Assembly (NCBI RefSeq): GCF_012720115.1
Contig: NZ_VNWN01000002.1
Span: 1,054,001-1,118,000, forward strand
Source of the DNA: Sneathiella chinensis
Lineage (GTDB): Bacteria > Pseudomonadota > Alphaproteobacteria > Sneathiellales > Sneathiellaceae
DNA length: 64,000 bases
Direction: 5' to 3'
This document shows positions 1 through 64,000 of the stretch, one piece after another. The notes below the pieces were generated by a model. The model did not search any database. It was not told where the DNA came from and was given only the letters and a program-made list of their open reading frames with translations. The translations under genes and the position numbers were made by a program. Numbering within the stretch: position 1 is the stretch's first letter; every line of letters starts with the position of its first letter.

Positions 1-1725
1 GCAGGGATGTGCTCGGCACTTCTGATGAGCGGCGCGCTGGCCCAGACAACCTCGAACGCTGCCACGGTCGATAATCCTTTTGCTTCGGACATGCCCGCCA
101 GCCAGAGCCATATGGTGCCGGTTATCCCGACGGACGGAGAGGTGAACGGCGGACAGTCGGATATTGTTCGCAATCCTGCCTTGCCCAACCCGGAGGAAAC
201 CACCACGCCTTACGGTCAGGTCTCGCCCGTTCTGGAAGAGGCTGAAATTTTCCCGTTTGGTCACCAGTTGTTCGCCAAATCAAATTTTGTCGATCAAAGC
301 CTGTCCGTGAATTCCGACTATGCCATTTCTCCGGGGGACCGGATCGTGGTCAAGATGTGGGGCGCGCGGGTGTATGAAAATGTCCTGTCCGTGGACGTAC
401 AGGGCAATATCTTCATTCCCGAGGTCGGTCCCATCTATGTGGAGGGATCCCGAAATTCCCAGCTGAATTCAATCGTCGGGAAAAGCGTGTCCCGCGTCTT
501 CACGGACAATGTGAAGGTCTATACAAACCTGCTGGGAACGCAGCCGATCGGTGTTTTTGTCACGGGCGCGGTAAAATACCCGGGCCGTTATCCGGGCGCG
601 AAGTCAGACAGTATTCTTTATTATCTGTCCCGGGCAGGCGGCGTTGACCCCGAGCAGGGCAGCTATCGGTCCATTCTGGTGCGGCGAAAAGGGGAAACCC
701 TTGCCTCGGTCGACCTGTATAACTTCCTCGTCAATGGTGACCTGGCGGATGTCCAGTTTGAAGACAAGGACACCATTGTAGTGGGCGCGCAGCTTCCAAC
801 GGTCAGTGTCTCCGGTGAGGTGAAGAACAGCTACAAGTTTGAAATCGATCCGCGGACCTATTCCGGGGCGGATGTGTTGCGGATTGCCAACCCGAAGGGA
901 ACCGCAAGCCACGTCCTGCTGAAAGGTGTGCGGGGGGACAAGGCGATCAGCCAGTTCATCACGATGGATCAGGCACAAAGGTCCCGCTTGGCAGCAGGCG
1001 ACCAGTTGTTTGTGGAAAGCGATCAGACCTCTGACGAGATTACCGTCAAGGTGAGCGGCAATACGGAAGGGGCCTCAACCTTGACCGTTTCAAGGTCCGC
1101 AACCCTTGGCCAGATTGCCAACCTGATCAAAACCGATCCGCTGACCCATGAGTTGGGAGCGATCTATATCCGCCGCCCGTCGGTCGCAGAGCGTCAGAAG
1201 CGGGCCATTGAAAAGTCACTTTATGAATTGCAGCGGTCGGTCCTGACCGGTTCTTCCTCCAGCACCAGTGCCTCCCAGATCCGTGTGCAGGAAGCGCAAC
1301 TGATTGATCGGTTTGTGCAGCAGGCGCGGGCGGTCGAGCCCGAAGGGCGTGTGGTCCTGTCCGGGGTTGATTGGTCCGGCACCCATGTTGAGGACGGGGA
1401 CGAGATTGTCATTCCGGAGAAAACGGATGTTGTCTTCATCAGTGGTGAAGTGAAGGTTCCGCAAACCATCTTGTGGCGGGAAGAGTATTCATCGGCTGAC
1501 TATATCGAGGCGTCAGGTGGCCTGAGCAACCGGGGCGATGACGACAGGCTTGTGATTGTCCGGCTGGACGGGTCGGTTCATGACGGCAGCAAGAAAATCA
1601 TGAAGGGCGACCAGATTCTGGTGCTGCCAAGGATTGATACCAAGCTGTTCGCCATGTTCAAGGATCTGGTGGAAATCACCTACCGGGTGGCCTTGTCGGC
1701 TGCTGTGGTCCTGCGGGCGGATTAA
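1..1725 (+). CDS. Polysaccharide export protein, KpsD/Wza family (5' end outside window)
   Basis: Outer-membrane/periplasmic export component for capsule-type polysaccharide. The frame is open to the left edge. The first visible Met (base 7) gives a hydrophobic stretch ending in GALAQ without a basic n-region, so the true start and the front of the signal peptide are probably upstream. A poly-export domain starts near residue 100 (ISPGDRIVVKMWG). SLBB-type domains follow near residues 185 (VTGAVKYPGRYPG) and 465 (ISGEVKVPQ). The length, about 570 residues, fits KpsD-type proteins of group 2 capsule systems better than the shorter Wza. A KpsS-like gene 13 kb away on the other strand supports a capsule role. 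Family assignment is confident; KpsD rather than Wza is inference. Confidence 0.85.
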   Translation, partial: AGMCSALLMSGALAQTTSNAATVDNPFASDMPASQSHMVPVIPTDGEVNGGQSDIVRNPALPNPEETTTPYGQVSPVLEEAEIFPFGHQLFAKSNFVDQSLSVNSDYAISPGDRIVVKMWGARVYENVLSVDVQGNIFIPEVGPIYVEGSRNSQLNSIVGKSVSRVFTDNVKVYTNLLGTQPIGVFVTGAVKYPGRYPGAKSDSILYYLSRAGGVDPEQGSYRSILVRRKGETLASVDLYNFLVNGDLADVQFEDKDTIVVGAQLPTVSVSGEVKNSYKFEIDPRTYSGADVLRIANPKGTASHVLLKGVRGDKAISQFITMDQAQRSRLAAGDQLFVESDQTSDEITVKVSGNTEGASTLTVSRSATLGQIANLIKTDPLTHELGAIYIRRPSVAERQKRAIEKSLYELQRSVLTGSSSSTSASQIRVQEAQLIDRFVQQARAVEPEGRVVLSGVDWSGTHVEDGDEIVIPEKTDVVFISGEVKVPQTILWREEYSSADYIEASGGLSNRGDDDRLVIVRLDGSVHDGSKKIMKGDQILVLPRIDTKLFAMFKDLVEITYRVALSAAVVLRAD

Positions 1726-1875
1726 ACCTGTAGATAGAACATGCGGCTGGGGACGGGCGCTATCTGCCTTGTCCCCGCGTTGCCACGGCAGGCGGAGAAC
1801 TTTTCCTGTTTTGTTTTACGAGTTCAGCCTGTACCCTTGTGGAAAAGGACCTGTGCCAAAAGATAGGAAAATGCC

Positions 1876-2466
1876 GTGACCTTTGAAATCCGACTGGCAG
1901 TGCCAAGTGATGCCTCCTTTATTGCTGATCATCTTTGCCGTGCAGGCGGGGGGCTGATGGAGTTTTTGCTGGCTGATATCATTCCCGATGTGGTGCCGGA
2001 GCAGCTTTTGGCCATCAATGCCACCGAAGGGGATGAGGCCATGTCCTACAAGAACGCCCTTGTCGTGGATACGGAGAACGGCCCGAAGGGGCTTTTGCTG
2101 GCCTATTCCTTTGATGAGTTTAACATTTCCAAGCAGATGGAGATGTTCGTGGACCGGGAACGTCTGGACCATGTGAGGGAGCTTTACACCCACCGCCTTG
2201 AGAACAGCTATTATGTCCATGCCCTGTCCGTGGATGACAGCCTGCAGGGGCAGGGGGCCGGACGGGCGCTGTTGGACCTTGCCTATGAGATTGCGCAGGA
2301 TGAAGGGTTTGACTCTGTTTCCCTGCATGTGTGGCGAGACAATGAACGCGCCTTCGATCTGTATCAGAAGAACGGTTTCAAGCCGGTGACCGATATCCGC
2401 ATCGATCGTCATGATCGCCTGCCCCATGACGGTGGCATGATCCTGATGAAACATGAACTTGGCTGA
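1876..2466 (+). CDS. GNAT family N-acyltransferase
   Basis: A 196-residue GNAT protein that would transfer an acyl group, usually acetyl, from CoA to an amine. The acetyl-CoA loop is visible near residues 118-130 (LSVDDSLQGQGAGRALLDLA), followed by the usual C-terminal pattern NERAFDLYQKNGF. The GTG start is chosen because AGGAAAA lies seven bases upstream and the N-terminal beta strand (FEIRLAVPSDA) starts at once. The SDR gene follows after 11 bases, so the two are probably co-transcribed. Its acceptor is unknown. In this lipid/capsule setting, N-acylation of an amino-lipid or an amino sugar is possible, but nothing in the sequence shows it. Confidence 0.85.
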   Translation: MTFEIRLAVPSDASFIADHLCRAGGGLMEFLLADIIPDVVPEQLLAINATEGDEAMSYKNALVVDTENGPKGLLLAYSFDEFNISKQMEMFVDRERLDHVRELYTHRLENSYYVHALSVDDSLQGQGAGRALLDLAYEIAQDEGFDSVSLHVWRDNERAFDLYQKNGFKPVTDIRIDRHDRLPHDGGMILMKHELG

Positions 2467-2477
2467 TCTGATTTCCC

Positions 2478-3284
2478 ATGACTGAGAGTGTCGTTGCAAT
2501 TACGGGCGCCAGCAGCGGTATTGGAAAGGCGTTGGCCCTTCAGTATGCCAAGCCGGGCGCTGTTCTGGCGCTGGTTGCGCGAAATACTGCCAAACTGGAG
2601 ACCATCGCGGAGGCCTGCCGCAAGAAGGGCGCGACGGTAGAGACCGTTGCCGTGGATGTGCGGGACTACGGGGCGGTTGAGCAGTGGCTTCGGGCGGTCA
2701 ATGACCGGACGCCCCTTGATATTGTCTTTGCCAACGCAGGGGTGACAAACGGCGTTGCCGAAGGTGAGGCCACGGAAAAGATCGAGGATATTCAAACCCT
2801 TCTCGATATCAATCTGACCGGCGCCATCCATACCGTTTCGGCAGCCAGTGATATTTTCCGGAAAAACGGGGGCGGGCGGATTGCCGTGATCAGTTCGCTG
2901 GCGTCTTATGTGGGGTTCAAGGGGTCCCCGGCCTATTGTGCCAGCAAGGCGGGCCTTCGGATATATTGCCAAAGCATGCAGCGGGCGCTGCGCCCGTTCG
3001 GGATTGACCTGACCATCGTTTATCCGGGATATGTGAAAACCCCGATGAGTGACCGGATTGTGACAGCCAAGCCGTTTACCAAAACCGCAGAACAGGCGGC
3101 TGCGCTGATTGTCCGGGCGGTTGAGCAGAGACGCACCCAGATCGGTTTTCCGTGGCTGTTATGGACGGGGGTTCGGATCCTCGCCATGTTGCCGCTATGG
3201 GGGCAGAATATTTTTGTTCCCGCCTTTGACTATCAGGTGGCCGAGGATGCTGACAAGAACGCAGCGACACCATTGCCTGATTGA
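2478..3284 (+). CDS. Short-chain dehydrogenase/reductase, RkpH-like
   Basis: A classical SDR of 268 residues that would reduce a ketone with NAD(P)H. It shows the TGASSGIG cofactor motif near residue 9, NAG near residue 88 and the catalytic Ser (ISSLAS) and YCASK near residues 138 and 151. The C-terminal 50 residues are hydrophobic (FPWLLWTGVRILAMLPLWG), as in SDRs that act on membrane lipids. RkpH of the Sinorhizobium K-antigen region and 3-ketosphinganine reductases are SDRs of this general kind. Its place in a cluster with an alpha-oxoamine synthase makes a 3-keto-amine lipid a sensible substrate; that is inference. Confidence 0.85.
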   Translation: MTESVVAITGASSGIGKALALQYAKPGAVLALVARNTAKLETIAEACRKKGATVETVAVDVRDYGAVEQWLRAVNDRTPLDIVFANAGVTNGVAEGEATEKIEDIQTLLDINLTGAIHTVSAASDIFRKNGGGRIAVISSLASYVGFKGSPAYCASKAGLRIYCQSMQRALRPFGIDLTIVYPGYVKTPMSDRIVTAKPFTKTAEQAAALIVRAVEQRRTQIGFPWLLWTGVRILAMLPLWGQNIFVPAFDYQVAEDADKNAATPLPD

Positions 3285-3434
3285 CGCATTCAATATTCTT
3301 GTTAATGGTGTGGAGTTTTGGCGAGAATTTACGTAAAATGCGCGGATTGCAAGGGGTTTTGGGGATCTGTAAACTTGCCTTGAGCAAAGGCTTATGCTAC
3401 TTGGCAGGCACTTTTATTTTTATCCGGAGGGTAT

Positions 3435-5078
3435 ATGTGGCTGGTATTGGGATCCGCGATTAGTCTTTTGGCGATGATCTGGCTTCTGGATCTGGTTGTC
3501 TTGCCAAAGCGTACCCGTGGAAACCGGGGCGGCGTCTTTACCTTCTTTTCGGTTACCCCGCCGCTTGTCTATTACTCCAGCATCCTGATGCTGACCTACC
3601 GGCCCATCTTTTCCTTGCTGTTTTCCGTTGGCACCTATGCGGTCATTGTGGTTCTTAACAATGCCAAGGTGAAGGCGGTGAAAGAACCGCTTGTCTATAG
3701 TGACTTTCACCTGTTTAGAGAGGTTATCCGGCATCCGCATCTGTATGTGAAATATATTGATATGCGGAAACTGCTGGGGATCGTGGCGTTGGCCGTGCTG
3801 GCGGTTTATGCGTCCTTTCGGTATGAACCGCCGATCATTGAGCGGGCGGTCATGGCGGATTATCTGCCCGCAGGACTGTTTTTTACCATCTTGCTGGGGG
3901 CGATCTATGCCATCATCTATGGCCCCTTGCAGAAGCCTTTCCGGAAAATCCTGCTGGGGTTCGGGCCAACGGCGGATGTGACCCAGAACGTAACCCAGCT
4001 TGGGTTGGTAGTGTGCCTGATTTTCTATTTCTTCCTGTCCGGCATGGACAAGGTTCCGGCAAATCGGGCAGGGCGGTCAAAAACGAAACAGGCCGACGGG
4101 GCGAAAGCCGAAGACTTCCAGACAATTTTCCAGAACCCGGAACGGGCCAGAGGCGGGCGCCTTCCCGATATCATCGCGGTTCAGGCCGAGTCGTTCTTTG
4201 ACGTGCGGTATCTTCAATCCGGACTGGATGAAAATATCCTTGAGAATTATGACAGCATTGTCAGCACCGCGGCCTTCCATGGCCGACTGACGGTCCCGGC
4301 ATGGGGCGCCTATACCATGCGGACGGAGTTTGCCTTCCTGAGCGGCCTGCCGGAAGACGCGCTGGGGCACCACAAGTTCAATCCCTATCTTCAGCTTGGC
4401 AGCAAGCCCTTCTGGACCCTTGCCCATAACCTGAAGGCGCTTGGATATACCACGGTCTGTGTTCACCCGTTCCCGGCGACCTTCTTCAACCGGAAGAATG
4501 TGTTCCCCAATCTGGGCTTTGATCATTTCATCGATATGAACGAGTTCGATTCCGATGCCTTCTATGGACCCTATGTCAGCGATGTGGCGCTGGGGCAGCG
4601 GATCATTCAGGTGGTAGAGGATAGCGAGAAGCCGGTCTTTGTTTTCGCCATCACCATGGAGAACCACGGCGCCTGGCCGGTGGACCGCCTGAAAGCTGTG
4701 GATGGGGACAGCATGAAGGAGGAAAACTGGCCCCTTGGGTGTTTTTCCCTGAACCATTACATCGCCCATATGCGCAATAGTGACCAGATGATGAAGGAGG
4801 TGTCCGGCTATCTGAAAGAGCGGGACGAGCCGGCTGTTTTCTGTCTCTATGGGGATCATATGCCCAATCTTCAAAATGCGTTCTCTCAGGTGGGCTATGA
4901 TGATCCGCGGACGGATTATTTTATCTGGACAACCCGGGGCAAACGGTCCAAGCAATTGGATACCAGTGCCGATACTCTCAGCCGCCTGCTGTTGGATGTG
5001 GCGCTGAACGAGCGTTCTGACAATCTGCCAAAATCGCAGGAGACAGAACAGGTTGCCGCCACCTCACGCTCTGCGTAG
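3435..5078 (+). CDS. LtaS-like membrane phosphotransferase (alkaline phosphatase superfamily), RkpI-like
   Basis: A 547-residue membrane protein with about five N-terminal membrane segments (residues 1-205) and an extracytoplasmic sulfatase-type domain (about 243-520). Metal and nucleophile positions match the lipoteichoic acid synthase pattern: E252 (AVQAESFF), T294 (GAYTMRTEF), H411 (TMENHGAW) and D474-H475 (YGDHMPN). LtaS enzymes move glycerol phosphate from phosphatidylglycerol to an acceptor; related enzymes move other phospho-head groups. ATCCGGAGGG directly before the ATG is a good ribosome site. RkpI of rhizobial K-antigen clusters appears to belong to this type of protein. The acceptor here may be the cluster's own lipid or the capsule; unproven. 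Confidence 0.85.
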   Translation: MWLVLGSAISLLAMIWLLDLVVLPKRTRGNRGGVFTFFSVTPPLVYYSSILMLTYRPIFSLLFSVGTYAVIVVLNNAKVKAVKEPLVYSDFHLFREVIRHPHLYVKYIDMRKLLGIVALAVLAVYASFRYEPPIIERAVMADYLPAGLFFTILLGAIYAIIYGPLQKPFRKILLGFGPTADVTQNVTQLGLVVCLIFYFFLSGMDKVPANRAGRSKTKQADGAKAEDFQTIFQNPERARGGRLPDIIAVQAESFFDVRYLQSGLDENILENYDSIVSTAAFHGRLTVPAWGAYTMRTEFAFLSGLPEDALGHHKFNPYLQLGSKPFWTLAHNLKALGYTTVCVHPFPATFFNRKNVFPNLGFDHFIDMNEFDSDAFYGPYVSDVALGQRIIQVVEDSEKPVFVFAITMENHGAWPVDRLKAVDGDSMKEENWPLGCFSLNHYIAHMRNSDQMMKEVSGYLKERDEPAVFCLYGDHMPNLQNAFSQVGYDDPRTDYFIWTTRGKRSKQLDTSADTLSRLLLDVALNERSDNLPKSQETEQVAATSRSA

Positions 5079-5118
5079 GCGGGGCTGCGTTTCGATTACC
5101 TGTGGTGGGGCGGGATTG

Positions 5119-5952
5119 ATGAAGAAAACTCTGGACACTCTTTATAAAGAATACCGGATTGTCCGGTTTTTCCGGGCAATGCAGCAGTTGTTCCAGTTCC
5201 CGTTTTTCCTGTCCCGGACCCAAAAGGGCACGCCCCTGTATGACAAGGGGTTCGATATTCGGCAGGCCTTTTTCTCGCCCGAGGAATGCGACCGCATTGT
5301 TGTGGATTTCGATCAGGCCTTTCAGGAAAGGCTGCCCGCCCCCGAAACCGATGCCTATATCGTCAGTCGCAAGCATTCTGCGATCAGCCAGTTCGACAAG
5401 AACGTGTTTCAGTTGATGAACTATCAGGGTATCAACCCGGCCCTGAAGGAAACCTGTGAGGCCCGCATTCTGGAAGCCTTCAGGGAGCAACTGGGCCTGG
5501 ACCTGTGTGTGGCCAGTTATACGGTTCAACTGGACATGCCGGATACGGAAACAAAGCGTCCCTTCCATGTGGACGGATACGGCATCAATTACAAACTGTT
5601 CGTTTATCTGTCGGATGTGAAGGAAATGGCGGATGGGCCCTATACGGTCATCCCGGCCAGCCACCGGCATATCTGGCGAAAATGGGCCAACCTGTTCCTC
5701 AACCTTGTGACAGGCAACTCAACCTCGGACGATATGCGATATCTGTACAAGGATGGCGAGTCGTTCTCGGTACTGGGGGACAAGGGTACGGCGATCCTGT
5801 CCTGTCAGTCCCTTGCCCATAAGGGGTGGCAGGATCATACAGGCCGTCGCCGCTATGTTCTGGTGGTGTATCTCAGGGCCGCAGAGCGGGCCGGGGAGCG
5901 CTTTGTGCTGGGGCGGGAACTGGCCATTACAGAACCCATGAAACTGTACTGA
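5119..5952 (+). CDS. PhyH-type Fe(II)/2-oxoglutarate dioxygenase
   Basis: A 277-residue protein of the phytanoyl-CoA dioxygenase family, which hydroxylates small organic or lipid substrates using Fe(II), O2 and 2-oxoglutarate. The metal triad is complete: H150 and D152 in FHVDGYG and H234 in SLAHKGW. Arginines at 243-245 (GRRRYVLVVYL) are placed to bind 2-oxoglutarate. The start at 5119 is preferred over in-frame Met codons upstream because GGGGCGGGA precedes it and the N-terminus MKKTLDTLYKEYR looks natural. It is last in the plus-strand capsule/lipid set and converges with the oxoamine synthase gene. Hydroxylation of the cluster's lipid or of a sugar is plausible, not shown. Confidence 0.8.
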   Translation: MKKTLDTLYKEYRIVRFFRAMQQLFQFPFFLSRTQKGTPLYDKGFDIRQAFFSPEECDRIVVDFDQAFQERLPAPETDAYIVSRKHSAISQFDKNVFQLMNYQGINPALKETCEARILEAFREQLGLDLCVASYTVQLDMPDTETKRPFHVDGYGINYKLFVYLSDVKEMADGPYTVIPASHRHIWRKWANLFLNLVTGNSTSDDMRYLYKDGESFSVLGDKGTAILSCQSLAHKGWQDHTGRRRYVLVVYLRAAERAGERFVLGRELAITEPMKLY

Positions 5953-5970
5953 GGGGGCGTGTCGCCCCTC
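5951..5970. terminator. Short GC hairpin between convergent operons
   Basis: GGGGCG pairs with CGCCCC across a TGT loop directly at the end of the dioxygenase gene, in the 62-base space between two convergent genes. There is no T-run, so factor-independent termination is uncertain. Confidence 0.3.
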
Positions 5971-6014
5971 CCATGCGCTTGTGCTGTCCTGTCCCGCTAT
6001 CTGTGGTGCAGGAC

Positions 6015-7364
6015 CTAGCTTTTTAGCTTATCCCAGCATTCCTTGGTTTTCTGGACCGCTTCGCGAATTTGATCCGGCGTATGTTCGCTGGACAGGAAGA
6101 AGCGAAGACGGGCGCTTTCCTCCGGGACAGCCGGATAGATGATCGGCGGGGCATAGACCCCGGCATCAAACAGGCGGGAAGAAAGCTGTCCGGCCTTGAC
6201 TGAATTGCCGATAATGATGGGAACAACCGCGTGCCCCTGACTGACGCCGGTATTGAGGCCGGCCTCTTTGGCAAGGCGGATGAAAAGGTTTGCATTGTCC
6301 CGGAAGCGCTTGATCCGCTCGGGCTCGCGCAGCATGACATTCAGGCTGGCAAGAGCGGCTGCGGCCACTGGCGGGGGCATCCCTACGCTGTAGACAAAGC
6401 CCGGAGCAGAGAATTTCAGATATTCGATCAGGGCGTTTGACCCGGCAATATAGCCGCCGCAACCGGCGCTTGTCTTGCTGAGGGTGCCCATCCAGATATC
6501 CACGTCCCGACCGGTGACCCCGAAATGTTCGCCGCTTCCGCGCCCTGTGGCACCAAGGACGCCGAGCCCGTGGGCCTCGTCCACCATCAGAAGGCATTTG
6601 TGGCGTTTCTTGATCTCTACCAGCTTGTCGAGCGGGGCGGCGTCCCCGTCCATGCTGTAAACCCCTTCAACCACGATCAGGCAGCGTTCATACTGGTGCC
6701 GGATGTCTTTCAGGATCTGGTCCAGCATGTTCATGTCGTTATGGGGGAACATGCGCCGCTTGGCCGAGGAAAGCTGCGTGCCCTGCAGGATGCTGTTGTG
6801 CGAGAAATTGTCGTACAGGATCAGGTCCTTGGACCCAAGCAGGTTGCCGATCACGGTCAGGTTGGTGGCATAGCCACTGACCATGACCACGGCGTCATCC
6901 ACGTCATAGACTTCGGCCAGCTTCCGTTCCAGTTCAAGATGGATTTTACGCTCACCGGCGACGATGCGGCTGGCCGATACGGAGGTACCATATTCATCAA
7001 TGGCGTCATGGGCCGCCTGACTGACTTCCGGGTGACCGTTCAGGCCGAGATAGTTGTAGTTGGCGAAATTGATCAGGGAATGATTGCCGATGGTAACCGT
7101 GCTGTTGGCAATGCCTTCCTGCAGGCGAAAGAATGGATTTTCAATCTTCGCCTTTTCCGCAATCACCTTGTGCAGATGAAGTTTCTGATACTCGGGAAAT
7201 TCCTCGAACTTGTAATAGGTCGAGGGAATAACCGCATTCACAACATCCTGACCGTCATCGGATTTGACTGTTTTCTTTCTGGCCCGCAAGTTGGCAAGAA
7301 GGCTTTTCTTGTCTTCTTTCGACAGGCCAAAGGGTGCAGTCTTTTTTTCACTCATACGTGTCAT
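6015..7364 (-). CDS. Alpha-oxoamine synthase family PLP enzyme (AONS/serine palmitoyltransferase-like), RkpG-like
   Basis: A 449-residue PLP enzyme that would join an acyl thioester to an amino acid with loss of CO2, giving an alpha-amino ketone. Seen: H189 in DNFSHNS, D262 and H265 in VDEAHGLG, and the Schiff-base lysine K297 in GTLSKTSAGCGG. It has about 60-80 extra N-terminal residues compared with BioF. The start lies 6 bases after the polyketide synthase stop; Met4 at 7355 is an alternative with GGGAAA upstream. Biotin synthesis is unlikely because no bio genes are near. Tight coupling to a synthase that ends in a carrier domain suggests it takes acyl chains directly from that carrier. 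RkpG of K-antigen clusters is the nearest named type. Confidence 0.9.
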   Translation of the reverse strand: MTRMSEKKTAPFGLSKEDKKSLLANLRARKKTVKSDDGQDVVNAVIPSTYYKFEEFPEYQKLHLHKVIAEKAKIENPFFRLQEGIANSTVTIGNHSLINFANYNYLGLNGHPEVSQAAHDAIDEYGTSVSASRIVAGERKIHLELERKLAEVYDVDDAVVMVSGYATNLTVIGNLLGSKDLILYDNFSHNSILQGTQLSSAKRRMFPHNDMNMLDQILKDIRHQYERCLIVVEGVYSMDGDAAPLDKLVEIKKRHKCLLMVDEAHGLGVLGATGRGSGEHFGVTGRDVDIWMGTLSKTSAGCGGYIAGSNALIEYLKFSAPGFVYSVGMPPPVAAAALASLNVMLREPERIKRFRDNANLFIRLAKEAGLNTGVSQGHAVVPIIIGNSVKAGQLSSRLFDAGVYAPPIIYPAVPEESARLRFFLSSEHTPDQIREAVQKTKECWDKLKS

Positions 7365-7370
7365 TTCCCA

Positions 7371-10300
7371 TCAGGAAGAAGGTTGTGTGTCGGAGCGACC
7401 AACGCCAGATACTTCTTCCATAACATCCTTCAAAACGTCAGCTTCCCCGGACAGGCCGTGTTGCGCCATTACACTTTCAAGGTTGTGGTCAGAAGTCAAG
7501 GCGGCCTCTTCTTCCTCGCCAAGGATGAGCTTGGCAATATTCTCGGAGAGGTCGGTAATGTTACCGCCGCCAAGAACGCTCATGGAGGACAGTTCCACAC
7601 CCAGCTTGCGTTCCAGTTCCATGGTCAGTTCCAGTGTCATCAGGCTGTCAATCCCCAGATCGAACAGGGACTGCTGCGGCGCGATCTTTTCGGCTGCAGT
7701 TCCGGTAATTGCGGAAATCTGGTTGACGATCACGGACTGGATCATGGCGCGGGCCTCATCCGCAGGCAGGGACATCAGTTCCGCCAGCAGGTCGTCGGCA
7801 TCGCCGCCGCCAGCGTCTTCACTGGACAGGTGGCGGATATCGTCATAGCGGGCGGATTGACCGCTTGGGAAGCCGTTGGTGATGCTGCCCCAGTTCAGTT
7901 GCAGGACAGCCGCGTTGGTCTGTGCGTTGTCGAGGGCGAGGCCAAGGCCGGAAAGGGCGGTGTCCGCATTCATGGCTTTCAGGCCTGTCCGCTTGACCAG
8001 AATATCCTTTACGTCCTCGTTGGCGGCCAGAACACCCACATCATTGATCGCCCCCCATGCGAGGGCGGTTGCCGGCAGGCCAAGGCGCTGGCGGTAGGCT
8101 GCAAGGGCCTCAAGGTAGCTGTTCCCCGCAACATAACTTGCCTGACCGGGGTTGCCGATATAGGTGGTGGCCGATGAATAGAGGGCGAACATTTCCAGCG
8201 GATCGTTTGCCGTCAGTTCATGCAGGTTCCACGCCCCGGTGATCTTCGGGGACAACACGTTCTGAAGGCGGTCTGCCTCCACATTCATGATCAACCCGTC
8301 GTCAAGAACCATGGCACAGTGTAGGACGCCGGTGATCCGGGTACCGTCTGCGCGAAGGGCGTCCAGTGCCGCTTGCAGGGCCGCCCGGTCGGTCACGTCC
8401 GCCTTGATAATTTCCACCCTGACGCCGCGGGCGATCATGCCGTCAATAACGGCCTGATCCTGTTCGGTCTTGACGCCGCTTCGGCCCATCAGGGCAAAGT
8501 GGGAGAACCGATCTCGTGACAGCCAATCGGCAGAGGCAAGGCCAAACCCGCCAAGGCCGCCGGTCACCACACAACAGCCGTCTGACAGGCGAGGCTGTTC
8601 CTGAGGCTTGGGCGCGGCGGTAATGCGCCGGTTTGCCTTGTCGGCCATCGAGACCACAATCTTGCCGATATGGCGGCTTTGCTGCATGGTCCGGAAGGCT
8701 TCCTCGATCTGGGAAGGCCGGAACACATAATGGACCAGCGGCTTGAAGACACCCTGTTCGAACAGGACCATCATGTCCTTGAACAGGCGGGCGGACAGGG
8801 CTGGCTTTTCAATCAGCAACTGGTCGGCATCGATGCCGTAATAGGTGATATTGTTGCGGAACGGACGCAGGCCGATCTTGCTGTCGGCATAGAAGTCCCG
8901 CTTGCCCAGTTCCAGAAAACGCCCGAACGGCCGAAGAATGGCCAGGTTCTTGGTGATGGCCTGACCGGACAGGGAGTTGAGAACAACGTCAACGCCTTCC
9001 CCGTTTGTCAGTTCCATGACCCGGTCGGCATATTCAAGGGACCGGGAATCCAGAATGTTTTCACAGCCCAGCAGTTTCAGGAAGTTCCGTTTTTCATCGG
9101 ACCCTGCGGTCACATAGATTTCAGCCCCGATATGCTGGCAATATTGCAGGGCTGCAAGCCCGACACCGCCCGCGGCACCGTGGATCAGAACCCGCTCGCC
9201 GGGTTGCAGCCGTGCCAGATAATCCAGGGCATAATAGATGGTGAAAAACACACTGGGGATGGTGGCCGCTTCTTCAAAGCTGATCTCATCCGGTATTTTC
9301 GCGACGGCCGTTGTCTTGGTGACGATGGTGTCGGAGAAACAGTCAGAGGCAAAGCACATGACCCGGTCGCCGGGCTGGAAGTCGGTGACATCCTGTCCGA
9401 CAGAGGTGATAACACCGGCCCCTTCCATGCCAAGCGTCGGCCCGGCATAGCCATTTTCAACGGCTTCGTCTTTCAGGATCCCCATGGCCCACATCACATC
9501 GCGGAAGTTCAGGCCGGTCGCCTGCATGTCGATACAAATCTCATCCGCCTTCGGGGTCGGACGGGGGCGTTTGAACCAGCCCAGATTTTCAAGGGCACCG
9601 GGCGCCTTGAAGGACAGGCCCACATTGTCATGGCCCTCTGTCTCGCCGGTTGTCAGGTCAAGCGGGCGAATACGGGTCGAAAGACGCACACCGTTTCGGT
9701 AGACCACTTCCTTGTCCGTGCCTGTCTCGGTCATTTCACGGGCAATCAGGGAACCCAGCCCATCGGTGTCGGCCGGGCCCTCAAGGGCAGGCAGGTCAAC
9801 CAGTCGGGTCTGAAGGTCGGGATATTCGTTGGCGACAACCCGTCCCAGCCCCCAGAGGGGGGCCTGTGCCGGTGTGACCGGGGCCTGCAGGTCCGGTGAC
9901 GGCTGGCTTCCGGCGGTGACAATGGTCAGGCGGGGTTTTTGCGGCAGGATGGTTTGTTCAAAGCCGCGAAGCAGCGAAACCAGAGCCGTGCAGCGATCGT
10001 CCTGAGCCTCAAGGGCAGCCGCTTCGGAAGTGGCAGCCAGACCCGCAAGATGCACCATATGGGTGACCTTGAGGCCCTTTTCCAGAAGCGTCTTGCCAAG
10101 GGCGGCAAAGCCGGCCGGCGTGGCAATGTCCACCACATGGTGGTTGCCCTCTGCCGAGGCCTGTTCAGGACCGGTTTGGACAAAAATAACCTGCGGGGCG
10201 TTGAAATGACGCTGGACCGCTTCGGCAATGGCCAGATCGGTGTCCTGATCATCCTGCAAGATCAGCAGGCATTCGTTGGAGGGCGCATCCGGGGATGCCT

Positions 10301-13300
10301 CGGTTTGCTCCGGATCGGTGTCCAGCAGGGCGGGAAGGCTGGTTTTTGTTCCCAGCAGCACAAGGCCGTTTTCAAGGCGACTTTCCTGTTCGGACAACAG
10401 GAAGTGAGGCACCAGATGGCCCTGTTGTTCCAGATTGCCGGCCCATGCCTTTTCAGACAGCGGAAGCGGTGACGGCTTGTCATCTGACGGGCTGCGATCC
10501 CACCATGCCGGGTTGCCCCCGGCGATCAGGTTGGCAATCCGCCCGCGGCTGTTCTGGGCCAGAACCAGCATGCCGCCCTTGCGCAAGATGCGTTTTGACA
10601 AGGCGGTTAGAATTTCAAACGCCGGCGGCGACCACGGGGTGCTGCGGCAGACCAGAATGTCAAAGCATCCATTGGCAGTGGCAAGGGCCTCGATCTCTTC
10701 AATGACGGTGTCGGTGATCCGCACACAGTCAACACCATGGACCGGTGCAAGATCCGTGTTGGCCCGTTGCAGGATATCCGCATCAGAGGCCGTGTAGGTG
10801 TAGGTGAAACGGTCTTCCGGCAGGGCGTTTACAAGCGCATGGGTTGCCAGAACATTGGGGCCGTCCAGTTCCAGAATACGAAGGCGGCCAGACCCCTCAT
10901 GGCGCTGAACCAGATCCAGAACGGCGGCATTGACGGTTTCATCCATTTCCTGCGTCAGGACAGAGCCTTCCACGGTATATTTGGGAATGGCTGTCCCGGA
11001 CAGATAGGGCAGGCTGGCGCTGTCCTTGCGGCCAGACAGGATATCCGCAAGAGCATCGCCCGTGCGGCCAGCCAGAACCAGTTCCGGCAGAAGTTCCGAA
11101 TGATCCGCTGTCAGCAGGCGCCAGATCTGCGCGGGTTCGTAAAACGCGGCGTCTTCCGCCTGCTTCCAGAGCCCGTCCGCCTGAACAAGCAACCCATCCT
11201 CTTCCATCAGGCCAAGAAGATAGGTCAGGAACCGGGTCTGGTCCTCGCTGACAGCGCCGCTGGCAACCAGACCTTCGACGCTAAAACCGGCTTCCATATT
11301 GGCGCCGAGGGTCACAAGGGCCTCGCTGGTGAAGGCGGTTACAAGGGCATCCACAATCGGGACGACTTCTTCCTTGAACAGTGCCTTGTCGTCTGCAAGG
11401 CCTTCGTTGGCTGCATGCACACGGGCGGCAACCTCATCGGCCGGGGGCAGGGCGACGGTGTCGCCAAACGGATCGGCCGGGACTAGGGCCTGCTGATAGA
11501 AGGTTGGCGTTTTCGCCCGGGAGGCGCTGTCAAAACGACGGAAGCGGCAATCCTCCAGCATGGCGACAATCGACCCATCCGGTCCGGTCAGTTGGAAATC
11601 GGCAATGATGGACCGGGCGCTGATCCGGGAAATGCGGGCGTGGCAGGTAATTTCGCGCACGCCGCCCTGATACACGGCGACCTTTCCGAAGACGGACGGC
11701 AGGAAGACCACATCCTGCGGAATGTCGCTGTGGTCCTGCAGCAGGACAAACAGGCTTTGCAGGCAACTGTCCGTCAGGGTTGGGTGCAGAAGATAGTCGT
11801 CGGGTCCGAATTCCACGAATTCCGGAATGACAATGTGCGAGACGACAGTCTCTCCATCGCATGAAATATCGCGGATGCCCTGGAAGGCTGGCCCATAATC
11901 CAGGCCAAGGCCGCGAACAAAGGCATAGAGTTCACTTGCGGAGAACGAGGTTTTGGCTTCTCCGGCAGTGGTCTGGCCCCATGCCTTCGGGGTTGCCTCT
12001 ACAAGGGGGGCACCGCCAAGGTTGCCCGTCACATTGGTCATGCCTTGAGAGTCGCTCAGGTAGGGGCGGGTGGTGATGTCAAACCGGCCATCCTCTCCGC
12101 TCACCCGGGTGCGGACGGAACGAAGGGTTTTCTCTTCAAGGACAAGCGGGACATGAATTTCAAGATTTTCCACAACCTGCGCATCGCCGCCATGAAGTCC
12201 GCGAGAGGCGGACAGGGCGATTTCAAGGAAGCCCGCAGCCGGGAAGACAATGGTGTTTGTCACCTGATGGTCGATCAGGTAGCCGGGCTGCCGGGCGCCC
12301 AAGTCCCGTTTCCATTCGGGGGCGCCGCTGATTGACCGTTCACCCAGAAGCGGTCCTCCCCAGCTCCCTTTCAGGGTGAAGTTGGCTTCGGAGGTCGGCT
12401 CAAGAAAATAGGTTTGCTTGTCCCACACATAACGGGGAAGGGTGTCCGGCTTCGCGCCCTTTGGCAGCAGGGCCGTGAAATCCATTTTGCCGCCGTTCAC
12501 ATATACATGCGTTGGCAGTTCCGCAACGCGGCGGGCGTCGTCCTTTCCGGTCAGGCTGCCCAGCACGCTGAACTGGCCGGCTTCCTGTTTCAAGGTATTC
12601 CGGACATAGCCTGTCAGGATGCTTTTGGGGCCGATTTCAATGAACAGACGGCAGCCCTTTTCCCATGCGGCCTCAATGGCATGACGGAATTTTACCGGCT
12701 GGCGAATGTTGTGCCACCAATATTCCGCATCCAGCGTCTGGCCATCGGTTTCCTCGCCGCTGACTGTGGACAGGAAGGGGATTTTGGCTTCCGCCGGGGT
12801 AAGGCCGGACAGGCTTTGGCGAATTTCAGCCTCGATCGGGTCCATGTGCGGACTGTGGAAGGGGTATTCCAGATCCAGCTTCTTATAGAGGATCGAGCGT
12901 TGCTTGCAGTAGGATTTGAGGGAAATCAGGTCCTCGTCATCCCCGGACAGGGTCATGCTGGTCGGGCCGTTGATCCCGGCGATGACCACATCCAGATTGA
13001 GTTCCTGAATGAGCGCTTCCGCACTTTCCTGATCCATTTCCAGTGCGGCCATGCCGCCCTTGCCGCGGGTCTTTGCCTGCGCGGCGCTTCGGGCCAGAAT
13101 GACATCGACGGCCTGCTCAAGGGTGAGGGCGCCGCTTGCATAGGCCGCAGCGATTTCACCAACACTGTGGCCAAAGACGGCATCCGGCTTGATCCCCATG
13201 CTGGCAAGATATTCAACGATGGCAATCTGCACGGTCATGATCAGCGGCTGGGCGATCATGGTATCGGCAATCTCGTCCTCGGTGGCGTTTTGGATCTTGT

Positions 13301-15086
13301 CGATGACGGACCAGCCTGATTTCTGCTGGACAAGGGCATCAATCCGGCCAATGACCTCTGCAAAAACGGGGGCTGCAGTCAGAAGCTCGCGGGCCATACC
13401 GACAAACTGCGTGCCGTTGCCTGAGAAAATATAGGCAATGGGCTTGTTCAATTCGTGGGTTTGGCCGCTGATGGCGGTTTCATAGGGGGAATCCTCATCG
13501 GCATAATTCACAAGCGCGTCGTGAATTTCCTGAACATCCTGTCCAAGCACGCCAATGCGCTCCTCGAACTGCTCCCGGTAGTGAAGCGCGGACGAGGCAA
13601 GTTCCAGATAGGCCGCTGTGTCCATGTTGGCGGCGGCCAGTTGCTCGGCATACTCAAGAGCAGAGGCCTTCAGGGAGAAATCCGAGCGGGCGCTGAGCAG
13701 CAGCGGCGGCAAGTGACCGGAAACGTCCTGCCCCGTCACCGGGGCCGGCTTCGTGGCGGCGGTGCCGGTATCTGCTGTTTGCAGGATGGCGTGGCCGTTT
13801 GCCCCGCCGAAACCGAAGGAGTTGACGCCGACGGTGACCGGGCTGCCATTCTGGCCGATGGTGGCCCCTTCGGTCGCAATCTTGAGGCCATATTCGGCAA
13901 AGGGGATGTCGCTGCGGGGTTCCTTGACATGCAGGGTGGGCGGGACCATCCGGTTTTTGACCACCAGCGCCGCCTTGATCAGGCCAATCATGCCGGAGCC
14001 AGCCTCAAGGTGGCCCGCATTCGTCTTGGCAGAGCCAATCAGAAGCGGCTTTTCCGGATTGGCCTGTTCGCCGAAGAAACGACCGATTGCGCCGACTTCT
14101 GCCGCATCACCGACCACGGTCCCGGTGCCGTGGGCTTCGATATAATCGACCTCGCCGGGTTCCACATGGGCGGACTTGTAGACAGAGCGCAGCAACTGTT
14201 CCTGATGTTCGGAGCTTGGCAGGGAAATGCCGTTGGTCCGACCGTCAGAGTTGGTGCCGGCACCGGCCACCACCGCCATGATGGTGTCGCCGTCTTCAAG
14301 GGCCTTGTCCAACCGTTTCAGGATCAGGATGCCGCCACCTTCCGAGCGCACATAGCCGTTCCCGCGGCTGTCAAAGGCCATGCAGCGCCCGTCGGGGGAC
14401 AGCATGTTGGCCTGAGAAAAACCGACGAAGGGTTGCGGTGTCAGAAGGATACTGACGCCGCCGCAAATGGCCATGTCAGACTGGCCCGACCGGATTTTCT
14501 GGCATGCCAGATCAAGGGCATAGAGCGAGGACGAGCAGGCCGTATCGACCGACATGCTGGAGCCATGAATGTCATAGAAATAGGACAACCGGTTCGAGGC
14601 AATGCTCATGGTTGTGCCGAGCATGAAGAAGGAGTTGCCGGTCGCCGTGTCGCCAAATTTGGAGGAGCCGAATTCCGTCGAGGAAATGCCCACATAGACG
14701 CTTGTATTGCTGCCCCGGATCGAGGACGGCTTGATGCCCGCATCCTCAAAGGCTTCCCAGCTCAGTTCCAGCAGCAGGCGTTGCTGCGGGTCCATTTGCG
14801 CCGCTTCCCGCGGGGAAATGTTGAAGAAACCGGCGTCGAAGTCCCAGATATTGTCAATCTGGCCGGCTGATTTCGTATAGGCCTTTCCGGGAATGTCTTT
14901 CTCGGGGTAGTGATAGGCGTCCGTATTCCAGCGTTCGTCACTGACTTCGGTGATCAGATCCCGACCTTCCAGAAGAATGTTCCAGAAATCCGCAGCGCTG
15001 TGGCAACCACCCGGCAGCCGGACAGAGGTCCCGACAATGGCAATGCGATCTTTCGGCAAAGAATTTTTGTTTTCGAAATCAGTCAT
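7371..15086 (-). CDS. Type I reducing polyketide/fatty acid synthase (KS-AT-DH-psiMT-psiKR-ER-KR-ACP), RkpA-like
   Basis: A 2571-residue single-module synthase. KS (about 12-440): C184 in DTACSSS, H319 in EAHGTGT, H359 in NAGHLEAG. AT (550-850): S641 in GHSVGE and PFHS at 742-745. DH (910-1185): H940 and D1106, but the usual Gly four residues after the His is N944. Residues 1380-1530 look like a decayed methyltransferase (LELDGPN where a Gly-rich SAM loop is expected). A structural pseudo-KR (1600-1770) precedes ER (1825-2145, HGAAGGVG). KR (2165-2410) has TGGLGGFG and Y2318. ACP carries S2481 (GIDSLM), then about 50 acidic residues and no thioesterase. A full reductive loop predicts a saturated chain, probably built iteratively. 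Release is most likely by the adjacent oxoamine synthase. Closest named type: RkpA. Confidence 0.93.
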   Translation of the reverse strand: MTDFENKNSLPKDRIAIVGTSVRLPGGCHSAADFWNILLEGRDLITEVSDERWNTDAYHYPEKDIPGKAYTKSAGQIDNIWDFDAGFFNISPREAAQMDPQQRLLLELSWEAFEDAGIKPSSIRGSNTSVYVGISSTEFGSSKFGDTATGNSFFMLGTTMSIASNRLSYFYDIHGSSMSVDTACSSSLYALDLACQKIRSGQSDMAICGGVSILLTPQPFVGFSQANMLSPDGRCMAFDSRGNGYVRSEGGGILILKRLDKALEDGDTIMAVVAGAGTNSDGRTNGISLPSSEHQEQLLRSVYKSAHVEPGEVDYIEAHGTGTVVGDAAEVGAIGRFFGEQANPEKPLLIGSAKTNAGHLEAGSGMIGLIKAALVVKNRMVPPTLHVKEPRSDIPFAEYGLKIATEGATIGQNGSPVTVGVNSFGFGGANGHAILQTADTGTAATKPAPVTGQDVSGHLPPLLLSARSDFSLKASALEYAEQLAAANMDTAAYLELASSALHYREQFEERIGVLGQDVQEIHDALVNYADEDSPYETAISGQTHELNKPIAYIFSGNGTQFVGMARELLTAAPVFAEVIGRIDALVQQKSGWSVIDKIQNATEDEIADTMIAQPLIMTVQIAIVEYLASMGIKPDAVFGHSVGEIAAAYASGALTLEQAVDVILARSAAQAKTRGKGGMAALEMDQESAEALIQELNLDVVIAGINGPTSMTLSGDDEDLISLKSYCKQRSILYKKLDLEYPFHSPHMDPIEAEIRQSLSGLTPAEAKIPFLSTVSGEETDGQTLDAEYWWHNIRQPVKFRHAIEAAWEKGCRLFIEIGPKSILTGYVRNTLKQEAGQFSVLGSLTGKDDARRVAELPTHVYVNGGKMDFTALLPKGAKPDTLPRYVWDKQTYFLEPTSEANFTLKGSWGGPLLGERSISGAPEWKRDLGARQPGYLIDHQVTNTIVFPAAGFLEIALSASRGLHGGDAQVVENLEIHVPLVLEEKTLRSVRTRVSGEDGRFDITTRPYLSDSQGMTNVTGNLGGAPLVEATPKAWGQTTAGEAKTSFSASELYAFVRGLGLDYGPAFQGIRDISCDGETVVSHIVIPEFVEFGPDDYLLHPTLTDSCLQSLFVLLQDHSDIPQDVVFLPSVFGKVAVYQGGVREITCHARISRISARSIIADFQLTGPDGSIVAMLEDCRFRRFDSASRAKTPTFYQQALVPADPFGDTVALPPADEVAARVHAANEGLADDKALFKEEVVPIVDALVTAFTSEALVTLGANMEAGFSVEGLVASGAVSEDQTRFLTYLLGLMEEDGLLVQADGLWKQAEDAAFYEPAQIWRLLTADHSELLPELVLAGRTGDALADILSGRKDSASLPYLSGTAIPKYTVEGSVLTQEMDETVNAAVLDLVQRHEGSGRLRILELDGPNVLATHALVNALPEDRFTYTYTASDADILQRANTDLAPVHGVDCVRITDTVIEEIEALATANGCFDILVCRSTPWSPPAFEILTALSKRILRKGGMLVLAQNSRGRIANLIAGGNPAWWDRSPSDDKPSPLPLSEKAWAGNLEQQGHLVPHFLLSEQESRLENGLVLLGTKTSLPALLDTDPEQTEASPDAPSNECLLILQDDQDTDLAIAEAVQRHFNAPQVIFVQTGPEQASAEGNHHVVDIATPAGFAALGKTLLEKGLKVTHMVHLAGLAATSEAAALEAQDDRCTALVSLLRGFEQTILPQKPRLTIVTAGSQPSPDLQAPVTPAQAPLWGLGRVVANEYPDLQTRLVDLPALEGPADTDGLGSLIAREMTETGTDKEVVYRNGVRLSTRIRPLDLTTGETEGHDNVGLSFKAPGALENLGWFKRPRPTPKADEICIDMQATGLNFRDVMWAMGILKDEAVENGYAGPTLGMEGAGVITSVGQDVTDFQPGDRVMCFASDCFSDTIVTKTTAVAKIPDEISFEEAATIPSVFFTIYYALDYLARLQPGERVLIHGAAGGVGLAALQYCQHIGAEIYVTAGSDEKRNFLKLLGCENILDSRSLEYADRVMELTNGEGVDVVLNSLSGQAITKNLAILRPFGRFLELGKRDFYADSKIGLRPFRNNITYYGIDADQLLIEKPALSARLFKDMMVLFEQGVFKPLVHYVFRPSQIEEAFRTMQQSRHIGKIVVSMADKANRRITAAPKPQEQPRLSDGCCVVTGGLGGFGLASADWLSRDRFSHFALMGRSGVKTEQDQAVIDGMIARGVRVEIIKADVTDRAALQAALDALRADGTRITGVLHCAMVLDDGLIMNVEADRLQNVLSPKITGAWNLHELTANDPLEMFALYSSATTYIGNPGQASYVAGNSYLEALAAYRQRLGLPATALAWGAINDVGVLAANEDVKDILVKRTGLKAMNADTALSGLGLALDNAQTNAAVLQLNWGSITNGFPSGQSARYDDIRHLSSEDAGGGDADDLLAELMSLPADEARAMIQSVIVNQISAITGTAAEKIAPQQSLFDLGIDSLMTLELTMELERKLGVELSSMSVLGGGNITDLSENIAKLILGEEEEAALTSDHNLESVMAQHGLSGEADVLKDVMEEVSGVGRSDTQPSS

Positions 15087-15093
15087 TTAACTA

Positions 15094-16335
15094 TCATAAA
15101 CCTGTTGGTTGCGTCAGCCGGGGCAGGGAATGGGTTACGGCCAGTTCCATGCCGGTTCGCGTATAGAAATTGCCATTGGCGTGACAGTAGCCAAGGAGAG
15201 ACGTTCTGAGAGCGTCCAGCAAAGAGAGATCGGGGCTTTTCGGGTCGGTCCAGAACTCTGTCTGGCCGGACCGGTAGACAAGCCCCGGTATGTTATAGAT
15301 TGCATCTCCGAGCAGCAGAACCGGGACCTTTTTGTCCAACGCGGTCATGCCCACGGTGCTGTTGATGGTGATGACCCCCCGGCAATGGGCAAGCAGGGCA
15401 TTCAGGTCCCCGCCATCAATGAAGCGGACGCGATCCTTGATGGCCTGTTCGGCAGCAAAGGCCCGTATCAGTTTGCCATAGTTGATCATGCCGTTGTCGA
15501 GAGGGTGGTTCTTGATGATCAGAACCGCATCCTTGGGCGCCTCGCTCGCAAAGGTTTTTAACACAGTGCGAATGGCGTCCGGCATGGTGCCGTAGGGGGA
15601 ATGGACCCGCACCTGAGAATCTGAATCAAGCTGCAAGGGGAACAGGTAGCAGGGCGCTGCCATGTCCGCGATCTCGCGAACGGCTTTTTCGGCCCTTGGC
15701 TTCAGCCAGGACAGGGTCACAAGGCGCTTTGTCCAGGTCGCATATTCCGCCCAGACCGTATAGGGGCGATGGGTCCGGTGGTGCGGGAATTTCCAGATCA
15801 TCAGCAGGTTCATGAAATTGTAGACAAAATCATAGAAAATGCGTTGCCACAACCCGCCGCCAACGGGTTCCGGGGCCTCTAAAACGGCCTTGTCCGCCAG
15901 CGCGTGAATGATGTCGGCCTGCTTTGGGAACGAGGAATGACCGTTGACGCCGCCCTGTTCCAGCGTGATCCAGTGAGGACGGATATAGCCTTCCTCAAAC
16001 ACCCAGATGGAAATGCCTTTTGATTTGGCAAGGCTGATCGCCTTCTGGTGCCATGGGCGACAGTCGCCGAACAGGACGATATCCGTAACCTGCTTCTGGT
16101 CCAGCGTTTGTTCAAGAAAGCCTTGAAACTGCGCGGGCTTGTCCGTGAAATTTATTTCATGGAAGCCGTTCCAGAAGAAGTGATCGCCACCGTTGAAATT
16201 GATTTTGGATACAGCACACCCATTGTCTGCAAGTCGTTGTCCAAGACGCAGGAAAAAGGGACTGGCAATGGTTTGCAGAAAGAGAAAGGATCTCCTGCAG
16301 TGTTGCCTGTCGGTATTGGGGTCTTCCCTAACCAA
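15094..16335 (-). CDS. kpsS: Capsule export/Kdo transferase protein, KpsS-like
   Basis: A 413-residue protein of the KpsS/KpsC (capsule polysaccharide) family. In group 2 capsules KpsS adds the first Kdo of the linker to a phosphatidylglycerol-derived lipid at the cytoplasmic face. Family hallmarks are FLFLQTIASPFFLRLGQRL near residue 17, INFNGGDHFFW near 45, WVFEEGYIRPHWITLEQGGVN near 110, KNHPLD and INSTVGMTAL. The gene ends 7 bases before the synthase start, so it shares a transcript with the lipid genes. The start is TTG; no good ATG precedes the conserved N-terminus, so the exact start is uncertain. It could equally be the RkpJ-type protein of K-antigen clusters. Confidence 0.85.
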   Translation of the reverse strand: MVREDPNTDRQHCRRSFLFLQTIASPFFLRLGQRLADNGCAVSKINFNGGDHFFWNGFHEINFTDKPAQFQGFLEQTLDQKQVTDIVLFGDCRPWHQKAISLAKSKGISIWVFEEGYIRPHWITLEQGGVNGHSSFPKQADIIHALADKAVLEAPEPVGGGLWQRIFYDFVYNFMNLLMIWKFPHHRTHRPYTVWAEYATWTKRLVTLSWLKPRAEKAVREIADMAAPCYLFPLQLDSDSQVRVHSPYGTMPDAIRTVLKTFASEAPKDAVLIIKNHPLDNGMINYGKLIRAFAAEQAIKDRVRFIDGGDLNALLAHCRGVITINSTVGMTALDKKVPVLLLGDAIYNIPGLVYRSGQTEFWTDPKSPDLSLLDALRTSLLGYCHANGNFYTRTGMELAVTHSLPRLTQPTGL

Positions 16336-16642
16336 ATTTACAAACCCGTATCACGTGTTACTCTCGAATATGGTGTATGCCGGTCGTTATCTTTTAGACG
16401 CCGACAGGACAACAAATAATTCCCTTGCAAGTCTGAATAATGATTTGGATACAGTAATACAACAGCCTGTTTCCTCACGCCAATGGATTTATTCCCGACT
16501 TTGGCACTTGCCGGGAGACGGGGCAGAAAAAATGCGCTGAACTTTGGGGAATGTCAAAACTGTGACCGCGGGGCATTTCCCTTACTGAAGGTCTTTCTAA
16601 ATACCTATTCGTGACCGAATTTTAGGAATGTGAGGAAAGGCC
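16336..16642. promoter_or_regulatory. Divergent intergenic region upstream of kpsS-like operon
   Basis: 307 bases between the minus-strand capsule/lipid operon and a small plus-strand gene. It must hold promoters for both sides. An AT-rich block lies at about 16410-16460, and GAGGAAAGG stands just before the plus-strand ATG. I see no convincing operator or RNA. A short repeat, GATTTGGATACAG near 16442, resembles GATTTTGGATACAG inside the kpsS-like gene near 16201; its meaning is unknown. Confidence 0.4.
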
Positions 16643-16771
16643 ATGAAATCCCTTGTTTTGGTGTTGACCCTGATTGTAATCACCGCCGCAGGCTGTCAGG
16701 ACAGCCGACAATCCCGCGACGAAGACCCGGACCGCTATTGCTGCCGATGGGGGGACCATGCCCGTCCGTGA
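16643..16771 (+). CDS. Very small lipoprotein, possibly frameshifted
   Basis: A 42-codon frame with a basic n-region, hydrophobic core and lipobox (MKSLVLVLTLIVITAAGC), preceded by GAGGAAAGG. Lipidation at C18 is predicted. After the lipobox the read frame gives an odd cysteine/tryptophan-rich tail (RYCCRWGDHARP). The next frame gives a more natural tail ending VRDEQGYIRPTVWGH with a stop at 16811, so one base change near 16700 may have broken or mis-read a longer lipoprotein. No family recognised. Confidence 0.5.
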   Translation: MKSLVLVLTLIVITAAGCQDSRQSRDEDPDRYCCRWGDHARP

Positions 16772-16820
16772 CGAGCAGGGATATATTCGTCCGACAGTCT
16801 GGGGCCACTAGCCACTGCCG

Positions 16821-17786
16821 CTAGCCAATAGGCGAGGGCAACGGTTTGCCTGCAAAGAAGGCATCCAGATTATCAAGGCAGACAAATCCCATCAGGTTGC
16901 GGGTCTCGGTGGTGGCACTGCCGATATGGGGCAGGACAAAGACGTTATCCAACGCCAGATAGTCCGGGTTGAGGTGAGGCTCGTTCTCAAACACATCCAG
17001 CCCGGCGGCAGCAATATGCCCCTGTTTCAGGGCCGCGATCAAGGCTGTATCCTTGATGACGGGGCCGCGGGCGGTGTTGACCACGACCGCCCCCTCTGGC
17101 AGCAGGCGGAGGGTTTCCTCGTTCAGGAAATATTTGGTTTCCGGACTGAGGGGGCAATTGATGGACAGGAATTCACACTGCTTCAGAAACTCGGTTTTGT
17201 CCGAATGGTAAATGGCGTCTTCCAGTCCCGGCGCGGCTACCGGTCGCCGGTTGTGATAGTGGATTTCCATATCGAACCCCTTGGCGCGGCGGGCCACCGC
17301 CTGACCAATCCGCCCCATGCCAAGAATGCCAAGTTTCTTGCCGGTGACATGGACGCCCAAAAACTGCGTCGGGGTCCAGCGGTCCCACTGGCCGCTCCGC
17401 AAGGTGGCGGCGCTGGATTGTGCCTGACGGGCGGCTCCAAGCAGGCAGAGAAAGGCAATATCCGCTGTTGCGTCTGTCAGGACATCCGGTGTGTTGGAAA
17501 GGGTAATCCCCTTGCTTTTGGCTGCGGCCACATCCAGATGATCATATCCAACTGAATAGGTCGCAATCATTTTTATGGTATCCGGCAGCGCCTCTATCAG
17601 GGCCTTGTCGAACCGTTCCGTACTGGCGCACATAATGGCGTCGGCCTTGCCCGCGAGCGACAGGATTTCATCTGCGGACAGGGGGTGGTCGTCCTGATTG
17701 ACAATGGCGTCGTAGGATACGGAAATCCGGTCCATGACAGCATCGGGAAACTGGCGGGTTACCAGAAGGCGGGGTTTGGCAGTCAT
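16821..17786 (-). CDS. D-isomer-specific 2-hydroxyacid dehydrogenase (glyoxylate/hydroxypyruvate reductase-like)
   Basis: A 321-residue NAD(P)-dependent oxidoreductase that interconverts 2-keto acids and D-2-hydroxy acids. Seen: the substrate-loop motif SVGYDHLD near residue 79, nucleotide loop LGILGMGRIGQAVARR near 151, NTARGPVI with the catalytic Arg near 228, and LPHIGSATTETR with the catalytic His near 287. The balance of motifs resembles the GRHPR/GyaR group, which reduces glyoxylate and hydroxypyruvate. Its start overlaps the end of the esterase gene by 4 bases, so the two are translationally coupled. The exact substrate cannot be told. Confidence 0.9.
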   Translation of the reverse strand: MTAKPRLLVTRQFPDAVMDRISVSYDAIVNQDDHPLSADEILSLAGKADAIMCASTERFDKALIEALPDTIKMIATYSVGYDHLDVAAAKSKGITLSNTPDVLTDATADIAFLCLLGAARQAQSSAATLRSGQWDRWTPTQFLGVHVTGKKLGILGMGRIGQAVARRAKGFDMEIHYHNRRPVAAPGLEDAIYHSDKTEFLKQCEFLSINCPLSPETKYFLNEETLRLLPEGAVVVNTARGPVIKDTALIAALKQGHIAAAGLDVFENEPHLNPDYLALDNVFVLPHIGSATTETRNLMGFVCLDNLDAFFAGKPLPSPIG

Positions 17787-18679
17787 GATGGTTTCGCAGC
17801 CTCGTCTGAAACGCCCATCTGGGCGCGGATGGCAGTTGCAAGTTTGCTGGTCGGGTCGGCCAGCGAGGAGACTATCGTAAAGTGGTTATAGGGGGCATAG
17901 ACCTCTGCCGGGCAGGCAATGCCCGGCCATGCGGCAGCCATGGTTTGGCTTTGCCACAGATATTCCGGCCCTTCATATCCGCCAACGACAAGCTGCAGGG
18001 CGCCGGATTTAGGGGCAGGCAGGCCCGCAGGGCTGTTTTTCGCGACACACTCTTCGCTTAATTTCAGGTCATCCTGCAAAAAACAGCGACGGATCGGTTC
18101 AAGGTCGTAGAGGCCACTGATGCCAACGCCGCCCTTGACGAGATCGACCGGATAGCCGGTGCCGAAGGCCGTCCAATCGGTTGCCGCGACCATGGCGACA
18201 ATGTGCCCGCCTGCGGAATGGCCGGACGTGAAAATCCGCTCCGGGTCAAGGGAATGATCGGCGGCATTGTCAAACAGCCAGGCGATGGATTGACGGCATT
18301 GCCGAACCAGTTCGTCCATGCTGACGGTGGGGATCAGGGCATAATCCACAATGGCGGTGACAATGCCCTGTTCGGCAAAGGCACGGGCGATAAACGTAAA
18401 GACGTCCTTTGACAGTGCCTTCCAGTAACCACCGTGGAAAAAGACCTGTACGGGACGGGGGGTATCGGTCGGCCCGTTCGGATAAATCAGGTCCATTGTC
18501 TGGCCGGTTCCTTCGTCGAAGCAAACGGTCTTGATGTTGGGGTACTCGGTCCGGGTTGTCTCGCAAAGCGCGGACCATTCCTTCATGAACAGGGAATAGT
18601 CCCGTACCTTGGCGATATTGTTGTATTCCTTGTCCAGTTGCTGGCGGTCAAGGCCGCGGAACAGTGTTTCTGACATCAA
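17783..18679 (-). CDS. Alpha/beta-hydrolase, arylformamidase-like esterase
   Basis: A 298-residue alpha/beta-hydrolase. The oxyanion motif HGGYW (near residue 82) and nucleophile elbow GHSAGGH (near 154) are those of kynurenine formamidase-like and hormone-sensitive-lipase-like esterases. The catalytic His is probably in YNHFTI near residue 264. No kynureninase or tryptophan dioxygenase gene is nearby, so kynurenine formamidase activity is not supported by context. The next gene, a 2-hydroxyacid dehydrogenase, overlaps it by 4 bases, and the pair may act on an ester or amide that yields a hydroxy or keto acid. Confidence 0.8.
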   Translation of the reverse strand: MMSETLFRGLDRQQLDKEYNNIAKVRDYSLFMKEWSALCETTRTEYPNIKTVCFDEGTGQTMDLIYPNGPTDTPRPVQVFFHGGYWKALSKDVFTFIARAFAEQGIVTAIVDYALIPTVSMDELVRQCRQSIAWLFDNAADHSLDPERIFTSGHSAGGHIVAMVAATDWTAFGTGYPVDLVKGGVGISGLYDLEPIRRCFLQDDLKLSEECVAKNSPAGLPAPKSGALQLVVGGYEGPEYLWQSQTMAAAWPGIACPAEVYAPYNHFTIVSSLADPTSKLATAIRAQMGVSDEAAKPS

Positions 18680-18714
18680 TTTTTACTCGTTTTGGATGGT
18701 TACAATGCTGTGCC

Positions 18715-20520
18715 CTAGAAGCAGTCTGGGTCAATGGTGAGGGTGGTGTCGTCCAGGCTGGCAATCAGGTTGCCCCATGGTTCGACCCGGCAAAGCTCAT
18801 AACGGTGAAAATACTGGCAGGTTGCGATTTTACCCTCATAGAAGGCGCGGTCAATGTCAGAGGGGTTTTCAGACAGGGCCCGCTCTGCGGTGAGGGCCTG
18901 CTCCAGCCATTTCCAGCCCAGAACCATATGGCCGAACATGTCCAGATACAGCGTTGCGTTGGCAAGGGACAGCCTGATTTTTCCGTCCTGCATGGCCGCT
19001 GCGATGGTTTGTGTGGTGCGGGTGATAACCTGTGCGCTGGCGTCCAACCGGTCCGCAAACTCCGCCAGACGGGGATGGGTGCGCGCCGTGTCCATGGTCG
19101 CGGTCATATGCTTTATCAGCAGCTTGAGCGCCGCACCATTATCCATGATGGCCTTCCGTCCCAGAAGGTCCAGTCCCTGAATTCCGTGTGTTCCTTCGTG
19201 AATGGGGTTCAACCGGTTATCCCGATAATATTGTTCCACCGGGTAATCGCGGGTATAGCCGTATCCTCCCAGCACCTGAATGGCGTGCTTGTTGGCTTCC
19301 AGACAGAATTCGCTGGGCCAGGATTTGACCACGGGGGTTAACAGGTCAAGAAGGGTTTTGGCTTCCGCACGGGCGGCTTCATCGGGGCCGGTTTTTTCCT
19401 CATCCACCAGTCTTGCCGCATATAGACACAGGGCCAATCCGCCCTCGACAGCGGCTTTCTGGGCCAGCAGCAGACGGCGGATATCCGCATGCTCGATCAG
19501 CATAAGCTGGTCGCTCCGTGCGTCCTTTCCATCGGGGTGGCGTCCTTGCGGACGGTTTTTTGCATAATCAAGGCTGTAGAGATACCCTGCATATCCAAGG
19601 CTTACCGCCCCAAGGCCGACCCCGATCCGTGCCTCGTTCATCATGTGGAACATATAGAACAGGCCCTTGTGTTCTTCCCCGATCAGATACCCGGTGGCGC
19701 CGCCCTGTTCCCCAAAATTCAGCAGGGTGTTGGTGGTGCCCCGGTATCCCATCTTGTGATTGAGGCCGGCAAGGGTGACATCATTGCGTTCGCCAAGGCT
19801 GCCGTCATCATTGACCAGATATTTCGGAACAATAAACAGCGATATGCCCTTGACCCCGTCCGGGGCACCCGGAATTTTGGCCAGCACCAGATGGACAATA
19901 TTTTCTGACAGGTCATGTTCCCCGGCGGAAATCCACATCTTGCTGCCGGAAATTTTATAGGTCCCGCCCCCGGTGGGCACGGCCTTGGTCTTGATATCCG
20001 ACAGGGACGATCCCGCCTGTGGTTCCGACAGGCACATGGTGCCAAAGAAACGCCCGGCGATCATGGGCTTCATGAAGCGGTTTTTCTGATCGTCCGTGCC
20101 ATAGGCGCGGAGGACATTGGACGCGCCCACGGTCAGGAACGGGTATCCCATCGTCCCGGTATTGGCGGCGGTGAAAATGGCGTTGCAGGCCATGGCGATG
20201 GCGGTGGGAAGCTGCATGCCGCCATCATCGTAGTCATGCTGCATCCCCATGAAGCCATTTTCTATATAGGCATCAAGGGCTTCCTTGACCTCGGGGATGA
20301 TATGGACCTTTTCCCCGTCAAATGTGGGTTCGTTCAGATCCGCTTTGCGGTTGTGGGGCTCAAACAGGTCGCGGGCCATGTCAGCGGCCGTTTTGAGGAT
20401 GGCGTCATAGATATCCCTGTCCTGATCCGCATGGCGATCCCTGCCAACAAGAGAGTCTGTATCAAGCATTTCATAGAGTTGAAATGACAGGTCCCGGAGG
20501 TTCATTGTCGCGACTGACAT
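18715..20520 (-). CDS. Acyl-CoA dehydrogenase, long DmdC-type
   Basis: A 601-residue FAD-dependent acyl-CoA dehydrogenase, about 200 residues longer than standard members. This length and the C-terminal extra domain are typical of the DmdC-like group (3-methylmercaptopropionyl-CoA dehydrogenase and relatives). FAD/substrate-binding motifs include MCLSEPQAGSSLSDIKT near residue 173 and GGYGYTRDYPVEQYYRDNRLNPIHEGTHGIQGLDLLGRK, split here around residue 430, with the catalytic Glu expected in HEGTHG. Other dmd genes are absent, so the substrate could be a medium- or long-chain acyl-CoA. The esterase lies 35 bases downstream. Confidence 0.88.
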   Translation of the reverse strand: MSVATMNLRDLSFQLYEMLDTDSLVGRDRHADQDRDIYDAILKTAADMARDLFEPHNRKADLNEPTFDGEKVHIIPEVKEALDAYIENGFMGMQHDYDDGGMQLPTAIAMACNAIFTAANTGTMGYPFLTVGASNVLRAYGTDDQKNRFMKPMIAGRFFGTMCLSEPQAGSSLSDIKTKAVPTGGGTYKISGSKMWISAGEHDLSENIVHLVLAKIPGAPDGVKGISLFIVPKYLVNDDGSLGERNDVTLAGLNHKMGYRGTTNTLLNFGEQGGATGYLIGEEHKGLFYMFHMMNEARIGVGLGAVSLGYAGYLYSLDYAKNRPQGRHPDGKDARSDQLMLIEHADIRRLLLAQKAAVEGGLALCLYAARLVDEEKTGPDEAARAEAKTLLDLLTPVVKSWPSEFCLEANKHAIQVLGGYGYTRDYPVEQYYRDNRLNPIHEGTHGIQGLDLLGRKAIMDNGAALKLLIKHMTATMDTARTHPRLAEFADRLDASAQVITRTTQTIAAAMQDGKIRLSLANATLYLDMFGHMVLGWKWLEQALTAERALSENPSDIDRAFYEGKIATCQYFHRYELCRVEPWGNLIASLDDTTLTIDPDCF

Positions 20521-20709
20521 GGTATCCCTTTCATTGACGCCTTTTCAGCTGGTTCTTGTGAAATATTCATATCACTTTTGCTTCATCGATCCAGCCTTTA
20601 TCCGGTCAGGACGGTTTTTGCTTCACCCTGTGGTTGCGTTGGTGGTTGGAAAATATCTCGTTCAAAAGGGTTGGCTTTTACAGGGAAAGGTGGAATAGTA
20701 TCCTTCAAA

Positions 20710-20725
20710 TGTGACGGCCGTCACA
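20710..20725. promoter_or_regulatory. CRP/FNR-family binding site (perfect TGTGA-N6-TCACA palindrome)
   Basis: TGTGACGG/CCGTCACA is a perfect 16-bp palindrome and an exact match to the CRP half-site spacing. Candidate -10 boxes TATGAT (20737-20742) and TATTAA (20742-20747) follow, so the site sits about 30-40 bases before the likely transcript start of the oxygenase pair. It could activate or repress. Confidence 0.65.
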
Positions 20726-20795
20726 CTTTATAAAAGTATGATATTAAAGGCCGTTTTGTTGCTGAACGTCAGATTTCTGGTTGGGAGACAGAAAC

Positions 20796-21398
20796 ATGAT
20801 TGTAATGCCATCGGCACCCTTGCGGAACAGTCGGACCGCATCGGTGTATGTGAACCAGGTTTTTTCGGAAGAGGAATGTGATCGTATCCTGGCGTCACTG
20901 GATGAAGACAAGTGGGAGGAAGCCATGGTCGGGGGGATCGCCGGCAAGGGGGTTTTCTCGGTGCAGAAGGATTATCGCAGCAACTATCAGCAAACCGTGC
21001 CGGTTGCCAATGACGGGTTCCCGTTGAACCGGATCGGTCAGGAAATCAGCACGGCCAATTCTTCTCTGTGGCGGTTTGACCTTGACGGTTTCGCCGAGGA
21101 TGACCTGCCCTGGGTCATGAACTATTGCCGGGTTGGGGATCATAACAACTGGCATGTGGATGTGGGGCAGGCGGCAACGGCTTCCAGAAAGCTGGGATTT
21201 TCCCTGCAACTGACCGACGGGACCGAGTACGAAGGCGGCGATCTGGCTTTTCACCGGATCCGAAAAGAACGCGGTGAATTGACGCGAAAAGGAACGCTGG
21301 TGGTGTTTCCGGCCTTCTGGCTGCACAAGGTCGCGCCCATGATTGCGGGGCATCGGAAATCGGTTGTGGGATGGGTCCACGGCCCCAGTTTCCGCTAG
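20796..21398 (+). CDS. 2OG-Fe(II) oxygenase, PKHD/prolyl-hydroxylase type (copy 1)
   Basis: A 200-residue single-domain dioxygenase. The complete triad is H120 and D122 (NWHVDVG) and H177 (FPAFWLHKV), with R187 (GHRKSVVGW) placed for 2-oxoglutarate. The start at 20796 is set by GGGAGA seven bases upstream. Members of this fold hydroxylate prolyl/lysyl residues or small molecules; PiuC-type relatives are tied to iron uptake, but no siderophore genes are near. A diverged second copy follows after 26 bases, so this is a tandem duplication in one operon behind a CRP-type site. Substrate unknown. Confidence 0.8.
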   Translation: MIVMPSAPLRNSRTASVYVNQVFSEEECDRILASLDEDKWEEAMVGGIAGKGVFSVQKDYRSNYQQTVPVANDGFPLNRIGQEISTANSSLWRFDLDGFAEDDLPWVMNYCRVGDHNNWHVDVGQAATASRKLGFSLQLTDGTEYEGGDLAFHRIRKERGELTRKGTLVVFPAFWLHKVAPMIAGHRKSVVGWVHGPSFR

Positions 21399-21424
21399 GT
21401 TTTGGATCGGGAGAGTTACAGCCA

Positions 21425-22030
21425 ATGAATATGATGCCCTTGCTTCCCCTGCGGAACACCAATGTTTCCATGAATACGCACTGGCCCCTTCTGTCGCCGC
21501 AGGAATGCGCACAGATTGTTGCCCGGGCCAACCCGAAAAGATGGGAAAAGAAACTGCCTATCGGCCCCGGAAATGTCCCGATTTTCCCCGACGCCAAGAT
21601 GGACAAGGCCGTTGAAAGACAACCCTTGCCGTTGGGCCAGAATGCCTTTCCACTGGATCAGGTCATGTTTGGTCTGGGACAAACCAATGCAGATAACTGG
21701 CGCTTTGAACTGACCGGCGTGCCCGCCGATGACATGCCGTGGCTGGTGCGTCAGTCAAAGGGCGGCTCCGATGAGGAACACTGGCAGGTTGACCTTGCCG
21801 AGTCCTTCACATCGTCCCGAAAGCTGGGCTTCATCATTCAGCTTTCCGACCCGAAAAGCTATGAGGGCGGGGACGTGGTGTTCCACAATATTCCTGCAGA
21901 TCGGGATTTGATGCGGGCGCAGGGAACAGTGATTGTGTTCCCTGCCTTCTGGTTGCATCGTGTAACCAGCGTTACCAAAGGGGTGCGGCATTCCATCGTG
22001 GGCTGGATACACGGCCATAATTTCCGCTGA
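21425..22030 (+). CDS. 2OG-Fe(II) oxygenase-like protein (copy 2) lacking the first iron ligand
   Basis: A 201-residue paralogue of the preceding gene; the two align almost end to end (shared FPLRN-like start, SRKLGF, YEGGD, FPAFWLH, IVGW.HG). The first metal-ligand His of copy 1 is Gln here: the sequence is WQVD at residues 120-123, codon CAG at 21785-21787. D123, H178 and R188 remain. H119 lies two residues away and might or might not substitute. GGGAGAG lies about ten bases upstream of the ATG. The protein may have lost oxygenase activity and become a partner or regulator of copy 1; this is inference. Confidence 0.75.
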   Translation: MNMMPLLPLRNTNVSMNTHWPLLSPQECAQIVARANPKRWEKKLPIGPGNVPIFPDAKMDKAVERQPLPLGQNAFPLDQVMFGLGQTNADNWRFELTGVPADDMPWLVRQSKGGSDEEHWQVDLAESFTSSRKLGFIIQLSDPKSYEGGDVVFHNIPADRDLMRAQGTVIVFPAFWLHRVTSVTKGVRHSIVGWIHGHNFR

Positions 22031-22087
22031 CCCCTTGGTGTCCGCGCTGGGGGCGCGGAGGCGTATGCGGGGACTTGTGCTGGGGGA

Positions 22088-23074
22088 TTACCCCCAGAGG
22101 CGGTGATCCGGTGCGTGCATGACGCTGCCATCAAATCGGATGCCCTCGGGACGGTCCTTTTCCAGAAGAAGGGGGCCATCCAGATCAACAAACCGGGCAA
22201 ACCCGCCCAGCATCATTGCCGGGGCCATGCCAAGGCTGGTCCCGAGCATACAGCCGACCATCACACCAAGACCGAAATCACGGGCCGCCTCGGCCAGCAG
22301 CAAGGCTTCCGTCAGGCCGCCGGTCTTGTCCAGCTTGATGTTGATGTAATCATAGATCGCCGCCACTTCATCCAGCGTGGCGGTATCATGACAGCTTTCA
22401 TCCGCGCAAACCGGGACCGGACGATCCATGTCCCCAAGGGCGAGATCCTGCCCTGCAGGCATGGGCTGTTCGATCAGTTCCACACCCAGATCGGCCATGC
22501 GGGGGAAATAGTCCTCCATCATGGGCAGGGTCCAGGCCTCGTTGGCATCGACAATCAGGCGGGTTTTGGGGGCCGCCGCTCGCACGGCAGTTACCCGTTC
22601 CACGTCAAGATCGCCGCCCAGCTTCAGTTTGATGAGCGGACGATGGGCCTGCAAGGCGGCGGCTTCACCCATTTTCTCAGGGCTGTCCAGTGACAGGGTA
22701 TAAGCCGTGATCAGCGGGCCGGGTTCGGGGATGCCGGCAAGCTGGGCGATGGTTTTGCCGGAAAGTTTTGCTTCCAGATCCCAAAGGGCGCAGTCCACCG
22801 CATTTCGGGCCGCCCCCGACGGCAGCAGGGACAACAGGTCCTGCCGCCCGGCGCCATGCTGGATGGCATCGCGAACCGTGGTGATTTCGTCCAGTACGGA
22901 AGAAATGCTTTCATTGTAACGGGCGTAAGGCACACATTCACCGCGCCCTTGCACCCCGTCCTGTTCAATCGTGATGACGACAACTTCCGCGGCGGTCTTG
23001 GCGCCGCGACTGATGCGGAAGCTGCCCCGGATCGGCCAGCTTTCCGCTGCGGCTGAGAGGGTTCGTTTTGTCAT
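22088..23074 (-). CDS. dgcA: Dipeptide-epimerase family / N-acetyl-D-Glu racemase DgcA
   Basis: A 328-residue enolase-superfamily enzyme of the L-Ala-D/L-Glu epimerase subgroup. The base KxK is in IKLKLGG (about 148-154). Metal ligands are in VDANEAW, IEQPMP and CADESCHD, and the second base is in NIKLDKTGG (about 248). Its ATG overlaps the end of the upstream DUF1611 gene by 4 bases. This gene pair matches the described DgcN-DgcA system, in which D-glutamate is N-acetylated and then racemised to N-acetyl-L-glutamate. Plain murein-dipeptide epimerisation is the alternative; the pairing favours the D-glutamate role. Confidence 0.85.
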   Translation of the reverse strand: MTKRTLSAAAESWPIRGSFRISRGAKTAAEVVVITIEQDGVQGRGECVPYARYNESISSVLDEITTVRDAIQHGAGRQDLLSLLPSGAARNAVDCALWDLEAKLSGKTIAQLAGIPEPGPLITAYTLSLDSPEKMGEAAALQAHRPLIKLKLGGDLDVERVTAVRAAAPKTRLIVDANEAWTLPMMEDYFPRMADLGVELIEQPMPAGQDLALGDMDRPVPVCADESCHDTATLDEVAAIYDYINIKLDKTGGLTEALLLAEAARDFGLGVMVGCMLGTSLGMAPAMMLGGFARFVDLDGPLLLEKDRPEGIRFDGSVMHAPDHRLWG

Positions 23075-24072
23075 GTCAGGGCGTCAACAATGGGGGCGAC
23101 ACCGTTTCGGAAGGCATCGACACAGGGCAGGCCCAGTTCATCCTCAAGATTTTTCAGGTAGGCTTCCCACTGGTCTGCGGGCAGGCCGGACGTGTTGACG
23201 CTGACCCCCACAAACCGCACATCCTTGTTGGTCAGGCGGGCGGTGGTCAGGTTCAGGTCCATACATTCCTTCAGGCCGGGCAGGGGCTGATGGGGAATGC
23301 CGCGCATATGGGTGCGTGTGGGTTCATGGCAAAGGACAAGGGCGTCCGCCTGCGAGCCATGCAGCAATCCAAGGCTGACCCCGGCAAAGGACGGGTGGAA
23401 CAGGGACCCCTGACCTTCAATGACATCCCAGTGATCGGGGTCATTTTCAGGGGCAAGCTGTTCCACGGCACCGGAAATGAAGTCGGCCACAACGGCATCA
23501 ACGGAAATGCCGCTGCCGGCAATGAAAATCCCGGTCTGGCCTGTGGCGCGGAAGTCCGCCTTCATGCCGCGGGCGTGCATTTCCTTTTCGATGGCAAGCG
23601 CGGTATACATCTTGCCCACGGAACAGTCCGTGCCAACCGCCAGAATTCGCTTGCCGCTGCGCTTGTTGCCCTTGCCGGTCGGCAGGTCGCCGGAGGGGTG
23701 GCGCACATCAAACAGTTTCCGCCCGGTCCGCTCGGCGGCTTGGCGGATCGCCGGAACCGAGGCAAGGCGGATATGCAGGCCGCTGGCAATATCGAACCCG
23801 GCGTCCATGGCCTCAACGATATTGGCAACCCAGTGGTCCGGCAGGAACCCACCGGAATTGACGATGCCGATCACCATGGTTTTCGCGCCGGCGCGGGCGG
23901 CCTCTGAAATGGTCATGTCGGCAATGCCAAGGTCTGCGGCACATCCTTCCAGTCGAAGCTGGCCAAGGCACCATTCCGGGCGCCAGTCTACAATGCCTTT
24001 GGCTGTTTTCGCACCCAGTTGGTCACCGACATCCCCCAGGAACATCAAATATGGGGTTTTCAATTCAGACAT
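23071..24072 (-). CDS. dgcN: DUF1611 family D-glutamate N-acetyltransferase DgcN
   Basis: A 333-residue DUF1611 protein with an N-terminal Rossmann-like part (MFLGDVGDQLGAKTAKG) and a C-terminal P-loop domain (VGTDCSVGKMYTALAIEKEM near residue 147, then IEGQGSLFHPSF near 225). DgcN members transfer acetyl from acetyl-CoA to D-glutamate as the first step of its breakdown. GGAGGAAGT stands directly before the ATG. It is translationally coupled to the dgcA gene. D-Glu catabolism links to peptidoglycan turnover and to D-amino acids in sea water; habitat is not otherwise shown by the window. Confidence 0.85.
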   Translation of the reverse strand: MSELKTPYLMFLGDVGDQLGAKTAKGIVDWRPEWCLGQLRLEGCAADLGIADMTISEAARAGAKTMVIGIVNSGGFLPDHWVANIVEAMDAGFDIASGLHIRLASVPAIRQAAERTGRKLFDVRHPSGDLPTGKGNKRSGKRILAVGTDCSVGKMYTALAIEKEMHARGMKADFRATGQTGIFIAGSGISVDAVVADFISGAVEQLAPENDPDHWDVIEGQGSLFHPSFAGVSLGLLHGSQADALVLCHEPTRTHMRGIPHQPLPGLKECMDLNLTTARLTNKDVRFVGVSVNTSGLPADQWEAYLKNLEDELGLPCVDAFRNGVAPIVDALT

Positions 24073-24136
24073 ACTTCCTCCGATAACAAACTGTCGGGCC
24101 GGGGCTGGTCCGGGCCGCTCCTGTTGAACCTTGTGT

Positions 24137-24739
24137 TTATTCGCTTACCAGCTTTGAAATTTCGTCTCTCACCGCATCGCGGCACCTGTCGCTTTCCCAT
24201 TCGCGGTGTTCCCCCTTGGAATAGGCAAGGGCGTTCCGATAATACAGGAATGCGTTGGTCCGGCACTTGACGTAGTTGTTCTGGCTTCGAACGACCTTGC
24301 CGGGGGTTCCCATGACAATGGAATTGTCCGGGATTACTGTTCCTTCCTTCAGGAAGCTGTGGCCGGCAATGATACAATTGTCGCCAATCACGCAGCCATC
24401 CATGATGGTGGTATTGATGCCGATCAGGCAATTATCGCCAATGGTGCAGCCATGAATAGTACAATGATGGGTGATCGAACAGTGGTTGCCGATATAGGTG
24501 CCCGTGGTATCGCCAATATGGATCATGGCGAAATCCTGAATATTGGTGTATTCGCTGATCATCACTTCCTTGCTTTCCGCCCGGATGACGGAATAGGGCC
24601 ACAGGGATGATCCCTTGCCGATACTGACCTTCCCGTAAATGAGGGCCGTTTCATGAATGAACGCTGCCTCGCTGGCGGTGACTTCCGGACCGAATTTTCC
24701 CACCGTACTCTCTCCCCTGAATACGTTAAAGTTCCGCAT
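24137..24739 (-). CDS. Gamma-carbonic-anhydrase-like left-handed beta-helix protein
   Basis: A 200-residue hexapeptide-repeat protein. Successive turns such as YGKVSIGKGSSLWPYSVIRA, YIGNHCSITHHCTIHGCTIG and NCLIGINTTIMDGCVIG form the left-handed helix. Zn-ligand histidines appear in MIHIGD and ITHHCTIHG, as in the YrdA/PaaY/CaiE group. The C-terminal 40 residues form an alpha helix with several Arg/Glu pairs. Function in this group is uncertain: some are carbonic anhydrases, others thioesterases or cofactor-metabolism proteins. It is on the same strand as dgcN but 64 bases upstream and may not share its promoter. Confidence 0.8.
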   Translation of the reverse strand: MRNFNVFRGESTVGKFGPEVTASEAAFIHETALIYGKVSIGKGSSLWPYSVIRAESKEVMISEYTNIQDFAMIHIGDTTGTYIGNHCSITHHCTIHGCTIGDNCLIGINTTIMDGCVIGDNCIIAGHSFLKEGTVIPDNSIVMGTPGKVVRSQNNYVKCRTNAFLYYRNALAYSKGEHREWESDRCRDAVRDEISKLVSE

Positions 24740-24864
24740 TTCAGTGGTTTGCGGCTTGTGGCCGGATACCGGTTGCGGGTTTGTTGACCGGACTGTAACA
24801 GCCTCGGCAACGAAACGTCAAACGGATGTTCAGGTGAAAAACGGATGCCGCAAAGGCCGCCGGA

Positions 24865-26637
24865 TCAGCGTGCGGCAGCCCACGGAGACGTGGTCAGCCA
24901 GGAATCAAAGGCCTCCACATCGATGGGGCGGCTCATGTAATAGCCTTGCGCCACATGACAGCCGAGCCCGGCCAGCATATACCAGGTTTCCCGGTCTTCC
25001 ACACCTTCCGCAACAACGGACAGGTCCAGATTGCGGGCCAGTTCCAGCAGGGTACGGACAATGACGGCATCGTCGGAAACCGTGTTCATGTTCAGCACAA
25101 AGCTTTTGTCGATCTTGATCTCGTCCACCGGCAGTTTGCGGATGTAGGCGAGGGATGTGTAGCCGGTGCCAAAATCGTCAATGGAGACCTTGACGCCCAG
25201 TTCATGCAGGCGGGTCACCACATCGGTTGCCCGGACCACATCGGATATGATCGCGCTTTCGGTGATTTCCAGTTTCAGACGTTCTGCGGGAAAGCGGGAT
25301 TGCTCCAGCAGGCGGTTCACGATGTCCGGGAAAATCGGGTTATGCAGGATCAGCGCGGAAATATTGACGGAAACATTCAGCTTGTGACCGCTGCTCAGCC
25401 ACTTGCTGCCTTGCCGGATGGCGGCGTCAAGAACCCATCGGGTCAACGGCTCGATACTGCCGGCCCCTTCGGCCAGCGGAATGAAACTGTCCGGGAACAG
25501 CAGGCCCTTCTGTGGATGCTGCCAGCGAACCAGTGCCTCTGCGCCGATGACTGTACTGTCATGCATGCGGATCATGGGCTGGAAATGCAGGCGAAGCTGG
25601 TTGTTGTCGATGGCGTCGGGCAGTTCCTGCGCCAGACGGAGTTGCTGCCGCCGTTCGGTGTCTTCCTGCTGGGTGTAGACCATGAACCGGTTCTTGTCGC
25701 GCTTGGCCGAATAGAGCGCGGACATGGCCTTGTGAAGCAGGCTGTCCGGGGTGTCATGTTCTTCCAGTTTGGCAATCCCCATGGTGGCGCTGAGCGTGGT
25801 GCTCTGTCCGTCCAGGAAATAGGGCTGCCGCAATTCATGGGACAGGCGGGCGGCGGTTGTCGTATCTGACACCCGCGCCAGACCGGCGCCCTGAATGATG
25901 ACAGCAAACTCGTCATCGCCGAGCCGCCCGACAATGGAATGTTCCGGTACGAACTGGGTCAGCCGTTCGGCCACGGTTTTCAGGATCAGGTCGCCATAAG
26001 CGTGGCCCTTGCTTTCGTTAAGGGCCTTGAAGCTGTCAAGATCAAGGGTGATCAGTGAGATATAGGTATCGTCTTCCCGTGCCTTACGTGTGGATTGCTC
26101 CAGCAGTTTCTTGAAGCGCGTCCGACCGGGCAGGGATGTGAGCGGGTCCTTGGCAAGCAGATGATTATCCGAGCCGTTCAGGTGAAGTTGCAGGTCCTTC
26201 CAGCGGTTTCCGTTGATGACGGCGCTGCCGACACGAGACAGGGAAAATTCCGGGGCGGGAACGCAGTCCGTTGCCCCCAGATTCATCATTTCAATGGGGC
26301 CGTCAATCACCACCGCCGTGGCATAAGGCGGGATTTGTGTGGTGGTTTCCAGAATTTTCAGGACCGTGTCATGGCCAAGGTCATGATCGATAAGCAGCAG
26401 GTTGTACTGCCCCTGATTGAGGTCCTGTGTTATTTGCGTATTCAGAGTGCCCGCCGACCGTTTGACCGGCAGGTTCATGGTCTGCATGATTTTGGAAATC
26501 TTGTTGCCGTTTTCAAGGATCAGGGGTTTCAAGCCGCCAAGTTGCAGGTTTGCCGGGCCGTCGCCAACCGTGTCGGCTTTTTGGGCCCGTCTTCTTCTAA
26601 ACGGAAATTCCAACGATTTTGATCCAGCCGAAACCAA
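24865..26637 (-). CDS. GGDEF-EAL cyclic-di-GMP signalling protein with degenerate GGDEF
   Basis: A 590-residue protein: an N-terminal receiver-like segment (about 30-130, with NLLLIDHDL), a GGDEF domain (about 165-330) and an EAL domain (about 335-585). The GGDEF signature reads LGDDEF, with Asp for the second Gly, so cyclase activity is doubtful. The EAL domain keeps EALVRW, LEITESA, DDFGTGYTSL, IKIDKSF and AEGVED, so phosphodiesterase activity is likely. It would lower c-di-GMP, or bind it as a sensor. The start is a TTG; internal Met codons near residue 50 would cut into the receiver-like part. No membrane segment is seen. Confidence 0.87.
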   Translation of the reverse strand: MVSAGSKSLEFPFRRRRAQKADTVGDGPANLQLGGLKPLILENGNKISKIMQTMNLPVKRSAGTLNTQITQDLNQGQYNLLLIDHDLGHDTVLKILETTTQIPPYATAVVIDGPIEMMNLGATDCVPAPEFSLSRVGSAVINGNRWKDLQLHLNGSDNHLLAKDPLTSLPGRTRFKKLLEQSTRKAREDDTYISLITLDLDSFKALNESKGHAYGDLILKTVAERLTQFVPEHSIVGRLGDDEFAVIIQGAGLARVSDTTTAARLSHELRQPYFLDGQSTTLSATMGIAKLEEHDTPDSLLHKAMSALYSAKRDKNRFMVYTQQEDTERRQQLRLAQELPDAIDNNQLRLHFQPMIRMHDSTVIGAEALVRWQHPQKGLLFPDSFIPLAEGAGSIEPLTRWVLDAAIRQGSKWLSSGHKLNVSVNISALILHNPIFPDIVNRLLEQSRFPAERLKLEITESAIISDVVRATDVVTRLHELGVKVSIDDFGTGYTSLAYIRKLPVDEIKIDKSFVLNMNTVSDDAVIVRTLLELARNLDLSVVAEGVEDRETWYMLAGLGCHVAQGYYMSRPIDVEAFDSWLTTSPWAAAR

Positions 26638-26991
26638 GGTGACACTCGAATTTAAAGGACAAGAGGGACTTTGAAATATGAGATTCCAAAGGAATAATTC
26701 GAGATATAGCGATAGAGAGTAAAAAAGGTCTTAATATCTTGCGGCAGGAGAATTGCCGCCCGGATCAGGAGCTCGTGGCAGAAGCGAGAGGGCGCGAGGC
26801 AGGGTGGGTGTTTTTCTTGAAAAACGTGCATTTTTTCGCGAGATTCCTAATTTGTCGCTCGGGTAAGGGGTGCTCCATTTGAATCATTTTTTCAAAAAAT
26901 GATTCATTTGTTGTGCGCTGTCCGGGAAATGGATACCATCTGCCGAACAATGTCGATTCGGCTCCCGTCTGGGAGCAAGGTGAGAGGGACG
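26638..26991. promoter_or_regulatory. Divergent intergenic region between GGDEF-EAL and rpiR genes
   Basis: 354 bases without a gene. The left half is AT-rich and should carry the promoter for the GGDEF-EAL gene. A small hairpin (GCGGCA 26741-26746, TGCCGC 26754-26759) lies there. The right half contains the large palindrome described separately. An in-frame ATG at 26899 falls inside that palindrome and is a poor start for the regulator. Confidence 0.5.
26880..26906. promoter_or_regulatory. Perfect 27-bp palindrome, probable RpiR operator
   Basis: Arms TGAATCATTTTTT and AAAAAATGATTCA flank one central C with no mismatch. It lies 86 bases before the regulator start at 26992. RpiR/MurR proteins bind palindromes of about this size as dimers, so autoregulation is the simplest reading. 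Confidence 0.65.
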
Positions 26992-27873
26992 ATGTCCGAA
27001 ACCTTGCAGGAAATGTATATTCTGGACCGCCTTGAGCAGGACTTTGAGGCCCTCAGTCCGCAGTTGAAGCAGGCTGCCCGGTTTGTTCTGGACTGCCCCA
27101 ACGAGGTGGCGACCCATTCCATGCGGGAAATTGCCCTTCGGGCCGGAGTGAAGCCAGCGACCATGGTGCGCTTGTCCAACCGGATGGGGTTCGCAGGATA
27201 TAACGAGTTTCGCGAGACCTTCCGGGATCGGCTGACACAGGAAGGGGCGGGATATGCAGCCCGTGCCCGCCAGATGCAAATGAAAAGCCAAACCGGTGAG
27301 GGGCAGGGGCTGGTGGCGGATCTGGTCGCGGCGGAAACCGGCAATATTGAGAACAGTTTCCTGAATGTCAGTGATGCGGATCTGGATACAGCGGCCCGGA
27401 TCTTTCTCGAGGCCGACCGGGTTTTTATTGTGGGGCTGCGGAAGTGCTATCCGCTGGCGCACTATTTTCACTATGCGACCCGGGTTTTCTTTCAGAATTC
27501 ACGCTTGTTGACGGGATTTGCCGGTCTTTTTTCTGAAGAGGTGTCCGCCATCGGTGAGCGGGATGCGGTTCTGGTGATTGCCTTTGATCCCTATACCCGT
27601 GAAACGGTCGAGGCGGCCAATCGCGCCCGAGAGGTTGGCGCGGGGCTTGTAGCCATCACGGATAGCGTTGTCTCGCCGCTGGCGAAAGAGGCCGGAGCCT
27701 CCTTCGTGGTGGGCAACCGCAGCCCGTCTTTCTATCGCTCGCTGGTCGGTGCCCTTGCCATTGTTCAGGCGCTGGTCGCGGCCCTTGTCAATCGCCTTGG
27801 TGAGGAGGCGGTCACGGCCCTTGAGCGGTCAGACAGTATTTTGCGCTCTAACAATACCTATTGGAATGGATAG
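26992..27873 (+). CDS. MurR/RpiR family transcriptional regulator (HTH-SIS)
   Basis: A 293-residue regulator with an N-terminal RpiR helix-turn-helix (about 20-95; REIALRAGVKPATMVRLSNRMGFAGYNEFRE) and a C-terminal SIS domain (about 125-265) that usually binds a phosphosugar or similar ligand. The start at 26992 follows GAGAGGGACG and gives the usual family length. It is first in a run of six plus-strand genes and only nine bases before the aminotransferase, so it probably controls this operon. RpiR proteins next to amino-acid catabolic genes are known in proteobacteria, so the ligand need not be a sugar. Confidence 0.88.
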   Translation: MSETLQEMYILDRLEQDFEALSPQLKQAARFVLDCPNEVATHSMREIALRAGVKPATMVRLSNRMGFAGYNEFRETFRDRLTQEGAGYAARARQMQMKSQTGEGQGLVADLVAAETGNIENSFLNVSDADLDTAARIFLEADRVFIVGLRKCYPLAHYFHYATRVFFQNSRLLTGFAGLFSEEVSAIGERDAVLVIAFDPYTRETVEAANRAREVGAGLVAITDSVVSPLAKEAGASFVVGNRSPSFYRSLVGALAIVQALVAALVNRLGEEAVTALERSDSILRSNNTYWNG

Positions 27874-27882
27874 GCAGACATC

Positions 27883-29211
27883 ATGACACATGTATTTCAT
27901 CGCGCCCCCAGAAATGAGTATCCCATGGCCGCCCGCGGGGACGGTCCCTATGTTTTGGATACAACCGGCAAGCGATATCTGGACGCCAGTGGCGGTGCCG
28001 CTGTTTCCTGTCTGGGACACAGCAATGCGGCTGTCAACGACGCGATCAAGGCGCAACTGGACCGGATTGCCTTTGCCCATACGGGATTTTTCACCAACGA
28101 GCCGATGGAAAAACTGGCCGATTTCCTGTGTGAACGGGCGCCGGGGGATTTGAATGCGGTCTATTTTGTTTCGGGCGGGTCCGAGGCGGTTGAGGCCGCG
28201 CTGAAGCTGGCGCGCCAGTATTTCATTGAAAAAGGCGAGGGGAGCCGGTCCCGCTTCATTTCCCGCCGCCAGAGCTATCACGGCAACACGCTGGGAGCCT
28301 TGTCCGCGGGCGGCAATGAATGGCGGCGGGAGCCCTATTCCCCGCTTCTGATGCCGGTGGCGCTGTTGTCGCCCTGTTATGCCTATCGGGAAAAACGGGA
28401 TGGGGAGAGCGACTTTGACTTCGGTCAGCGGGTTGCCAACGAGTTGGAGGAGGAAATCCTGCGGCAGGGGCCGGAAACCATTTGTGCCTTTATCTGTGAG
28501 CCGGTGGTCGGCGCCACCCTTGGGGCCGTTCCGGCGGTGGAGGGATATTTCAGCCGCATCCGGGAAATCTGTGACACCTATGGCATTCTTCTTATTCTGG
28601 ATGAGGTCATGTGCGGCATGGGCCGGACGGGCACCCTGTTTGCCTGTGAGCAGGAAGGTGTCGCCCCGGACATTCTGGTGACGGCCAAGGGGCTGGGCGC
28701 CGGATACCAGCCGATCGGCGCCATGCTGGTGTCCGACCGGATTTACCAGACCATTCGAAATGGCAGCGGCTTTTTCCAGCATGGTCATACCTATATGGGG
28801 CATCCGGTGGCGTGTGCGGCGTCCCTTGCGGTCCAGACCTATGTGGAGGACAACAACCTGCTGGAGAATGTCCGTCTTCAGGGGGCAGCGCTTAAAAATG
28901 CGCTGGAGGCCACGTTTGGCCAGCATCCTTTCATCGGCGATATTCGGGGGCGGGGCCTGTTTCTGGGTCTTGAAATTGTCGAGGACAAAGAGACGAAAGC
29001 GCCTTTTGATCCGGCCCGAAAGATCAACGCCAAGGTCAAGGCCGCAGCCATGGACGCCGGGTTGATGTGTTACCCCATGGGCGGCACCATTGATGGTCAG
29101 CGCGGGGATCATGTCCTGCTGGCGCCGCCCTTCATCATTGAGGCCAGCCATGTGGATGAAATCGTCTCCAAATTGGCGCAGGCTTTCCAGTCCACCTTCA
29201 AGGAGGTTTAA
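27883..29211 (+). CDS. Class III aminotransferase (omega/beta-amino acid type)
   Basis: A 442-residue fold-type I PLP enzyme that moves an amino group from a distal or beta amine to a keto acid. Seen: GGSEAVEAALKLARQY near residue 97 (phosphate binding), YHGNTLGALS near 142, LDEVMCGMGRTG near 241 (PLP-ring Asp) and VTAKGLGAGYQP with the Schiff-base Lys near 269. It starts 9 bases after the regulator and ends 6 bases before the BKACE gene. The order suggests it makes the beta-keto acid that BKACE cleaves, for example from a beta-amino acid. Exact substrate unknown. Confidence 0.88.
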   Translation: MTHVFHRAPRNEYPMAARGDGPYVLDTTGKRYLDASGGAAVSCLGHSNAAVNDAIKAQLDRIAFAHTGFFTNEPMEKLADFLCERAPGDLNAVYFVSGGSEAVEAALKLARQYFIEKGEGSRSRFISRRQSYHGNTLGALSAGGNEWRREPYSPLLMPVALLSPCYAYREKRDGESDFDFGQRVANELEEEILRQGPETICAFICEPVVGATLGAVPAVEGYFSRIREICDTYGILLILDEVMCGMGRTGTLFACEQEGVAPDILVTAKGLGAGYQPIGAMLVSDRIYQTIRNGSGFFQHGHTYMGHPVACAASLAVQTYVEDNNLLENVRLQGAALKNALEATFGQHPFIGDIRGRGLFLGLEIVEDKETKAPFDPARKINAKVKAAAMDAGLMCYPMGGTIDGQRGDHVLLAPPFIIEASHVDEIVSKLAQAFQSTFKEV

Positions 29212-29217
29212 ACAAGA

Positions 29218-30048
29218 ATGTCAGAAACAGAAATGACACAGACCCCGCTCATCATAACGGTGGCCCCGAACGGGGCCCGTAAAACGCAGGCGGATCATCC
29301 CGCCTTGCCCATTTCGCCAGAGGAACTGGCCCGTGAGGCCAAAGCCTGTGCCGCGGCCGGGGCGGCCATGATCCACCTTCATGTGCGCAAAGAAGACAAG
29401 ACCCACACCCTTGATCCAGCCCGCTATCGGGAGGCAATGAGCGCAATCCGGGACGCTTGCGGGGATGATATCCTGATTCAGGTCACGACGGAGGCGGTGG
29501 GCCTTTATGAAGCGCCGGAGCAGATGGCGGTGATCCGGGAACTGGCGCCGCAATCGGCTTCACTCGCCATTCGGGAGATTGTCCCGGAAGGCGGGGAGGA
29601 GCAGGCGCGGGCCTTCCTGCATGAGATCGTGGACGGGGGAACGCTGCCCCATTACATCCTCTATTCTGCGGATGATCTGAAACGCTATCTGCTGCTGAGG
29701 GATCAGGGCGTTATCCCGGACAGGAATGAATTTTTGCTGTTTGTGCTTGGGCGCTACACCGCCGGGCAGGTGTCGCATCCGGGGGACCTGATCCCGTTTC
29801 TGGGCGAACTGACACAGGACATTCCGTGGTCTGTCTGTGCGTTTGGCCCGCTGGAACATGCGGCGGCCAGTGCGGCGGTGGCCCTTGGCGGGCATGTCCG
29901 GGTCGGTTTCGAGAATAACATGCTGCTGAAAAGCGGTGAAACGGCAGGGAATAATGCGGAACTGGTGCAACAGATTCGGGATGTGGCAGAAGCTGTGGGC
30001 CGACCGGTCGCATCGGCTGCAGAAGCGCGCAAGATTCTGACCGTCTAG
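29218..30048 (+). CDS. Beta-keto acid cleavage enzyme (BKACE, DUF849)
   Basis: A 276-residue TIM-barrel enzyme. BKACE proteins condense a beta-keto acid with acetyl-CoA and cleave it to acetoacetate and a new acyl-CoA; the lysine-fermentation enzyme Kce is the model. Zn ligands appear in IHLHVR (about 53-57) and GGHVRVGFENNM (about 225-236, His and Glu). The N-terminal strand IITVAPNGARKTQADHP is typical. Substrate range varies widely in this family, and the sequence alone does not settle it. It lies directly after the aminotransferase, forming a two-step route. Confidence 0.88.
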   Translation: MSETEMTQTPLIITVAPNGARKTQADHPALPISPEELAREAKACAAAGAAMIHLHVRKEDKTHTLDPARYREAMSAIRDACGDDILIQVTTEAVGLYEAPEQMAVIRELAPQSASLAIREIVPEGGEEQARAFLHEIVDGGTLPHYILYSADDLKRYLLLRDQGVIPDRNEFLLFVLGRYTAGQVSHPGDLIPFLGELTQDIPWSVCAFGPLEHAAASAAVALGGHVRVGFENNMLLKSGETAGNNAELVQQIRDVAEAVGRPVASAAEARKILTV

Positions 30049-30346
30049 GCTCTGCCGGGCGGTCCGCAGGACACTGAAATGACGTGCTCTTCCGGGAAAT
30101 CGGAGGAGCCTTTCCTGCTGGGGAAAAGGCTCACCTGAAAAAATCTGAAGTGCCTGAAAATATAGGGGAAATTGATACAAATTGGATTTTTGCCCTATAT
30201 GATATTATTGTTGTCTGATAATTCTATATAATTAAAATTTATCATGTTCGTGTGGTGTCCCCAACCGGGAGCGGCCGACTGTGAATTTTATATAGGGAGT
30301 GTCGGGGCAAGGCCTTCGGCAAAATAAAAGGTTTGAGGAGAATTCT
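30049..30346. promoter_or_regulatory. AT-rich leader upstream of TRAP transporter genes
   Basis: 298 bases without a gene. A strong hairpin with arms GAGCC (30106-30110) and GGCTC (30128-30132), extended by A/T pairs, lies just after BKACE and may reduce read-through. The stretch 30170-30245 is very AT-rich and includes TATAAT at 30227-30232, so the transporter probably has its own promoter. I find no second copy of the palindrome seen before the regulator. Confidence 0.5.
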
Positions 30347-31321
30347 ATGAGAAAATGTTTCACCATTGCCGCTGCGGCATGCGCTGCCGTTGGAAGCGCC
30401 CTGCTGTTCTCAGCGCCCGCGAGTGCAGAAACATTCATTACGATTGGAACAGGTGGCCAGACGGGTGTGTATTATCAGGTTGGTGGTGCGATCTGCAAAC
30501 TGGTCAACCGGAACACCAAGGACCACGGCATCAAGTGCACGCACACCACTGGCGGGTCTACAAAGAACATCAATGGCATTCGTGCCGGGGACCTGAACAT
30601 GGGCGTGGCCCAGTCAGACTGGCAGTATCATGCCTATAACGGGACGGCCCCCAAGCAGTTCCCCGATGGCGCGTTCAAGGAATTGCGCTCCGTATTTTCT
30701 GTACACCCGGAACCGTTCACGGTGGTTGCACGGGCCGACTCCGGTATCAAGACCTTCGAGGATCTGAAAGGCAAACGGGTTAACGTTGGCGATCCAGGGT
30801 CCGGGCAGCGCGGCACCATGGAAGTCGTCATGGATAAGATGGGCTGGACCATGGATGATTTTGCGCTGGCCGCAGAACTGAAATCCTCTGAACATTCCGC
30901 CGCCCTGTGTGACAACAAGATCGACGCCTTTGTGTTTACCGTTGGTCACCCGGCCGGCAATATCAAGGAGGCCGCCTCAACCTGTGATGTGAAACTGATC
31001 CCGGTAACGGGCCCGGTCTTCGATCAACTGGTTGCCGACAACCCCTACTATGCGAAAGCCGTGATCAAGGGCGGCACCTATGCGGGAACCGATGAGGATA
31101 TCCCGGTATTTGGTGTTGGCGCGACCTTTGTTTCCTCCACCGCGACGGACGAGGAAACCGTGTACCAGATCGTGAAGGCGGTTTTTGAGAATTTCGACCG
31201 GTTCCGCAAGATGCACCCGGCATTTGCCAACCTGAAAAAGGAAGAAATGATCAAGAACAACCTGTCTGCACCGTTACATGACGGTGCTGCCCGATACTAC
31301 AAGGAAGCAGGTTTGATGTAG
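30347..31321 (+). CDS. TRAP transporter solute receptor, TAXI family
   Basis: A 324-residue periplasmic binding protein. A clear signal peptide (MRKCFTIAAAACAAVGSALL, cut after ASA near residue 27) is followed by the TAXI hallmark ITIGTGGQTGVYYQVGGAIC. GDPGSGQRGTMEVVMDKMGW near residue 150 is also typical. GAGGAG precedes the ATG by six bases. It would capture a carboxylate or amino acid and pass it to the fused permease encoded next. The gene set suggests it imports the substrate of the aminotransferase/BKACE pair. Confidence 0.9.
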   Translation: MRKCFTIAAAACAAVGSALLFSAPASAETFITIGTGGQTGVYYQVGGAICKLVNRNTKDHGIKCTHTTGGSTKNINGIRAGDLNMGVAQSDWQYHAYNGTAPKQFPDGAFKELRSVFSVHPEPFTVVARADSGIKTFEDLKGKRVNVGDPGSGQRGTMEVVMDKMGWTMDDFALAAELKSSEHSAALCDNKIDAFVFTVGHPAGNIKEAASTCDVKLIPVTGPVFDQLVADNPYYAKAVIKGGTYAGTDEDIPVFGVGATFVSSTATDEETVYQIVKAVFENFDRFRKMHPAFANLKKEEMIKNNLSAPLHDGAARYYKEAGLM

Positions 31322-31329
31322 AAATGGAC

Positions 31330-31357
31330 AAGGCAGGGGGAAACCCCTGCCTTTTTC
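31330..31357 (+). terminator. Terminator-like hairpin between receptor and permease genes
   Basis: AAGGCAGGGG and CCCCTGCCTT form a 10-bp stem around a GAAA tetraloop (31330-31353) and run into TTTTTC. Placed inside the operon, it probably stops part of the transcripts, so the receptor is made in excess over the permease. Confidence 0.75.
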
Positions 31358-31409
31358 TGTTTCGGCAGGCAGGACGGTTTTGTGAAGAAAGACAGGTGAG
31401 GCGGGGTTC

Positions 31410-34232
31410 ATGAGTGAGGCACCGAAAAATGAAGGTCCGTTGACCACGGAAGAGCTTGAGGATCTGGTCGCATCGACCGACACAGGCGGGCGGACACCGG
31501 ACAACAAGAAGATCACCACCTTGATGGCCGGGGTGGCCCTGGTCTGGGCCTTGTGGCAGGTCTGGATCGCGTCGCCCCTTCCCTATATGTTGGGGGTGGG
31601 TGTGTTCTCCGGGCGGGAGGCGCGTCCCATTCATTTGGGTTTTGCCATTTTTCTCGCCTATCTGGCCTATCCGGCTTTCCGCTCCTCCCCGCGGCATTCG
31701 GTTCCGTTTACGGACTGGATTTTTGCGATTGTGGGAACATTCTGCACGCTCTACCTGTTTATTTTTGACAGTAGCCTGATGGATAGCTTGCTTGGCTCCC
31801 GTCTCAGTGACCGGCCGGGCAATCCCAATGGCATGGACATTGTCGTTGCCTCGGTCGGGATTGTCATGCTGCTGGAAGCGACCCGCCGGGCGCTGGGGCC
31901 GCCGCTCATGGTGGTGGGGATTGTGTTTCTTGGATACACTTTCCTTGGGCCGTATGCGCCGGGGTTCCTGGCATGGAAGGGCGCCAGCTTTGGCGCCGTT
32001 GCCGATCATCAGTGGCTGTCTTCCGAAGGGGTGTTCGGGATTGCGCTGGGGGTCTCGACGGGGCTTGTGTTCCTGTTCGTTCTGTTCGGCGCCCTGCTGG
32101 ACAAGGCCGGGGCTGGCAATTACTTCATTCAGGTGGCCTTTTCCCTGATGGGGCACATGCGCGGCGGTCCTGCCAAGGCCGCTGTTGTGGCGTCCGGCAT
32201 GACGGGGTTGATCTCCGGTTCCTCCATCGCCAACGTGGTGACAACGGGCACCTTTACCATTCCCATGATGAAGCGGGTCGGGTTCTCGTCCGAGAAAAGC
32301 GGCGCGGTCGAGGTGGCCTCATCCGTAAACGGGCAGATCATGCCGCCGGTTATGGGGGCTGCGGCCTTCCTGATGGTCGAGTATGTGGATATCAGCTATT
32401 TCGAGGTGGTGAAACATGCTTTCATTCCGGCGCTGATCTCCTATATCGCGCTGGTCTATATCGTTCATCTTGAAGCCTTGAAAAAGAACATGCAGGGGTT
32501 GCCGCGTGCAATAGAACCAAAGCCGTTGCGCCTTGCCCTGCTATCGTCCGGGATTACGCTGTCCGCCATCCTCGCGCTGGCGGGGGCGATATACTATCTG
32601 TTTGTGCTGTTTCAGGCGCTTGAAACTTCCTATGCCCGGTTGGGCGCGGTCCTGATCCTGATGGCGGTGGAAGCGGCCCTTTATTTCGGGATCGTGAAAA
32701 AGGCCGAAGAGGGGACCCGCCTCAAATTCATTTCCGTTGGCATGATGGTCTTGTGCAATGTGGTGATCGCGGCCTTTGGTGTCTTTTATCTGGTGGCGTC
32801 CGTGACGGCATTGTTGGGCGGGGCACTGGCCCCATGGGTGATCGGGGCCCTGATCCTTCTTCTCTATGTGTATCTGGTTTCCCGATGCGCGAAGGTGCCG
32901 GATTTGCATCTGGATGATCCGAGTTCCCCCATTGTATCCTTGCCGACGCCCCGGCCGACAATCATGGCCGGGCTTCACTTCCTGTTGCCGGTGGCGGTCC
33001 TGATCTGGTGTCTGATGATTGAACGGTTGTCACCCGAACTGTCCGCTTTCTGGGCTGTGACATTGATGATCTTCATCTTACTGACGCAGCGGCCCCTGTT
33101 TGCCTTTTTCCGCAAGGAGGCGTTGGAGGGGCGCGTGAAACAGGGCTTCAATGAATTGCTGGACGGTCTGATTTCAGGCGCCCGCAACATGATCGGCATT
33201 GCCATTGCGACGGCAACGGCCGGGATTATTGTCGGCACTGTGTCCCAGACCGGGGTCGGCCTTGTTCTGGCGGAACTGGTCGAGTTTCTCAGTCAGGGAT
33301 ACATCCTGCTGATGCTGATCTTTACGGCAATCCTCAGTCTGATTTTGGGAATGGGCTTGCCGACCACTGCCAACTATATCGTGGTGTCCTCGCTGTTGGC
33401 GCCGGTGATTGTCAGTCTGGGTCAGCAAAACGGCCTGATTGTCCCGCTGATTGCCGTGCATCTGTTTGTGTTCTATTTCGGGATCATGGCCGATGTGACA
33501 CCGCCGGTGGGGCTGGCGTCTTTCGCAGCAGCGGCGGTATCCGGCGGCGATCCTATTCGGACAGGCTTTGTGGCGTTTTTCTATTCGCTTCGAACGGCGA
33601 TCCTGCCGTTCCTGTTCATTTTCAATACAGACCTTCTGCTGATTGACGTGACGCCCGTGGAGGGGGCCTTTGTGTTCGTGGTGGCGACGGTGGCCATGCT
33701 TCTGTTCACGGCCGGGACACAAGGATATTTCCTGACCCGGTCGAAAATCTGGGAATCCGTTTTGCTGCTGCTGGTGGCGTTCACCCTGTTCCGTCCGGGC
33801 TTCTGGATGGACATGATCACGCCGCCCTATTCCGAAACTCCGCCTGCCGATATCGTCAAGGTGATCGGTACGGTGCCTGCCGGTTCGGAAATCCGCCTGA
33901 TTGTGGAAGGGGAGGATGATGTGGGCGACCCGATGACCATTACGGCGATCCTGCCCATCACCGGCGAGGGGTCCGCGCAGGACAGACTGGATGCGCTGGG
34001 GCTGGAACTGCTGATCAGTGATGACGAGGTCCTGATCGACAATGCTGCCTTTGACAGTCCGGCGCAGGCGGCGGGTCTGGATTTTGATCAAAAGATCAAA
34101 ACCGTCCTTGTGCCCGCGGATCAGCCTGCGAAGGAATGGATGTATATCCCGGCGTTGCTGGTTCTGGGCCTTATTTGCTTGCTCCAGAGACGCCGAAGCA
34201 GTGTATCTACCATCAAGGCCGCCTCGGTCTGA
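31410..34232 (+). CDS. TRAP transporter fused permease, 4TM/12TM type with DUF3394
   Basis: A 940-residue inner-membrane protein joining the small (DctQ-like) and large (DctM-like) TRAP permease parts, as is usual for TAXI systems. About eighteen hydrophobic segments are visible. DctM motifs include GLISGSSIANVVTTGTFTIP near residue 270, SLILGMGLPTTANYIVVSS near 640 and GIMADVTPPVGLASFAAAAV near 690. The C-terminal 180 residues contain a soluble DUF3394-type segment (about 810-915) closed by one last membrane helix. It uses an ion gradient for uptake. ATG follows AGGCGGGGTTC. Confidence 0.9.
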   Translation: MSEAPKNEGPLTTEELEDLVASTDTGGRTPDNKKITTLMAGVALVWALWQVWIASPLPYMLGVGVFSGREARPIHLGFAIFLAYLAYPAFRSSPRHSVPFTDWIFAIVGTFCTLYLFIFDSSLMDSLLGSRLSDRPGNPNGMDIVVASVGIVMLLEATRRALGPPLMVVGIVFLGYTFLGPYAPGFLAWKGASFGAVADHQWLSSEGVFGIALGVSTGLVFLFVLFGALLDKAGAGNYFIQVAFSLMGHMRGGPAKAAVVASGMTGLISGSSIANVVTTGTFTIPMMKRVGFSSEKSGAVEVASSVNGQIMPPVMGAAAFLMVEYVDISYFEVVKHAFIPALISYIALVYIVHLEALKKNMQGLPRAIEPKPLRLALLSSGITLSAILALAGAIYYLFVLFQALETSYARLGAVLILMAVEAALYFGIVKKAEEGTRLKFISVGMMVLCNVVIAAFGVFYLVASVTALLGGALAPWVIGALILLLYVYLVSRCAKVPDLHLDDPSSPIVSLPTPRPTIMAGLHFLLPVAVLIWCLMIERLSPELSAFWAVTLMIFILLTQRPLFAFFRKEALEGRVKQGFNELLDGLISGARNMIGIAIATATAGIIVGTVSQTGVGLVLAELVEFLSQGYILLMLIFTAILSLILGMGLPTTANYIVVSSLLAPVIVSLGQQNGLIVPLIAVHLFVFYFGIMADVTPPVGLASFAAAAVSGGDPIRTGFVAFFYSLRTAILPFLFIFNTDLLLIDVTPVEGAFVFVVATVAMLLFTAGTQGYFLTRSKIWESVLLLLVAFTLFRPGFWMDMITPPYSETPPADIVKVIGTVPAGSEIRLIVEGEDDVGDPMTITAILPITGEGSAQDRLDALGLELLISDDEVLIDNAAFDSPAQAAGLDFDQKIKTVLVPADQPAKEWMYIPALLVLGLICLLQRRRSSVSTIKAASV

Positions 34233-34248
34233 CAGGGGAGGAAAGGGA

Positions 34249-34686
34249 ATGTTTGAACATATTCTTCTGGCAGTGGATCTGGAATCCGAGGATTCCTGGA
34301 GAAAGGCCCTGCCCGTCGCCGTGAGTTATGCGGAACAATCGGGGGCCACCCTGCATGTCATGACCGTAGTGCCGGATTTCGGCATGAGTATCGTCGGATC
34401 GTTTTTCCCCAAGGATTACGAGGAAAAGGTGATGAAGGAAGCGAACCGGCGCCTGCATGAATTCGTGAAAGAGAAGATACCCACCGGAATCAAGGTCCAG
34501 CATATTGTCTCGCACGGCACGGCGTATGAGGAAATCCTGCATATGCAAGGCAAGCTGAAATGCGATCTGATTGTGATGGGGGCACACCGGCCGAAGATGC
34601 AGGATTACCTGCTGGGGCCCAATGCGGCCCGGGTGGTGCGGCACGCGAACTGTTCGGTGCTGGTTGTGCGGGATGAGGCAGACTAG
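34249..34686 (+). CDS. Universal stress protein UspA family, TRAP-associated
   Basis: A 145-residue UspA-fold protein. It begins MFEHILLAVDLE and ends with the nucleotide-binding pattern DLIVMGAHRPKMQDYLLGPNAARVVRHANCSVLVVR, close to the ATP-binding G-2x-G-9x-G(S/T) form. GGGAGGAAAGGG precedes the ATG, and the gene lies 16 bases after the permease. UspA proteins next to TRAP permeases, such as TeaD, are known to tune transport. The same is likely here. Confidence 0.88.
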   Translation: MFEHILLAVDLESEDSWRKALPVAVSYAEQSGATLHVMTVVPDFGMSIVGSFFPKDYEEKVMKEANRRLHEFVKEKIPTGIKVQHIVSHGTAYEEILHMQGKLKCDLIVMGAHRPKMQDYLLGPNAARVVRHANCSVLVVRDEAD

Positions 34687-34711
34687 GAATTTACCCGGTT
34701 CTGCCCGGTAT

Positions 34712-34752
34712 AAAAAAGAAAAAGCGGCTCAAATAGGCCGCTTTTTCTTTTT
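34712..34752. terminator. Bidirectional rho-independent terminator
   Basis: GAAAAAGCGGC (34718-34728) pairs with GCCGCTTTTTC (34737-34747), flanked by an A-run on the left and a T-run on the right. It serves both the uspA transcript and the convergent cytochrome gene. Confidence 0.9.
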
Positions 34753-34760
34753 CTGAAGAC

Positions 34761-35141
34761 TTACTTGAAGGTCGCCAGATAGGCAATCAGGTCAGCGCGC
34801 TGGTCTTCTTTCTTGATGCCAGCGAAAGACATCTTGGTGCCTTTCAGGAAGCTGCGCGGCTTGGTCAGGTATTGGTCAAGGGTTGCTTCATCCCAGGTCA
34901 GGCCGGAGTCTGCCATGGCGCTGGAATATTTGAAGCCTTCCACCTTTGCAGCTTCGCGTCCGACCACACCAAACAGATTGGGGCCGATCTTGTTCTTGCC
35001 ACCTTCTTCAATGGTGTGACAGGCCTGACATTTCTTGAAGACCTTTTCTCCTTTTGCAGGGTCGCCTTCCGCCATTGCCGTGGCAGAGACCATGGTCAAG
35101 GCAAGGCCAACGCCCATTGCAACCAGATTTCCGGTTTTCAT
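34761..35141 (-). CDS. Class I c-type cytochrome, periplasmic
   Basis: A 126-residue exported cytochrome c. The signal peptide is cut near AMA-EGD (residue 23/24). Haem is bound by C38-Q-A-C41-H42, and the axial Met is in KGTKMSFAG near residue 105. Motifs [12 protein letters not shown] and LIAYLATFK are those of mitochondrial-type/cytochrome c2-like electron carriers that feed terminal oxidases. The start at 35141 is set by GGGAGA and gives a standard signal peptide; upstream in-frame starts add an unlikely 33 residues. It faces the uspA gene across a shared terminator. Confidence 0.9.
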
Positions 35142-35398
35142 GAATTTCTCCCTTTTCCTAATCCAATTCATAAAACTGATCCTGCCTCCCAATATAAGGC
35201 GTGAAAACCAAAAAGGGTAAAAAACCAAAAACTGTGTCAATATGTCGCTTGGCCTGAAACGGACCCCACAGGGTGACAGGACAACAGGGAAAAGGCGAGG
35301 GCGCGAAGAAAAGGTCGGTGTTTCATCGTCCGGTTAAGGTTATTTTAAGACTGGTTCCTTTTAATGGGATAAAGGGTTAATTCTTTCGCGGAGCCAAA

Positions 35399-36526
35399 GT
35401 GTCAAAAAACCGTTCATTAAGCCCAGCCGATGTCGAGCGCCTGCTGAGCGACCGTTCGCCCGAAGCCCGTGCCGAGACCGTCGAGAAAATTGCGGGCAGC
35501 CTTGTTGAACGTACGTTCAGTGAAACGGAACGCAAGGAAGCGGAAGGCATTTTCCGGCTTCTGGTCAATGATACCGAGCTTCTTGTTCGCAAGACGTTGG
35601 CGGAAACCCTGAAAGCCATGCCGGACCTGCCGCGCGATATTGCCAAGGTTCTGGCCAGTGATATTTCGGATGTTGCCTCGCCGATCCTGTCTTTCTCCGA
35701 TGCCCTGAATGACGAAGACCTGCTGGAGATCATCAGCACCAAGTCCGCAGAGCATCAGGCCGCCATTGCCGGTCGTGTGGTTGTCTCCGAGGCAGTTTCC
35801 GACCGTCTTGCCGATACGGGCAACGAACAGGTGGTTGCCACCCTGATGGAGAATGAAGGGGCCCGCATCTCCGAGAAAACCTATGAAAAAGTTCTCGACA
35901 AATATGGCGAGAACGAAAAAATCAGCACCCCGATCGCAAAGCGCAAGTCCCTGCCCCTGACGGTTACGGAACGGCTTGTGACGCTGGTATCGGATCGCCT
36001 TCGGGAATATCTGGTCAGCCATCACGAGATGTCGCCGACCGTGGCGACGGACCTTATCCTGGAAAGCCGGGAAAAGACCATGATCGGTCTGATCAAGGGC
36101 GGCGCCAGCCATACGGACCTTGTCAGCCTCATCGACCAGTTGCATGAAAATAACCGCCTGACCCCGACCATCATCCTGCGGGCCTTGTGTGTGGGGGATA
36201 TCGATTTCTTTGAAACAGCGCTGGCCAAAGGGGCTGGGATCGCGGTTTCAAACGTTCACATGCTGGTGAATGATGCAGGCGGCGCCGGTCTGAAACAGCT
36301 TTGCAAGAAATGCAAGATACCGGGTGGTCTGGTCCAGATCATGCGCGTTGCCATTGATGTGGTGAACGAGCTGGAATATGACGGCGATCCGGGAGACCGT
36401 GAACGGTTTCGCAATACGGTGATCGAACGGGTCCTGACCCATTTCGAGGACCAGTTCGATGCGGAAAATGTGGATTACCTGATTTCCAAGATGAAAAGCG
36501 TCGATTCCAGCACTCAGGCTGCCTGA
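35399..36526 (+). CDS. DUF2336 domain protein
   Basis: A 375-residue, all-helical, soluble protein of the DUF2336 family, common in alphaproteobacteria and of unknown role. HEAT-like helical pairs are visible in the first 180 residues (LSDRSPEARAETVEKIAGSL, LLVRKTLAETLKAMPDLP). The family signature region (LVSDRLREYLV and GDIDFFETALA) follows. The start is GTG with GCGGAGCC upstream; the reading frame has no better ATG. It stands alone between the cytochrome and a convergent YhhN gene. The 257-base space before it is A/T-rich near 35330-35390 and probably holds its promoter. Confidence 0.8.
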   Translation: MSKNRSLSPADVERLLSDRSPEARAETVEKIAGSLVERTFSETERKEAEGIFRLLVNDTELLVRKTLAETLKAMPDLPRDIAKVLASDISDVASPILSFSDALNDEDLLEIISTKSAEHQAAIAGRVVVSEAVSDRLADTGNEQVVATLMENEGARISEKTYEKVLDKYGENEKISTPIAKRKSLPLTVTERLVTLVSDRLREYLVSHHEMSPTVATDLILESREKTMIGLIKGGASHTDLVSLIDQLHENNRLTPTIILRALCVGDIDFFETALAKGAGIAVSNVHMLVNDAGGAGLKQLCKKCKIPGGLVQIMRVAIDVVNELEYDGDPGDRERFRNTVIERVLTHFEDQFDAENVDYLISKMKSVDSSTQAA

Positions 36527-36549
36527 CCCGCTCCTTCAAAAATCTGCGG

Positions 36550-37233
36550 TTATGCCGCCTTCCTGCGAAGGGGCTGGGGCCCCTTGATGATGGCGTAGGC
36601 CAGCATGTATTGCGCCCCCATATAGGTGATCCAGATCAGCGGACCGGCCGCATCAAAGGGGGTCAGGAACTTGTTGATGGCAATCAGGCTGTCCGAGATG
36701 ACAAAGCTGAGCGCGCCTGCGATGATCCAGCGATCCGCGAAAGTCGAGAATATGGCAGAGATCGCCATCAGACAGATCACAATGACATAGACAACCACGG
36801 GTGCCTTTAGCGGCCCGAGGTGCGGCCAGAGCAGGCCTGTGATCGCAAAGCCCCCCAGTATCACCAGAACAGAGAGAAGATTGTGAACCTTGGTTTGCGG
36901 TGACCAGTCGCGGGCATGGGCGAAAATGGAAATATAGATCAGGTGGGCAATCAGGAAACTGCCCAGCCCGTGCACGAAAAAGTCCGTTACATGCAGGGCA
37001 AGGAAAATGTCACCGCCGCTGGAAAACAATAACGCCAGTGTCAGTAATTTCTGGCGGTGCCCTGTGGGCATCAGGCGATAGGCCGCAATGGCCAGGAAGA
37101 TGCAGGCGCTGCCCTTGATGGCAATGCGCACAGGGTGGCCCGTCTGGAACGGGTCCATCAGATATATCGCAGCCGCAATCACCGAAAGGGAAAGAATGAT
37201 CCTGTTGGGAAGATCGAGGCTGCGAAAATTCAT
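36550..37233 (-). CDS. YhhN/TMEM86 family membrane protein (lysoplasmalogenase-like)
   Basis: A 227-residue protein with seven to eight membrane helices. Conserved family spots are FSSGGDIFLAL near residue 70, GALSFVISDSLIAINKF near 172 and TYMGAQYMLAYA near 205, holding the acidic residues proposed for catalysis. Eukaryotic TMEM86B hydrolyses the vinyl-ether bond of lysoplasmalogen; the role in bacteria is mostly untested. Its start touches the thioesterase stop, so the two form an operon and may both deal with acyl lipids. Confidence 0.82.
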   Translation of the reverse strand: MNFRSLDLPNRIILSLSVIAAAIYLMDPFQTGHPVRIAIKGSACIFLAIAAYRLMPTGHRQKLLTLALLFSSGGDIFLALHVTDFFVHGLGSFLIAHLIYISIFAHARDWSPQTKVHNLLSVLVILGGFAITGLLWPHLGPLKAPVVVYVIVICLMAISAIFSTFADRWIIAGALSFVISDSLIAINKFLTPFDAAGPLIWITYMGAQYMLAYAIIKGPQPLRRKAA

Positions 37234-37719
37234 CTATTTCCTCCGAATGCCGATTTTCCCGCCCACTTGTGGTGGCAGGGGATCGTTTTCATGAAGCGCT
37301 TTCAATTCCTCAAGGCGGGCAAGAACATGGTCCGCCATGGGGTGGGCCCGGGGGCCAGACGCATCGATATGCAGGACCATCTGTTCCGATGTGGCGGCCA
37401 GAAAGCCTTCCTCTGCGTGGTGCATTTCAAGGAACAGGTGCATGCGTTTGGGATCGCAATCAACGACCCGCAGGCTGATGACCAGCGGATCCCCTTCCTT
37501 GACCTCGCGAAGATAGGTGACATGGGTTTCCAGTACATAGACAGTATTGCCCGTTTCCGCCCGGTGGGTGCGTGTGAACCCGATAAGGTCCAGCAGGCTA
37601 TCCAGTGACTGGTCGAAGGCCATGACGTAGAAGGCTACGTTCATATGCCCGTTGTAATCGATCCACTCGGGCCGGACAGCCAGCCGGTGGATTTCTTTTA
37701 AGTTGGTTGTATGCATCAT
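37234..37719 (-). CDS. Hot-dog fold acyl-CoA thioesterase
   Basis: A 161-residue 4HBT-type protein. The motif VRPEWIDYNGHMNVAFYVMAFDQ, split near residues 14-35, places the catalytic Asp-Gly-His region as in YbgC and in carnitinyl/betainyl-CoA thioesterases. The hot-dog strands follow (ETHVTYLREVKEGDPLVISLRV). Two adjacent Met codons (37719, 37716) are possible starts. It directly precedes the YhhN gene with no gap. Substrate could be a short acyl-CoA such as betainyl-CoA; no other carnitine genes are nearby. Confidence 0.8.
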   Translation of the reverse strand: MMHTTNLKEIHRLAVRPEWIDYNGHMNVAFYVMAFDQSLDSLLDLIGFTRTHRAETGNTVYVLETHVTYLREVKEGDPLVISLRVVDCDPKRMHLFLEMHHAEEGFLAATSEQMVLHIDASGPRAHPMADHVLARLEELKALHENDPLPPQVGGKIGIRRK

Positions 37720-37854
37720 GAACACAAGACTACCCAAATATTCGGGCCTGTAAATGCAATTGACGGGTACAGCGGACTTTCTGTATGACCGAATTGGGAT
37801 TACAGTATTCCCTTGCCCCTTTCCGGGGTCATTTGCCATGTCTGGAGATTAACC

Positions 37855-39234
37855 ATGCCTGTTCAGCCGGAAACCCTGTCTGTTGTCAAAGATCAACTTG
37901 TTGCCCTTTTGGGGGACCGGTGCTCCTCGGCGCAAGCGGTGCGCGACCAGCATAGCAAGGGAGAAAGCTGGCATGAGCCGATTGCTCCGGACCTTGTCTG
38001 TTTTGCCCGCAGCACCGAAGAAGTGTCCGAGATCGTCAAGGTTTGTGCTGCCCACAAGGTGCCGGTGGTGCCGTTCGCGGCGGGAACGTCGCTGGAAGGT
38101 CATGTCCATGCGGTTGAAGGCGGGGTTTGTATTGACCTGAATGAGATGAACCAGATTTTGGCCGTGAATACGGAGGATCTGGATTGTGTGGTGCAGCCGG
38201 GGGTGCGGCGCAAGCAACTGAATGAATTCCTGCGGGATACCGGCCTGTTCTTTCCCATCGATCCGGGGGCGGATGCCTCTATCGGGGGGATGGCTTCGAC
38301 ACGGGCCTCCGGCACCAATGCGGTGCGCTATGGCACAATCCGGGAGAATGTTCTGAACCTGACCGTTGTTCGCCCGGATGGACAGATTATCAAGACGGGC
38401 GGCCGGGCCAAGAAAAGCGCTGCCGGGTATGACCTGACCAAGCTGTATGTGGGATCGGAAGGAACACTCGGGATCATTACCGAGGTGACCTTGCGCCTTT
38501 ACGGTATTCCGGAAGCCATGTCCGCCGCCACAGTGTCCTTCCCGGATATCGGGTCGGCGGTTCAGGCGGTGATCCTGACCATTCAGGCGGGCATCCCGGT
38601 TGCCCGGATCGAGCTTGCCGATGAAGTGCAGATTGATGCCATCAACAAATATTCCAACATGACCCTGCCGGTTCAGCCGTCCCTGTTTCTGGAATTCCAT
38701 GGCAGTGAAACCGGGGTGGAGGAGCAGGCCCGGCAGGTCGGGGAGATTTGCAAGGATTTCGGGGCGGAGGACTTTCAGTGGACCACCCGCACAGAGGAGC
38801 GGAACAAGTTGTGGGAAGCTCGTCACAATGCGGCCTATGCGGCGCTGGCATTGCGGCCGGGCTCATCCTTGTGGGCAACGGATGTCTGCGTTCCCATTTC
38901 CCGGCTGGCGGATTGCATCATGGAAACCAAGAAAGACCTTGAAACGAGCAACCTGATCGCCCCGATCGTCGGTCATGTGGGTGATGGCAATTTCCATCTG
39001 GCCTTTGTTCTGGACAAGGACAACCCGGCAGAGCTGGAAGAGGCAGAACAGATTAACGGCCGCCTGATTGACCGGGCCTTGGCCATGGATGGAACCTGCA
39101 CAGGGGAACATGGCATCGGGCTTGGAAAGAAGAAATATCTTCGCCGGGAAGTCGGCAGCGCGTTTGATGTGATGGTGGCCGTGAAACAGGCGCTGGACCC
39201 GGACAACATCATGAACCCGGGAAAAATTATCTGA
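37855..39234 (+). CDS. FAD-linked oxidase, D-lactate dehydrogenase (cytochrome)/GlcD type
   Basis: A 459-residue flavoprotein of the DLD/GlcD group, oxidising a D-2-hydroxy acid and passing electrons to cytochrome c or quinone. FAD-binding segments are visible: PVVPFAAGTSLEGHV near residue 68, GADASIGGMASTRASGTNAVRYG near 136 and GSEGTLGIITEVTL near 200. C-terminal catalytic motifs are GHVGDGNFH near 375 and GEHGIGLGKKKYL near 417. GGAG lies 12 bases before the ATG. It resembles DLD of mitochondria and alphaproteobacteria more than the multi-subunit GlcDEF oxidase, since no glcE/F follows. Confidence 0.88.
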   Translation: MPVQPETLSVVKDQLVALLGDRCSSAQAVRDQHSKGESWHEPIAPDLVCFARSTEEVSEIVKVCAAHKVPVVPFAAGTSLEGHVHAVEGGVCIDLNEMNQILAVNTEDLDCVVQPGVRRKQLNEFLRDTGLFFPIDPGADASIGGMASTRASGTNAVRYGTIRENVLNLTVVRPDGQIIKTGGRAKKSAAGYDLTKLYVGSEGTLGIITEVTLRLYGIPEAMSAATVSFPDIGSAVQAVILTIQAGIPVARIELADEVQIDAINKYSNMTLPVQPSLFLEFHGSETGVEEQARQVGEICKDFGAEDFQWTTRTEERNKLWEARHNAAYAALALRPGSSLWATDVCVPISRLADCIMETKKDLETSNLIAPIVGHVGDGNFHLAFVLDKDNPAELEEAEQINGRLIDRALAMDGTCTGEHGIGLGKKKYLRREVGSAFDVMVAVKQALDPDNIMNPGKII

Positions 39235-39253
39235 TCAGGGACAACCGGCGCTG

Positions 39254-39274
39254 GCCCGGCGTCAGCCGCCGGGC
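39254..39274. terminator. GC hairpin between convergent genes
   Basis: GCCCGGCG and CGCCGGGC form an 8-bp stem with loop TCAGC, placed between the oxidase and the pentapeptide-repeat gene. No T-run follows, so it may work with Rho or only protect 3' ends. Confidence 0.4.
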
Positions 39275-39312
39275 TTGCCGTAAAGGTCGGGGGGGCTTTC
39301 TCTGGCGCCGGG

Positions 39313-40116
39313 TTAACTGCACGCCTCGACGGTAAGGCCGCCCGGTAGTCGGGTCTGCTTGTTCCCGCATGCCTTGGTCAGTTGGGATTCTGTCAGTCCG
39401 TCAGCACTGGACAGGTCCGCGCCTGACAGGTTCGCCCCCCAGAATATGGCATCTTCCAGATCAGCGTTGGTGAAGATCGCGTCGGTAAGATCGGCCCGAT
39501 AGAAGTTCGAAAGTGCCAGATTGGCATTTGTGAAATCCGCTTCCATGAGAGAGGCACGGGTAAATCGGACATTTTTCAGCTTGGCGGATCGAAAGATGGT
39601 GTGGTTCAGGACCGCGCGCTTGAAATTGGCGTCCGACGCATCACAATCGGTGAAATTGACCTTGTTCATTTCGGCCCGTTTCAGGTTGGCTTTCCGAAGG
39701 TCTGCCTTGAAAAAGGACCCCCCATCCACAAGGGCGTTCTCAAGGTCTGCCGAGCGTAGGTCCGCCCCGGTGAAATTGGCGCCGGGCATGGTGGCTTTTT
39801 CCAGATCGGTTTCCCGCAGGATGGCGCCTTTCAGGCTGGCTTTGGTAAGGCTCGATTTCTCCATGTCGGCCCGGCGAAGGTCGGCATCATTCAAAATCGC
39901 ATTATCGAAATTGATCGTTTTCAGAATGGTGTCCCGCAGGTTTGCGTCCGTGAGATTGACCCCGGCCATGTCACCCGCTTGCATGTTGGACTGATTAAGG
40001 TCGCACCCGATGCAGGATTTTGTATCTTTCAGTTGCTGCATATCCCCGTGGTTCAGGGCATGTCCGGCTGACACGGCCACGAACAGCAAGGGCAGGACAA
40101 GAAGAGGCAGTTTCAT
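39313..40116 (-). CDS. Exported pentapeptide-repeat protein
   Basis: A 267-residue protein with a signal peptide (MKLPLLVLPLLFVAVSAGHA) and about 35 pentapeptide units of the A(D/N)LXX form from residue 40 to 245, which build a right-handed beta-helix. Cysteines flank the coil: CIGC near residue 35 and two near the C-terminus (KACGNK and EACS), so disulfides could close its ends in the periplasm. Its function is unknown. Quinolone-resistance pentapeptide proteins are cytoplasmic and different in form. It converges with the oxidase gene. Confidence 0.85.
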   Translation of the reverse strand: MKLPLLVLPLLFVAVSAGHALNHGDMQQLKDTKSCIGCDLNQSNMQAGDMAGVNLTDANLRDTILKTINFDNAILNDADLRRADMEKSSLTKASLKGAILRETDLEKATMPGANFTGADLRSADLENALVDGGSFFKADLRKANLKRAEMNKVNFTDCDASDANFKRAVLNHTIFRSAKLKNVRFTRASLMEADFTNANLALSNFYRADLTDAIFTNADLEDAIFWGANLSGADLSSADGLTESQLTKACGNKQTRLPGGLTVEACS

Positions 40117-40292
40117 TCAGGTGCTCCCGCAAAGAGGAAAAGTCATGGTATAGCAGGTAGAGGCTTTTGGCCTCGATTCAACCGGCGCCGCTGTTTGACT
40201 TCCGAAAGTTCTGCTGCCACTATTTACGAATAACGCATAAAAGGTAACAAAAAAAGCGTGTCCGTACACGGCATTACTGAACAGGTAGTATT

Positions 40293-40946
40293 ATGATTAC
40301 ATCCATCCTCTGGGATTTCGGAGGGGTGCTGACCACGAGTCCCTTTGAATCTTTCAATCGTTTCGAGACGGAAAAGGGCCTGCCCCATAATTTTCTGCGC
40401 CGGGTCAATTCCACCAACCCGGACAGCAATGCCTGGGCCCGGTTCGAGCGGAGCGACATCAACGCTGACCAGTTCGATGCCCTTTTCCTTGAGGAAAGTA
40501 CCGCCCTTGGCCATCCGGTTCGGGGCAATGACGTGATCCGCCTGCTGGCCGGGGATATCCGCCCGAACATGGTGGCGGCGCTGAAGGCGCTTTCCGCCGA
40601 TTATCAGTGTGTTTGCCTGACCAATAATGTGTCTGCCGGGAAAGGACCGGGGATGAGCCGAACCGCGAGCGCCCAGAAAGCGGTCGCCGAGGTGATGGAA
40701 ATCTTCGATACGGTTATCCAGTCCAGCAAGATCGGCCTGCGCAAGCCGGACCCCCAGATTTATGAATATACCTGCCGGGAAATGAATGTCCGGCCAGAGC
40801 AGATTGTCTATCTGGATGATCTGGGCATCAACCTGAAGCCGGCGGCTGCCATGGGTATGAAAACTATCAAGGTGGTGTCCGAGGGGCAGGCCCTGAAGGA
40901 CCTTGGGGCCGCGGTCGGGAAAACCTTTGCCGGGGCGGAAGGATAA
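40293..40946 (+). CDS. HAD-superfamily hydrolase (epoxide-hydrolase N-terminal/ACAD10-like)
   Basis: A 217-residue HAD protein. The nucleophile motif is WDFGGVL at residues 7-13, where the second catalytic Asp of the DxD pattern is Gly; this replacement is typical of the subgroup with sEH-N and ACAD10. Motif II is LTNNVS near 108, the Lys is in IGLRKPDPQIYEYT near 147, and the metal acid is in YLDDLGINL near 172. It starts after AGGTAG and ends 4 bases before the nitronate monooxygenase gene, so the two are probably one operon. Substrate unknown. Confidence 0.82.
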   Translation: MITSILWDFGGVLTTSPFESFNRFETEKGLPHNFLRRVNSTNPDSNAWARFERSDINADQFDALFLEESTALGHPVRGNDVIRLLAGDIRPNMVAALKALSADYQCVCLTNNVSAGKGPGMSRTASAQKAVAEVMEIFDTVIQSSKIGLRKPDPQIYEYTCREMNVRPEQIVYLDDLGINLKPAAAMGMKTIKVVSEGQALKDLGAAVGKTFAGAEG

Positions 40947-40950
40947 CAGT

Positions 40951-41886
40951 ATGAACAGGTTTCTGGAGCATACGGGCGTTCAATATCCCATCATTCAGGC
41001 CCCCATGGGGTGGATCGCCCGGAGCCCTTTGGCATCGGCGGTATCAAACGCCGGGGGTCTCGGCATTATTGAAACATCATCCGGTGAGACGGAAAACTGT
41101 ATTCGCGAAATCAACAAGATGAAGGAACTGACGGACAGGCCCTTCGGGATCAACCTGCCGCTTCTGTTCCTGCGGGATGAGGCCATGATCCGTTTTGTGG
41201 CGGAATCCGGCGTGAAATTCGTGACCACCTCGGCAGGGAACCCGGAGAAGCTGATCCATATCCTGAAACAGCACGACATCATCGTCTATCACGCCGTGCC
41301 GACCGTAAAGGCTGCGGTCAAGGCGGTTGAGGCCGGTGTGGACGGTCTTGTGGTGGAAGGGGGCGAGGGCGGCGGCTTCAAGAACCCGGAAGAGGTTTCC
41401 CTGCTGGTTTTGCTGCAGGCCATTCGCGAAAAGGTCGATGTGCCCATGGTCGCTGCCGGGGGTATTGTGGACGGGCGTGGCATGGCAGCCGCCTTTGCGG
41501 CCGGGGCGGAGGCCGTGCAAATGGGCACCCGGTTCGTTTCCGCCAAGGAAAGCCCGGTGCATGACAATTACAAGCAGGCCATTATTGCTGCGGAGGATAC
41601 GGGGACTGTGGTTCTCAACAAGAAATCCTCGCCCTGTATCCGGGCCCTGAAAACAGAGCGGACGAGGCAGGTCTTTGAGGAAGGCGTGATGCCGAAAGAC
41701 ATGTTTTCCCGGATCGGGGAGCTGTATTTTGGCGGAGATATGGAGGCCAGCGCCGGTCTGGCCGGGCAATCCGCCGCCCTGATCCATGAACAGAAATCCG
41801 TCGAGGAGATCATTTCCGATACGGTATCCGGGTTTCGGCGCATTTGCGGGGATCTGGGCCGGTTGGCCGAAACGGGGCGTTTTTAG
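40951..41886 (+). CDS. Nitronate monooxygenase family FMN protein
   Basis: A 311-residue TIM-barrel flavoprotein of the NMO/2-nitropropane dioxygenase family. Seen: PIIQAPMGWIARSPLASAVSNAGGLG at the N-terminus, split near residue 13; the FMN-phosphate loop VAAGGIVDGRGMAAAFAAGAEAVQMGTRF, split near residue 170; and VVEGGEGGG near 136. The family includes true nitronate oxidases and enoyl reductase FabK-like enzymes; the residues visible do not decide. It shares its ribosome-site region with the end of the HAD gene. Confidence 0.82.
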   Translation: MNRFLEHTGVQYPIIQAPMGWIARSPLASAVSNAGGLGIIETSSGETENCIREINKMKELTDRPFGINLPLLFLRDEAMIRFVAESGVKFVTTSAGNPEKLIHILKQHDIIVYHAVPTVKAAVKAVEAGVDGLVVEGGEGGGFKNPEEVSLLVLLQAIREKVDVPMVAAGGIVDGRGMAAAFAAGAEAVQMGTRFVSAKESPVHDNYKQAIIAAEDTGTVVLNKKSSPCIRALKTERTRQVFEEGVMPKDMFSRIGELYFGGDMEASAGLAGQSAALIHEQKSVEEIISDTVSGFRRICGDLGRLAETGRF

Positions 41887-41933
41887 AAAGAGAACGGGGG
41901 CGGGAAGGGAAAGCCTGCCCGCCCTGTCCGGCG

Positions 41934-42281
41934 TCAGTGGTCAGAGACACTCATGAATTTGTCTTCGAGCCCGGTGCTGAGGGCAAGGCCCTCGCTGGTG
42001 ATCACGATGTCTTCGTTCCAGTTGTCGCGCACCAGACCCTTGCGAGCAAGGGCTGTCCAGACGGACGGGTTGCCAAGGCCGCTGGTATCTTTTGCAGACA
42101 CCACAAAGGCCCCCACATGGACATGGTTGCCATGGGCATGGGGAAGGCGAGTGATGCGGATATCCTCGCTGTCCGGGATGGGAAGGGAGCTGTCGCTATC
42201 CTTGGCCAGCACTTGCAGCAGGGCGAGTGTCTTCGCCTGAAGCGGGTTCAGCTTGATCTTTTTGGGGGATGAAGAGGGCAT
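41934..42281 (-). CDS. Conserved hypothetical protein, possible winged-helix fold
   Basis: A 115-residue soluble protein, not recognised. The early helix LNPLQAKTLALLQVLA and later WTALARKGLV with ITSEGLAL look like a winged-helix layout. A short His-rich turn, LPHAHGNHVHVGAF (about 45-58), could bind a metal. The start at 42281 is chosen because the sequence before it is low in coding character. It is last in a minus-strand line of small genes. Confidence 0.55.
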   Translation of the reverse strand: MPSSSPKKIKLNPLQAKTLALLQVLAKDSDSSLPIPDSEDIRITRLPHAHGNHVHVGAFVVSAKDTSGLGNPSVWTALARKGLVRDNWNEDIVITSEGLALSTGLEDKFMSVSDH

Positions 42282-42394
42282 GGGTGTGTCCAGCGTTTGA
42301 GAAAATATCGTTTTTCCCTGTATATAACCAACATCCGGACAAGTCACTTGAAGATTGGGGGAGGCGGGCCGGATGCCTGTCCGGCCCTGAATTC

Positions 42395-42553
42395 TCAGTT
42401 CAGCGGCATCGCCTTGCGCTTTTTATAGTCATTGATAACTGACTTCACATCGTCAACGGTCAGGCCGTCACATTTGAGGATCGCCAGAATGACAGGGTCG
42501 CTGAGAACATCGTCCAGCTTGGGCTCGGGGATATAGTCGTGCCGTGATTCCAT
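42395..42553 (-). CDS. Small hypothetical protein
   Basis: A 52-residue frame, MESRHDYIPEPKLDDVLSDP at its start, with a good ribosome site (AGGAAGC) nine bases upstream. The composition is acidic then basic at the C-terminus (DYKKRKAMPLN). The stretch SDPVILAILKCDGLTVDDVKS predicts two helices with a turn, perhaps a small DNA- or protein-binding unit. A GC hairpin (42366-42387) lies after its stop. No family recognised. Confidence 0.55.
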   Translation of the reverse strand: MESRHDYIPEPKLDDVLSDPVILAILKCDGLTVDDVKSVINDYKKRKAMPLN

Positions 42554-42712
42554 GAAAAAGCTTCCTTTGCTTTGTGGATATCGATGCCCTTGATTTATCG
42601 TCGCTTTGAGACAGAAATGTGAAGCTACGAGGGTAATATGGGGACGCTGGGACTGGAAATGTGGCGGGAGCGGGATAGCGCCTGATTTCAAACACAAACC
42701 CCTGCGGTCGGA

Positions 42713-42913
42713 TCAGTCCTTGGACGGGTCCGTGGGGGCTTTTTCCAGTTTGCTTTGCTCTATTTTCTTTTCCAGCCTGCTTCGTTCCAGACGGTCTTTG
42801 CGCTTTTGGGAACCGGTGCGACCATGCCGAATTCGGTTCTCTTCGGCCTGCTTGGCGGAGCGGTCCCGTTCCTGTTGTTTCCTGAACTTGTTTAGGTTTA
42901 CCACATCACCCAT
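42713..42913 (-). CDS. DUF4169 family small protein
   Basis: A 66-residue, very charged helical protein. The N-terminus MGDVVNLNKFRKQQERD and the following ENRIRHGRT are the signature of DUF4169, a small family found in alphaproteobacteria with unknown role. The rest is rich in Lys, Arg and Glu and should form one long helix. It lies in a line with the ribbon-helix-helix and fumarase genes. Confidence 0.8.
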   Translation of the reverse strand: MGDVVNLNKFRKQQERDRSAKQAEENRIRHGRTGSQKRKDRLERSRLEKKIEQSKLEKAPTDPSKD

Positions 42914-42992
42914 GACTGAAATCCTTGAAGAAGCGCAATGGATTAAAATCTAGATTAGAGGATATTGGACGGAATTCAAGGCCCGGAAAAAA

Positions 42993-43259
42993 TCAGGAAG
43001 GCGGATTGTCTGTGGTAGAGGGCAGGGGCAGGGTGCCGTCCAGCACGGCCTGAAGAACGAAAAGGCGGACGGCACTGGACAGGTTGCCGTTCCGCCTTTC
43101 ATCAATTTCCGTAATCAGCGCATTCAGGCTTTTCCCCTGTTTCAAGGCAATATCCTGAAACAGGGTCCAGAAGGCTTTCTCCAGCGAGATGCTGGTCCGG
43201 TGACCGGCGATGCTGACGGAATACTTGACGATTTCGTCATTCATGAACCGGTCATCCAT
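42993..43259 (-). CDS. Ribbon-helix-helix domain protein
   Basis: An 88-residue protein with an RHH-type core: a short strand (KYSVSIAGHRTSISLE) followed by helices FWTLFQDIALKQGKSLNALITEIDE, split near residue 40, and SSAVRLFVLQAVLD. RHH proteins bind DNA as dimers; members of this subgroup are small alphaproteobacterial proteins without a known target. It starts 2 bases after the fumarase stop, so it is co-translated with fumarase. Met6 is an alternative start. Confidence 0.78.
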   Translation of the reverse strand: MDDRFMNDEIVKYSVSIAGHRTSISLEKAFWTLFQDIALKQGKSLNALITEIDERRNGNLSSAVRLFVLQAVLDGTLPLPSTTDNPPS

Positions 43260-43261
43260 GA

Positions 43262-44875
43262 TTATTTTTTGCGGGCGAAGAAATCGTTCCCCTTGTCATC
43301 CATGACGATGAAGGCCGGGAAATCCTCGATTTCGATGCGCCAGATGGCTTCCATGCCCAGTTCCTCGAATTCCTGAACTTCCACCTTCTTGATGTTGTTC
43401 TGGGCGAGAATGGCAGCCGGACCCCCGATGGAGCCGAGATAGAAGCCGCCATGCTTGTTACAGGCATCGACAACAGCCTTGCTGCGGTTGCCCTTGGCCA
43501 GCATGATCATGCTGCCGCCGTGTGCCATGAACTCATCAACATAGCCGTCCATGCGGCCTGCTGTGGTCGGCCCGAACGAGCCGGAGGCGTAGCCTTCCGG
43601 TGTCTTGGCCGGACCCGCGTAGTAAATGATGTGATCCTTGAAATATTGCGGCAGGTCTTCCCCGGCTTCCAGGCGTTCGCGCAGCTTGCGGTGGGCAAGG
43701 TCACGGGCCACGATAATGGTGCCGGTCAGGCTGAGACGGGTGCGGATTGGGTACTGGGACAGGGTCGCCAGAATATCCTTCATCGGCTGGTTCAGGTTGA
43801 CCTTGACCACGCTGTCGTCCAGATGATCATCGGTGATTTCCGGCATATATTTGGCCGGATCCGTTTCCAGTTGCTCAAGGAAGACACCGTCTTTGGTGAT
43901 CTTGCCCTTGATCTGGCGGTCAGCAGAGCAGGAGACGCCAATCCCGATGGGGACACTGGCGCCATGACGGGGCAGGCGGATGACCCGCACGTCGTGGCAG
44001 AAATACTTGCCGCCGAACTGGGCGCCGATGCCAATGCCCTGTGTCATCTTGTGAACGGCTTCTTCCATTTCCAGATCGCGATACGCGCGGCCATGCTCGT
44101 TTCCGCTGGTTGGAAGGGTGTCATAATATTTGGTGGATGCCATCTTGACCGATTTCAGGTTGTCCTCGGCAGAGGTGCCGCCAATGACAATGGCCAGATG
44201 ATAAGGCGGGCAAGCGGCCGTTCCCAGTTCGGACACCTTTTCTTTCAGGAAGTCCATCAGCCGTTCCGGTGTCAGGACGCTGGGAACCGCCTGATGCAGG
44301 AAGGTCTTGTTGGCAGACCCGCCGCCCTTGGCGATGAACAGGAATTCATAGGCGCTGCTGTTGGTGGCATACAGGTCGATCTGCGCCGGCAGGTTGGAGC
44401 CGGTGTTCTTTTCGTCGAACATGCTGATCGGTGCCAACTGGGAATAGCGCAGGTTGGTTTCCGTATAGGTTTTGTAAACCCCGCGGGAAAGCTGCTCCTT
44501 GTCCGTCCCGTCGGTCCAGACATACTGGCCCTTCTTGCCCATAATGACGGCGGTGCCGGTATCCTGACAGCTTGGCAGGACCATGCCTGCCGCAATGTTG
44601 GCGTTTTTCAGAAGCTCGGTCGCAACGAACTTGTCGTTGTCGGAGGCCTCGTCATCCTTCAGGATGTTGGCCAGTTGTTGCAGATGCTGGGGACGAAGAA
44701 GGTGGGAGACATCCCGCATGGCTTCGGCGGTCAAAAGTTCCAGCGCCTCAGGCTCGATCTTGACGACTTCCTTGCCATCCACCTCGATGGTGGAGACATG
44801 GTCCCCGGTCAGTTTCCTGTATGGCGTGTTGTCCTCACCAAGCTGGTAGAGTTCTTCGTAATGAAATTCTGGCAT
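43262..44875 (-). CDS. fumA: Class I (iron-sulfur) fumarate hydratase
   Basis: A 537-residue enzyme that hydrates fumarate to L-malate in the TCA cycle. Cluster-binding cysteines are seen in [17 protein letters not shown] (near residue 105), [13 protein letters not shown] (near 225) and [14 protein letters not shown] (near 318). Both the alpha and beta parts are in one chain, as in FumA/FumB. GAGGGGAAAG lies just before the ATG at 44875; an upstream in-frame start adds only 12 residues. The [4Fe-4S] cluster makes the enzyme sensitive to oxygen and superoxide. Confidence 0.93.
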
Positions 44876-44975
44876 CTTTCCCCTCGTCCCGAGTTGAGAA
44901 TGGACGGTCATTGTTGATTGTCACGATGTACAAGGAGGGCGGGCGCCGCAGCGGCCTGCCCGGATAAATCTGCGG

Positions 44976-45464
44976 TTATTTTTTGCGAAAGGCATCCAGG
45001 GTGATAACTTCCCCGGCTTTTTCGTCTGTGGAACCCTTGCTTGCCTCTTCTGCGTCGGAAGGGCTGTCTTCCATGGCAGGGGCTTGTTCTTCCCCGGCGT
45101 CTTCCAGATCCTCATCAAGGCTGAATTGCAAGCCAAACTGAACGGACGGGTCCGCGAACGCAGTGACTGCGGCGAACGGAATGATCAGGGGTTCGCGTTT
45201 GTTGTTGAAGCTGAGTTCAAGACTGAAATGATCTTCTTCAACCGTCAGGTTCCAGAACTGGTGCTGCAGCACAATTGTCATTTCATCCTTGTACTTGTCG
45301 CGCAAGTGGTCGGGAATGGCAACGTCCGGATTACGGGTCGAAAAGGTGATGTAGAAATGCTGCTGGCCGGGGAGTCCGTTTTGTACGACATATCGCAGAG
45401 ATTCCCGGACAACGCTGAGCAAGGCTTTCTCTACGAGTTGATTATAGTTTATTTCGCTGTCCAT
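44976..45464 (-). CDS. sspB: ClpXP adaptor SspB (alpha type)
   Basis: A 162-residue adaptor. The N-terminal domain (about 1-115; MDSEINYNQLVEKALLSVVR, FYITFSTRNPDVAIPDHLRD, IVLQHQFWNLTV) binds the tmRNA-encoded degron. A flexible acidic linker (about 118-150) follows. The extreme C-terminus GEVITLDAFRKK is the ClpX-docking tail. The protein therefore carries ssrA-tagged proteins to ClpXP. It lies directly downstream of the tmRNA gene on the same strand, about 70 bases away. Met at 45464 is chosen over the GTG at 45473. Confidence 0.92.
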   Translation of the reverse strand: MDSEINYNQLVEKALLSVVRESLRYVVQNGLPGQQHFYITFSTRNPDVAIPDHLRDKYKDEMTIVLQHQFWNLTVEEDHFSLELSFNNKREPLIIPFAAVTAFADPSVQFGLQFSLDEDLEDAGEEQAPAMEDSPSDAEEASKGSTDEKAGEVITLDAFRKK

Positions 45465-45534
45465 CACACCCAAAATACTCCAGCTTTTTCTTTGGTTTCC
45501 TGCTGTTTTTCAGGGCCGCAGGGGGCCTAAATCA

Positions 45535-45828
45535 GTGGAGGGGCTTCTGTTGCCAGGTGCCCCTCCGAACCCCGTGTAGCGGCTGTTAAGCGGCTACGGC
45601 AAATGCTTCGTTGTTGTCGTTAGCATTTGTAAAGTTTGACCCCGATAACGGTGAAGTCTACCCGAGCGAAAGCAACATCTTTACTGCGCGCGTCGAACCT
45701 GTTTCGCCCCCAGCAAAAACACAGTCGGTCAAAAGAGACTGCGCTTATGGTGGAGGCGCCGGGTACCGCCCCCGGGTCCGCAACGTTTATTCCATGAAAC
45801 GTTTATCGCCATAGTCGGTTGCCCGACG
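45535..45828 (-). ncRNA. ssrA: Two-piece (circularly permuted) tmRNA
   Basis: Rescues stalled ribosomes and tags the unfinished protein. Read on the minus strand, an acceptor piece (about 45828-45748) comes first and ends in CTCCACCA, with CCA at 45748-45750. A 36-base spacer (45712-45747) follows. The coding piece then starts GGGGGCGAAACAGGTTCGACG (first base 45711), whose 5' end pairs with the acceptor. The tag frame (45624-45586) begins at resume codon GCT and encodes ANDNNEAFAVAA then TAA. A final hairpin (GGAGGGGC/GCCCCTCC) closes the 3' end near 45535. This gene order and the -VAA tag end are typical of alphaproteobacteria. End positions are estimates. Confidence 0.95.
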
Positions 45829-45834
45829 CCTCTT

Positions 45835-45863
45835 AATATAGTTGCAGATGTTCAAGATTGAAA
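45835..45863 (-). promoter_or_regulatory. Probable promoter of the tmRNA gene
   Basis: On the minus strand TTTCAA (45863-45858) and TATATT (45840-45835) are 17 bases apart and end about seven bases before the expected 5' end of the acceptor piece. The match to a housekeeping sigma promoter is fair. Confidence 0.6.
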
Positions 45864-45878
45864 GGGGCCAAATAAGGA

Positions 45879-46397
45879 TTATTCGCTGGCGCCCTGTTCC
45901 CGGTCCAGAATGTAAAAACTGTAAGGGAAATCATCCTTTTCCGAGGCTTCGTGATGTTCCTCGAAGGTGGTTTTCCAGTCTGCCGGGTCCAGTTCAGGGA
46001 ACAGGGTGTCCCCGTCAATGGTCGTATGAACGCGTGTCAGGTAAAGCCGGCTTAGAAGCGGCATGAACAGTTTGTAGATTTCCCCGCCGCCAACAACGGA
46101 GATTTCATCGGTGTTGCGGCTGGCGGCGTCCTGTGTGGCAAGCTCCAGCGCCTGTTCGATCGTTGTTGCGATCAGGGCACCGGGGGCCTCAAAGGCCGGG
46201 TCGCGGGTCAGGATGATCGAGGTTCTTCCCGGCAGCACACCGGGAAGGGACTGAAATGTTTTCCGGCCCATGATCATGGGCTTGTTCATGGTATTTTTCT
46301 TGAACCATTTCAGGTCGTTGGACAGGCGCCACGGCAGGTCATTTTCAACACCGATGACATTGTTTGTGGCAACGGCCACGACGGCGGCGATTTTCAC
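45879..46397 (-). CDS. folA: Dihydrofolate reductase
   Basis: A 172-residue DHFR that makes tetrahydrofolate with NADPH. Seen: VVAVATNNVIGVENDLPWRLSNDLKWFKK, split near residue 15, holding the Trp and the Asp-equivalent active-site residues; MGRKTFQSLPG near 43; and VVGGGEIYKLFMPL near 101. It starts 10 bases after thyA ends, the standard thyA-folA operon, where DHFR recycles the dihydrofolate released by thymidylate synthase. The C-terminus ends about 50 bases before the tmRNA 5' end, so the tmRNA promoter must lie in this short gap. Confidence 0.95.
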   Translation of the reverse strand: MKIAAVVAVATNNVIGVENDLPWRLSNDLKWFKKNTMNKPMIMGRKTFQSLPGVLPGRTSIILTRDPAFEAPGALIATTIEQALELATQDAASRNTDEISVVGGGEIYKLFMPLLSRLYLTRVHTTIDGDTLFPELDPADWKTTFEEHHEASEKDDFPYSFYILDREQGASE

Positions 46398-46407
46398 AGG
46401 CTCCCTC

Positions 46408-47202
46408 CTATACAGCGACGGGCGCAGGGATATGCGGGGCGGCCTCGTACCCTTTCAGGGTAAAGTCCTCGAACCGGAAGGCAAACAGGTCCTTGACGTC
46501 CGGGTTGATTTCCATGGTGGGCAACGGGCCCGGTGTACGGGTCAGTTGCAGGGCCGCCTGTTCCAGATGGTTGGAATAGATATGGGCATCCCCGAAACTG
46601 TGGACAAACTCGCCGGGTTCCAGATCGCACACCTGCGCGATCATCATGGTCAGCAGGGCGTAGGATGCGATGTTGAACGGGACGCCCAGAAAGATATCGG
46701 CGCTTCGCTGGTAAAGCTGGCAGGACAGTTTGCCGTCAGCCACATAAAACTGGAACAGGCAGTGACACGGGGGCAGGGCCATGTCGTCCACATCGGCGGG
46801 GTTCCAGGCGGTCACCAGCAGGCGCCGCGAATCCGGGTTGTTCCTGATCTGGTCCAGCAACTTGGTGATCTGGTCGATCTTGCCACCGTTCGGGGTGGGC
46901 CAGGACCGCCATTGATATCCATAGACGGGGCCAAGGTCGCCGTTTTCGTCGGCCCATTCATCCCAGATGCGTACCCCGTTTTCCTGAAGATAGCGGATGT
47001 TGGTATCGCCCGCCAAAAACCACAGAAGTTCGTGGATGATGGATTTCAGGTGCAGCTTCTTGGTGGTCAGGACCGGGAAGCCGTCGCCAAGGTCGAACCG
47101 CATCTGGTGGCCGAAGATGCTGTAAGTGCCGGTTCCGGTCCGGTCAGACTTGAAAGTTCCGGTTTCTTTTACGGTGTTCAGAAGGTCCAGATATTGTCTC
47201 AT
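46408..47202 (-). CDS. thyA: Thymidylate synthase
   Basis: A 264-residue ThyA, methylating dUMP to dTMP with methylene-tetrahydrofolate. The start at 47202 gives exactly the classical length; the upstream in-frame start adds five residues. Seen: [20 protein letters not shown] near residue 20, the nucleophile Cys in [12 protein letters not shown] near 146, [20 protein letters not shown] near 165 and IYSNHLEQ near 207. It is followed at 10 bases by folA. Confidence 0.96.
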
Positions 47203-47296
47203 TCTTCGGCATTCCACTCATGTCAGGGTTTCAGGAACTACTAGCATGGGGAGCGATGCAAGGAAAGTTTCCTGACCTGCCGCAGGAGGGGGCATT

Positions 47297-47339
47297 AAAA
47301 AAATACCGGAAACTTCAGGGGAGAAGGCCCGCTTTCCGG
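47297..47339 (-). terminator. Terminator after the DUF1491 gene
   Basis: On the minus strand CCGGAAA (47339-47333) pairs with TTTCCGG (47312-47306) and is followed by TA and a run of seven T. It ends the transcript of the tag/DUF1491 line before thyA. Confidence 0.7.
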
Positions 47340-47347
47340 AAAACCGG

Positions 47348-47689
47348 TCAGGTGGCGATTTTCTCGTCCAGAAGGTGGCGGCCTTCGCGATCCTCAATTT
47401 CCAGAACCCAGACATCCGGATCAAAGGACAACTGTTTCTGGATATAGGCGTCTGCCGACAATTCATCCACCCAGTCGGCCCCGGTTCCCTTTATCCACAT
47501 GCGGCTGCCATCTTCGAAATTGGTGGTTGGGGTCAGGACCATGCATTGACCATTCAGACGGTTTATCTTGATCAGGACCGTGCCGGCACTGTTATCGCCG
47601 CGCCGGACCACCATGACCGGAATGTTCCAGAACGCGCATTTCCGAATGTGGGCCTTGACCCAGATTTCGGCTTTCAGTTTTGGTTCCAT
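47348..47689 (-). CDS. DUF1491 family protein
   Basis: A 113-residue protein. The pattern KAEIWVKAHIRKCAFWNIPVMVVRRGD, split near residue 18, then GTVLIKINRLNG and a late WVLEIEDREGRHLLDE is that of DUF1491, a family largely limited to alphaproteobacteria and without known function. Two or three Trp residues are conserved in the middle (RMWIKGTGADWVDEL). It lies 27 bases after a small coiled protein gene and has its own terminator. Confidence 0.75.
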   Translation of the reverse strand: MEPKLKAEIWVKAHIRKCAFWNIPVMVVRRGDNSAGTVLIKINRLNGQCMVLTPTTNFEDGSRMWIKGTGADWVDELSADAYIQKQLSFDPDVWVLEIEDREGRHLLDEKIAT

Positions 47690-47716
47690 TAAATACGGTA
47701 TCCTGAGGGTGTAACG

Positions 47717-47908
47717 TTAAAGGGCGTCGCCGAATTCGAGCAACAGGGAAATTTCGTCCCGCAGGCGCAAAAGCTGGTTCCGCTGGCGAAGATTGTTTTC
47801 TCTTTCCCAGAAAGCGGCGTCCATTTCAAGTTTTTGAACGGCGCCGTCGCCATATTTATCCAGATAATAACGGGCCATTGTCGGGGTATGGGGGCGGCGG
47901 TTGGGCAT
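47717..47908 (-). CDS. Small hypothetical protein with coiled-coil tail
   Basis: A 63-residue frame with a clear ribosome site (AGGACC) before the ATG and only 16 bases from the tag gene upstream, so it is likely real and co-transcribed. The second half, FWERENNLRQRNQLLRLRDE and following LLLEF, predicts a short amphipathic coiled coil. The basic front (MPNRRPHTPTMARYYLDKYG) may bind nucleic acid. No family recognised. Confidence 0.6.
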   Translation of the reverse strand: MPNRRPHTPTMARYYLDKYGDGAVQKLEMDAAFWERENNLRQRNQLLRLRDEISLLLEFGDAL

Positions 47909-47924
47909 GGTCCTGTAAAATCAA

Positions 47925-48524
47925 TCAGAGCGACTTGACCTGTGAATGGCGGAAACAATCCACCTGATGATCGTTGATCATGCCAACGGCCTGCATGAAG
48001 GCATAGACGATTGTCGGGCCGACAAACTTGAAGCCGCGGGACTTGAGGTCTTTTGATATGGCTTGGCTCAGGGCGGTTTGGGCGGGAACCTCGGACATTG
48101 CTTTCCAGTTGTTCTGGAGAGGCTGCCCCTCCAGATACCCCCACAATAGATTGGAAAACCCGCCTTCTTTTTGTTCAATGTCGAGGAAAAGCTGCGCGCC
48201 CTTTATGGTTCCCTCGATCTTGGCCCGGTTGCGAACAATGCCGGTGTCCTGCATCAGGCTTTCCACCTTGTCTGGGCCATAGCCAGCGATCAGTTCCGGG
48301 TTGAAATTGTCGAAGGCGGCCAGAAAATTATCCCGTTTGCGAAGAATCGTGATCCAGGAAAGGCCCGCCTGAAAACCGTCCAGAATAAGTTTTTCGAACA
48401 GGGCCCGGCTGTCATGGATGGGCACGCCCCATTCCTCGTCATGATAGGCGACATATTGTGGATCATCCCCGCACCATTTGCAGCGGGGTTTGTTATCCTG
48501 TCCCAGATTGATGAGGTTTTCCAT
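47925..48524 (-). CDS. tag: DNA-3-methyladenine glycosylase I
   Basis: A 199-residue base-excision repair enzyme removing 3-methyladenine from alkylated DNA. Seen: CKWCGDDPQYVAYHDEEWGVP, split near residue 18, with the Zn-binding Cys and His; LFEKLILDGFQAGLSWITIL near 43; the helix-hairpin-helix region near 80-105 (ELIAGYGPDKVESL); and the late Zn ligands in VDCFRHSQV near 188. It is first in a line of three minus-strand genes ending at the terminator before thyA. Confidence 0.92.
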   Translation of the reverse strand: MENLINLGQDNKPRCKWCGDDPQYVAYHDEEWGVPIHDSRALFEKLILDGFQAGLSWITILRKRDNFLAAFDNFNPELIAGYGPDKVESLMQDTGIVRNRAKIEGTIKGAQLFLDIEQKEGGFSNLLWGYLEGQPLQNNWKAMSEVPAQTALSQAISKDLKSRGFKFVGPTIVYAFMQAVGMINDHQVDCFRHSQVKSL

Positions 48525-48596
48525 GGCGCTGCCTTTTTAAAATGTTCCCTGTTTGTTCGCGATTTTAGGGGCTCACTATCCTGTTGGCAAGAGGGG

Positions 48597-49481
48597 TTAT
48601 GCCTCCTCGCTGTCCAGATCGTCGGGAAGAACCACATACTCCGGTTTGCTGATCACAAGGCCTTCCGGGGACAAGGGAATATCATCCCGGCAGGCCGCGT
48701 GCCATTCCTTCAGGCGGGTCAGGGCAATCCCGTAAGGGCGGGAAAAGCCCTGCACAACGGCGATTTCCTTGCCATTCGCGGTGATGGGGTCCCCCGGTTC
48801 GATCTCTCCGTCAAGATGGAAGGCGAGAAACCGTTTGCGGATTTTGGCGCGGTGTTTTGTTCGGGCCGTCAGTTCCTGCCCCACATAACATCCCTTTGAA
48901 AAACTGACGCCTTGCAGTTCCTCGAAATTGGCTTCCAGCAGGAAGTTCTTTTCGGGCTGAATGTCGCTGCCGCCCTCGGGCACCCCAAGAGACAGGCGAT
49001 GGGCATCATAGTCCTGCTGGCTTGCCGGGTGGACCCCTGTGAAGGCGTCTTCTGTCAGGGAGGCTGGGGCCAGAACCCGAAGGCCCAGCGTCGCCAGCCG
49101 GGGGTCCTGATACTGCAGGACGGCTTCGGCAGGGACTGCCGAGGCACCAACCGCATCGCCAAACAGGGCAAAGACACAGAAATCCGTATTGGCATCTTCA
49201 AGGATCACGTCAGAGCGTAGCTTGTACATGGTGAGCCGCCGGGCGAGGTCGGCCGCCCGCTCTGCATGGGTATCCAGCAGGACGTGGTCCCCCCGATCGA
49301 TGATCAGGAAGTCGTGCAGGAATTTCCCTTGCGGTGTCAGCAGCGCCGCATAAACCACATCCCCTTCCTGTTGTCGGGACAGGTCATTGGTAACGAGGTT
49401 CTGGAGAAACGATTTTACATCCTTGCCAGAGAGGCGAAGGAGGGACCGGTTTGCCAGTCTGGCGACATACTGCATGGACAT
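48597..49481 (-). CDS. ygfZ: YgfZ/GcvT-fold folate-binding protein
   Basis: A 294-residue protein of the tetrahydrofolate-dependent YgfZ (IBA57) family, which supports assembly or repair of certain iron-sulfur enzymes. The signature KGCYVGQELTARTKHRAKIRK, split near residue 205, is present, including its conserved Cys. Sequence before it (FLQNLVTNDLSRQQ, LLTPQGKFLHDFLII) fits the GcvT fold. AGGG four bases before the ATG at 49481 sets the start; an earlier Met at 49499 lacks a ribosome site. It is divergent from pyrC. Confidence 0.9.
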   Translation of the reverse strand: MSMQYVARLANRSLLRLSGKDVKSFLQNLVTNDLSRQQEGDVVYAALLTPQGKFLHDFLIIDRGDHVLLDTHAERAADLARRLTMYKLRSDVILEDANTDFCVFALFGDAVGASAVPAEAVLQYQDPRLATLGLRVLAPASLTEDAFTGVHPASQQDYDAHRLSLGVPEGGSDIQPEKNFLLEANFEELQGVSFSKGCYVGQELTARTKHRAKIRKRFLAFHLDGEIEPGDPITANGKEIAVVQGFSRPYGIALTRLKEWHAACRDDIPLSPEGLVISKPEYVVLPDDLDSEEA

Positions 49482-49626
49482 GCTACCCTGCGAAGACATT
49501 GAATTGGGTCAAATTGGACCTGCATCTTATCATCCGCAAACGTCTTTGCAACAGACTGACCCTTGGCAAGACGCCGCGAGAGGTTTAAGTAAGGCCTATC
49601 AATTTCAATGGTAGGACCCTCGGAAC

Positions 49627-50946
49627 ATGAAAGCTGATCTGATCATCAAAAACGGAACTGTCGTTTCTGCACGCGGTATCGAGACAACGGATATTGCTGT
49701 CGTGGATGGTAAAATATCGGCGTTCGGAAACTTTCAGACTGCTGAAGCGGCCGAGGTTGTCGATGCAACGGGCCTGCATGTCTTTCCGGGGGTGATCGAT
49801 TCCCAAGTGCATTTCCGGGAGCCGGGACTGGAACATAAAGAGGATCTGGCCACAGGGACGGCCGCTGCGGCCCTTGGCGGGGTGACCGCGATCTTCGAGA
49901 TGCCGAACACCAAACCGTTGACCCTGACCGAAGCTGACATGCAGGACAAGGTTCGCCGCGGCCGGGAAAAGGCATGGACCGATTTTGCCTTCTTTATTGG
50001 CGCCGCAGCCGAGAATGTGTCCGAACTGCCCAAGCTGGAACGGACCGAGGGCGTCGCGGGCGTCAAGCTGTTCATGGGATCGTCCACAGGCAGTCTGCTG
50101 GTGGACCGGGACGAGGATATCCGCCGGGTTCTGGAAAATGGTGTCCGGCGCGTCGCCATCCATGCGGAGGACGAACCGCGCCTTCTGGAACGTCAGCATC
50201 TTGCCGTTGATACGGTGCTTAATCATCCGGTCTGGCGCGATGCGGAATGCGCCCTTCGGGCCACACAGCGGGTCCTGAAAATTGCCCGCGAGACAGGCCG
50301 CCGTATTCATGTGCTGCATGTCACCACGAAAGAGGAAATGGCCCTTCTTGCGGAATACAAGGATGTGGCGACAGTGGAAGTCACTCCGCAGCACCTGACA
50401 TTGAGCAGCCCGGACTGCTACGAGCAGCTTGGAAGCTACGCCCAGATGAACCCGCCCATTCGCGAAGAAGCACATCGGGCCGGTCTTTGGAAAGCCTTGC
50501 GGGATGGTGTGGTGGATGTGATCGGTTCCGACCATGCGCCGCATACAAAGGAAGAAAAGGCAAAGCCGTATCCACAAAGCCCGTCCGGGATGCCGGGGGT
50601 CCAGACCCTGTTCCCGCTGATGCTGGATCATTGCAACAAGGGCGAATTGTCCCTGCAGCACCTGATGGACCTGACCTCCGCCGGTCCGGCGCGGGTCTAC
50701 GGGATTGCCGGCAAGGGGCGTTTGTCGCTTGGTTATGACGGGGACTTCACGCTTGTGGATATGAAGCGCAAACAGGAAATCACGGAAGACTGGTTGGCCT
50801 CCAAATGTGGATGGTCACCTTTCGCCGGAAAAACCGTACAAGGTTGGCCGGTCGCCACGATCATTCGGGGCAATATTGTCATGCGGGACGGGGAATTGCA
50901 GGGAGCTTCACAGGGGCAGCCTGTCCGTTTCCAGGAATGCTTGTAA
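49627..50946 (+). CDS. pyrC: Dihydroorotase, class I
   Basis: A 439-residue zinc amidohydrolase of pyrimidine synthesis, closing carbamoyl-aspartate to dihydroorotate. Metal ligands and substrate residues are in VHFREPGLEHKED near residue 61, GVKLFMGSSTG near 147 (the Lys that becomes carbamylated), HAEDE near 178, HVLHVTT near 232 and GSDHAPHTKEEK near 302. The form is that of long, PyrC class I enzymes. Allantoinase is the main alternative, but the motif set and the lack of purine genes favour dihydroorotase. It has its own upstream space shared with ygfZ. Confidence 0.9.
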   Translation: MKADLIIKNGTVVSARGIETTDIAVVDGKISAFGNFQTAEAAEVVDATGLHVFPGVIDSQVHFREPGLEHKEDLATGTAAAALGGVTAIFEMPNTKPLTLTEADMQDKVRRGREKAWTDFAFFIGAAAENVSELPKLERTEGVAGVKLFMGSSTGSLLVDRDEDIRRVLENGVRRVAIHAEDEPRLLERQHLAVDTVLNHPVWRDAECALRATQRVLKIARETGRRIHVLHVTTKEEMALLAEYKDVATVEVTPQHLTLSSPDCYEQLGSYAQMNPPIREEAHRAGLWKALRDGVVDVIGSDHAPHTKEEKAKPYPQSPSGMPGVQTLFPLMLDHCNKGELSLQHLMDLTSAGPARVYGIAGKGRLSLGYDGDFTLVDMKRKQEITEDWLASKCGWSPFAGKTVQGWPVATIIRGNIVMRDGELQGASQGQPVRFQECL

Positions 50947-50977
50947 CAACTAACTATAATAAGAAGGAGTGAGTACC

Positions 50978-51967
50978 ATGACTGACAGCTTCAAGGCGTT
51001 GGTAATTGATGATGTGGACGGCAAGCAGGTTGCGGGCTTCAGGGACCTGACCGTTGCAGATCTTCCGGACTATGATGTTCTGGTCGAGATTTCCTATTCC
51101 ACACTCAACTACAAGGACGGTTTGGCAGTCTGCGGCAAGGGCATTGCCCGCCGTCGTCCCATGGTTGGCGGTGTCGATCTTGCCGGTACCGTGCTGGAAA
51201 GCGCGTCCCCCGATTTCAAGGCGGGTGACAAGGTTCTTGTCAACGGCTTCGGTCTCTCTGAAACCGAATGGGGAGGATACTCCCAGAAGCAGAAGCTGAA
51301 ATCCGAATGGCTGGTCAAGCTGCCGGAAGCGTTCTCCATGCATGATGCCATGGCAATCGGTACGGCGGGCTATACCTCCATGCTGTGTGTTCTGGCGCTG
51401 GAAAAAGCGGGCGTCAAGCCGGAGGATGGCGACATTCTGGTTACCGGTGCTGCTGGCGGCGTTGGCTCGTTCGCCGTGGCCCTGCTGGCCAAGCTTGGCT
51501 ACCGGGTTGTGGCGTCCACCGGACGCGAGGAAACCCACGCCTACCTGAAGAAAATCGGTGCCGCCGAGGTTATTTCCCGCGAGGAATGCTTGGGCAGTGG
51601 CCGTCCGTTCGACAAGGAACGCTGGGCCGGTGCCATCGACAGCGTGGGCAGCAAGACGCTGGCCGCTGTACTGGCACAGATGAAATATGGTGGTGCAGTT
51701 GCCGCTGTTGGTCTGGCCGGTGGTAACGACCTTCCGACAACGGTTCTGCCGTTTATCCTGCGTGGTGTTTCCCTGCTGGGTGTGGATTCTGTCATGGCGC
51801 CCATGGACAAGCGCGTCGAGGCATGGACCCGTCTGGCAACCGATCTGGATACATCCCTGTTCGCCGACATGATCACAACCGAGCCCATGAGCAACGTGAT
51901 CGATCTGGGCGCCCAGATCCTGAAAGGTCAGATTCAGGGCCGTGTCGTGATCGACGTGAACGCCTGA
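50978..51967 (+). CDS. acuI: Acrylyl-CoA reductase-like MDR oxidoreductase (AcuI/YhdH family)
   Basis: A 329-residue zinc-free quinone-oxidoreductase-like protein. AcuI reduces acrylyl-CoA to propionyl-CoA with NADPH, which detoxifies acrylate from DMSP or 3-hydroxypropionate. Seen: SYSTLNYKDGLAVCGKG near residue 34, VGGVDLAGTV near 58, GTAGYTSMLCVLALEKAGV near 122 and the NADPH loop VTGAAGGVGSFAVALLAKLGY near 148, split. AAGGAG lies nine bases before the ATG. The DmdC-type dehydrogenase elsewhere in the window could fit DMSP use, but no other dmd/ddd genes are seen. Confidence 0.85.
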   Translation: MTDSFKALVIDDVDGKQVAGFRDLTVADLPDYDVLVEISYSTLNYKDGLAVCGKGIARRRPMVGGVDLAGTVLESASPDFKAGDKVLVNGFGLSETEWGGYSQKQKLKSEWLVKLPEAFSMHDAMAIGTAGYTSMLCVLALEKAGVKPEDGDILVTGAAGGVGSFAVALLAKLGYRVVASTGREETHAYLKKIGAAEVISREECLGSGRPFDKERWAGAIDSVGSKTLAAVLAQMKYGGAVAAVGLAGGNDLPTTVLPFILRGVSLLGVDSVMAPMDKRVEAWTRLATDLDTSLFADMITTEPMSNVIDLGAQILKGQIQGRVVIDVNA

Positions 51968-52001
51968 TTTTTTATGACATATCCCTGTCACCGGGGAAAA
52001 G

Positions 52002-52031
52002 AAAAGGGCTGGTTTTCACCAGCCCTTTTTT
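52002..52031. terminator. Bidirectional rho-independent terminator
   Basis: AAAAGGGCTGG (52002-52012) pairs with CCAGCCCTTTT (52019-52029) around TTTTCA, then TT. It lies between the convergent acuI-like and cysQ genes and can serve both. Confidence 0.9.
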
Positions 52032-52036
52032 GTTGT

Positions 52037-52852
52037 TCAGATGTTGCCTTTTGCAACGAAGAAGGGATTGTCATGCCCTTCCTTGCCATAGGCAAGCGGC
52101 GCACCGTCCAGCGTTTCCACCGTGCCCCCGGCTGCTTCCAGAATGGCCTGACCGGCGCCAATATCCCATTCCATGGTCCGGCCAAGGCGGGGATAGAGGT
52201 CCGCCGCGCCTTCCGCCACAAGGCAAAGCTTCAGGGATGACCCCGCGCTGATCAGGTCGGCAACCTTGAAGTTGGCAATATAGTCGTCTGTTTCCGGGGT
52301 TCTGTGGGACCGGCTGGCAACAACGGTCAGACCTTCCGCCGGGGCGGGGCGAACAGAAAGGCGGCTTAGCGTGCCATCCTGATCCTTGCGCCAGGCATCG
52401 CCAGGGCCAGAGGCATAATAGGTGGTGTTCTTTGCCGGAACATGGATCACGCCCATGGTCGGTTTGCCTTGCTCGACAAGGGCGATGTTCACGGTAAATT
52501 CACCGCGCTTGTGGATGAATTCCTTGGTGCCGTCCAGCGGATCAACCAGCCAGAACACGCCGCCAGACAGATCGGGGGAATGCCCCGCGGCCACGCTTTC
52601 CTCTGCCAGAACGGGGATGTCCGGTGTCAGGTCTTTCAGGCCGGACAGGATGACTTTTTCTGCGGCCACGTCGGCCTCTGTCACGGGGGAGGCGTCGTTC
52701 TTGGTTTGAACGTCAAAATCCTGATTGTAGATGGCAAGGATTTTCTCTCCGGCCTCAATGGCAATCCTGACGAGGTTTTCGGTAACAGACGGGCGGTCAA
52801 GGTCCATGTCTTTGTCGTCCTGTTTGGCGTTTTTTCGGATGGGTGCCACCAT
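52037..52852 (-). CDS. cysQ: 3'(2'),5'-bisphosphate nucleotidase CysQ
   Basis: A 271-residue Mg-dependent phosphatase of the inositol-phosphatase fold that removes the 3' phosphate of PAP, a by-product of sulfate assimilation and carrier-protein loading. Metal motifs are LAEESV near residue 82, WLVDPLDGTKEFIHKRGEFT near 101 and EWDIGAGQAILEAAGG near 228. The pattern DGTKEFI is diagnostic of CysQ rather than inositol monophosphatase. Met at residue 16 is an alternative start. It is divergent from fdhD, 72 bases away. Confidence 0.92.
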   Translation of the reverse strand: MVAPIRKNAKQDDKDMDLDRPSVTENLVRIAIEAGEKILAIYNQDFDVQTKNDASPVTEADVAAEKVILSGLKDLTPDIPVLAEESVAAGHSPDLSGGVFWLVDPLDGTKEFIHKRGEFTVNIALVEQGKPTMGVIHVPAKNTTYYASGPGDAWRKDQDGTLSRLSVRPAPAEGLTVVASRSHRTPETDDYIANFKVADLISAGSSLKLCLVAEGAADLYPRLGRTMEWDIGAGQAILEAAGGTVETLDGAPLAYGKEGHDNPFFVAKGNI

Positions 52853-52924
52853 ATCGGAAAATCGGGGGCTGTCATCCTCTCTTTACAGCTTTACAGGAAA
52901 AGAATTCGTCCCATTATAGCCTGT

Positions 52925-53791
52925 ATGAAAGAATTCAGTATTTCCCCCAACCCGAAGAACCCCGCCCTCAGTGAAACGCTGGAAGGGATCGATCATACAG
53001 GTGCCCGTATCCGCCAGCCGGTTGTCGTGGAAAAGCCGCTGACCTTGTTCCTGAACGGGCAGGAAATTGTGACCATGATGACAATCGGGGATTACCCGGA
53101 CTATCTGGCGCTCGGCTATCTGCTGAACCAGAATATGCTGCGCCCGGATGATACGGTGACGGCGGTCGATTACGATGACGATCTGGGGGTGGTCGTGGTC
53201 AGGACCGACCGCAAAACCGATTTCGAGGAAAAGCTGAAAAAGAAAACCCAGACATCGGGATGTGCCCAAGGCACGGTGTTTGGTGACCTGATGGAAAAAT
53301 TCGATGATATCCGGCTTGATCCCGAGGCCCGCCTCAACACCTCGTGGATTTATGAGCTGTCCAGAAAAATCAATACGCAGCCATCTCTCTATCTGGAAAC
53401 CGGGGCCATTCATGGCTGTGTATTATGTCAGGAAGACAGGCCCCTGATCTATATGGAGGATGTGGGCCGCCACAATGCGATCGATAAAATCGCCGGGTAT
53501 ATGTGGCGTCACGGGATCGGTCCGGAAGACAAGATTTTCTATACGACCGGGCGATTGACGTCGGAAATGGTCATCAAGACCGTACAGATGCAGTTGCCCA
53601 TCCTGATTTCCCGCAGTGGATTTACCGCCTGGGGGGTCGATCTGGCCCGGCAGGCCGGGTTGACGCTGATTGGCCGGGCCAAGGGAAAGCGGTTCATATG
53701 CCTGTCTGGTGAAGATAGAATCCGCTTTGATGCCGATCCGGCCTCTGTGCCGGATGAGGAAAGAAAACACCAGAGGAAGTCCAGTCAATGA
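52925..53791 (+). CDS. fdhD: Formate dehydrogenase accessory sulfurtransferase FdhD
   Basis: A 288-residue protein that passes sulfur to the bis-MGD cofactor of formate dehydrogenase. Seen: LFLNGQEIVTMMTIGDYPDYLALGYL, split near residue 55; the Cys-containing SGCAQGTVF near 117, where most members have a CxxC; GAIHGCVLC near 165; and the signature YMEDVGRHNAIDKIAGY near 178. The start at 52925 lies outside cysQ; frames extending further left would run antisense through cysQ. Its stop overlaps the mobA start (ATGA), so the pair is translationally coupled. Confidence 0.92.
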   Translation: MKEFSISPNPKNPALSETLEGIDHTGARIRQPVVVEKPLTLFLNGQEIVTMMTIGDYPDYLALGYLLNQNMLRPDDTVTAVDYDDDLGVVVVRTDRKTDFEEKLKKKTQTSGCAQGTVFGDLMEKFDDIRLDPEARLNTSWIYELSRKINTQPSLYLETGAIHGCVLCQEDRPLIYMEDVGRHNAIDKIAGYMWRHGIGPEDKIFYTTGRLTSEMVIKTVQMQLPILISRSGFTAWGVDLARQAGLTLIGRAKGKRFICLSGEDRIRFDADPASVPDEERKHQRKSSQ

Positions 53792-54429
53792 GTAAAACCG
53801 ACGCCAAAGCCATTACAAAAGCTGATCCGGTTCCCTGCCTGCTTCTGGCCGGGGGGCAATCCCGCCGGATGGGGGGCGGGGCAAAATTCCTCAAGACCAT
53901 CGGCGAGCGGTCCATGCTGGATCATATCATTGACCGCCTGAAGCCGCAGGTCGGGGACTTTCTGATCAACAGCAATCAGCCGCTGGAAAATACCGAATAT
54001 CCCGTTCGGCCGGACACCGTGCCGGGGTTCAACGGGCCCCTTGCCGGTATCCTGACCGGGCTTGAGTGTTTTTCAGATCAGGGCTGTACTGCCAGTCATA
54101 TGCTCAGCGTTCCGACAGACGCACCCTTCCTGCCCACGGATCTTGTAAAGCGATTGCAAGACGCCATGACCGCCAGCCCGACTGCCATTGTCATGGCCTA
54201 TTCCGGCAGCCGCATTCACCCGGTTGTGGCCCTTTGGCCTTTCGCCCTGAAGGAGGCCCTTCGGGAGGCACTGGTTGATGAAGGGCTGCGCAAGATACTG
54301 GTTTTTGCCGAACGGTATAGCCTGACAAGCGCACGGTGGGAGGACACACCCGTCGATCCGTTCTTCAACGTCAATCACCCGGAAGATCTGGACTTTGCGC
54401 GGTCGGTCCTGACCGGGGGGAAGGGTTAG
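53788..54429 (+). CDS. mobA: Molybdenum cofactor guanylyltransferase MobA
   Basis: A 213-residue nucleotidyltransferase that adds GMP to molybdopterin, giving the MGD cofactor used by enzymes of the DMSO-reductase family such as formate dehydrogenase. The GTP-binding motif LLLAGGQSRRMGGGAKFL starts near residue 18, with the Lys of GxxxRMGxxK in place. PGFNGPLAGILTGLE near 75 and VPTDAPFLP near 105 (metal-binding Asp) follow. It overlaps fdhD by 4 bases and meets a convergent DUF3775 gene end-to-end. The Mo enzyme gene itself is 8 kb to the right. Confidence 0.92.
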   Translation: MSKTDAKAITKADPVPCLLLAGGQSRRMGGGAKFLKTIGERSMLDHIIDRLKPQVGDFLINSNQPLENTEYPVRPDTVPGFNGPLAGILTGLECFSDQGCTASHMLSVPTDAPFLPTDLVKRLQDAMTASPTAIVMAYSGSRIHPVVALWPFALKEALREALVDEGLRKILVFAERYSLTSARWEDTPVDPFFNVNHPEDLDFARSVLTGGKG

Positions 54430-54833
54430 CGGATCCCCGTTTCGAATTCTTCTGAATCGTATCCAAGTTCCGCCAGACCTTCTTCCAGATAATCACCAAG
54501 CTGGGACATGTTGACCAGATAGTCGGCAATATGGTCCGGGTTCAGGTCGCGGGCTTCCTCTATGGCGTCGTCCCACTCATCGGCAGAAAAGGTGCCCCGG
54601 CCGACCCAGGCAAGGGCGACAAGGTTGATCTGCTCTTCCTCGTTCAGTTTTGAGATGATGCGTTTCAGGTCCTTGTACCGGTCCTCGGTTTCGCGAAATT
54701 CCAGATCGTCGTCGATTTCCGGCAACTCCGTGAAGCGGGCACCGTCCGCGTCCTCCTCATTGTCCTGCGAGGCATTGAGGGCCAGCGAGTTGATAATCAG
54801 GTCACATACCTTTTCGACAGCAATTTTCAGCAT
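54426..54833 (-). CDS. DUF3775 family protein
   Basis: A 135-residue acidic soluble protein. The central stretch KLNEEEQINLVALAWVGRGTF, split near residue 65, followed by EWDDAIEEA and IADYLVNMSQLGDYLEEGL, is the pattern of DUF3775, common in alphaproteobacteria and uncharacterised. Met at 54833 is preferred to the GTG three bases earlier. Its stop overlaps that of mobA. An inverted repeat (GATACTAT 54863-54870, ATAGTATC 54889-54896) lies just upstream and may be part of its promoter. Confidence 0.8.
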   Translation of the reverse strand: MLKIAVEKVCDLIINSLALNASQDNEEDADGARFTELPEIDDDLEFRETEDRYKDLKRIISKLNEEEQINLVALAWVGRGTFSADEWDDAIEEARDLNPDHIADYLVNMSQLGDYLEEGLAELGYDSEEFETGIR

Positions 54834-54928
54834 CACCCATTCCCCACGATACCTATCCGGAAGATACTATATCATCAAGTTCTAAATAATAGTATCAGAC
54901 AGGGACAGACTGTACCAGACGGATGATT

Positions 54929-55240
54929 CTAGTTTTCTGGCAGGGGGAAAATTTCCACGGCGACGGACAGGACCGGTAGGATGTTCTGCAGGCGCAGTTG
55001 CAGATGGGCCGCCTCGCTATAGGCAAATGGCGCGGCCACGATTGTCACCGTTAGCTCGTTGTTGTGCTGAACGCTGCTGAATGATGTGGGAACCATGTTT
55101 CGCAGGGCGAAATTTTCAAGAATTCTGGGCAGGGCAGAGGGTTCCGACACGGCCTGAATGGTAAAACGGGCCTCGACCTGTGCGTCGCGAGACAGGGAAG
55201 TCGCCGGATCAGAGGGGAGGGAGAAAGGCTGTATGGTCAT
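54929..55240 (-). CDS. Small protein with ACT-like fold
   Basis: A 103-residue frame. The order of strands and helices (ARFTIQAVSEPSALPRILENF, then LTVTIVAAPFAYSEAAHLQLRL) resembles a single ACT-type unit, as in IlvM-like or regulatory small subunits. No ilv genes lie nearby, so a role in branched-chain synthesis is not supported. The first 20 residues are Ser/Pro-rich and probably flexible. The ribosome site is weak. Family not firmly recognised. Confidence 0.55.
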   Translation of the reverse strand: MTIQPFSLPSDPATSLSRDAQVEARFTIQAVSEPSALPRILENFALRNMVPTSFSSVQHNNELTVTIVAAPFAYSEAAHLQLRLQNILPVLSVAVEIFPLPEN

Positions 55241-55398
55241 GGGTATTCGCTTGGATAGAAAAAGATCGATAGAGAACAGGCCTGCAATGTCTGGTGCCCC
55301 GGCTCTAGCAGGGAAGAGCCGGGCCTGTAATTCGTTCTATCTGGATTTCAGCGAATATTTGTTTCATGTCAAACAGATTAGGAGGATTTTTCTCAGTG

Positions 55399-56301
55399 TC
55401 AACAAGGGATTAGGCCGAGCAATTTTCTTTGCTTTTTCTCGACAAGTGTTGTCAGGAATTGCGTGACAGCCTTGATTCTTGCAAGATCGCGAATGTCTTC
55501 GGGGGTGTTCAGCCAAAAAGTCCGCCGCACTTCGATCTCATCGGGAAGCAGGCAGACCAGTGACGGATATTCGTCGGCAACGAAGCAATGCATGATGCTG
55601 AGACCGGCACCGGCAAGGGCGGCCTGAAACTGGAACACGATGCTGGAACTTTTCAGGGTGACGTTGGGGTTTGACACAAACTCGCTCAGGTACAGCATTT
55701 GCGGATCGGGAACCAGTTCATCAATATAGGAAATGAAGGTATGGTCTTTCAGGTCTTCCTTGCTCTGGATTGGTGGGTGGTTGTCCAGATAGTCCCGGCT
55801 GGCATACAGGCGCAGGGTGTAATCTGTCAGCTTGCGGGAAATCAGCCGTCCCGACTTGGGGCGCTCCAGCGTGATGGACAGGTCCGCCTCCCGTTTTGAC
55901 AGGCTTACAAAGCGGTCATTGGCGACGAATTCAAGCTCGATCTCGGGGTGGATCTTCTGGAAATGCTTGACCTCGCGGGACAGGAACTGGCTGCCGAACC
56001 CTTCCGGCACCCCAAGGCGGACAACACCGGTCAGGTTCCGGTTCTCCCCGCCCACATGGTCCTGAATGATGGCGGACTGGCTTTCCATGGCCTCCGCATG
56101 GGGCAACAGGCGCTCCCCGGCCTGCGTCAGGACATATCCCCGCGTGGTGCTTTCGAACAGTTTTGCATCCAGTTGTTTTTCAAGCGCAAGCACGCGGCGG
56201 CTGACTGTGGTATGATCCACCTTCAGGGCCTTGGCCACTTCGGTGAGGCGTCCCTTGCGGCTGAGTTCGAGGAAAAAACGGACATCGTTCCAGTCGAACA
56301 T
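55399..56301 (-). CDS. LysR-type transcriptional regulator of the mmsAB genes
   Basis: A 300-residue LysR protein: winged HTH in the first 60 residues (FFLELSRKGRLTEVAKALKVDHTTVSRRV, split), a linker helix (LEKQLDAKLFES) and a substrate-binding-like domain (about 90-290). It stands divergent to the methylmalonate-semialdehyde dehydrogenase gene with 117 bases between, the classic setting for LysR control of its neighbour. Repeated elements in that gap are listed separately. The inducer may be an intermediate of valine breakdown; inferred from position only. Confidence 0.88.
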   Translation of the reverse strand: MFDWNDVRFFLELSRKGRLTEVAKALKVDHTTVSRRVLALEKQLDAKLFESTTRGYVLTQAGERLLPHAEAMESQSAIIQDHVGGENRNLTGVVRLGVPEGFGSQFLSREVKHFQKIHPEIELEFVANDRFVSLSKREADLSITLERPKSGRLISRKLTDYTLRLYASRDYLDNHPPIQSKEDLKDHTFISYIDELVPDPQMLYLSEFVSNPNVTLKSSSIVFQFQAALAGAGLSIMHCFVADEYPSLVCLLPDEIEVRRTFWLNTPEDIRDLARIKAVTQFLTTLVEKKQRKLLGLIPC

Positions 56302-56317
56302 TGGTTCAGTCTCCTGA

Positions 56318-56372
56318 TGTGCAAAATCACACAGGCAGTGTGCAATCTTACGTAATTACTTTGCATTTTTAC
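56318..56372. promoter_or_regulatory. Candidate LysR operator region upstream of mmsA
   Basis: Three elements crowd here: an inverted repeat TGTG/CACA (56318-56331), a perfect GTAATTAC palindrome (56352-56359) inside a TGCAA/TTGCA pair (56341-56365), and an 11-base direct repeat, TGCAATCTTAC at 56341 and TGCATTTTTAC at 56362, two helix turns apart. LysR proteins often contact such paired sites. Confidence 0.55.
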
Positions 56373-56418
56373 CCATGTAAAGTTCAAGGATCATAAAATC
56401 TCCTGGGAGCGAAATAAC

Positions 56419-57912
56419 ATGACAGAACAACTGAAGCACTACATTGGCGGCCAATATGTGGCCGGTAAGTCCGGCCGGTTCAGCCCGGTTTACAACCCAA
56501 GCACCGGCGAGCAGAAAGCCGAGGTTCCGCTTGCGACCGAGGCCGAGGTTGGGGACGCCATTGCTGACAGTCTTGCCGCCTTCCCGGAATGGGCCGCCAC
56601 ATCGCCCATCACCCGTGCGCGTGTCATGTTCAAGTTCAAGGAACTGGTTGAAGCCAATATCGAGGAACTGGCCGCTCTGCTGTCCAGCGAGCATGGCAAG
56701 GTTCATTCCGACGCCAAGGGCTCCATCATTCGCGGCCTTGAGGTCGTGGAATTTGCCTGTGGCATTCCGCACCTTCTGAAAGGTGAGTTCTCGGACAACG
56801 TTTCTTCCGGCATTGACATGTATTCCATGCGCAAGCCTTTGGGCGTTGTTGCCGGTATTACACCGTTCAACTTCCCGGCCATGGTTCCCATGTGGATGTT
56901 CGCGGTTGCCATTGCCTGCGGTAACACCTTCGTTCTGAAGCCGTCCGAAAAGGATCCGTCCCTGCCGATGAAACTGGCGGAACTGATGCTGGAAGCCGGT
57001 GCCCCGAAAGGCGTTCTCAACGTGATCAATGGTGACAAGGTTGCCGTTGATACCCTTCTGGATGACGAGCGGGTCAAGGCCATCAGCTTTGTCGGCTCCA
57101 CCCCGATCGCGAAATATGTTTACAGCCGTGCTGCTGCCGCCGGAAAGCGGGTTCAGGCCATGGGCGGCGCAAAGAACCACATGCTGGTCATGCCGGATGC
57201 GGATATGGACAAGGCCGTTGATGCCCTGATCGGTGCCGGTTATGGCTCCGCCGGGGAACGGTGCATGGCTATTTCCGTTGCTGTTGCGGTGGGCGATGCC
57301 GGTGACCAGCTGGTTGAGGCACTGGCCCCGCGGGTTCGCAACCTGAAAGTCGGCCCGAGCGCGGCAGACGGCGATATGGGACCGCTGGTCACAGCCGAGC
57401 ATCTGGCCAAGGTGAAGGGATATGTGGACCTCGGTGTTCAGGAAGGCGCCAACCTGGTGGTTGATGGCCGTGACCTGACCCTGCAGGGCTATGAAAACGG
57501 TTATTACATGGGCGGTTGCCTGTTCGACAATGTCACCACAGACATGCGGATTTACAAGGAAGAAATCTTTGGTCCGGTCCTGTCCGTGGTCCGGGCTCCG
57601 ACCTTCAACGAAGCCATGGAAATGGTCGACAAGCACGAGTTCGGGAACGGTACCTCCATCTTTACCCGGAACGGCGATGTGGCCCGGGCCTTCTCCAACA
57701 ATGTCGAGGTTGGCATGGTTGGCGTGAACGTGCCGATTCCGGTGCCGTTGGCGTTCCACAGCTTTGGTGGTTGGAAAGCCTCCGCCTTTGGTGACCATAA
57801 CCAGCACGGTCCGGAAGGCGTTCGTTTCTATACCAAGGTGAAAACAGTGACATCCCGTTGGCCGGATTCCATCAAGTCCGGTGCGGAATTTGTCATGCCG
57901 ACCCATAAGTAA
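56419..57912 (+). CDS. mmsA: CoA-acylating methylmalonate-semialdehyde dehydrogenase
   Basis: A 497-residue aldehyde dehydrogenase of valine and thymine breakdown: (methyl)malonate semialdehyde + CoA + NAD to propionyl-CoA or acetyl-CoA with CO2 loss. Seen: [20 protein letters not shown] near residue 145 (Asn of the oxyanion hole), [10 protein letters not shown] near 171, [12 protein letters not shown] near 224, [10 protein letters not shown] near 250 and the nucleophile in [13 protein letters not shown] near 284. [12 protein letters not shown] is typical of MmsA/IolA. TCCTGGGAG precedes the ATG. mmsB follows after 72 bases. Confidence 0.94.
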
Positions 57913-57938
57913 GGGGTCTTTAAAACCATAAGAACAGA

Positions 57939-57963
57939 GTGTGCCCGGTTCCGCCGGGCACAC
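57939..57963 (+). terminator. Hairpin between mmsA and mmsB
   Basis: GTGTGCCCGG and CCGGGCACAC form a 10-bp stem with a TTCCG loop. No T-run follows and the mmsB ribosome site (GGGAGGGAT) is close, so this more likely stabilises the mmsA message than ends it. Confidence 0.55.
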
Positions 57964-57984
57964 GTCAAATCCGGGAGGGATCAA

Positions 57985-58872
57985 ATGGCGAAAATCGGTT
58001 TTATCGGCGTTGGCAATATGGGAGGGCCAATGGCCATCAACCTGCTGAATGCCGGCCACTCAGTAAAGGTGTTCGACCTGGCCGCCGATGCGGTCAAGGC
58101 CTGTGTGGAGGCAGGCGGTGAGGCTGCGTCTTCCGCAACAGAGGCCGCGAGCGGCGTCGGCGTCGTGATCAGCATGCTGCCCAAGGGCGAGCATGTGCGG
58201 CAGGTCTATCTTGGGGAGAGCGGCATCATCGCCGCCGCAGGGGAAGGAACCCTGTTCATTGACTGTTCCACAATCGATGTGGCGACGGCCCGCGAGGTAT
58301 CACAGGCGGCAACGGTTGCCGGCAAGATGATGGTGGATGCACCGGTCAGCGGCGGCGTTGGCGGGGCAGAGGCAGGGACCTTGACCTTCATGGTCGGCGG
58401 CCCGGCAGGCGCGTTTGAAGCGGCCAAGCCCCTGCTGGAAATCATGGGCAAGAATATCGTCCATACGGGGGCATCCGGCAACGGGCAGGCCGCCAAGATT
58501 TGTAACAACATGATCCTGGGCATTTCCATGATCGCCGTGTCCGAGGCCTTTGTTCTTGGGGAAAAACTGGGACTGGATCATCAGACCCTGTTTGACATTG
58601 CCTCGACGGCGTCCGGTCAGTGCTGGTCCCTGACAAGTTACTGCCCGGTACCGGGTCCGGTTCCCACATCCCCGGCGAACAATGACTACAAACCGGGCTT
58701 TTCCGCGCAGAATATGCTGAAGGACCTGAATTTGTCGCAGGAAGCAGCCGACGGGTTTCATGCGTCAACCGCCCTTGGGCATGCGGCGATGGACCTGTAC
58801 GAGAAATATGTCTCCGGGGAGGGTGAGGCCGCAGACTTTTCCGGTATCATCAACATGATCAGGAAGTCCTGA
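57985..58872 (+). CDS. mmsB: 3-Hydroxyisobutyrate dehydrogenase
   Basis: A 295-residue beta-hydroxyacid dehydrogenase oxidising 3-hydroxyisobutyrate to methylmalonate semialdehyde, the step before MmsA. N-terminal NAD motif IGFIGVGNMGGPMAINLLNAGH, split near residue 3; substrate motif DAPVSGGVGGAEAGTLTFMVGG near 118; and catalytic Lys in GNGQAAKICNNMILG near 165. The run CWSLTSYCPVPGPVPTSPANNDYKPGF in the C-terminal part is specific to true HIBADH. Order mmsA-mmsB with a divergent LysR forms a valine catabolic unit. Confidence 0.94.
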   Translation: MAKIGFIGVGNMGGPMAINLLNAGHSVKVFDLAADAVKACVEAGGEAASSATEAASGVGVVISMLPKGEHVRQVYLGESGIIAAAGEGTLFIDCSTIDVATAREVSQAATVAGKMMVDAPVSGGVGGAEAGTLTFMVGGPAGAFEAAKPLLEIMGKNIVHTGASGNGQAAKICNNMILGISMIAVSEAFVLGEKLGLDHQTLFDIASTASGQCWSLTSYCPVPGPVPTSPANNDYKPGFSAQNMLKDLNLSQEAADGFHASTALGHAAMDLYEKYVSGEGEAADFSGIINMIRKS

Positions 58873-58894
58873 TCCGGGACAGAAGAGAATGAAA

Positions 58895-58932
58895 AACGGG
58901 CGGGTATGGTTCAGGCTGTATCCGCCTTTTTT
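58895..58932 (+). terminator. Rho-independent terminator after mmsB
   Basis: GGCGGGTA (58899-58906) pairs with TATCCGCC (58919-58926) with one G-T pair and runs into TTTTTTG. It closes the mmsAB transcript; the RidA gene beyond it has its own AGGAGG site. Confidence 0.75.
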
Positions 58933-58977
58933 GTTTGGGGCTTTTGGGCGTTTGGCTTTTTGGGGCAGGAGGTTTGA

Positions 58978-59352
58978 ATGGTACGGCATATTTCTTCCGG
59001 GTCGGCCTATGAGGCAGAGATCGGATACTCGCGCGCGGTTGTGGATGACCAGTATGTATTTGTGGCCGGGACAACCGGAACCGATTACCGCACCATGACA
59101 ATCCCGGACGGGGTGGAGGCGCAGGTTCAGCTTTGCCTGCAGAATATTTCTGAAGCCCTGGAACAGGCAGGATCGTCCCTCGATCAGGTGGTGCGGGTGC
59201 GTTATATCCTGCCGGACCGGAATGATTTCAAGGCCTGCTGGCCCTATCTTGGAAAGGCCTTTGCCAAGGCCCGCCCCGCCGCCACCATGATTGAGGCGGG
59301 GCTGATGGACCCGGCCATGAAGATCGAGATCGAGGTGACGGCCCGCCGCTAG
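58978..59352 (+). CDS. RidA/YjgF family protein
   Basis: A 124-residue protein of the RidA family, whose archetype hydrolyses reactive enamine/imine intermediates from PLP enzymes. Trimer-forming and active-site features are DQYVFVAGTTGTDY near residue 22, VVRVRYILPDRNDF near 67 and ARPAATMIEAGLMDPAMKIEIEVTA near 98, with the Glu of the C-terminal motif. The canonical Arg before (A/T)A is present (RPAAT). It lacks the full RidA signature, so it may belong to the Rid4-7 group. Its TAG stop shares CTAG with the convergent HAD gene. Confidence 0.85.
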   Translation: MVRHISSGSAYEAEIGYSRAVVDDQYVFVAGTTGTDYRTMTIPDGVEAQVQLCLQNISEALEQAGSSLDQVVRVRYILPDRNDFKACWPYLGKAFAKARPAATMIEAGLMDPAMKIEIEVTARR

Positions 59353-60071
59353 GCGTCATCCTCGCTCAGGGTTTCAAGCAGGGCCGGAAGATCGGTGATG
59401 CTGGTCAGTTCCAAAAAGCGGGTAAACCCTTCCGGCCTGTCGGCGTAATCCAGCTCCCACGTGCTGGTATGGGGGACATGGACGCCCCAGCCACCGGCCT
59501 CAAGAGCCGGAATGACATCAGATTTTAGGGAATTTCCCACCATCATGCTTTTCTTCGGGCCGTCGCCATATTGGTCGAAAATCCGTTGATAGACGCTGGT
59601 TTCCTTTTCGCTGACAATCTCGATGGCATCGAAATAGTCGCCAAGCCCTGATTGGGCCAGCTTGCGTTCCTGATCAAAAAGGTCGCCTTTTGTGATCAGG
59701 ACAATGCGATAGTGTCCCGCCAGCTTGTCGAGCGTGTCACCAACACCGGGCAGGGTATTCACGGGATGGTCGTGCATCTCGCGCCCGGCTTTCAGGATTT
59801 CGCTCATCACATGGCTGGAGACATCCCCGCCCGTGACCTCAAGCGCGGTTTCCAGCATGGACAGGGTGAACCCCTTGATCCCATAGCCGTAATAGCTCAG
59901 GTTCTTGCGCTCTGTTTCCAGCAGGTTGCCGTAAATCTTGTCAGGACTGGAATGATCGGCCAGCAGATCGAAAAAACGTTGCTGGGTCAGCCGGAAGAAC
60001 TGCTCGTTCTCCCACAGGGTGTCATCGGCATCAAAGGCGATCGTGGACAGGGTGTTATTCGTCTTTCTCAT
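59349..60071 (-). CDS. HAD-superfamily hydrolase
   Basis: A 240-residue HAD phosphatase. Motif I is FDADDTLWENEQFF at residue 13, with both catalytic Asp; motif II IVLITKGD near 121; Lys region RKLAQSGLGDYF near 132; and motif IV VGNSLKSDVIPALEAGGWGVHVP near 176. A helical cap lies between residues 25 and 95. The subfamily resembles putative hydrolases YjjG-like; substrate unknown. Start at 60071 is preferred; the frame upstream overlaps the DMT promoter region. Confidence 0.85.
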   Translation of the reverse strand: MRKTNNTLSTIAFDADDTLWENEQFFRLTQQRFFDLLADHSSPDKIYGNLLETERKNLSYYGYGIKGFTLSMLETALEVTGGDVSSHVMSEILKAGREMHDHPVNTLPGVGDTLDKLAGHYRIVLITKGDLFDQERKLAQSGLGDYFDAIEIVSEKETSVYQRIFDQYGDGPKKSMMVGNSLKSDVIPALEAGGWGVHVPHTSTWELDYADRPEGFTRFLELTSITDLPALLETLSEDDA

Positions 60072-60181
60072 TGTCGCTTGTATACCATAATCGGGGCGCT
60101 TCGGCAGCGCTATTTCCTGCCGCCCGGAGGCGGGCACCACAATTTGTTTGCCTTCCTACAAAATTTGCCTCTTATAGGGGA

Positions 60182-61060
60182 ATGACAACACAACCGAATG
60201 ACAATCTGCGCGGCGCGTTCCTGATGGCCGCCTGCATGGCGGCCTTTGGGATCAATGACGCCCTGATGAAGCTGGCATCGTCCCATTTCAGCCTGTTTCA
60301 GGCCATGTTTATTCGTGCCATTTTCACCACCATTCTGCTGGGGGGAATTGCGTGGTACCAGAAGGCGCTGATTGTGACGGTGCCAAAGGGGGACCGGCTG
60401 CCCCTGTTCCTTCGGATCATGGCGGAACTTGCCGGCAGTTTCTGTTTCCTGACGGCCATCTTCAACATGCCGATTGCCAATGCCACGGCGATCCTGCAAT
60501 CCATGCCGCTGGCGGTGACCCTTGCTGCGGCCCTGTTCCTTGGAGAACGTGTGGGGTGGCGGCGCTATATTGCGGTTTTTATCGGTTTTGCCGGGGTTAT
60601 GATCATTGTCCGGCCCGGTTCCGCCGGGTTTAACGAGTTTTCCTTCTTTGCGCTAACGTCCGTTTTCTTTCTGGTGATCCGGGATTTGTCGACGCGAAAA
60701 CTGTCGGCGGGCGTCCCCTCCATCTTTGTATCGCTGATGACGTCACTGGCGATCCTGCTGGCGACGGGGATCATCCTGCCCACGATTACGTGGCAGGAAG
60801 TAACCGGTGAAGGCTTTGCCATTTTGCTGGCCGCGGCCTGCTTTGTGCTGTTCGGTTATATTTCCAGTGTGATGGCCATGCGGGCCGGGGATATCGCCTT
60901 CATTTCGCCGTTCCGGTATACGATCCTGATCTGGTCCATATGCCTTGGCATGTTCATTTTTGGCGATATTCCCGACACATGGACCATTGTTGGAAGCACA
61001 ATCGTCGTGGGGACGGGCCTGTATACCTTCTATCGGGAGCAGGTGGCCTCCAAACGTTAG
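60182..61060 (+). CDS. EamA/DMT-superfamily transporter
   Basis: A 292-residue membrane protein with ten helices in two EamA repeats (about 8-140 and 150-285). FMACMAAFGINDALMKL-like opening, FNMPIANATAILQSMPLAVTL near 95 and FISPFRYTILIWS near 240 are typical of the drug/metabolite exporter family (RhaT/YdcZ-like). Likely an exporter of a metabolite or amino acid, not identifiable from sequence. Start at 60182 follows TAGGGGA. Its last bases overlap the convergent amidotransferase gene by 4. Confidence 0.85.
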   Translation: MTTQPNDNLRGAFLMAACMAAFGINDALMKLASSHFSLFQAMFIRAIFTTILLGGIAWYQKALIVTVPKGDRLPLFLRIMAELAGSFCFLTAIFNMPIANATAILQSMPLAVTLAAALFLGERVGWRRYIAVFIGFAGVMIIVRPGSAGFNEFSFFALTSVFFLVIRDLSTRKLSAGVPSIFVSLMTSLAILLATGIILPTITWQEVTGEGFAILLAAACFVLFGYISSVMAMRAGDIAFISPFRYTILIWSICLGMFIFGDIPDTWTIVGSTIVVGTGLYTFYREQVASKR

Positions 61061-61761
61061 GAGGAGGCCGTTTCCCTGGCGCCTTTCTTCAGGACGGCAG
61101 CAAGACGGTCTTTCAGGCGGTTTCTGTCCACCGGCTGTTCCAGCGTGGTCAGGGCATCATCCACCAGTTCTTCCGCGATCTTGCGGCCGCGACGGTCCTG
61201 CAGCAGGTCATGGGCAAACGCAGCGGAATGCTCCGGGTGAGGCTGCAGCGTGATGCAGGCGTCGGAATATTGCAGGCCAGCATAGCGGCAGAAATCGGAG
61301 GTCATGATCACGTCGGCCCCGGCCGGGCATTCGGTAACCTGATCCTGATGGAAGGCCAGAAGACGGGTTTCCTCGCCGGTTGTCGGATGCCGGTAGGCAT
61401 GAACCCCGATGCCCCATCCGTTTGAATGTTTCTCGACCTTGCCGCCAAGGGCCTGTGCCATGATCTGGTGGCCGAAACAGATGCCGATGGTCGGCCGCTT
61501 TTCCGCGACAAGCTGGCGGACAAATTCCTCAAGCGGCGGAATCCAGTCGTGATCCTCGTAGGCGCCATGTTTGGAGCCGGTGATGATCCACGCATCGCAT
61601 TGATCCGTACTGGTCGGGAATTCACCGTTCACAACGGAAAAATCTTCATAGACAAAAGGCTCGTCCGCAAACATTTCCTTGAACATGTCGGGGTATTCCC
61701 CATAGTCTGCGGCAAGCTGCCCGCCGACAATTCCGGTTTGAAGAATGCCAACTGTAATCAT
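61057..61761 (-). CDS. Class I glutamine amidotransferase-like protein
   Basis: A 234-residue GATase1 domain protein without a synthetase domain. The triad is visible: Cys in GICFGHQIMAQALGG near residue 86, and His and Glu in LQPHPEHS near 177. WIITGSKHGAYEDHDWIPPLEEF precedes the Cys, as in stand-alone GMP-synthase-like amidotransferases (YfeJ, gamma-glutamyl hydrolase types). Such proteins often cleave gamma-glutamyl bonds or serve unknown partners. The start at 61761 gives the usual first strand (ITVGILQTG). It overlaps the DMT gene tail-to-tail. Confidence 0.85.
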   Translation of the reverse strand: MITVGILQTGIVGGQLAADYGEYPDMFKEMFADEPFVYEDFSVVNGEFPTSTDQCDAWIITGSKHGAYEDHDWIPPLEEFVRQLVAEKRPTIGICFGHQIMAQALGGKVEKHSNGWGIGVHAYRHPTTGEETRLLAFHQDQVTECPAGADVIMTSDFCRYAGLQYSDACITLQPHPEHSAAFAHDLLQDRRGRKIAEELVDDALTTLEQPVDRNRLKDRLAAVLKKGARETASS

Positions 61762-61847
61762 TGTAAGGTTTCCATGAAAATAAGCACTGCTGTACAAGGC
61801 GCGGGGCAGATGGTCCAGAAAGGGGCCGCCCCCGCATTCCGGCGCTA

Positions 61848-64000
61848 CTATAGCGGGTCTGCGGGGGGCTGCAAGCTGTCTTGGGGAGTGGGGGCCTGAT
61901 CCGGCGCGGCCTCGACCCTGACGGCACAGAATTTCACTTCGGCGATCTTGCCGAAGGGGTCCAGCGCATCATTGGTGAGCACATTGGCCGCGGCCTCGGC
62001 GTAGCAGAAGGGAATGAAGATCAGACCTGCCTGAACGCCGCCATCGGCACGGGCGCGGATTTTCAGGTGCCCCCGCCGCGATGACACCTTTACATAGTCG
62101 CCCGGTTGAATACCCAATTCCTCAATCATGGCGGGTGGCATATGCACAACAGGTTCCGGCTCCACCGCATCCAGAACGGCGGACCGCCGTGTCATGGAAC
62201 CGGTATGCCAATGTTCCAGAAGACGGCCGGTTGTCAGGATGACGGGATATTCCCGGTCGGGGGTCTCGTCCGGGGATACAAGGCTGGCCGGGACAAACTG
62301 CCCGCGACCGGACGGGGTCGGAAAGGCATCGGTGAAAATGAGCGGCTGGCCCGGATCATCCGGGCTTTCACATGGATAGGTAACGGACCCTTCCCGGTCA
62401 AGCCGGTCCCATGACAGGCCCTTGATGCTGTCCATGACCTGCGTCAGTTCATCGAACACATCCCGGGGATGATCATATTGCCAGTCCAGGCCGAACCGCT
62501 TTGCCATTTGCTGGATAATCCACAAATCCTGCCGGGCCTCACCGGGCAGGGGAACCGCCGCCCGGCCCATCTGGACCTGACGGTTTGTATTGGTGACCGT
62601 TCCGTCCTTTTCCGGCCATGCGGAGGCCGGGAAGATCACATCCGCATAGGCCGCCGTCTCGGTCAGGAACAAGTCCTGCACCACCAGCATGTCCAGCATG
62701 GACAGGGCCTCGCGGGCATGGGTGACATTGGGGTCCGACATGGCCGGGTTTTCACCCATGATATACATGCCGCGAATGGTGCCGTGGTGAATGGCCTCGG
62801 TGATTTCCACAACAGTCAGGCCCTGATTGGGATCAATTTTCGCGCCCCAGAAGTCTTCAAACCGGCCCCGAATGACGGGGTCCTCGACAGACTGGTAATC
62901 GGGCAGGAACATGGGGATCAAGGCCACATCGGATGCACCCTGCACGTTGTTCTGCCCGCGAAGCGGATGCAGTCCTGTTCCGGGGCGCCCGACCTGACCG
63001 GTCATCAGGGACAGTGAAATCAGGCAGCGGGAGTTGTCCGTGCCATGGACATGTTGGCTGATCCCCATTCCCCAGAAAATGATGGCGGCCTTTGCTGTGG
63101 CGAACAGGTGGGCCACCTCGCGGATCTGTTCCGGCGCAATGCCGGTGCGTTCCTGCATGGCTTCGGGGCTGAAATCCTCAAGATGGGTTTTCAAGGCCTC
63201 GAAGTTTTCGGTGTGGTCCCGGATATAGGCCTCGTCGGTCAGTCCGTCCTTCACAATCACATGCATCATGGAGTTGAGAAGCGCCACGTCCGATCCGGGC
63301 TTTTCCTGCAGCATGTGAGTGGCGTATCGGGACAGGGCCTGCCCGCGGGGATCGATAATGATCAGTTTTGCCCCGCGTTTGACGGCATTCTTGAAATAGG
63401 TGGCCGCCACCGGATGGTTGACCCCGGGGTTGGAGCCGATCACGACAATAACGTCAGAATTCTCCACCTCGTTGAAGGGGGCGGAGACTGCGCCGGAGCC
63501 AACAGTTTCCAGCAGGGCCGCCACAGAGGAAGCGTGGCAAAGCCGGGTGCAATGATCCACGTTGTTTGTACCAAAGCCGGTTCGAACCAGTTTTTGAAAC
63601 AGATAGGCTTCCTCGTTCGAGCCCTTGGCGGAGCCGAAACCGGCAAGCCCGGCGGGCCCCTTGTCCGCCTTGACCTTCAAAAGACCTTGTGCCGCCACGT
63701 CCAAGGCCTCTTCCCAGCTTGCCTCGCGGAAATGGGTCAAGGGGTTGGCAGGGTCAAGACCCTCAATATCGGCCTTGGCCACACCGGCCTTTCGGATCAG
63801 CGGTTTTGTCAGCCGTTCGGGATTGTGGATGTAATCGAAACCGAACCGCCCCTTGACGCAAAGGCGCCCCTGATTGGCAGGGCCGTCGCGCCCATCGGCA
63901 AACAGGATTTTGTCATCCCGAACCTTGAAGGTCAGTTGGCAGCCAACGCCGCAGAACGGGCAGACACTGTCCACATCCCGGTCGATCGCCGGGGCACCGA
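61848..64000 (-). CDS. Molybdenum-dependent formate dehydrogenase, catalytic subunit (5' end outside window)
   Basis: The C-terminal 717 or so codons of a bis-MGD oxidoreductase. The frame is open to the right edge (AIDRDVDSVCPFCGVGCQ at the border), so N-terminal iron-sulfur domains probably lie outside, as in FdsA-type enzymes. In the window: a [4Fe-4S] set (CPFCGVGC then GRLCVKGR); DHCTRLCHASSV, where the Cys before His is the expected Mo ligand (Cys rather than selenocysteine); MTGQVGRPGTGLHPLRGQNNVQGASD; and the C-terminal cofactor domain (LTTGRLLEHWHTGSMT). Formate is oxidised to CO2. FdhD and MobA genes in this window are maturation factors for it. Nitrate reductase is less likely, given LCH and the FdhD pairing. 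Confidence 0.88.
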   Translation of the reverse strand, partial: GAPAIDRDVDSVCPFCGVGCQLTFKVRDDKILFADGRDGPANQGRLCVKGRFGFDYIHNPERLTKPLIRKAGVAKADIEGLDPANPLTHFREASWEEALDVAAQGLLKVKADKGPAGLAGFGSAKGSNEEAYLFQKLVRTGFGTNNVDHCTRLCHASSVAALLETVGSGAVSAPFNEVENSDVIVVIGSNPGVNHPVAATYFKNAVKRGAKLIIIDPRGQALSRYATHMLQEKPGSDVALLNSMMHVIVKDGLTDEAYIRDHTENFEALKTHLEDFSPEAMQERTGIAPEQIREVAHLFATAKAAIIFWGMGISQHVHGTDNSRCLISLSLMTGQVGRPGTGLHPLRGQNNVQGASDVALIPMFLPDYQSVEDPVIRGRFEDFWGAKIDPNQGLTVVEITEAIHHGTIRGMYIMGENPAMSDPNVTHAREALSMLDMLVVQDLFLTETAAYADVIFPASAWPEKDGTVTNTNRQVQMGRAAVPLPGEARQDLWIIQQMAKRFGLDWQYDHPRDVFDELTQVMDSIKGLSWDRLDREGSVTYPCESPDDPGQPLIFTDAFPTPSGRGQFVPASLVSPDETPDREYPVILTTGRLLEHWHTGSMTRRSAVLDAVEPEPVVHMPPAMIEELGIQPGDYVKVSSRRGHLKIRARADGGVQAGLIFIPFCYAEAAANVLTNDALDPFGKIAEVKFCAVRVEAAPDQAPTPQDSLQPPADPL

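What the first reader, a model, noticed from the sequence alone, without database searches (positions are those of the whole stretch)
6015..15086. Thioesterase-free synthase probably unloaded by a PLP enzyme
The synthase ends in an ACP plus an acidic tail of about 50 residues, and the next gene is an oxoamine synthase with about 60-80 extra N-terminal residues. These two extensions could dock, so the chain would leave by decarboxylative C-C bond formation rather than hydrolysis.
Basis: inference. Interest (0 to 1): 0.7.

Follow-up and report, generated by a model that had tools for sequence, protein, structure and literature searches.

The report
Sphingolipid-making enzyme pair in capsule cluster
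A bacterial fatty-chain factory with no release domain sits next to a vitamin-B6 enzyme that most likely takes the chain off by joining it to serine, giving a sphingolipid building block that I infer anchors the cell's sugar capsule; such an enzyme pair was shown to make sphingolipids in another bacterium in 2025.

Summary
Window 7371-15086 (-) is a thioesterase-free KS-AT-DH-psiMT-ER-KR-ACP synthase ending in a 50-residue tail of net charge -10. Six bases on, 6015-7364 (-) is an alpha-oxoamine synthase (AOS) with about 41-51 (not 60-80) extra N-terminal residues. The pair recurs across Pseudomonadota and matches RkpA-RkpG of rhizobia. Release by decarboxylative C-C bond formation is already supported experimentally for the homologous SgaAB of Pseudomonas (PMC12134224: serine, C24-C28 sphinganines, phosphoglycerol sphingolipids), so the headline idea is right but not new. 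Two points go beyond the papers I could search. (1) Both extensions carry conserved motifs: a histidine in 73 of 73 acidic tails and a basic K..LI...L helix in the AOS, suggesting a docking pair; contact was not shown (AlphaFold inconclusive). (2) The pair sits in a kps-type capsule locus with KpsS, an SDR and a GacH/LtaS-like phosphoglycerol transferase. I infer that the product becomes phosphoglycerol-sphinganine, a lyso-PG mimic, and that this is the unnamed rkp-1 capsule lipid.

The parts
7371..15086 (-). Iterative fully reducing type I PKS/FAS, RkpA/WcbR/SgaA-like; no thioesterase
13926..15050 (-). KS domain (residues 13-387)
   Evidence: catalytic C/H/H motifs
12549..13433 (-). AT domain (552-846), GHSVGE / YPFH
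11520..12353 (-). DH domain (912-1189)
10227..11378 (-). Pseudo-methyltransferase region (about 1237-1620), no SAM motif
   Evidence: weak PF18558 match below cut-off; motif absent
8652..9548 (-). ER domain (1847-2145)
8043..8576 (-). KR domain (2171-2348)
7542..7733 (-). ACP domain (2452-2515)
7374..7523 (-). Acidic C-terminal tail, 50 residues, net charge -10; two predicted helices of moderate confidence
7458..7460 (-). Codon of the tail histidine (residue 2543) found in 73 of 73 aligned tails
6015..7364 (-). PLP-dependent alpha-oxoamine synthase, RkpG/SgaB-like, probable serine C-acyltransferase
7227..7364 (-). N-terminal extension of the AOS (about residues 1-46)
7272..7325 (-). Basic amphipathic helix motif LSKEDKKSLLANLRARKK (residues 14-31), proposed docking element
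15094..16335 (-). KpsS/RkpJ-like beta-Kdo transferase, 7 nt upstream of the PKS in the same run of genes
3435..5078 (+). Membrane sulfatase-superfamily enzyme, GacH/LtaS-like phosphoglycerol transferase; RkpI counterpart
2478..3284 (+). SDR reductase, RkpH counterpart and probably like SgaC, proposed 3-ketosphinganine reductase
1876..2466 (+). GNAT acetyltransferase next to the SDR; also beside it in L026, L028, L032, L033 and L049; role unknown
7..1725 (+). Polysaccharide export (KpsD-like) outer-membrane protein

Best explanation
The synthase builds a saturated acyl chain on its own ACP and has no domain to hydrolyse it. The AOS next door, held to it by the tail/N-extension pair, loads L-serine on PLP, attacks the acyl-ACP thioester and loses CO2, so that the chain leaves as a 3-ketosphinganine. 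The SDR reduces this to a long-chain sphinganine. The GacH/LtaS-like membrane enzyme adds phosphoglycerol from phosphatidylglycerol, giving a single-chain phosphoglycerol lipid that resembles lyso-PG. KpsS puts the first Kdo on it, and the capsule is built on this anchor and exported by KpsMTED. Shown in a homologue: PKS and AOS both needed, serine condensation, sphinganines, and masses fitting phosphoglycerol-sphinganines. Inferred here: direct acyl-ACP hand-off, docking by the two extensions, the enzyme that adds phosphoglycerol, and use as capsule anchor.
For: PKS-AOS pairing: synthase C-terminus within 200 nt upstream of the AOS in 73 of 83 AOS loci; PKS domains in 70 of 80 loci of the genome scan. 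SgaAB of P. fluorescens MYb115 in PMC12134224: deletion of either gene abolishes C24-C28 sphinganines; purified SgaB condenses acyl-CoA with L-serine almost exclusively; further compounds most likely phosphoglycerol sphingolipids; an SDR, SgaC, proposed as reductase. The published sgaA primer end falls on the PKS stop codon, with 1-4 mismatches in 23, in 8 of 9 Pseudomonas loci held here (7 mismatches and 9 nt off in the ninth; no exact match in 133 loci), which supports their being SgaAB orthologues. ACP and AOS are one chain in 6 relatives. Capsule: KpsS lies 7 nt upstream of the PKS; KpsM-, KpsT- and KpsE-like genes and glycosyltransferases lie just left of the window. An S. meliloti locus has the same set: PKS, AOS 54%, SDR 33%, sulfatase-superfamily gene 30%, KpsS 37%. 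SDR and phosphoglycerol-transferase-like gene are adjacent on one strand in 21 of 21 scan loci showing both; KpsS is within 206 nt of the SDR in 16 of 19. In 289 Alphaproteobacteria, 5 of 6 genomes with the transferase-like gene have the AOS (Fisher p 2.9e-7; 1.2e-4 without the own genus), and 7 of 12 AOS genomes have KpsS (p 2.5e-7; 2.9e-5). Closest solved relative of the transferase-like protein: GacH, E 3e-18.
Against: No experiment in this organism. 18 of 54 loci with at least 7.5 kb downstream of the AOS show none of SDR, transferase-like gene, KpsS or KpsD (4 of them are the planctomycete fusions), and 5 of 12 AOS-positive alphaproteobacterial genomes lack a KpsS match. In the window itself KpsS is about 12 kb from the SDR, on the other strand. 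Peters et al. treat the lipids as secondary metabolites, and induced sphinganine did not raise the phosphoglycerol lipids. SgaB accepts acyl-CoA in vitro. AlphaFold gives no confident tail/N-extension arrangement: pLDDT 57-77 for the tail helices, 65-89 for the N-helix, pTM 0.51 in the short construct. Absence of the motifs in the fused proteins is one change on the tree, not several, and a split AOS (L095) and three of 39 left-out rows also fall at or under 3 bits. Phosphoglycerol-transferase, KpsE and KpsS assignments rest on homology; none reaches its NCBIfam cut-off. Fisher tests are not corrected for relatedness.
Confidence: 0.6

Rival explanations
1. The PKS-AOS pair makes free sphinganines as secondary metabolites or membrane lipids; the capsule genes are neighbours without biochemical link.
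For: Peters et al. see sphinganines and phosphoglycerol sphingolipids and describe secondary metabolites; the word stem capsul is not in the main text. 18 of 54 loci lack nearby SDR, transferase-like, KpsS and KpsD matches.
Against: KpsS lies 7 nt from the PKS in the window; KpsS, SDR and transferase-like gene recur together beside the pair in distant groups; rkp-1 genes are described as needed for a lipid carrier of K polysaccharide (passages).
Confidence: 0.25
2. The AOS uses acyl-CoA: the chain is released some other way (hydrolysis or transfer to CoA) and reactivated; the extensions serve something else, for example membrane or Kps-complex binding.
For: PfSgaB is active with acyl-CoAs; wcbT is annotated in the field as acyl-CoA transferase (recalled); an alpha/beta hydrolase lies at 17783-18679 on the same strand.
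Against: No thioesterase or ligase in the conserved pair; six relatives carry an ACP right before the AOS in the same chain; solved relatives include a cysteate acyl-ACP transferase (7u7h) and BioF crosslinked to ACP (8dle); conserved opposite-charge motifs.
Confidence: 0.15
3. The amino acid is not serine in this organism (alanine or glycine), giving a 1-deoxy lipid that cannot take phosphoglycerol at C1.
For: Window AOS is only about 54% identical to the Pseudomonas enzymes; Fum8 of fungi uses alanine (passage); KBL, which uses glycine (recalled), ties with SPT as closest fold.
Against: PfSgaB strongly prefers serine; SPT is among the closest folds and sequences; a phosphoglycerol-transferase-like gene recurs in the cluster and would need the serine hydroxyl.
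Confidence: 0.1

Closest known systems
SgaAB(C) of Pseudomonas fluorescens MYb115 (Peters et al. 2025, PMC12134224; sections 7, 8 and 15 read, other passages seen)
   Same: PKS followed by AOS, an SDR nearby; Pseudomonas loci held here match the published sgaA primer at the PKS stop.
   Different: That paper's main text does not mention capsule, rkp or wcb, acyl-ACP, docking or sulfatase. The window AOS is about 54% identical to the Pseudomonas loci; the MYb115 sequences themselves were not held.
rkp-1 region of Sinorhizobium meliloti (rkpA, rkpGHIJ; Petrovics 1993 and Kiss 1997 known here only through passages of later papers)
   Same: PKS, BioF-like AOS, SDR, sulfatase-superfamily membrane protein and KpsS-like protein at one locus (L112); described as making a lipid carrier for K polysaccharide.
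   Different: In the window SDR and transferase-like gene are on the other strand and KpsS is upstream of the PKS; the lipid's nature is not given in the passages seen. The L112 record carries no rkp names; I assign them by content and order.
wcbR/wcbT capsule genes of Burkholderia (passage in PMC3908369)
   Same: PKS of the WcbR/RkpA group in a capsule cluster.
   Different: Not compared residue by residue here.
Fum1 PKS and Fum8 AOS of fumonisin producers (passage in PMC7711896)
   Same: PKS chain condensed with an amino acid by an AOS; an SDR reduces the ketone (Fum13).
   Different: Fungal, alanine, mycotoxin product; lack of a thioesterase is recalled, not tested here.
Serine palmitoyltransferase of Sphingobacterium multivorum (3a2b)
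   Same: Fold (Z 50.1, rmsd 1.9 A over 392 residues; tied with KBL 7bxp and 1fc4) and PLP-site residues.
   Different: Lacks the N-extension; not linked to a PKS (recalled).
GacH and LtaS phosphoglycerol transferases
   Same: Sequence match (GacH E 3e-18); motifs YTMRTEF, FFNR, TMENH, YGDH present (their roles in LtaS are recalled).
   Different: Those act on cell-wall polymers of Gram-positives (recalled); the acceptor proposed here is a sphinganine.

Membership tests
RkpA-RkpG / SgaA-SgaB pair | Fully reducing KS-AT-DH-(MT)-ER-KR-ACP protein without thioesterase | tested here: met
RkpA-RkpG / SgaA-SgaB pair | AOS gene directly after it on the same strand | tested here: met
   6 nt apart; 73 of 83 AOS loci have it within 200 nt
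RkpA-RkpG / SgaA-SgaB pair | Product is a long-chain sphinganine made from serine | not testable with these tools
   shown for MYb115 (PMC12134224)
rkp-1-type lipid cluster | PKS, AOS, SDR, RkpI-type membrane protein and KpsS at one locus | tested here: met
   window against S. meliloti L112: all five match
rkp-1-type lipid cluster | Required for capsule export | not testable with these tools
   literature passages for rhizobia only
Alpha-oxoamine synthase | Fold type I with PLP lysine and conserved His/Asp/His/Arg | tested here: met
Serine palmitoyltransferase (as a curated NCBIfam equivalog) | Score above a curated SPT cut-off | tested here: not met
   333 bits against cut-off 640 (NF047600); the best-scoring model is bioF, 360 against 426; it may work like an SPT but is no member of those curated subfamilies
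Phosphoglycerol transferase (LtaS/GacH) | Sulfatase-superfamily domain with the Thr nucleophile motif after membrane helices | tested here: met
   (five hydrophobic segments)
Phosphoglycerol transferase (LtaS/GacH) | Transfers phosphoglycerol | not testable with these tools
   inference from homology; LtaS NCBIfam model 39.5 bits against cut-off 970
ABC-transporter-dependent (kps) capsule locus | KpsM-, KpsT-, KpsE-, KpsD- and KpsS-type genes | tested here: met
   Pfam and NCBIfam matches; KpsE and KpsS below their NCBIfam cut-offs; KpsC was not looked for specifically
PKS docking-domain pair | Direct contact between C-terminal and N-terminal elements | tested here: inconclusive
   conserved charged motifs; models without confident arrangement

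The most novel reading that the evidence does not exclude
A large class of Gram-negative capsules (rhizobial K antigens, wcb-type capsules of Burkholderia and Bordetella, those of many Pseudomonas and environmental Proteobacteria) is anchored on phosphoglycerol-sphinganine, made by a PKS unloaded by a serine-using AOS through a new type of docking pair: an acidic tail with an invariant histidine after the ACP, and a basic K..LI...L helix before the AOS. RkpI-type proteins are the missing phosphoglycerol transferases, and KpsS accepts this lyso-PG mimic.
Probability: 0.45. Interest if true: 0.85.

Novelty: new member of a known kind. Interest (0 to 1): 0.6.

Why it matters
rkp-1 is described in the passages I saw as making an undefined lipid carrier for a surface polysaccharide, while the 2025 sphingolipid paper has a lipid whose role in the producing cell is open. 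Putting the two together names the lipid, gives the core genes of the cluster a step each, offers an enzyme for the unassigned phosphoglycerol step, and yields tests that can be done in laboratory strains of S. meliloti or P. fluorescens. The tail/N-extension motifs, if they dock, would be a compact way of sending a fatty chain to a C-C bond-forming release enzyme, useful to enzyme engineers.

Tried and rejected
Rejected: a chance pairing (73 of 83 loci). Rejected: a housekeeping AOS; the genome has a separate AOS homologue at C14 (38% identity), and of 12 genomes of the genus (some incomplete) 9 have only a match of that strength and 3 have one better than 1e-140. Considered: a stand-alone thioesterase; a hydrolase lies at 17783-18679, beyond KpsS in a run with a 2-hydroxyacid dehydrogenase and an acyl-CoA dehydrogenase; I did not test whether it is conserved with the pair. 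Ten of the 83 AOS loci were not in the pair counts: L033 and L059 (contig end or no PKS held), L052 and L071 (more than 500 nt between), L073 (no PKS match), L095 (AOS before PKS), L091, L097, L101 and L110 (fused). L045 was dropped from the tail statistics because its ACP was misplaced, leaving 72 pairs.

Led nowhere or weak: the first mixed alignment A1 misaligned the ACP rows and was replaced by A2 and A3. The tail HMM does not find even the S. meliloti RkpA tail above 3 bits, so its silence on fused proteins is weak evidence. The N-extension HMM finds 36 of 39 left-out rows above 3 bits and none of 15 other AOS homologues, of which three (L010, L015, L022) are cut at an internal Met; it scores the S. 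meliloti RkpG only 5.2 bits and misses L095, a split AOS. Fused and split AOS are separated by one branch (SH-aLRT 98), so motif absence counts once. Structure look-ups with both models matched mainly the AOS core and the ACP; tail and N-extension were barely tested. Kiss 1997 is not held, so rkp-1 statements come from passages of later papers. Literature searches on lipid anchors and rkp/wcb genes gave no paper joining sphingolipids to rkp or wcb genes, within an open-licence library and, where more papers matched, from listings of the top rows only. KpsC was not looked for, and AT substrate and chain length were not predicted. One search's Fisher test was rerun as with the own genus counted out explicitly; the values are the same.

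Full report
What is there. The window is contig C12, bases 1054001-1118000, of an unnamed 3.5-Mb genome; the nearest named relatives found are Sneathiella and Sneathiellales MAGs (AOS 79-80% identical). On the minus strand three genes are packed with 6-7 bases between them: a KpsS-like gene (15094-16335), a 2571-residue synthase (7371-15086) and an alpha-oxoamine synthase, AOS (6015-7364). On the plus strand, running towards them, are a KpsD-like export protein, a GNAT, an SDR and a membrane-bound sulfatase-superfamily protein. Just left of the window lie KpsM-like (fused to TPR repeats), KpsT-like and KpsE-like genes and glycosyltransferases. It looks like an ABC-transporter capsule locus; several of these matches are below NCBIfam cut-offs, and KpsC was not looked for.

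The synthase has no thioesterase match. Its KS, AT, DH, ER, KR and ACP motifs are intact and its methyltransferase-like region has no SAM motif, so it should make a saturated chain. The AOS has the PLP lysine and the usual His/Asp/His/Arg. In a structure look-up its model is matched best by serine palmitoyltransferase 3a2b (Z 50.1, rmsd 1.9 A, 392 aligned), tied with KBL enzymes (Z 50.1 and 49.8), and the list includes a cysteate acyl-ACP transferase (7u7h) and BioF crosslinked to ACP (8dle). It reaches no NCBIfam cut-off (bioF 360 of 426 bits; SPT models 333 of 640, 295 of 500, 235 of 670).

How general is it? With the window and two same-genus genomes that gives 83 AOS loci; in 73 the synthase C-terminus lies within 200 nt upstream. 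Most are Pseudomonadota; single loci are titled Campylobacterota, Thermodesulfobacteriota or Acidobacteriota, several of them MAGs. In an even draw of 289 genomes of the class, 12 have the AOS at E 1e-110 or better, the own genome and one of its genus included. An S. meliloti record has the same set: PKS (34-40% in two pieces), AOS 54%, SDR 33%, sulfatase-superfamily protein 30%, KpsS 37%; by content and order this is rkp-1, though the record carries no rkp names. [quoted passage not shown]

What is already known. Peters et al. 2025 (PMC12134224; sections 7, 8 and 15 read whole, other passages seen) show that the SgaA PKS and SgaB AOS of P. fluorescens MYb115 are both needed for C24-C28 sphinganines, that SgaB condenses acyl-CoAs with L-serine and hardly with alanine or glycine, and that further lipids are most likely phosphoglycerol sphingolipids; an SDR (SgaC) is proposed as reductase. 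The end of their sgaA primer translates to PNRLIE-stop and sits on the PKS stop codon, with 1-4 mismatches, in 8 of 9 Pseudomonas loci held here; the sgaB primer end fits worse (4-7 mismatches; best site on the AOS stop in 7 of 9). Acyl-ACP, carrier protein, docking, thioesterase, sulfatase, capsul, rkp and wcb do not occur in that paper's main text, and no paper in the library holds sphingolipid together with rkpA, rkpG, wcbR or wcbT (9 papers with two of the five words, none with sphingolipid).

The two extensions. The 50-residue tail is acidic (-10) and the first 42 residues of the AOS basic (+5) in the window; over 72 pairs the tail is negative in 71 and the extension positive in 71. The tail holds a histidine in 73 of 73 sequences and, by eye, in 12 of 12 further synthases with a tail, 10 of them new, among them that of S. 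meliloti. The extension holds K (69 of 73), L (67 and 68 of 73), I or L (69 of 73) and L (66 of 73) in a short helix. Among 39 representatives the top tail column is 1.00 against at most 0.67 in 40 shuffles; the top five extension columns average 0.89 against at most 0.49. An HMM of the extension finds none of 15 other AOS homologues (three of them cut short) and none of six proteins in which an ACP precedes the AOS in one chain: a cyanobacterial KS-AT-DH-ER-KR-ACP-AOS, a Streptomyces KS-AT-ACP-AOS, three planctomycete ligase-ACP-AOS proteins and one ACP-AOS. That is what a docking pair would do, but it also misses one split AOS (L095) and three of 39 left-out rows, the fused and split forms are parted by one branch, the tail HMM is insensitive, and alphaproteobacterial extensions are less conserved. 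AlphaFold on in-frame read-through chains gave helices for the tail and the extension (pLDDT 57-77 and 65-89), a poorly ordered linker, and pTM 0.51 for the short construct; no contact data are returned. Docking is therefore likely but not shown. The fused proteins are the better evidence: the same reaction partners exist as one polypeptide, in the cyanobacterial case a whole thioesterase-free PKS (no thioesterase among its 18 Pfam families).

What the product is for. The SDR and the sulfatase-superfamily gene are neighbours on one strand in 21 of 21 scan loci showing both, and KpsS lies within 206 nt of the SDR in 16 of 19; in the window the first two are adjacent but KpsS is at the far end, next to the PKS. 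Of 54 loci with at least 7.5 kb downstream, 23 have the SDR, 23 the sulfatase-superfamily gene, 30 KpsS; 36 have at least one of these or KpsD and 18 none. Of 9 Pseudomonas loci, 7 show the sulfatase-superfamily gene and 6 the SDR and KpsS. In the 289 genomes, 5 of 6 with the sulfatase-superfamily gene have the AOS and 7 of 12 with the AOS have KpsS (Fisher 2.9e-7 and 2.5e-7; 1.2e-4 and 2.9e-5 without the own genus; relatedness not corrected). The closest solved relative of the sulfatase-superfamily protein is the phosphoglycerol transferase GacH (E 3e-18), then a lipoteichoic acid synthase. In E. coli, KpsS adds the first Kdo to (lyso-)phosphatidylglycerol (passage, PMC7694667). Phosphoglycerol-sphinganine is a one-chain phosphoglycerol lipid much like lyso-PG. 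The simplest reading that uses the core genes is: PKS, AOS, SDR, phosphoglycerol transferase, KpsS, capsule. This is inference; it would explain the phosphoglycerol lipids of MYb115 and the unnamed rkp-1 lipid at once.

Verdict. Observation confirmed, with a shorter N-extension than stated. Interpretation partly supported: release chemistry yes (and known), docking plausible, product role missed. Known kind for the enzyme pair; the docking motifs and the capsule-anchor link are what would be new.

Noticed in passing
window 20781-21398 and 21371-22030 (+): Two overlapping tandem 2OG-Fe(II) oxygenase genes (PF13640) of similar sequence by eye, perhaps a duplication.
   Followed up: partly
window 5053-5952 (+): 299-aa ORF overlapping the end of the phosphoglycerol-transferase-like gene, no Pfam match, resembles phytanoyl-CoA dioxygenase-type proteins by eye; role in the cluster unknown.
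   Followed up: no
L030 2014-4101 (+), just left of the window: KpsM-like ABC-2 permease with a long N-terminal TPR region in one ORF.
   Followed up: no
L091, L097, L101, L110 (Planctomycetota); L113 (Planktothrix plasmid); L115 (Streptomyces plasmid): AOS relatives fused behind a ligase-ACP, an ACP alone, a whole reducing PKS, or a KS-AT-ACP protein; products not looked up.
   Followed up: partly
window 15094-16335 (-): The ORF finder takes the KpsS ORF from a TTG start; the true start may lie downstream.
   Followed up: no
window 7340-7371 (-): The AOS may start at its second ATG (residue 4), which has a purine-rich stretch upstream; both starts are close to the synthase stop, so translation may be coupled (by eye).
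   Followed up: no
window 45495-45840 (-): tmRNA gene call marked with an asterisk by ARAGORN (tag ANDNNEAFAVAA).
   Followed up: no
G000-G011 (genus Sneathiella): Patchy distribution: of 12 genomes of the genus, some incomplete, 3 have an AOS match at 1e-140 or better, one of them only about 50% identical, which may mean horizontal exchange of capsule loci.
   Followed up: no
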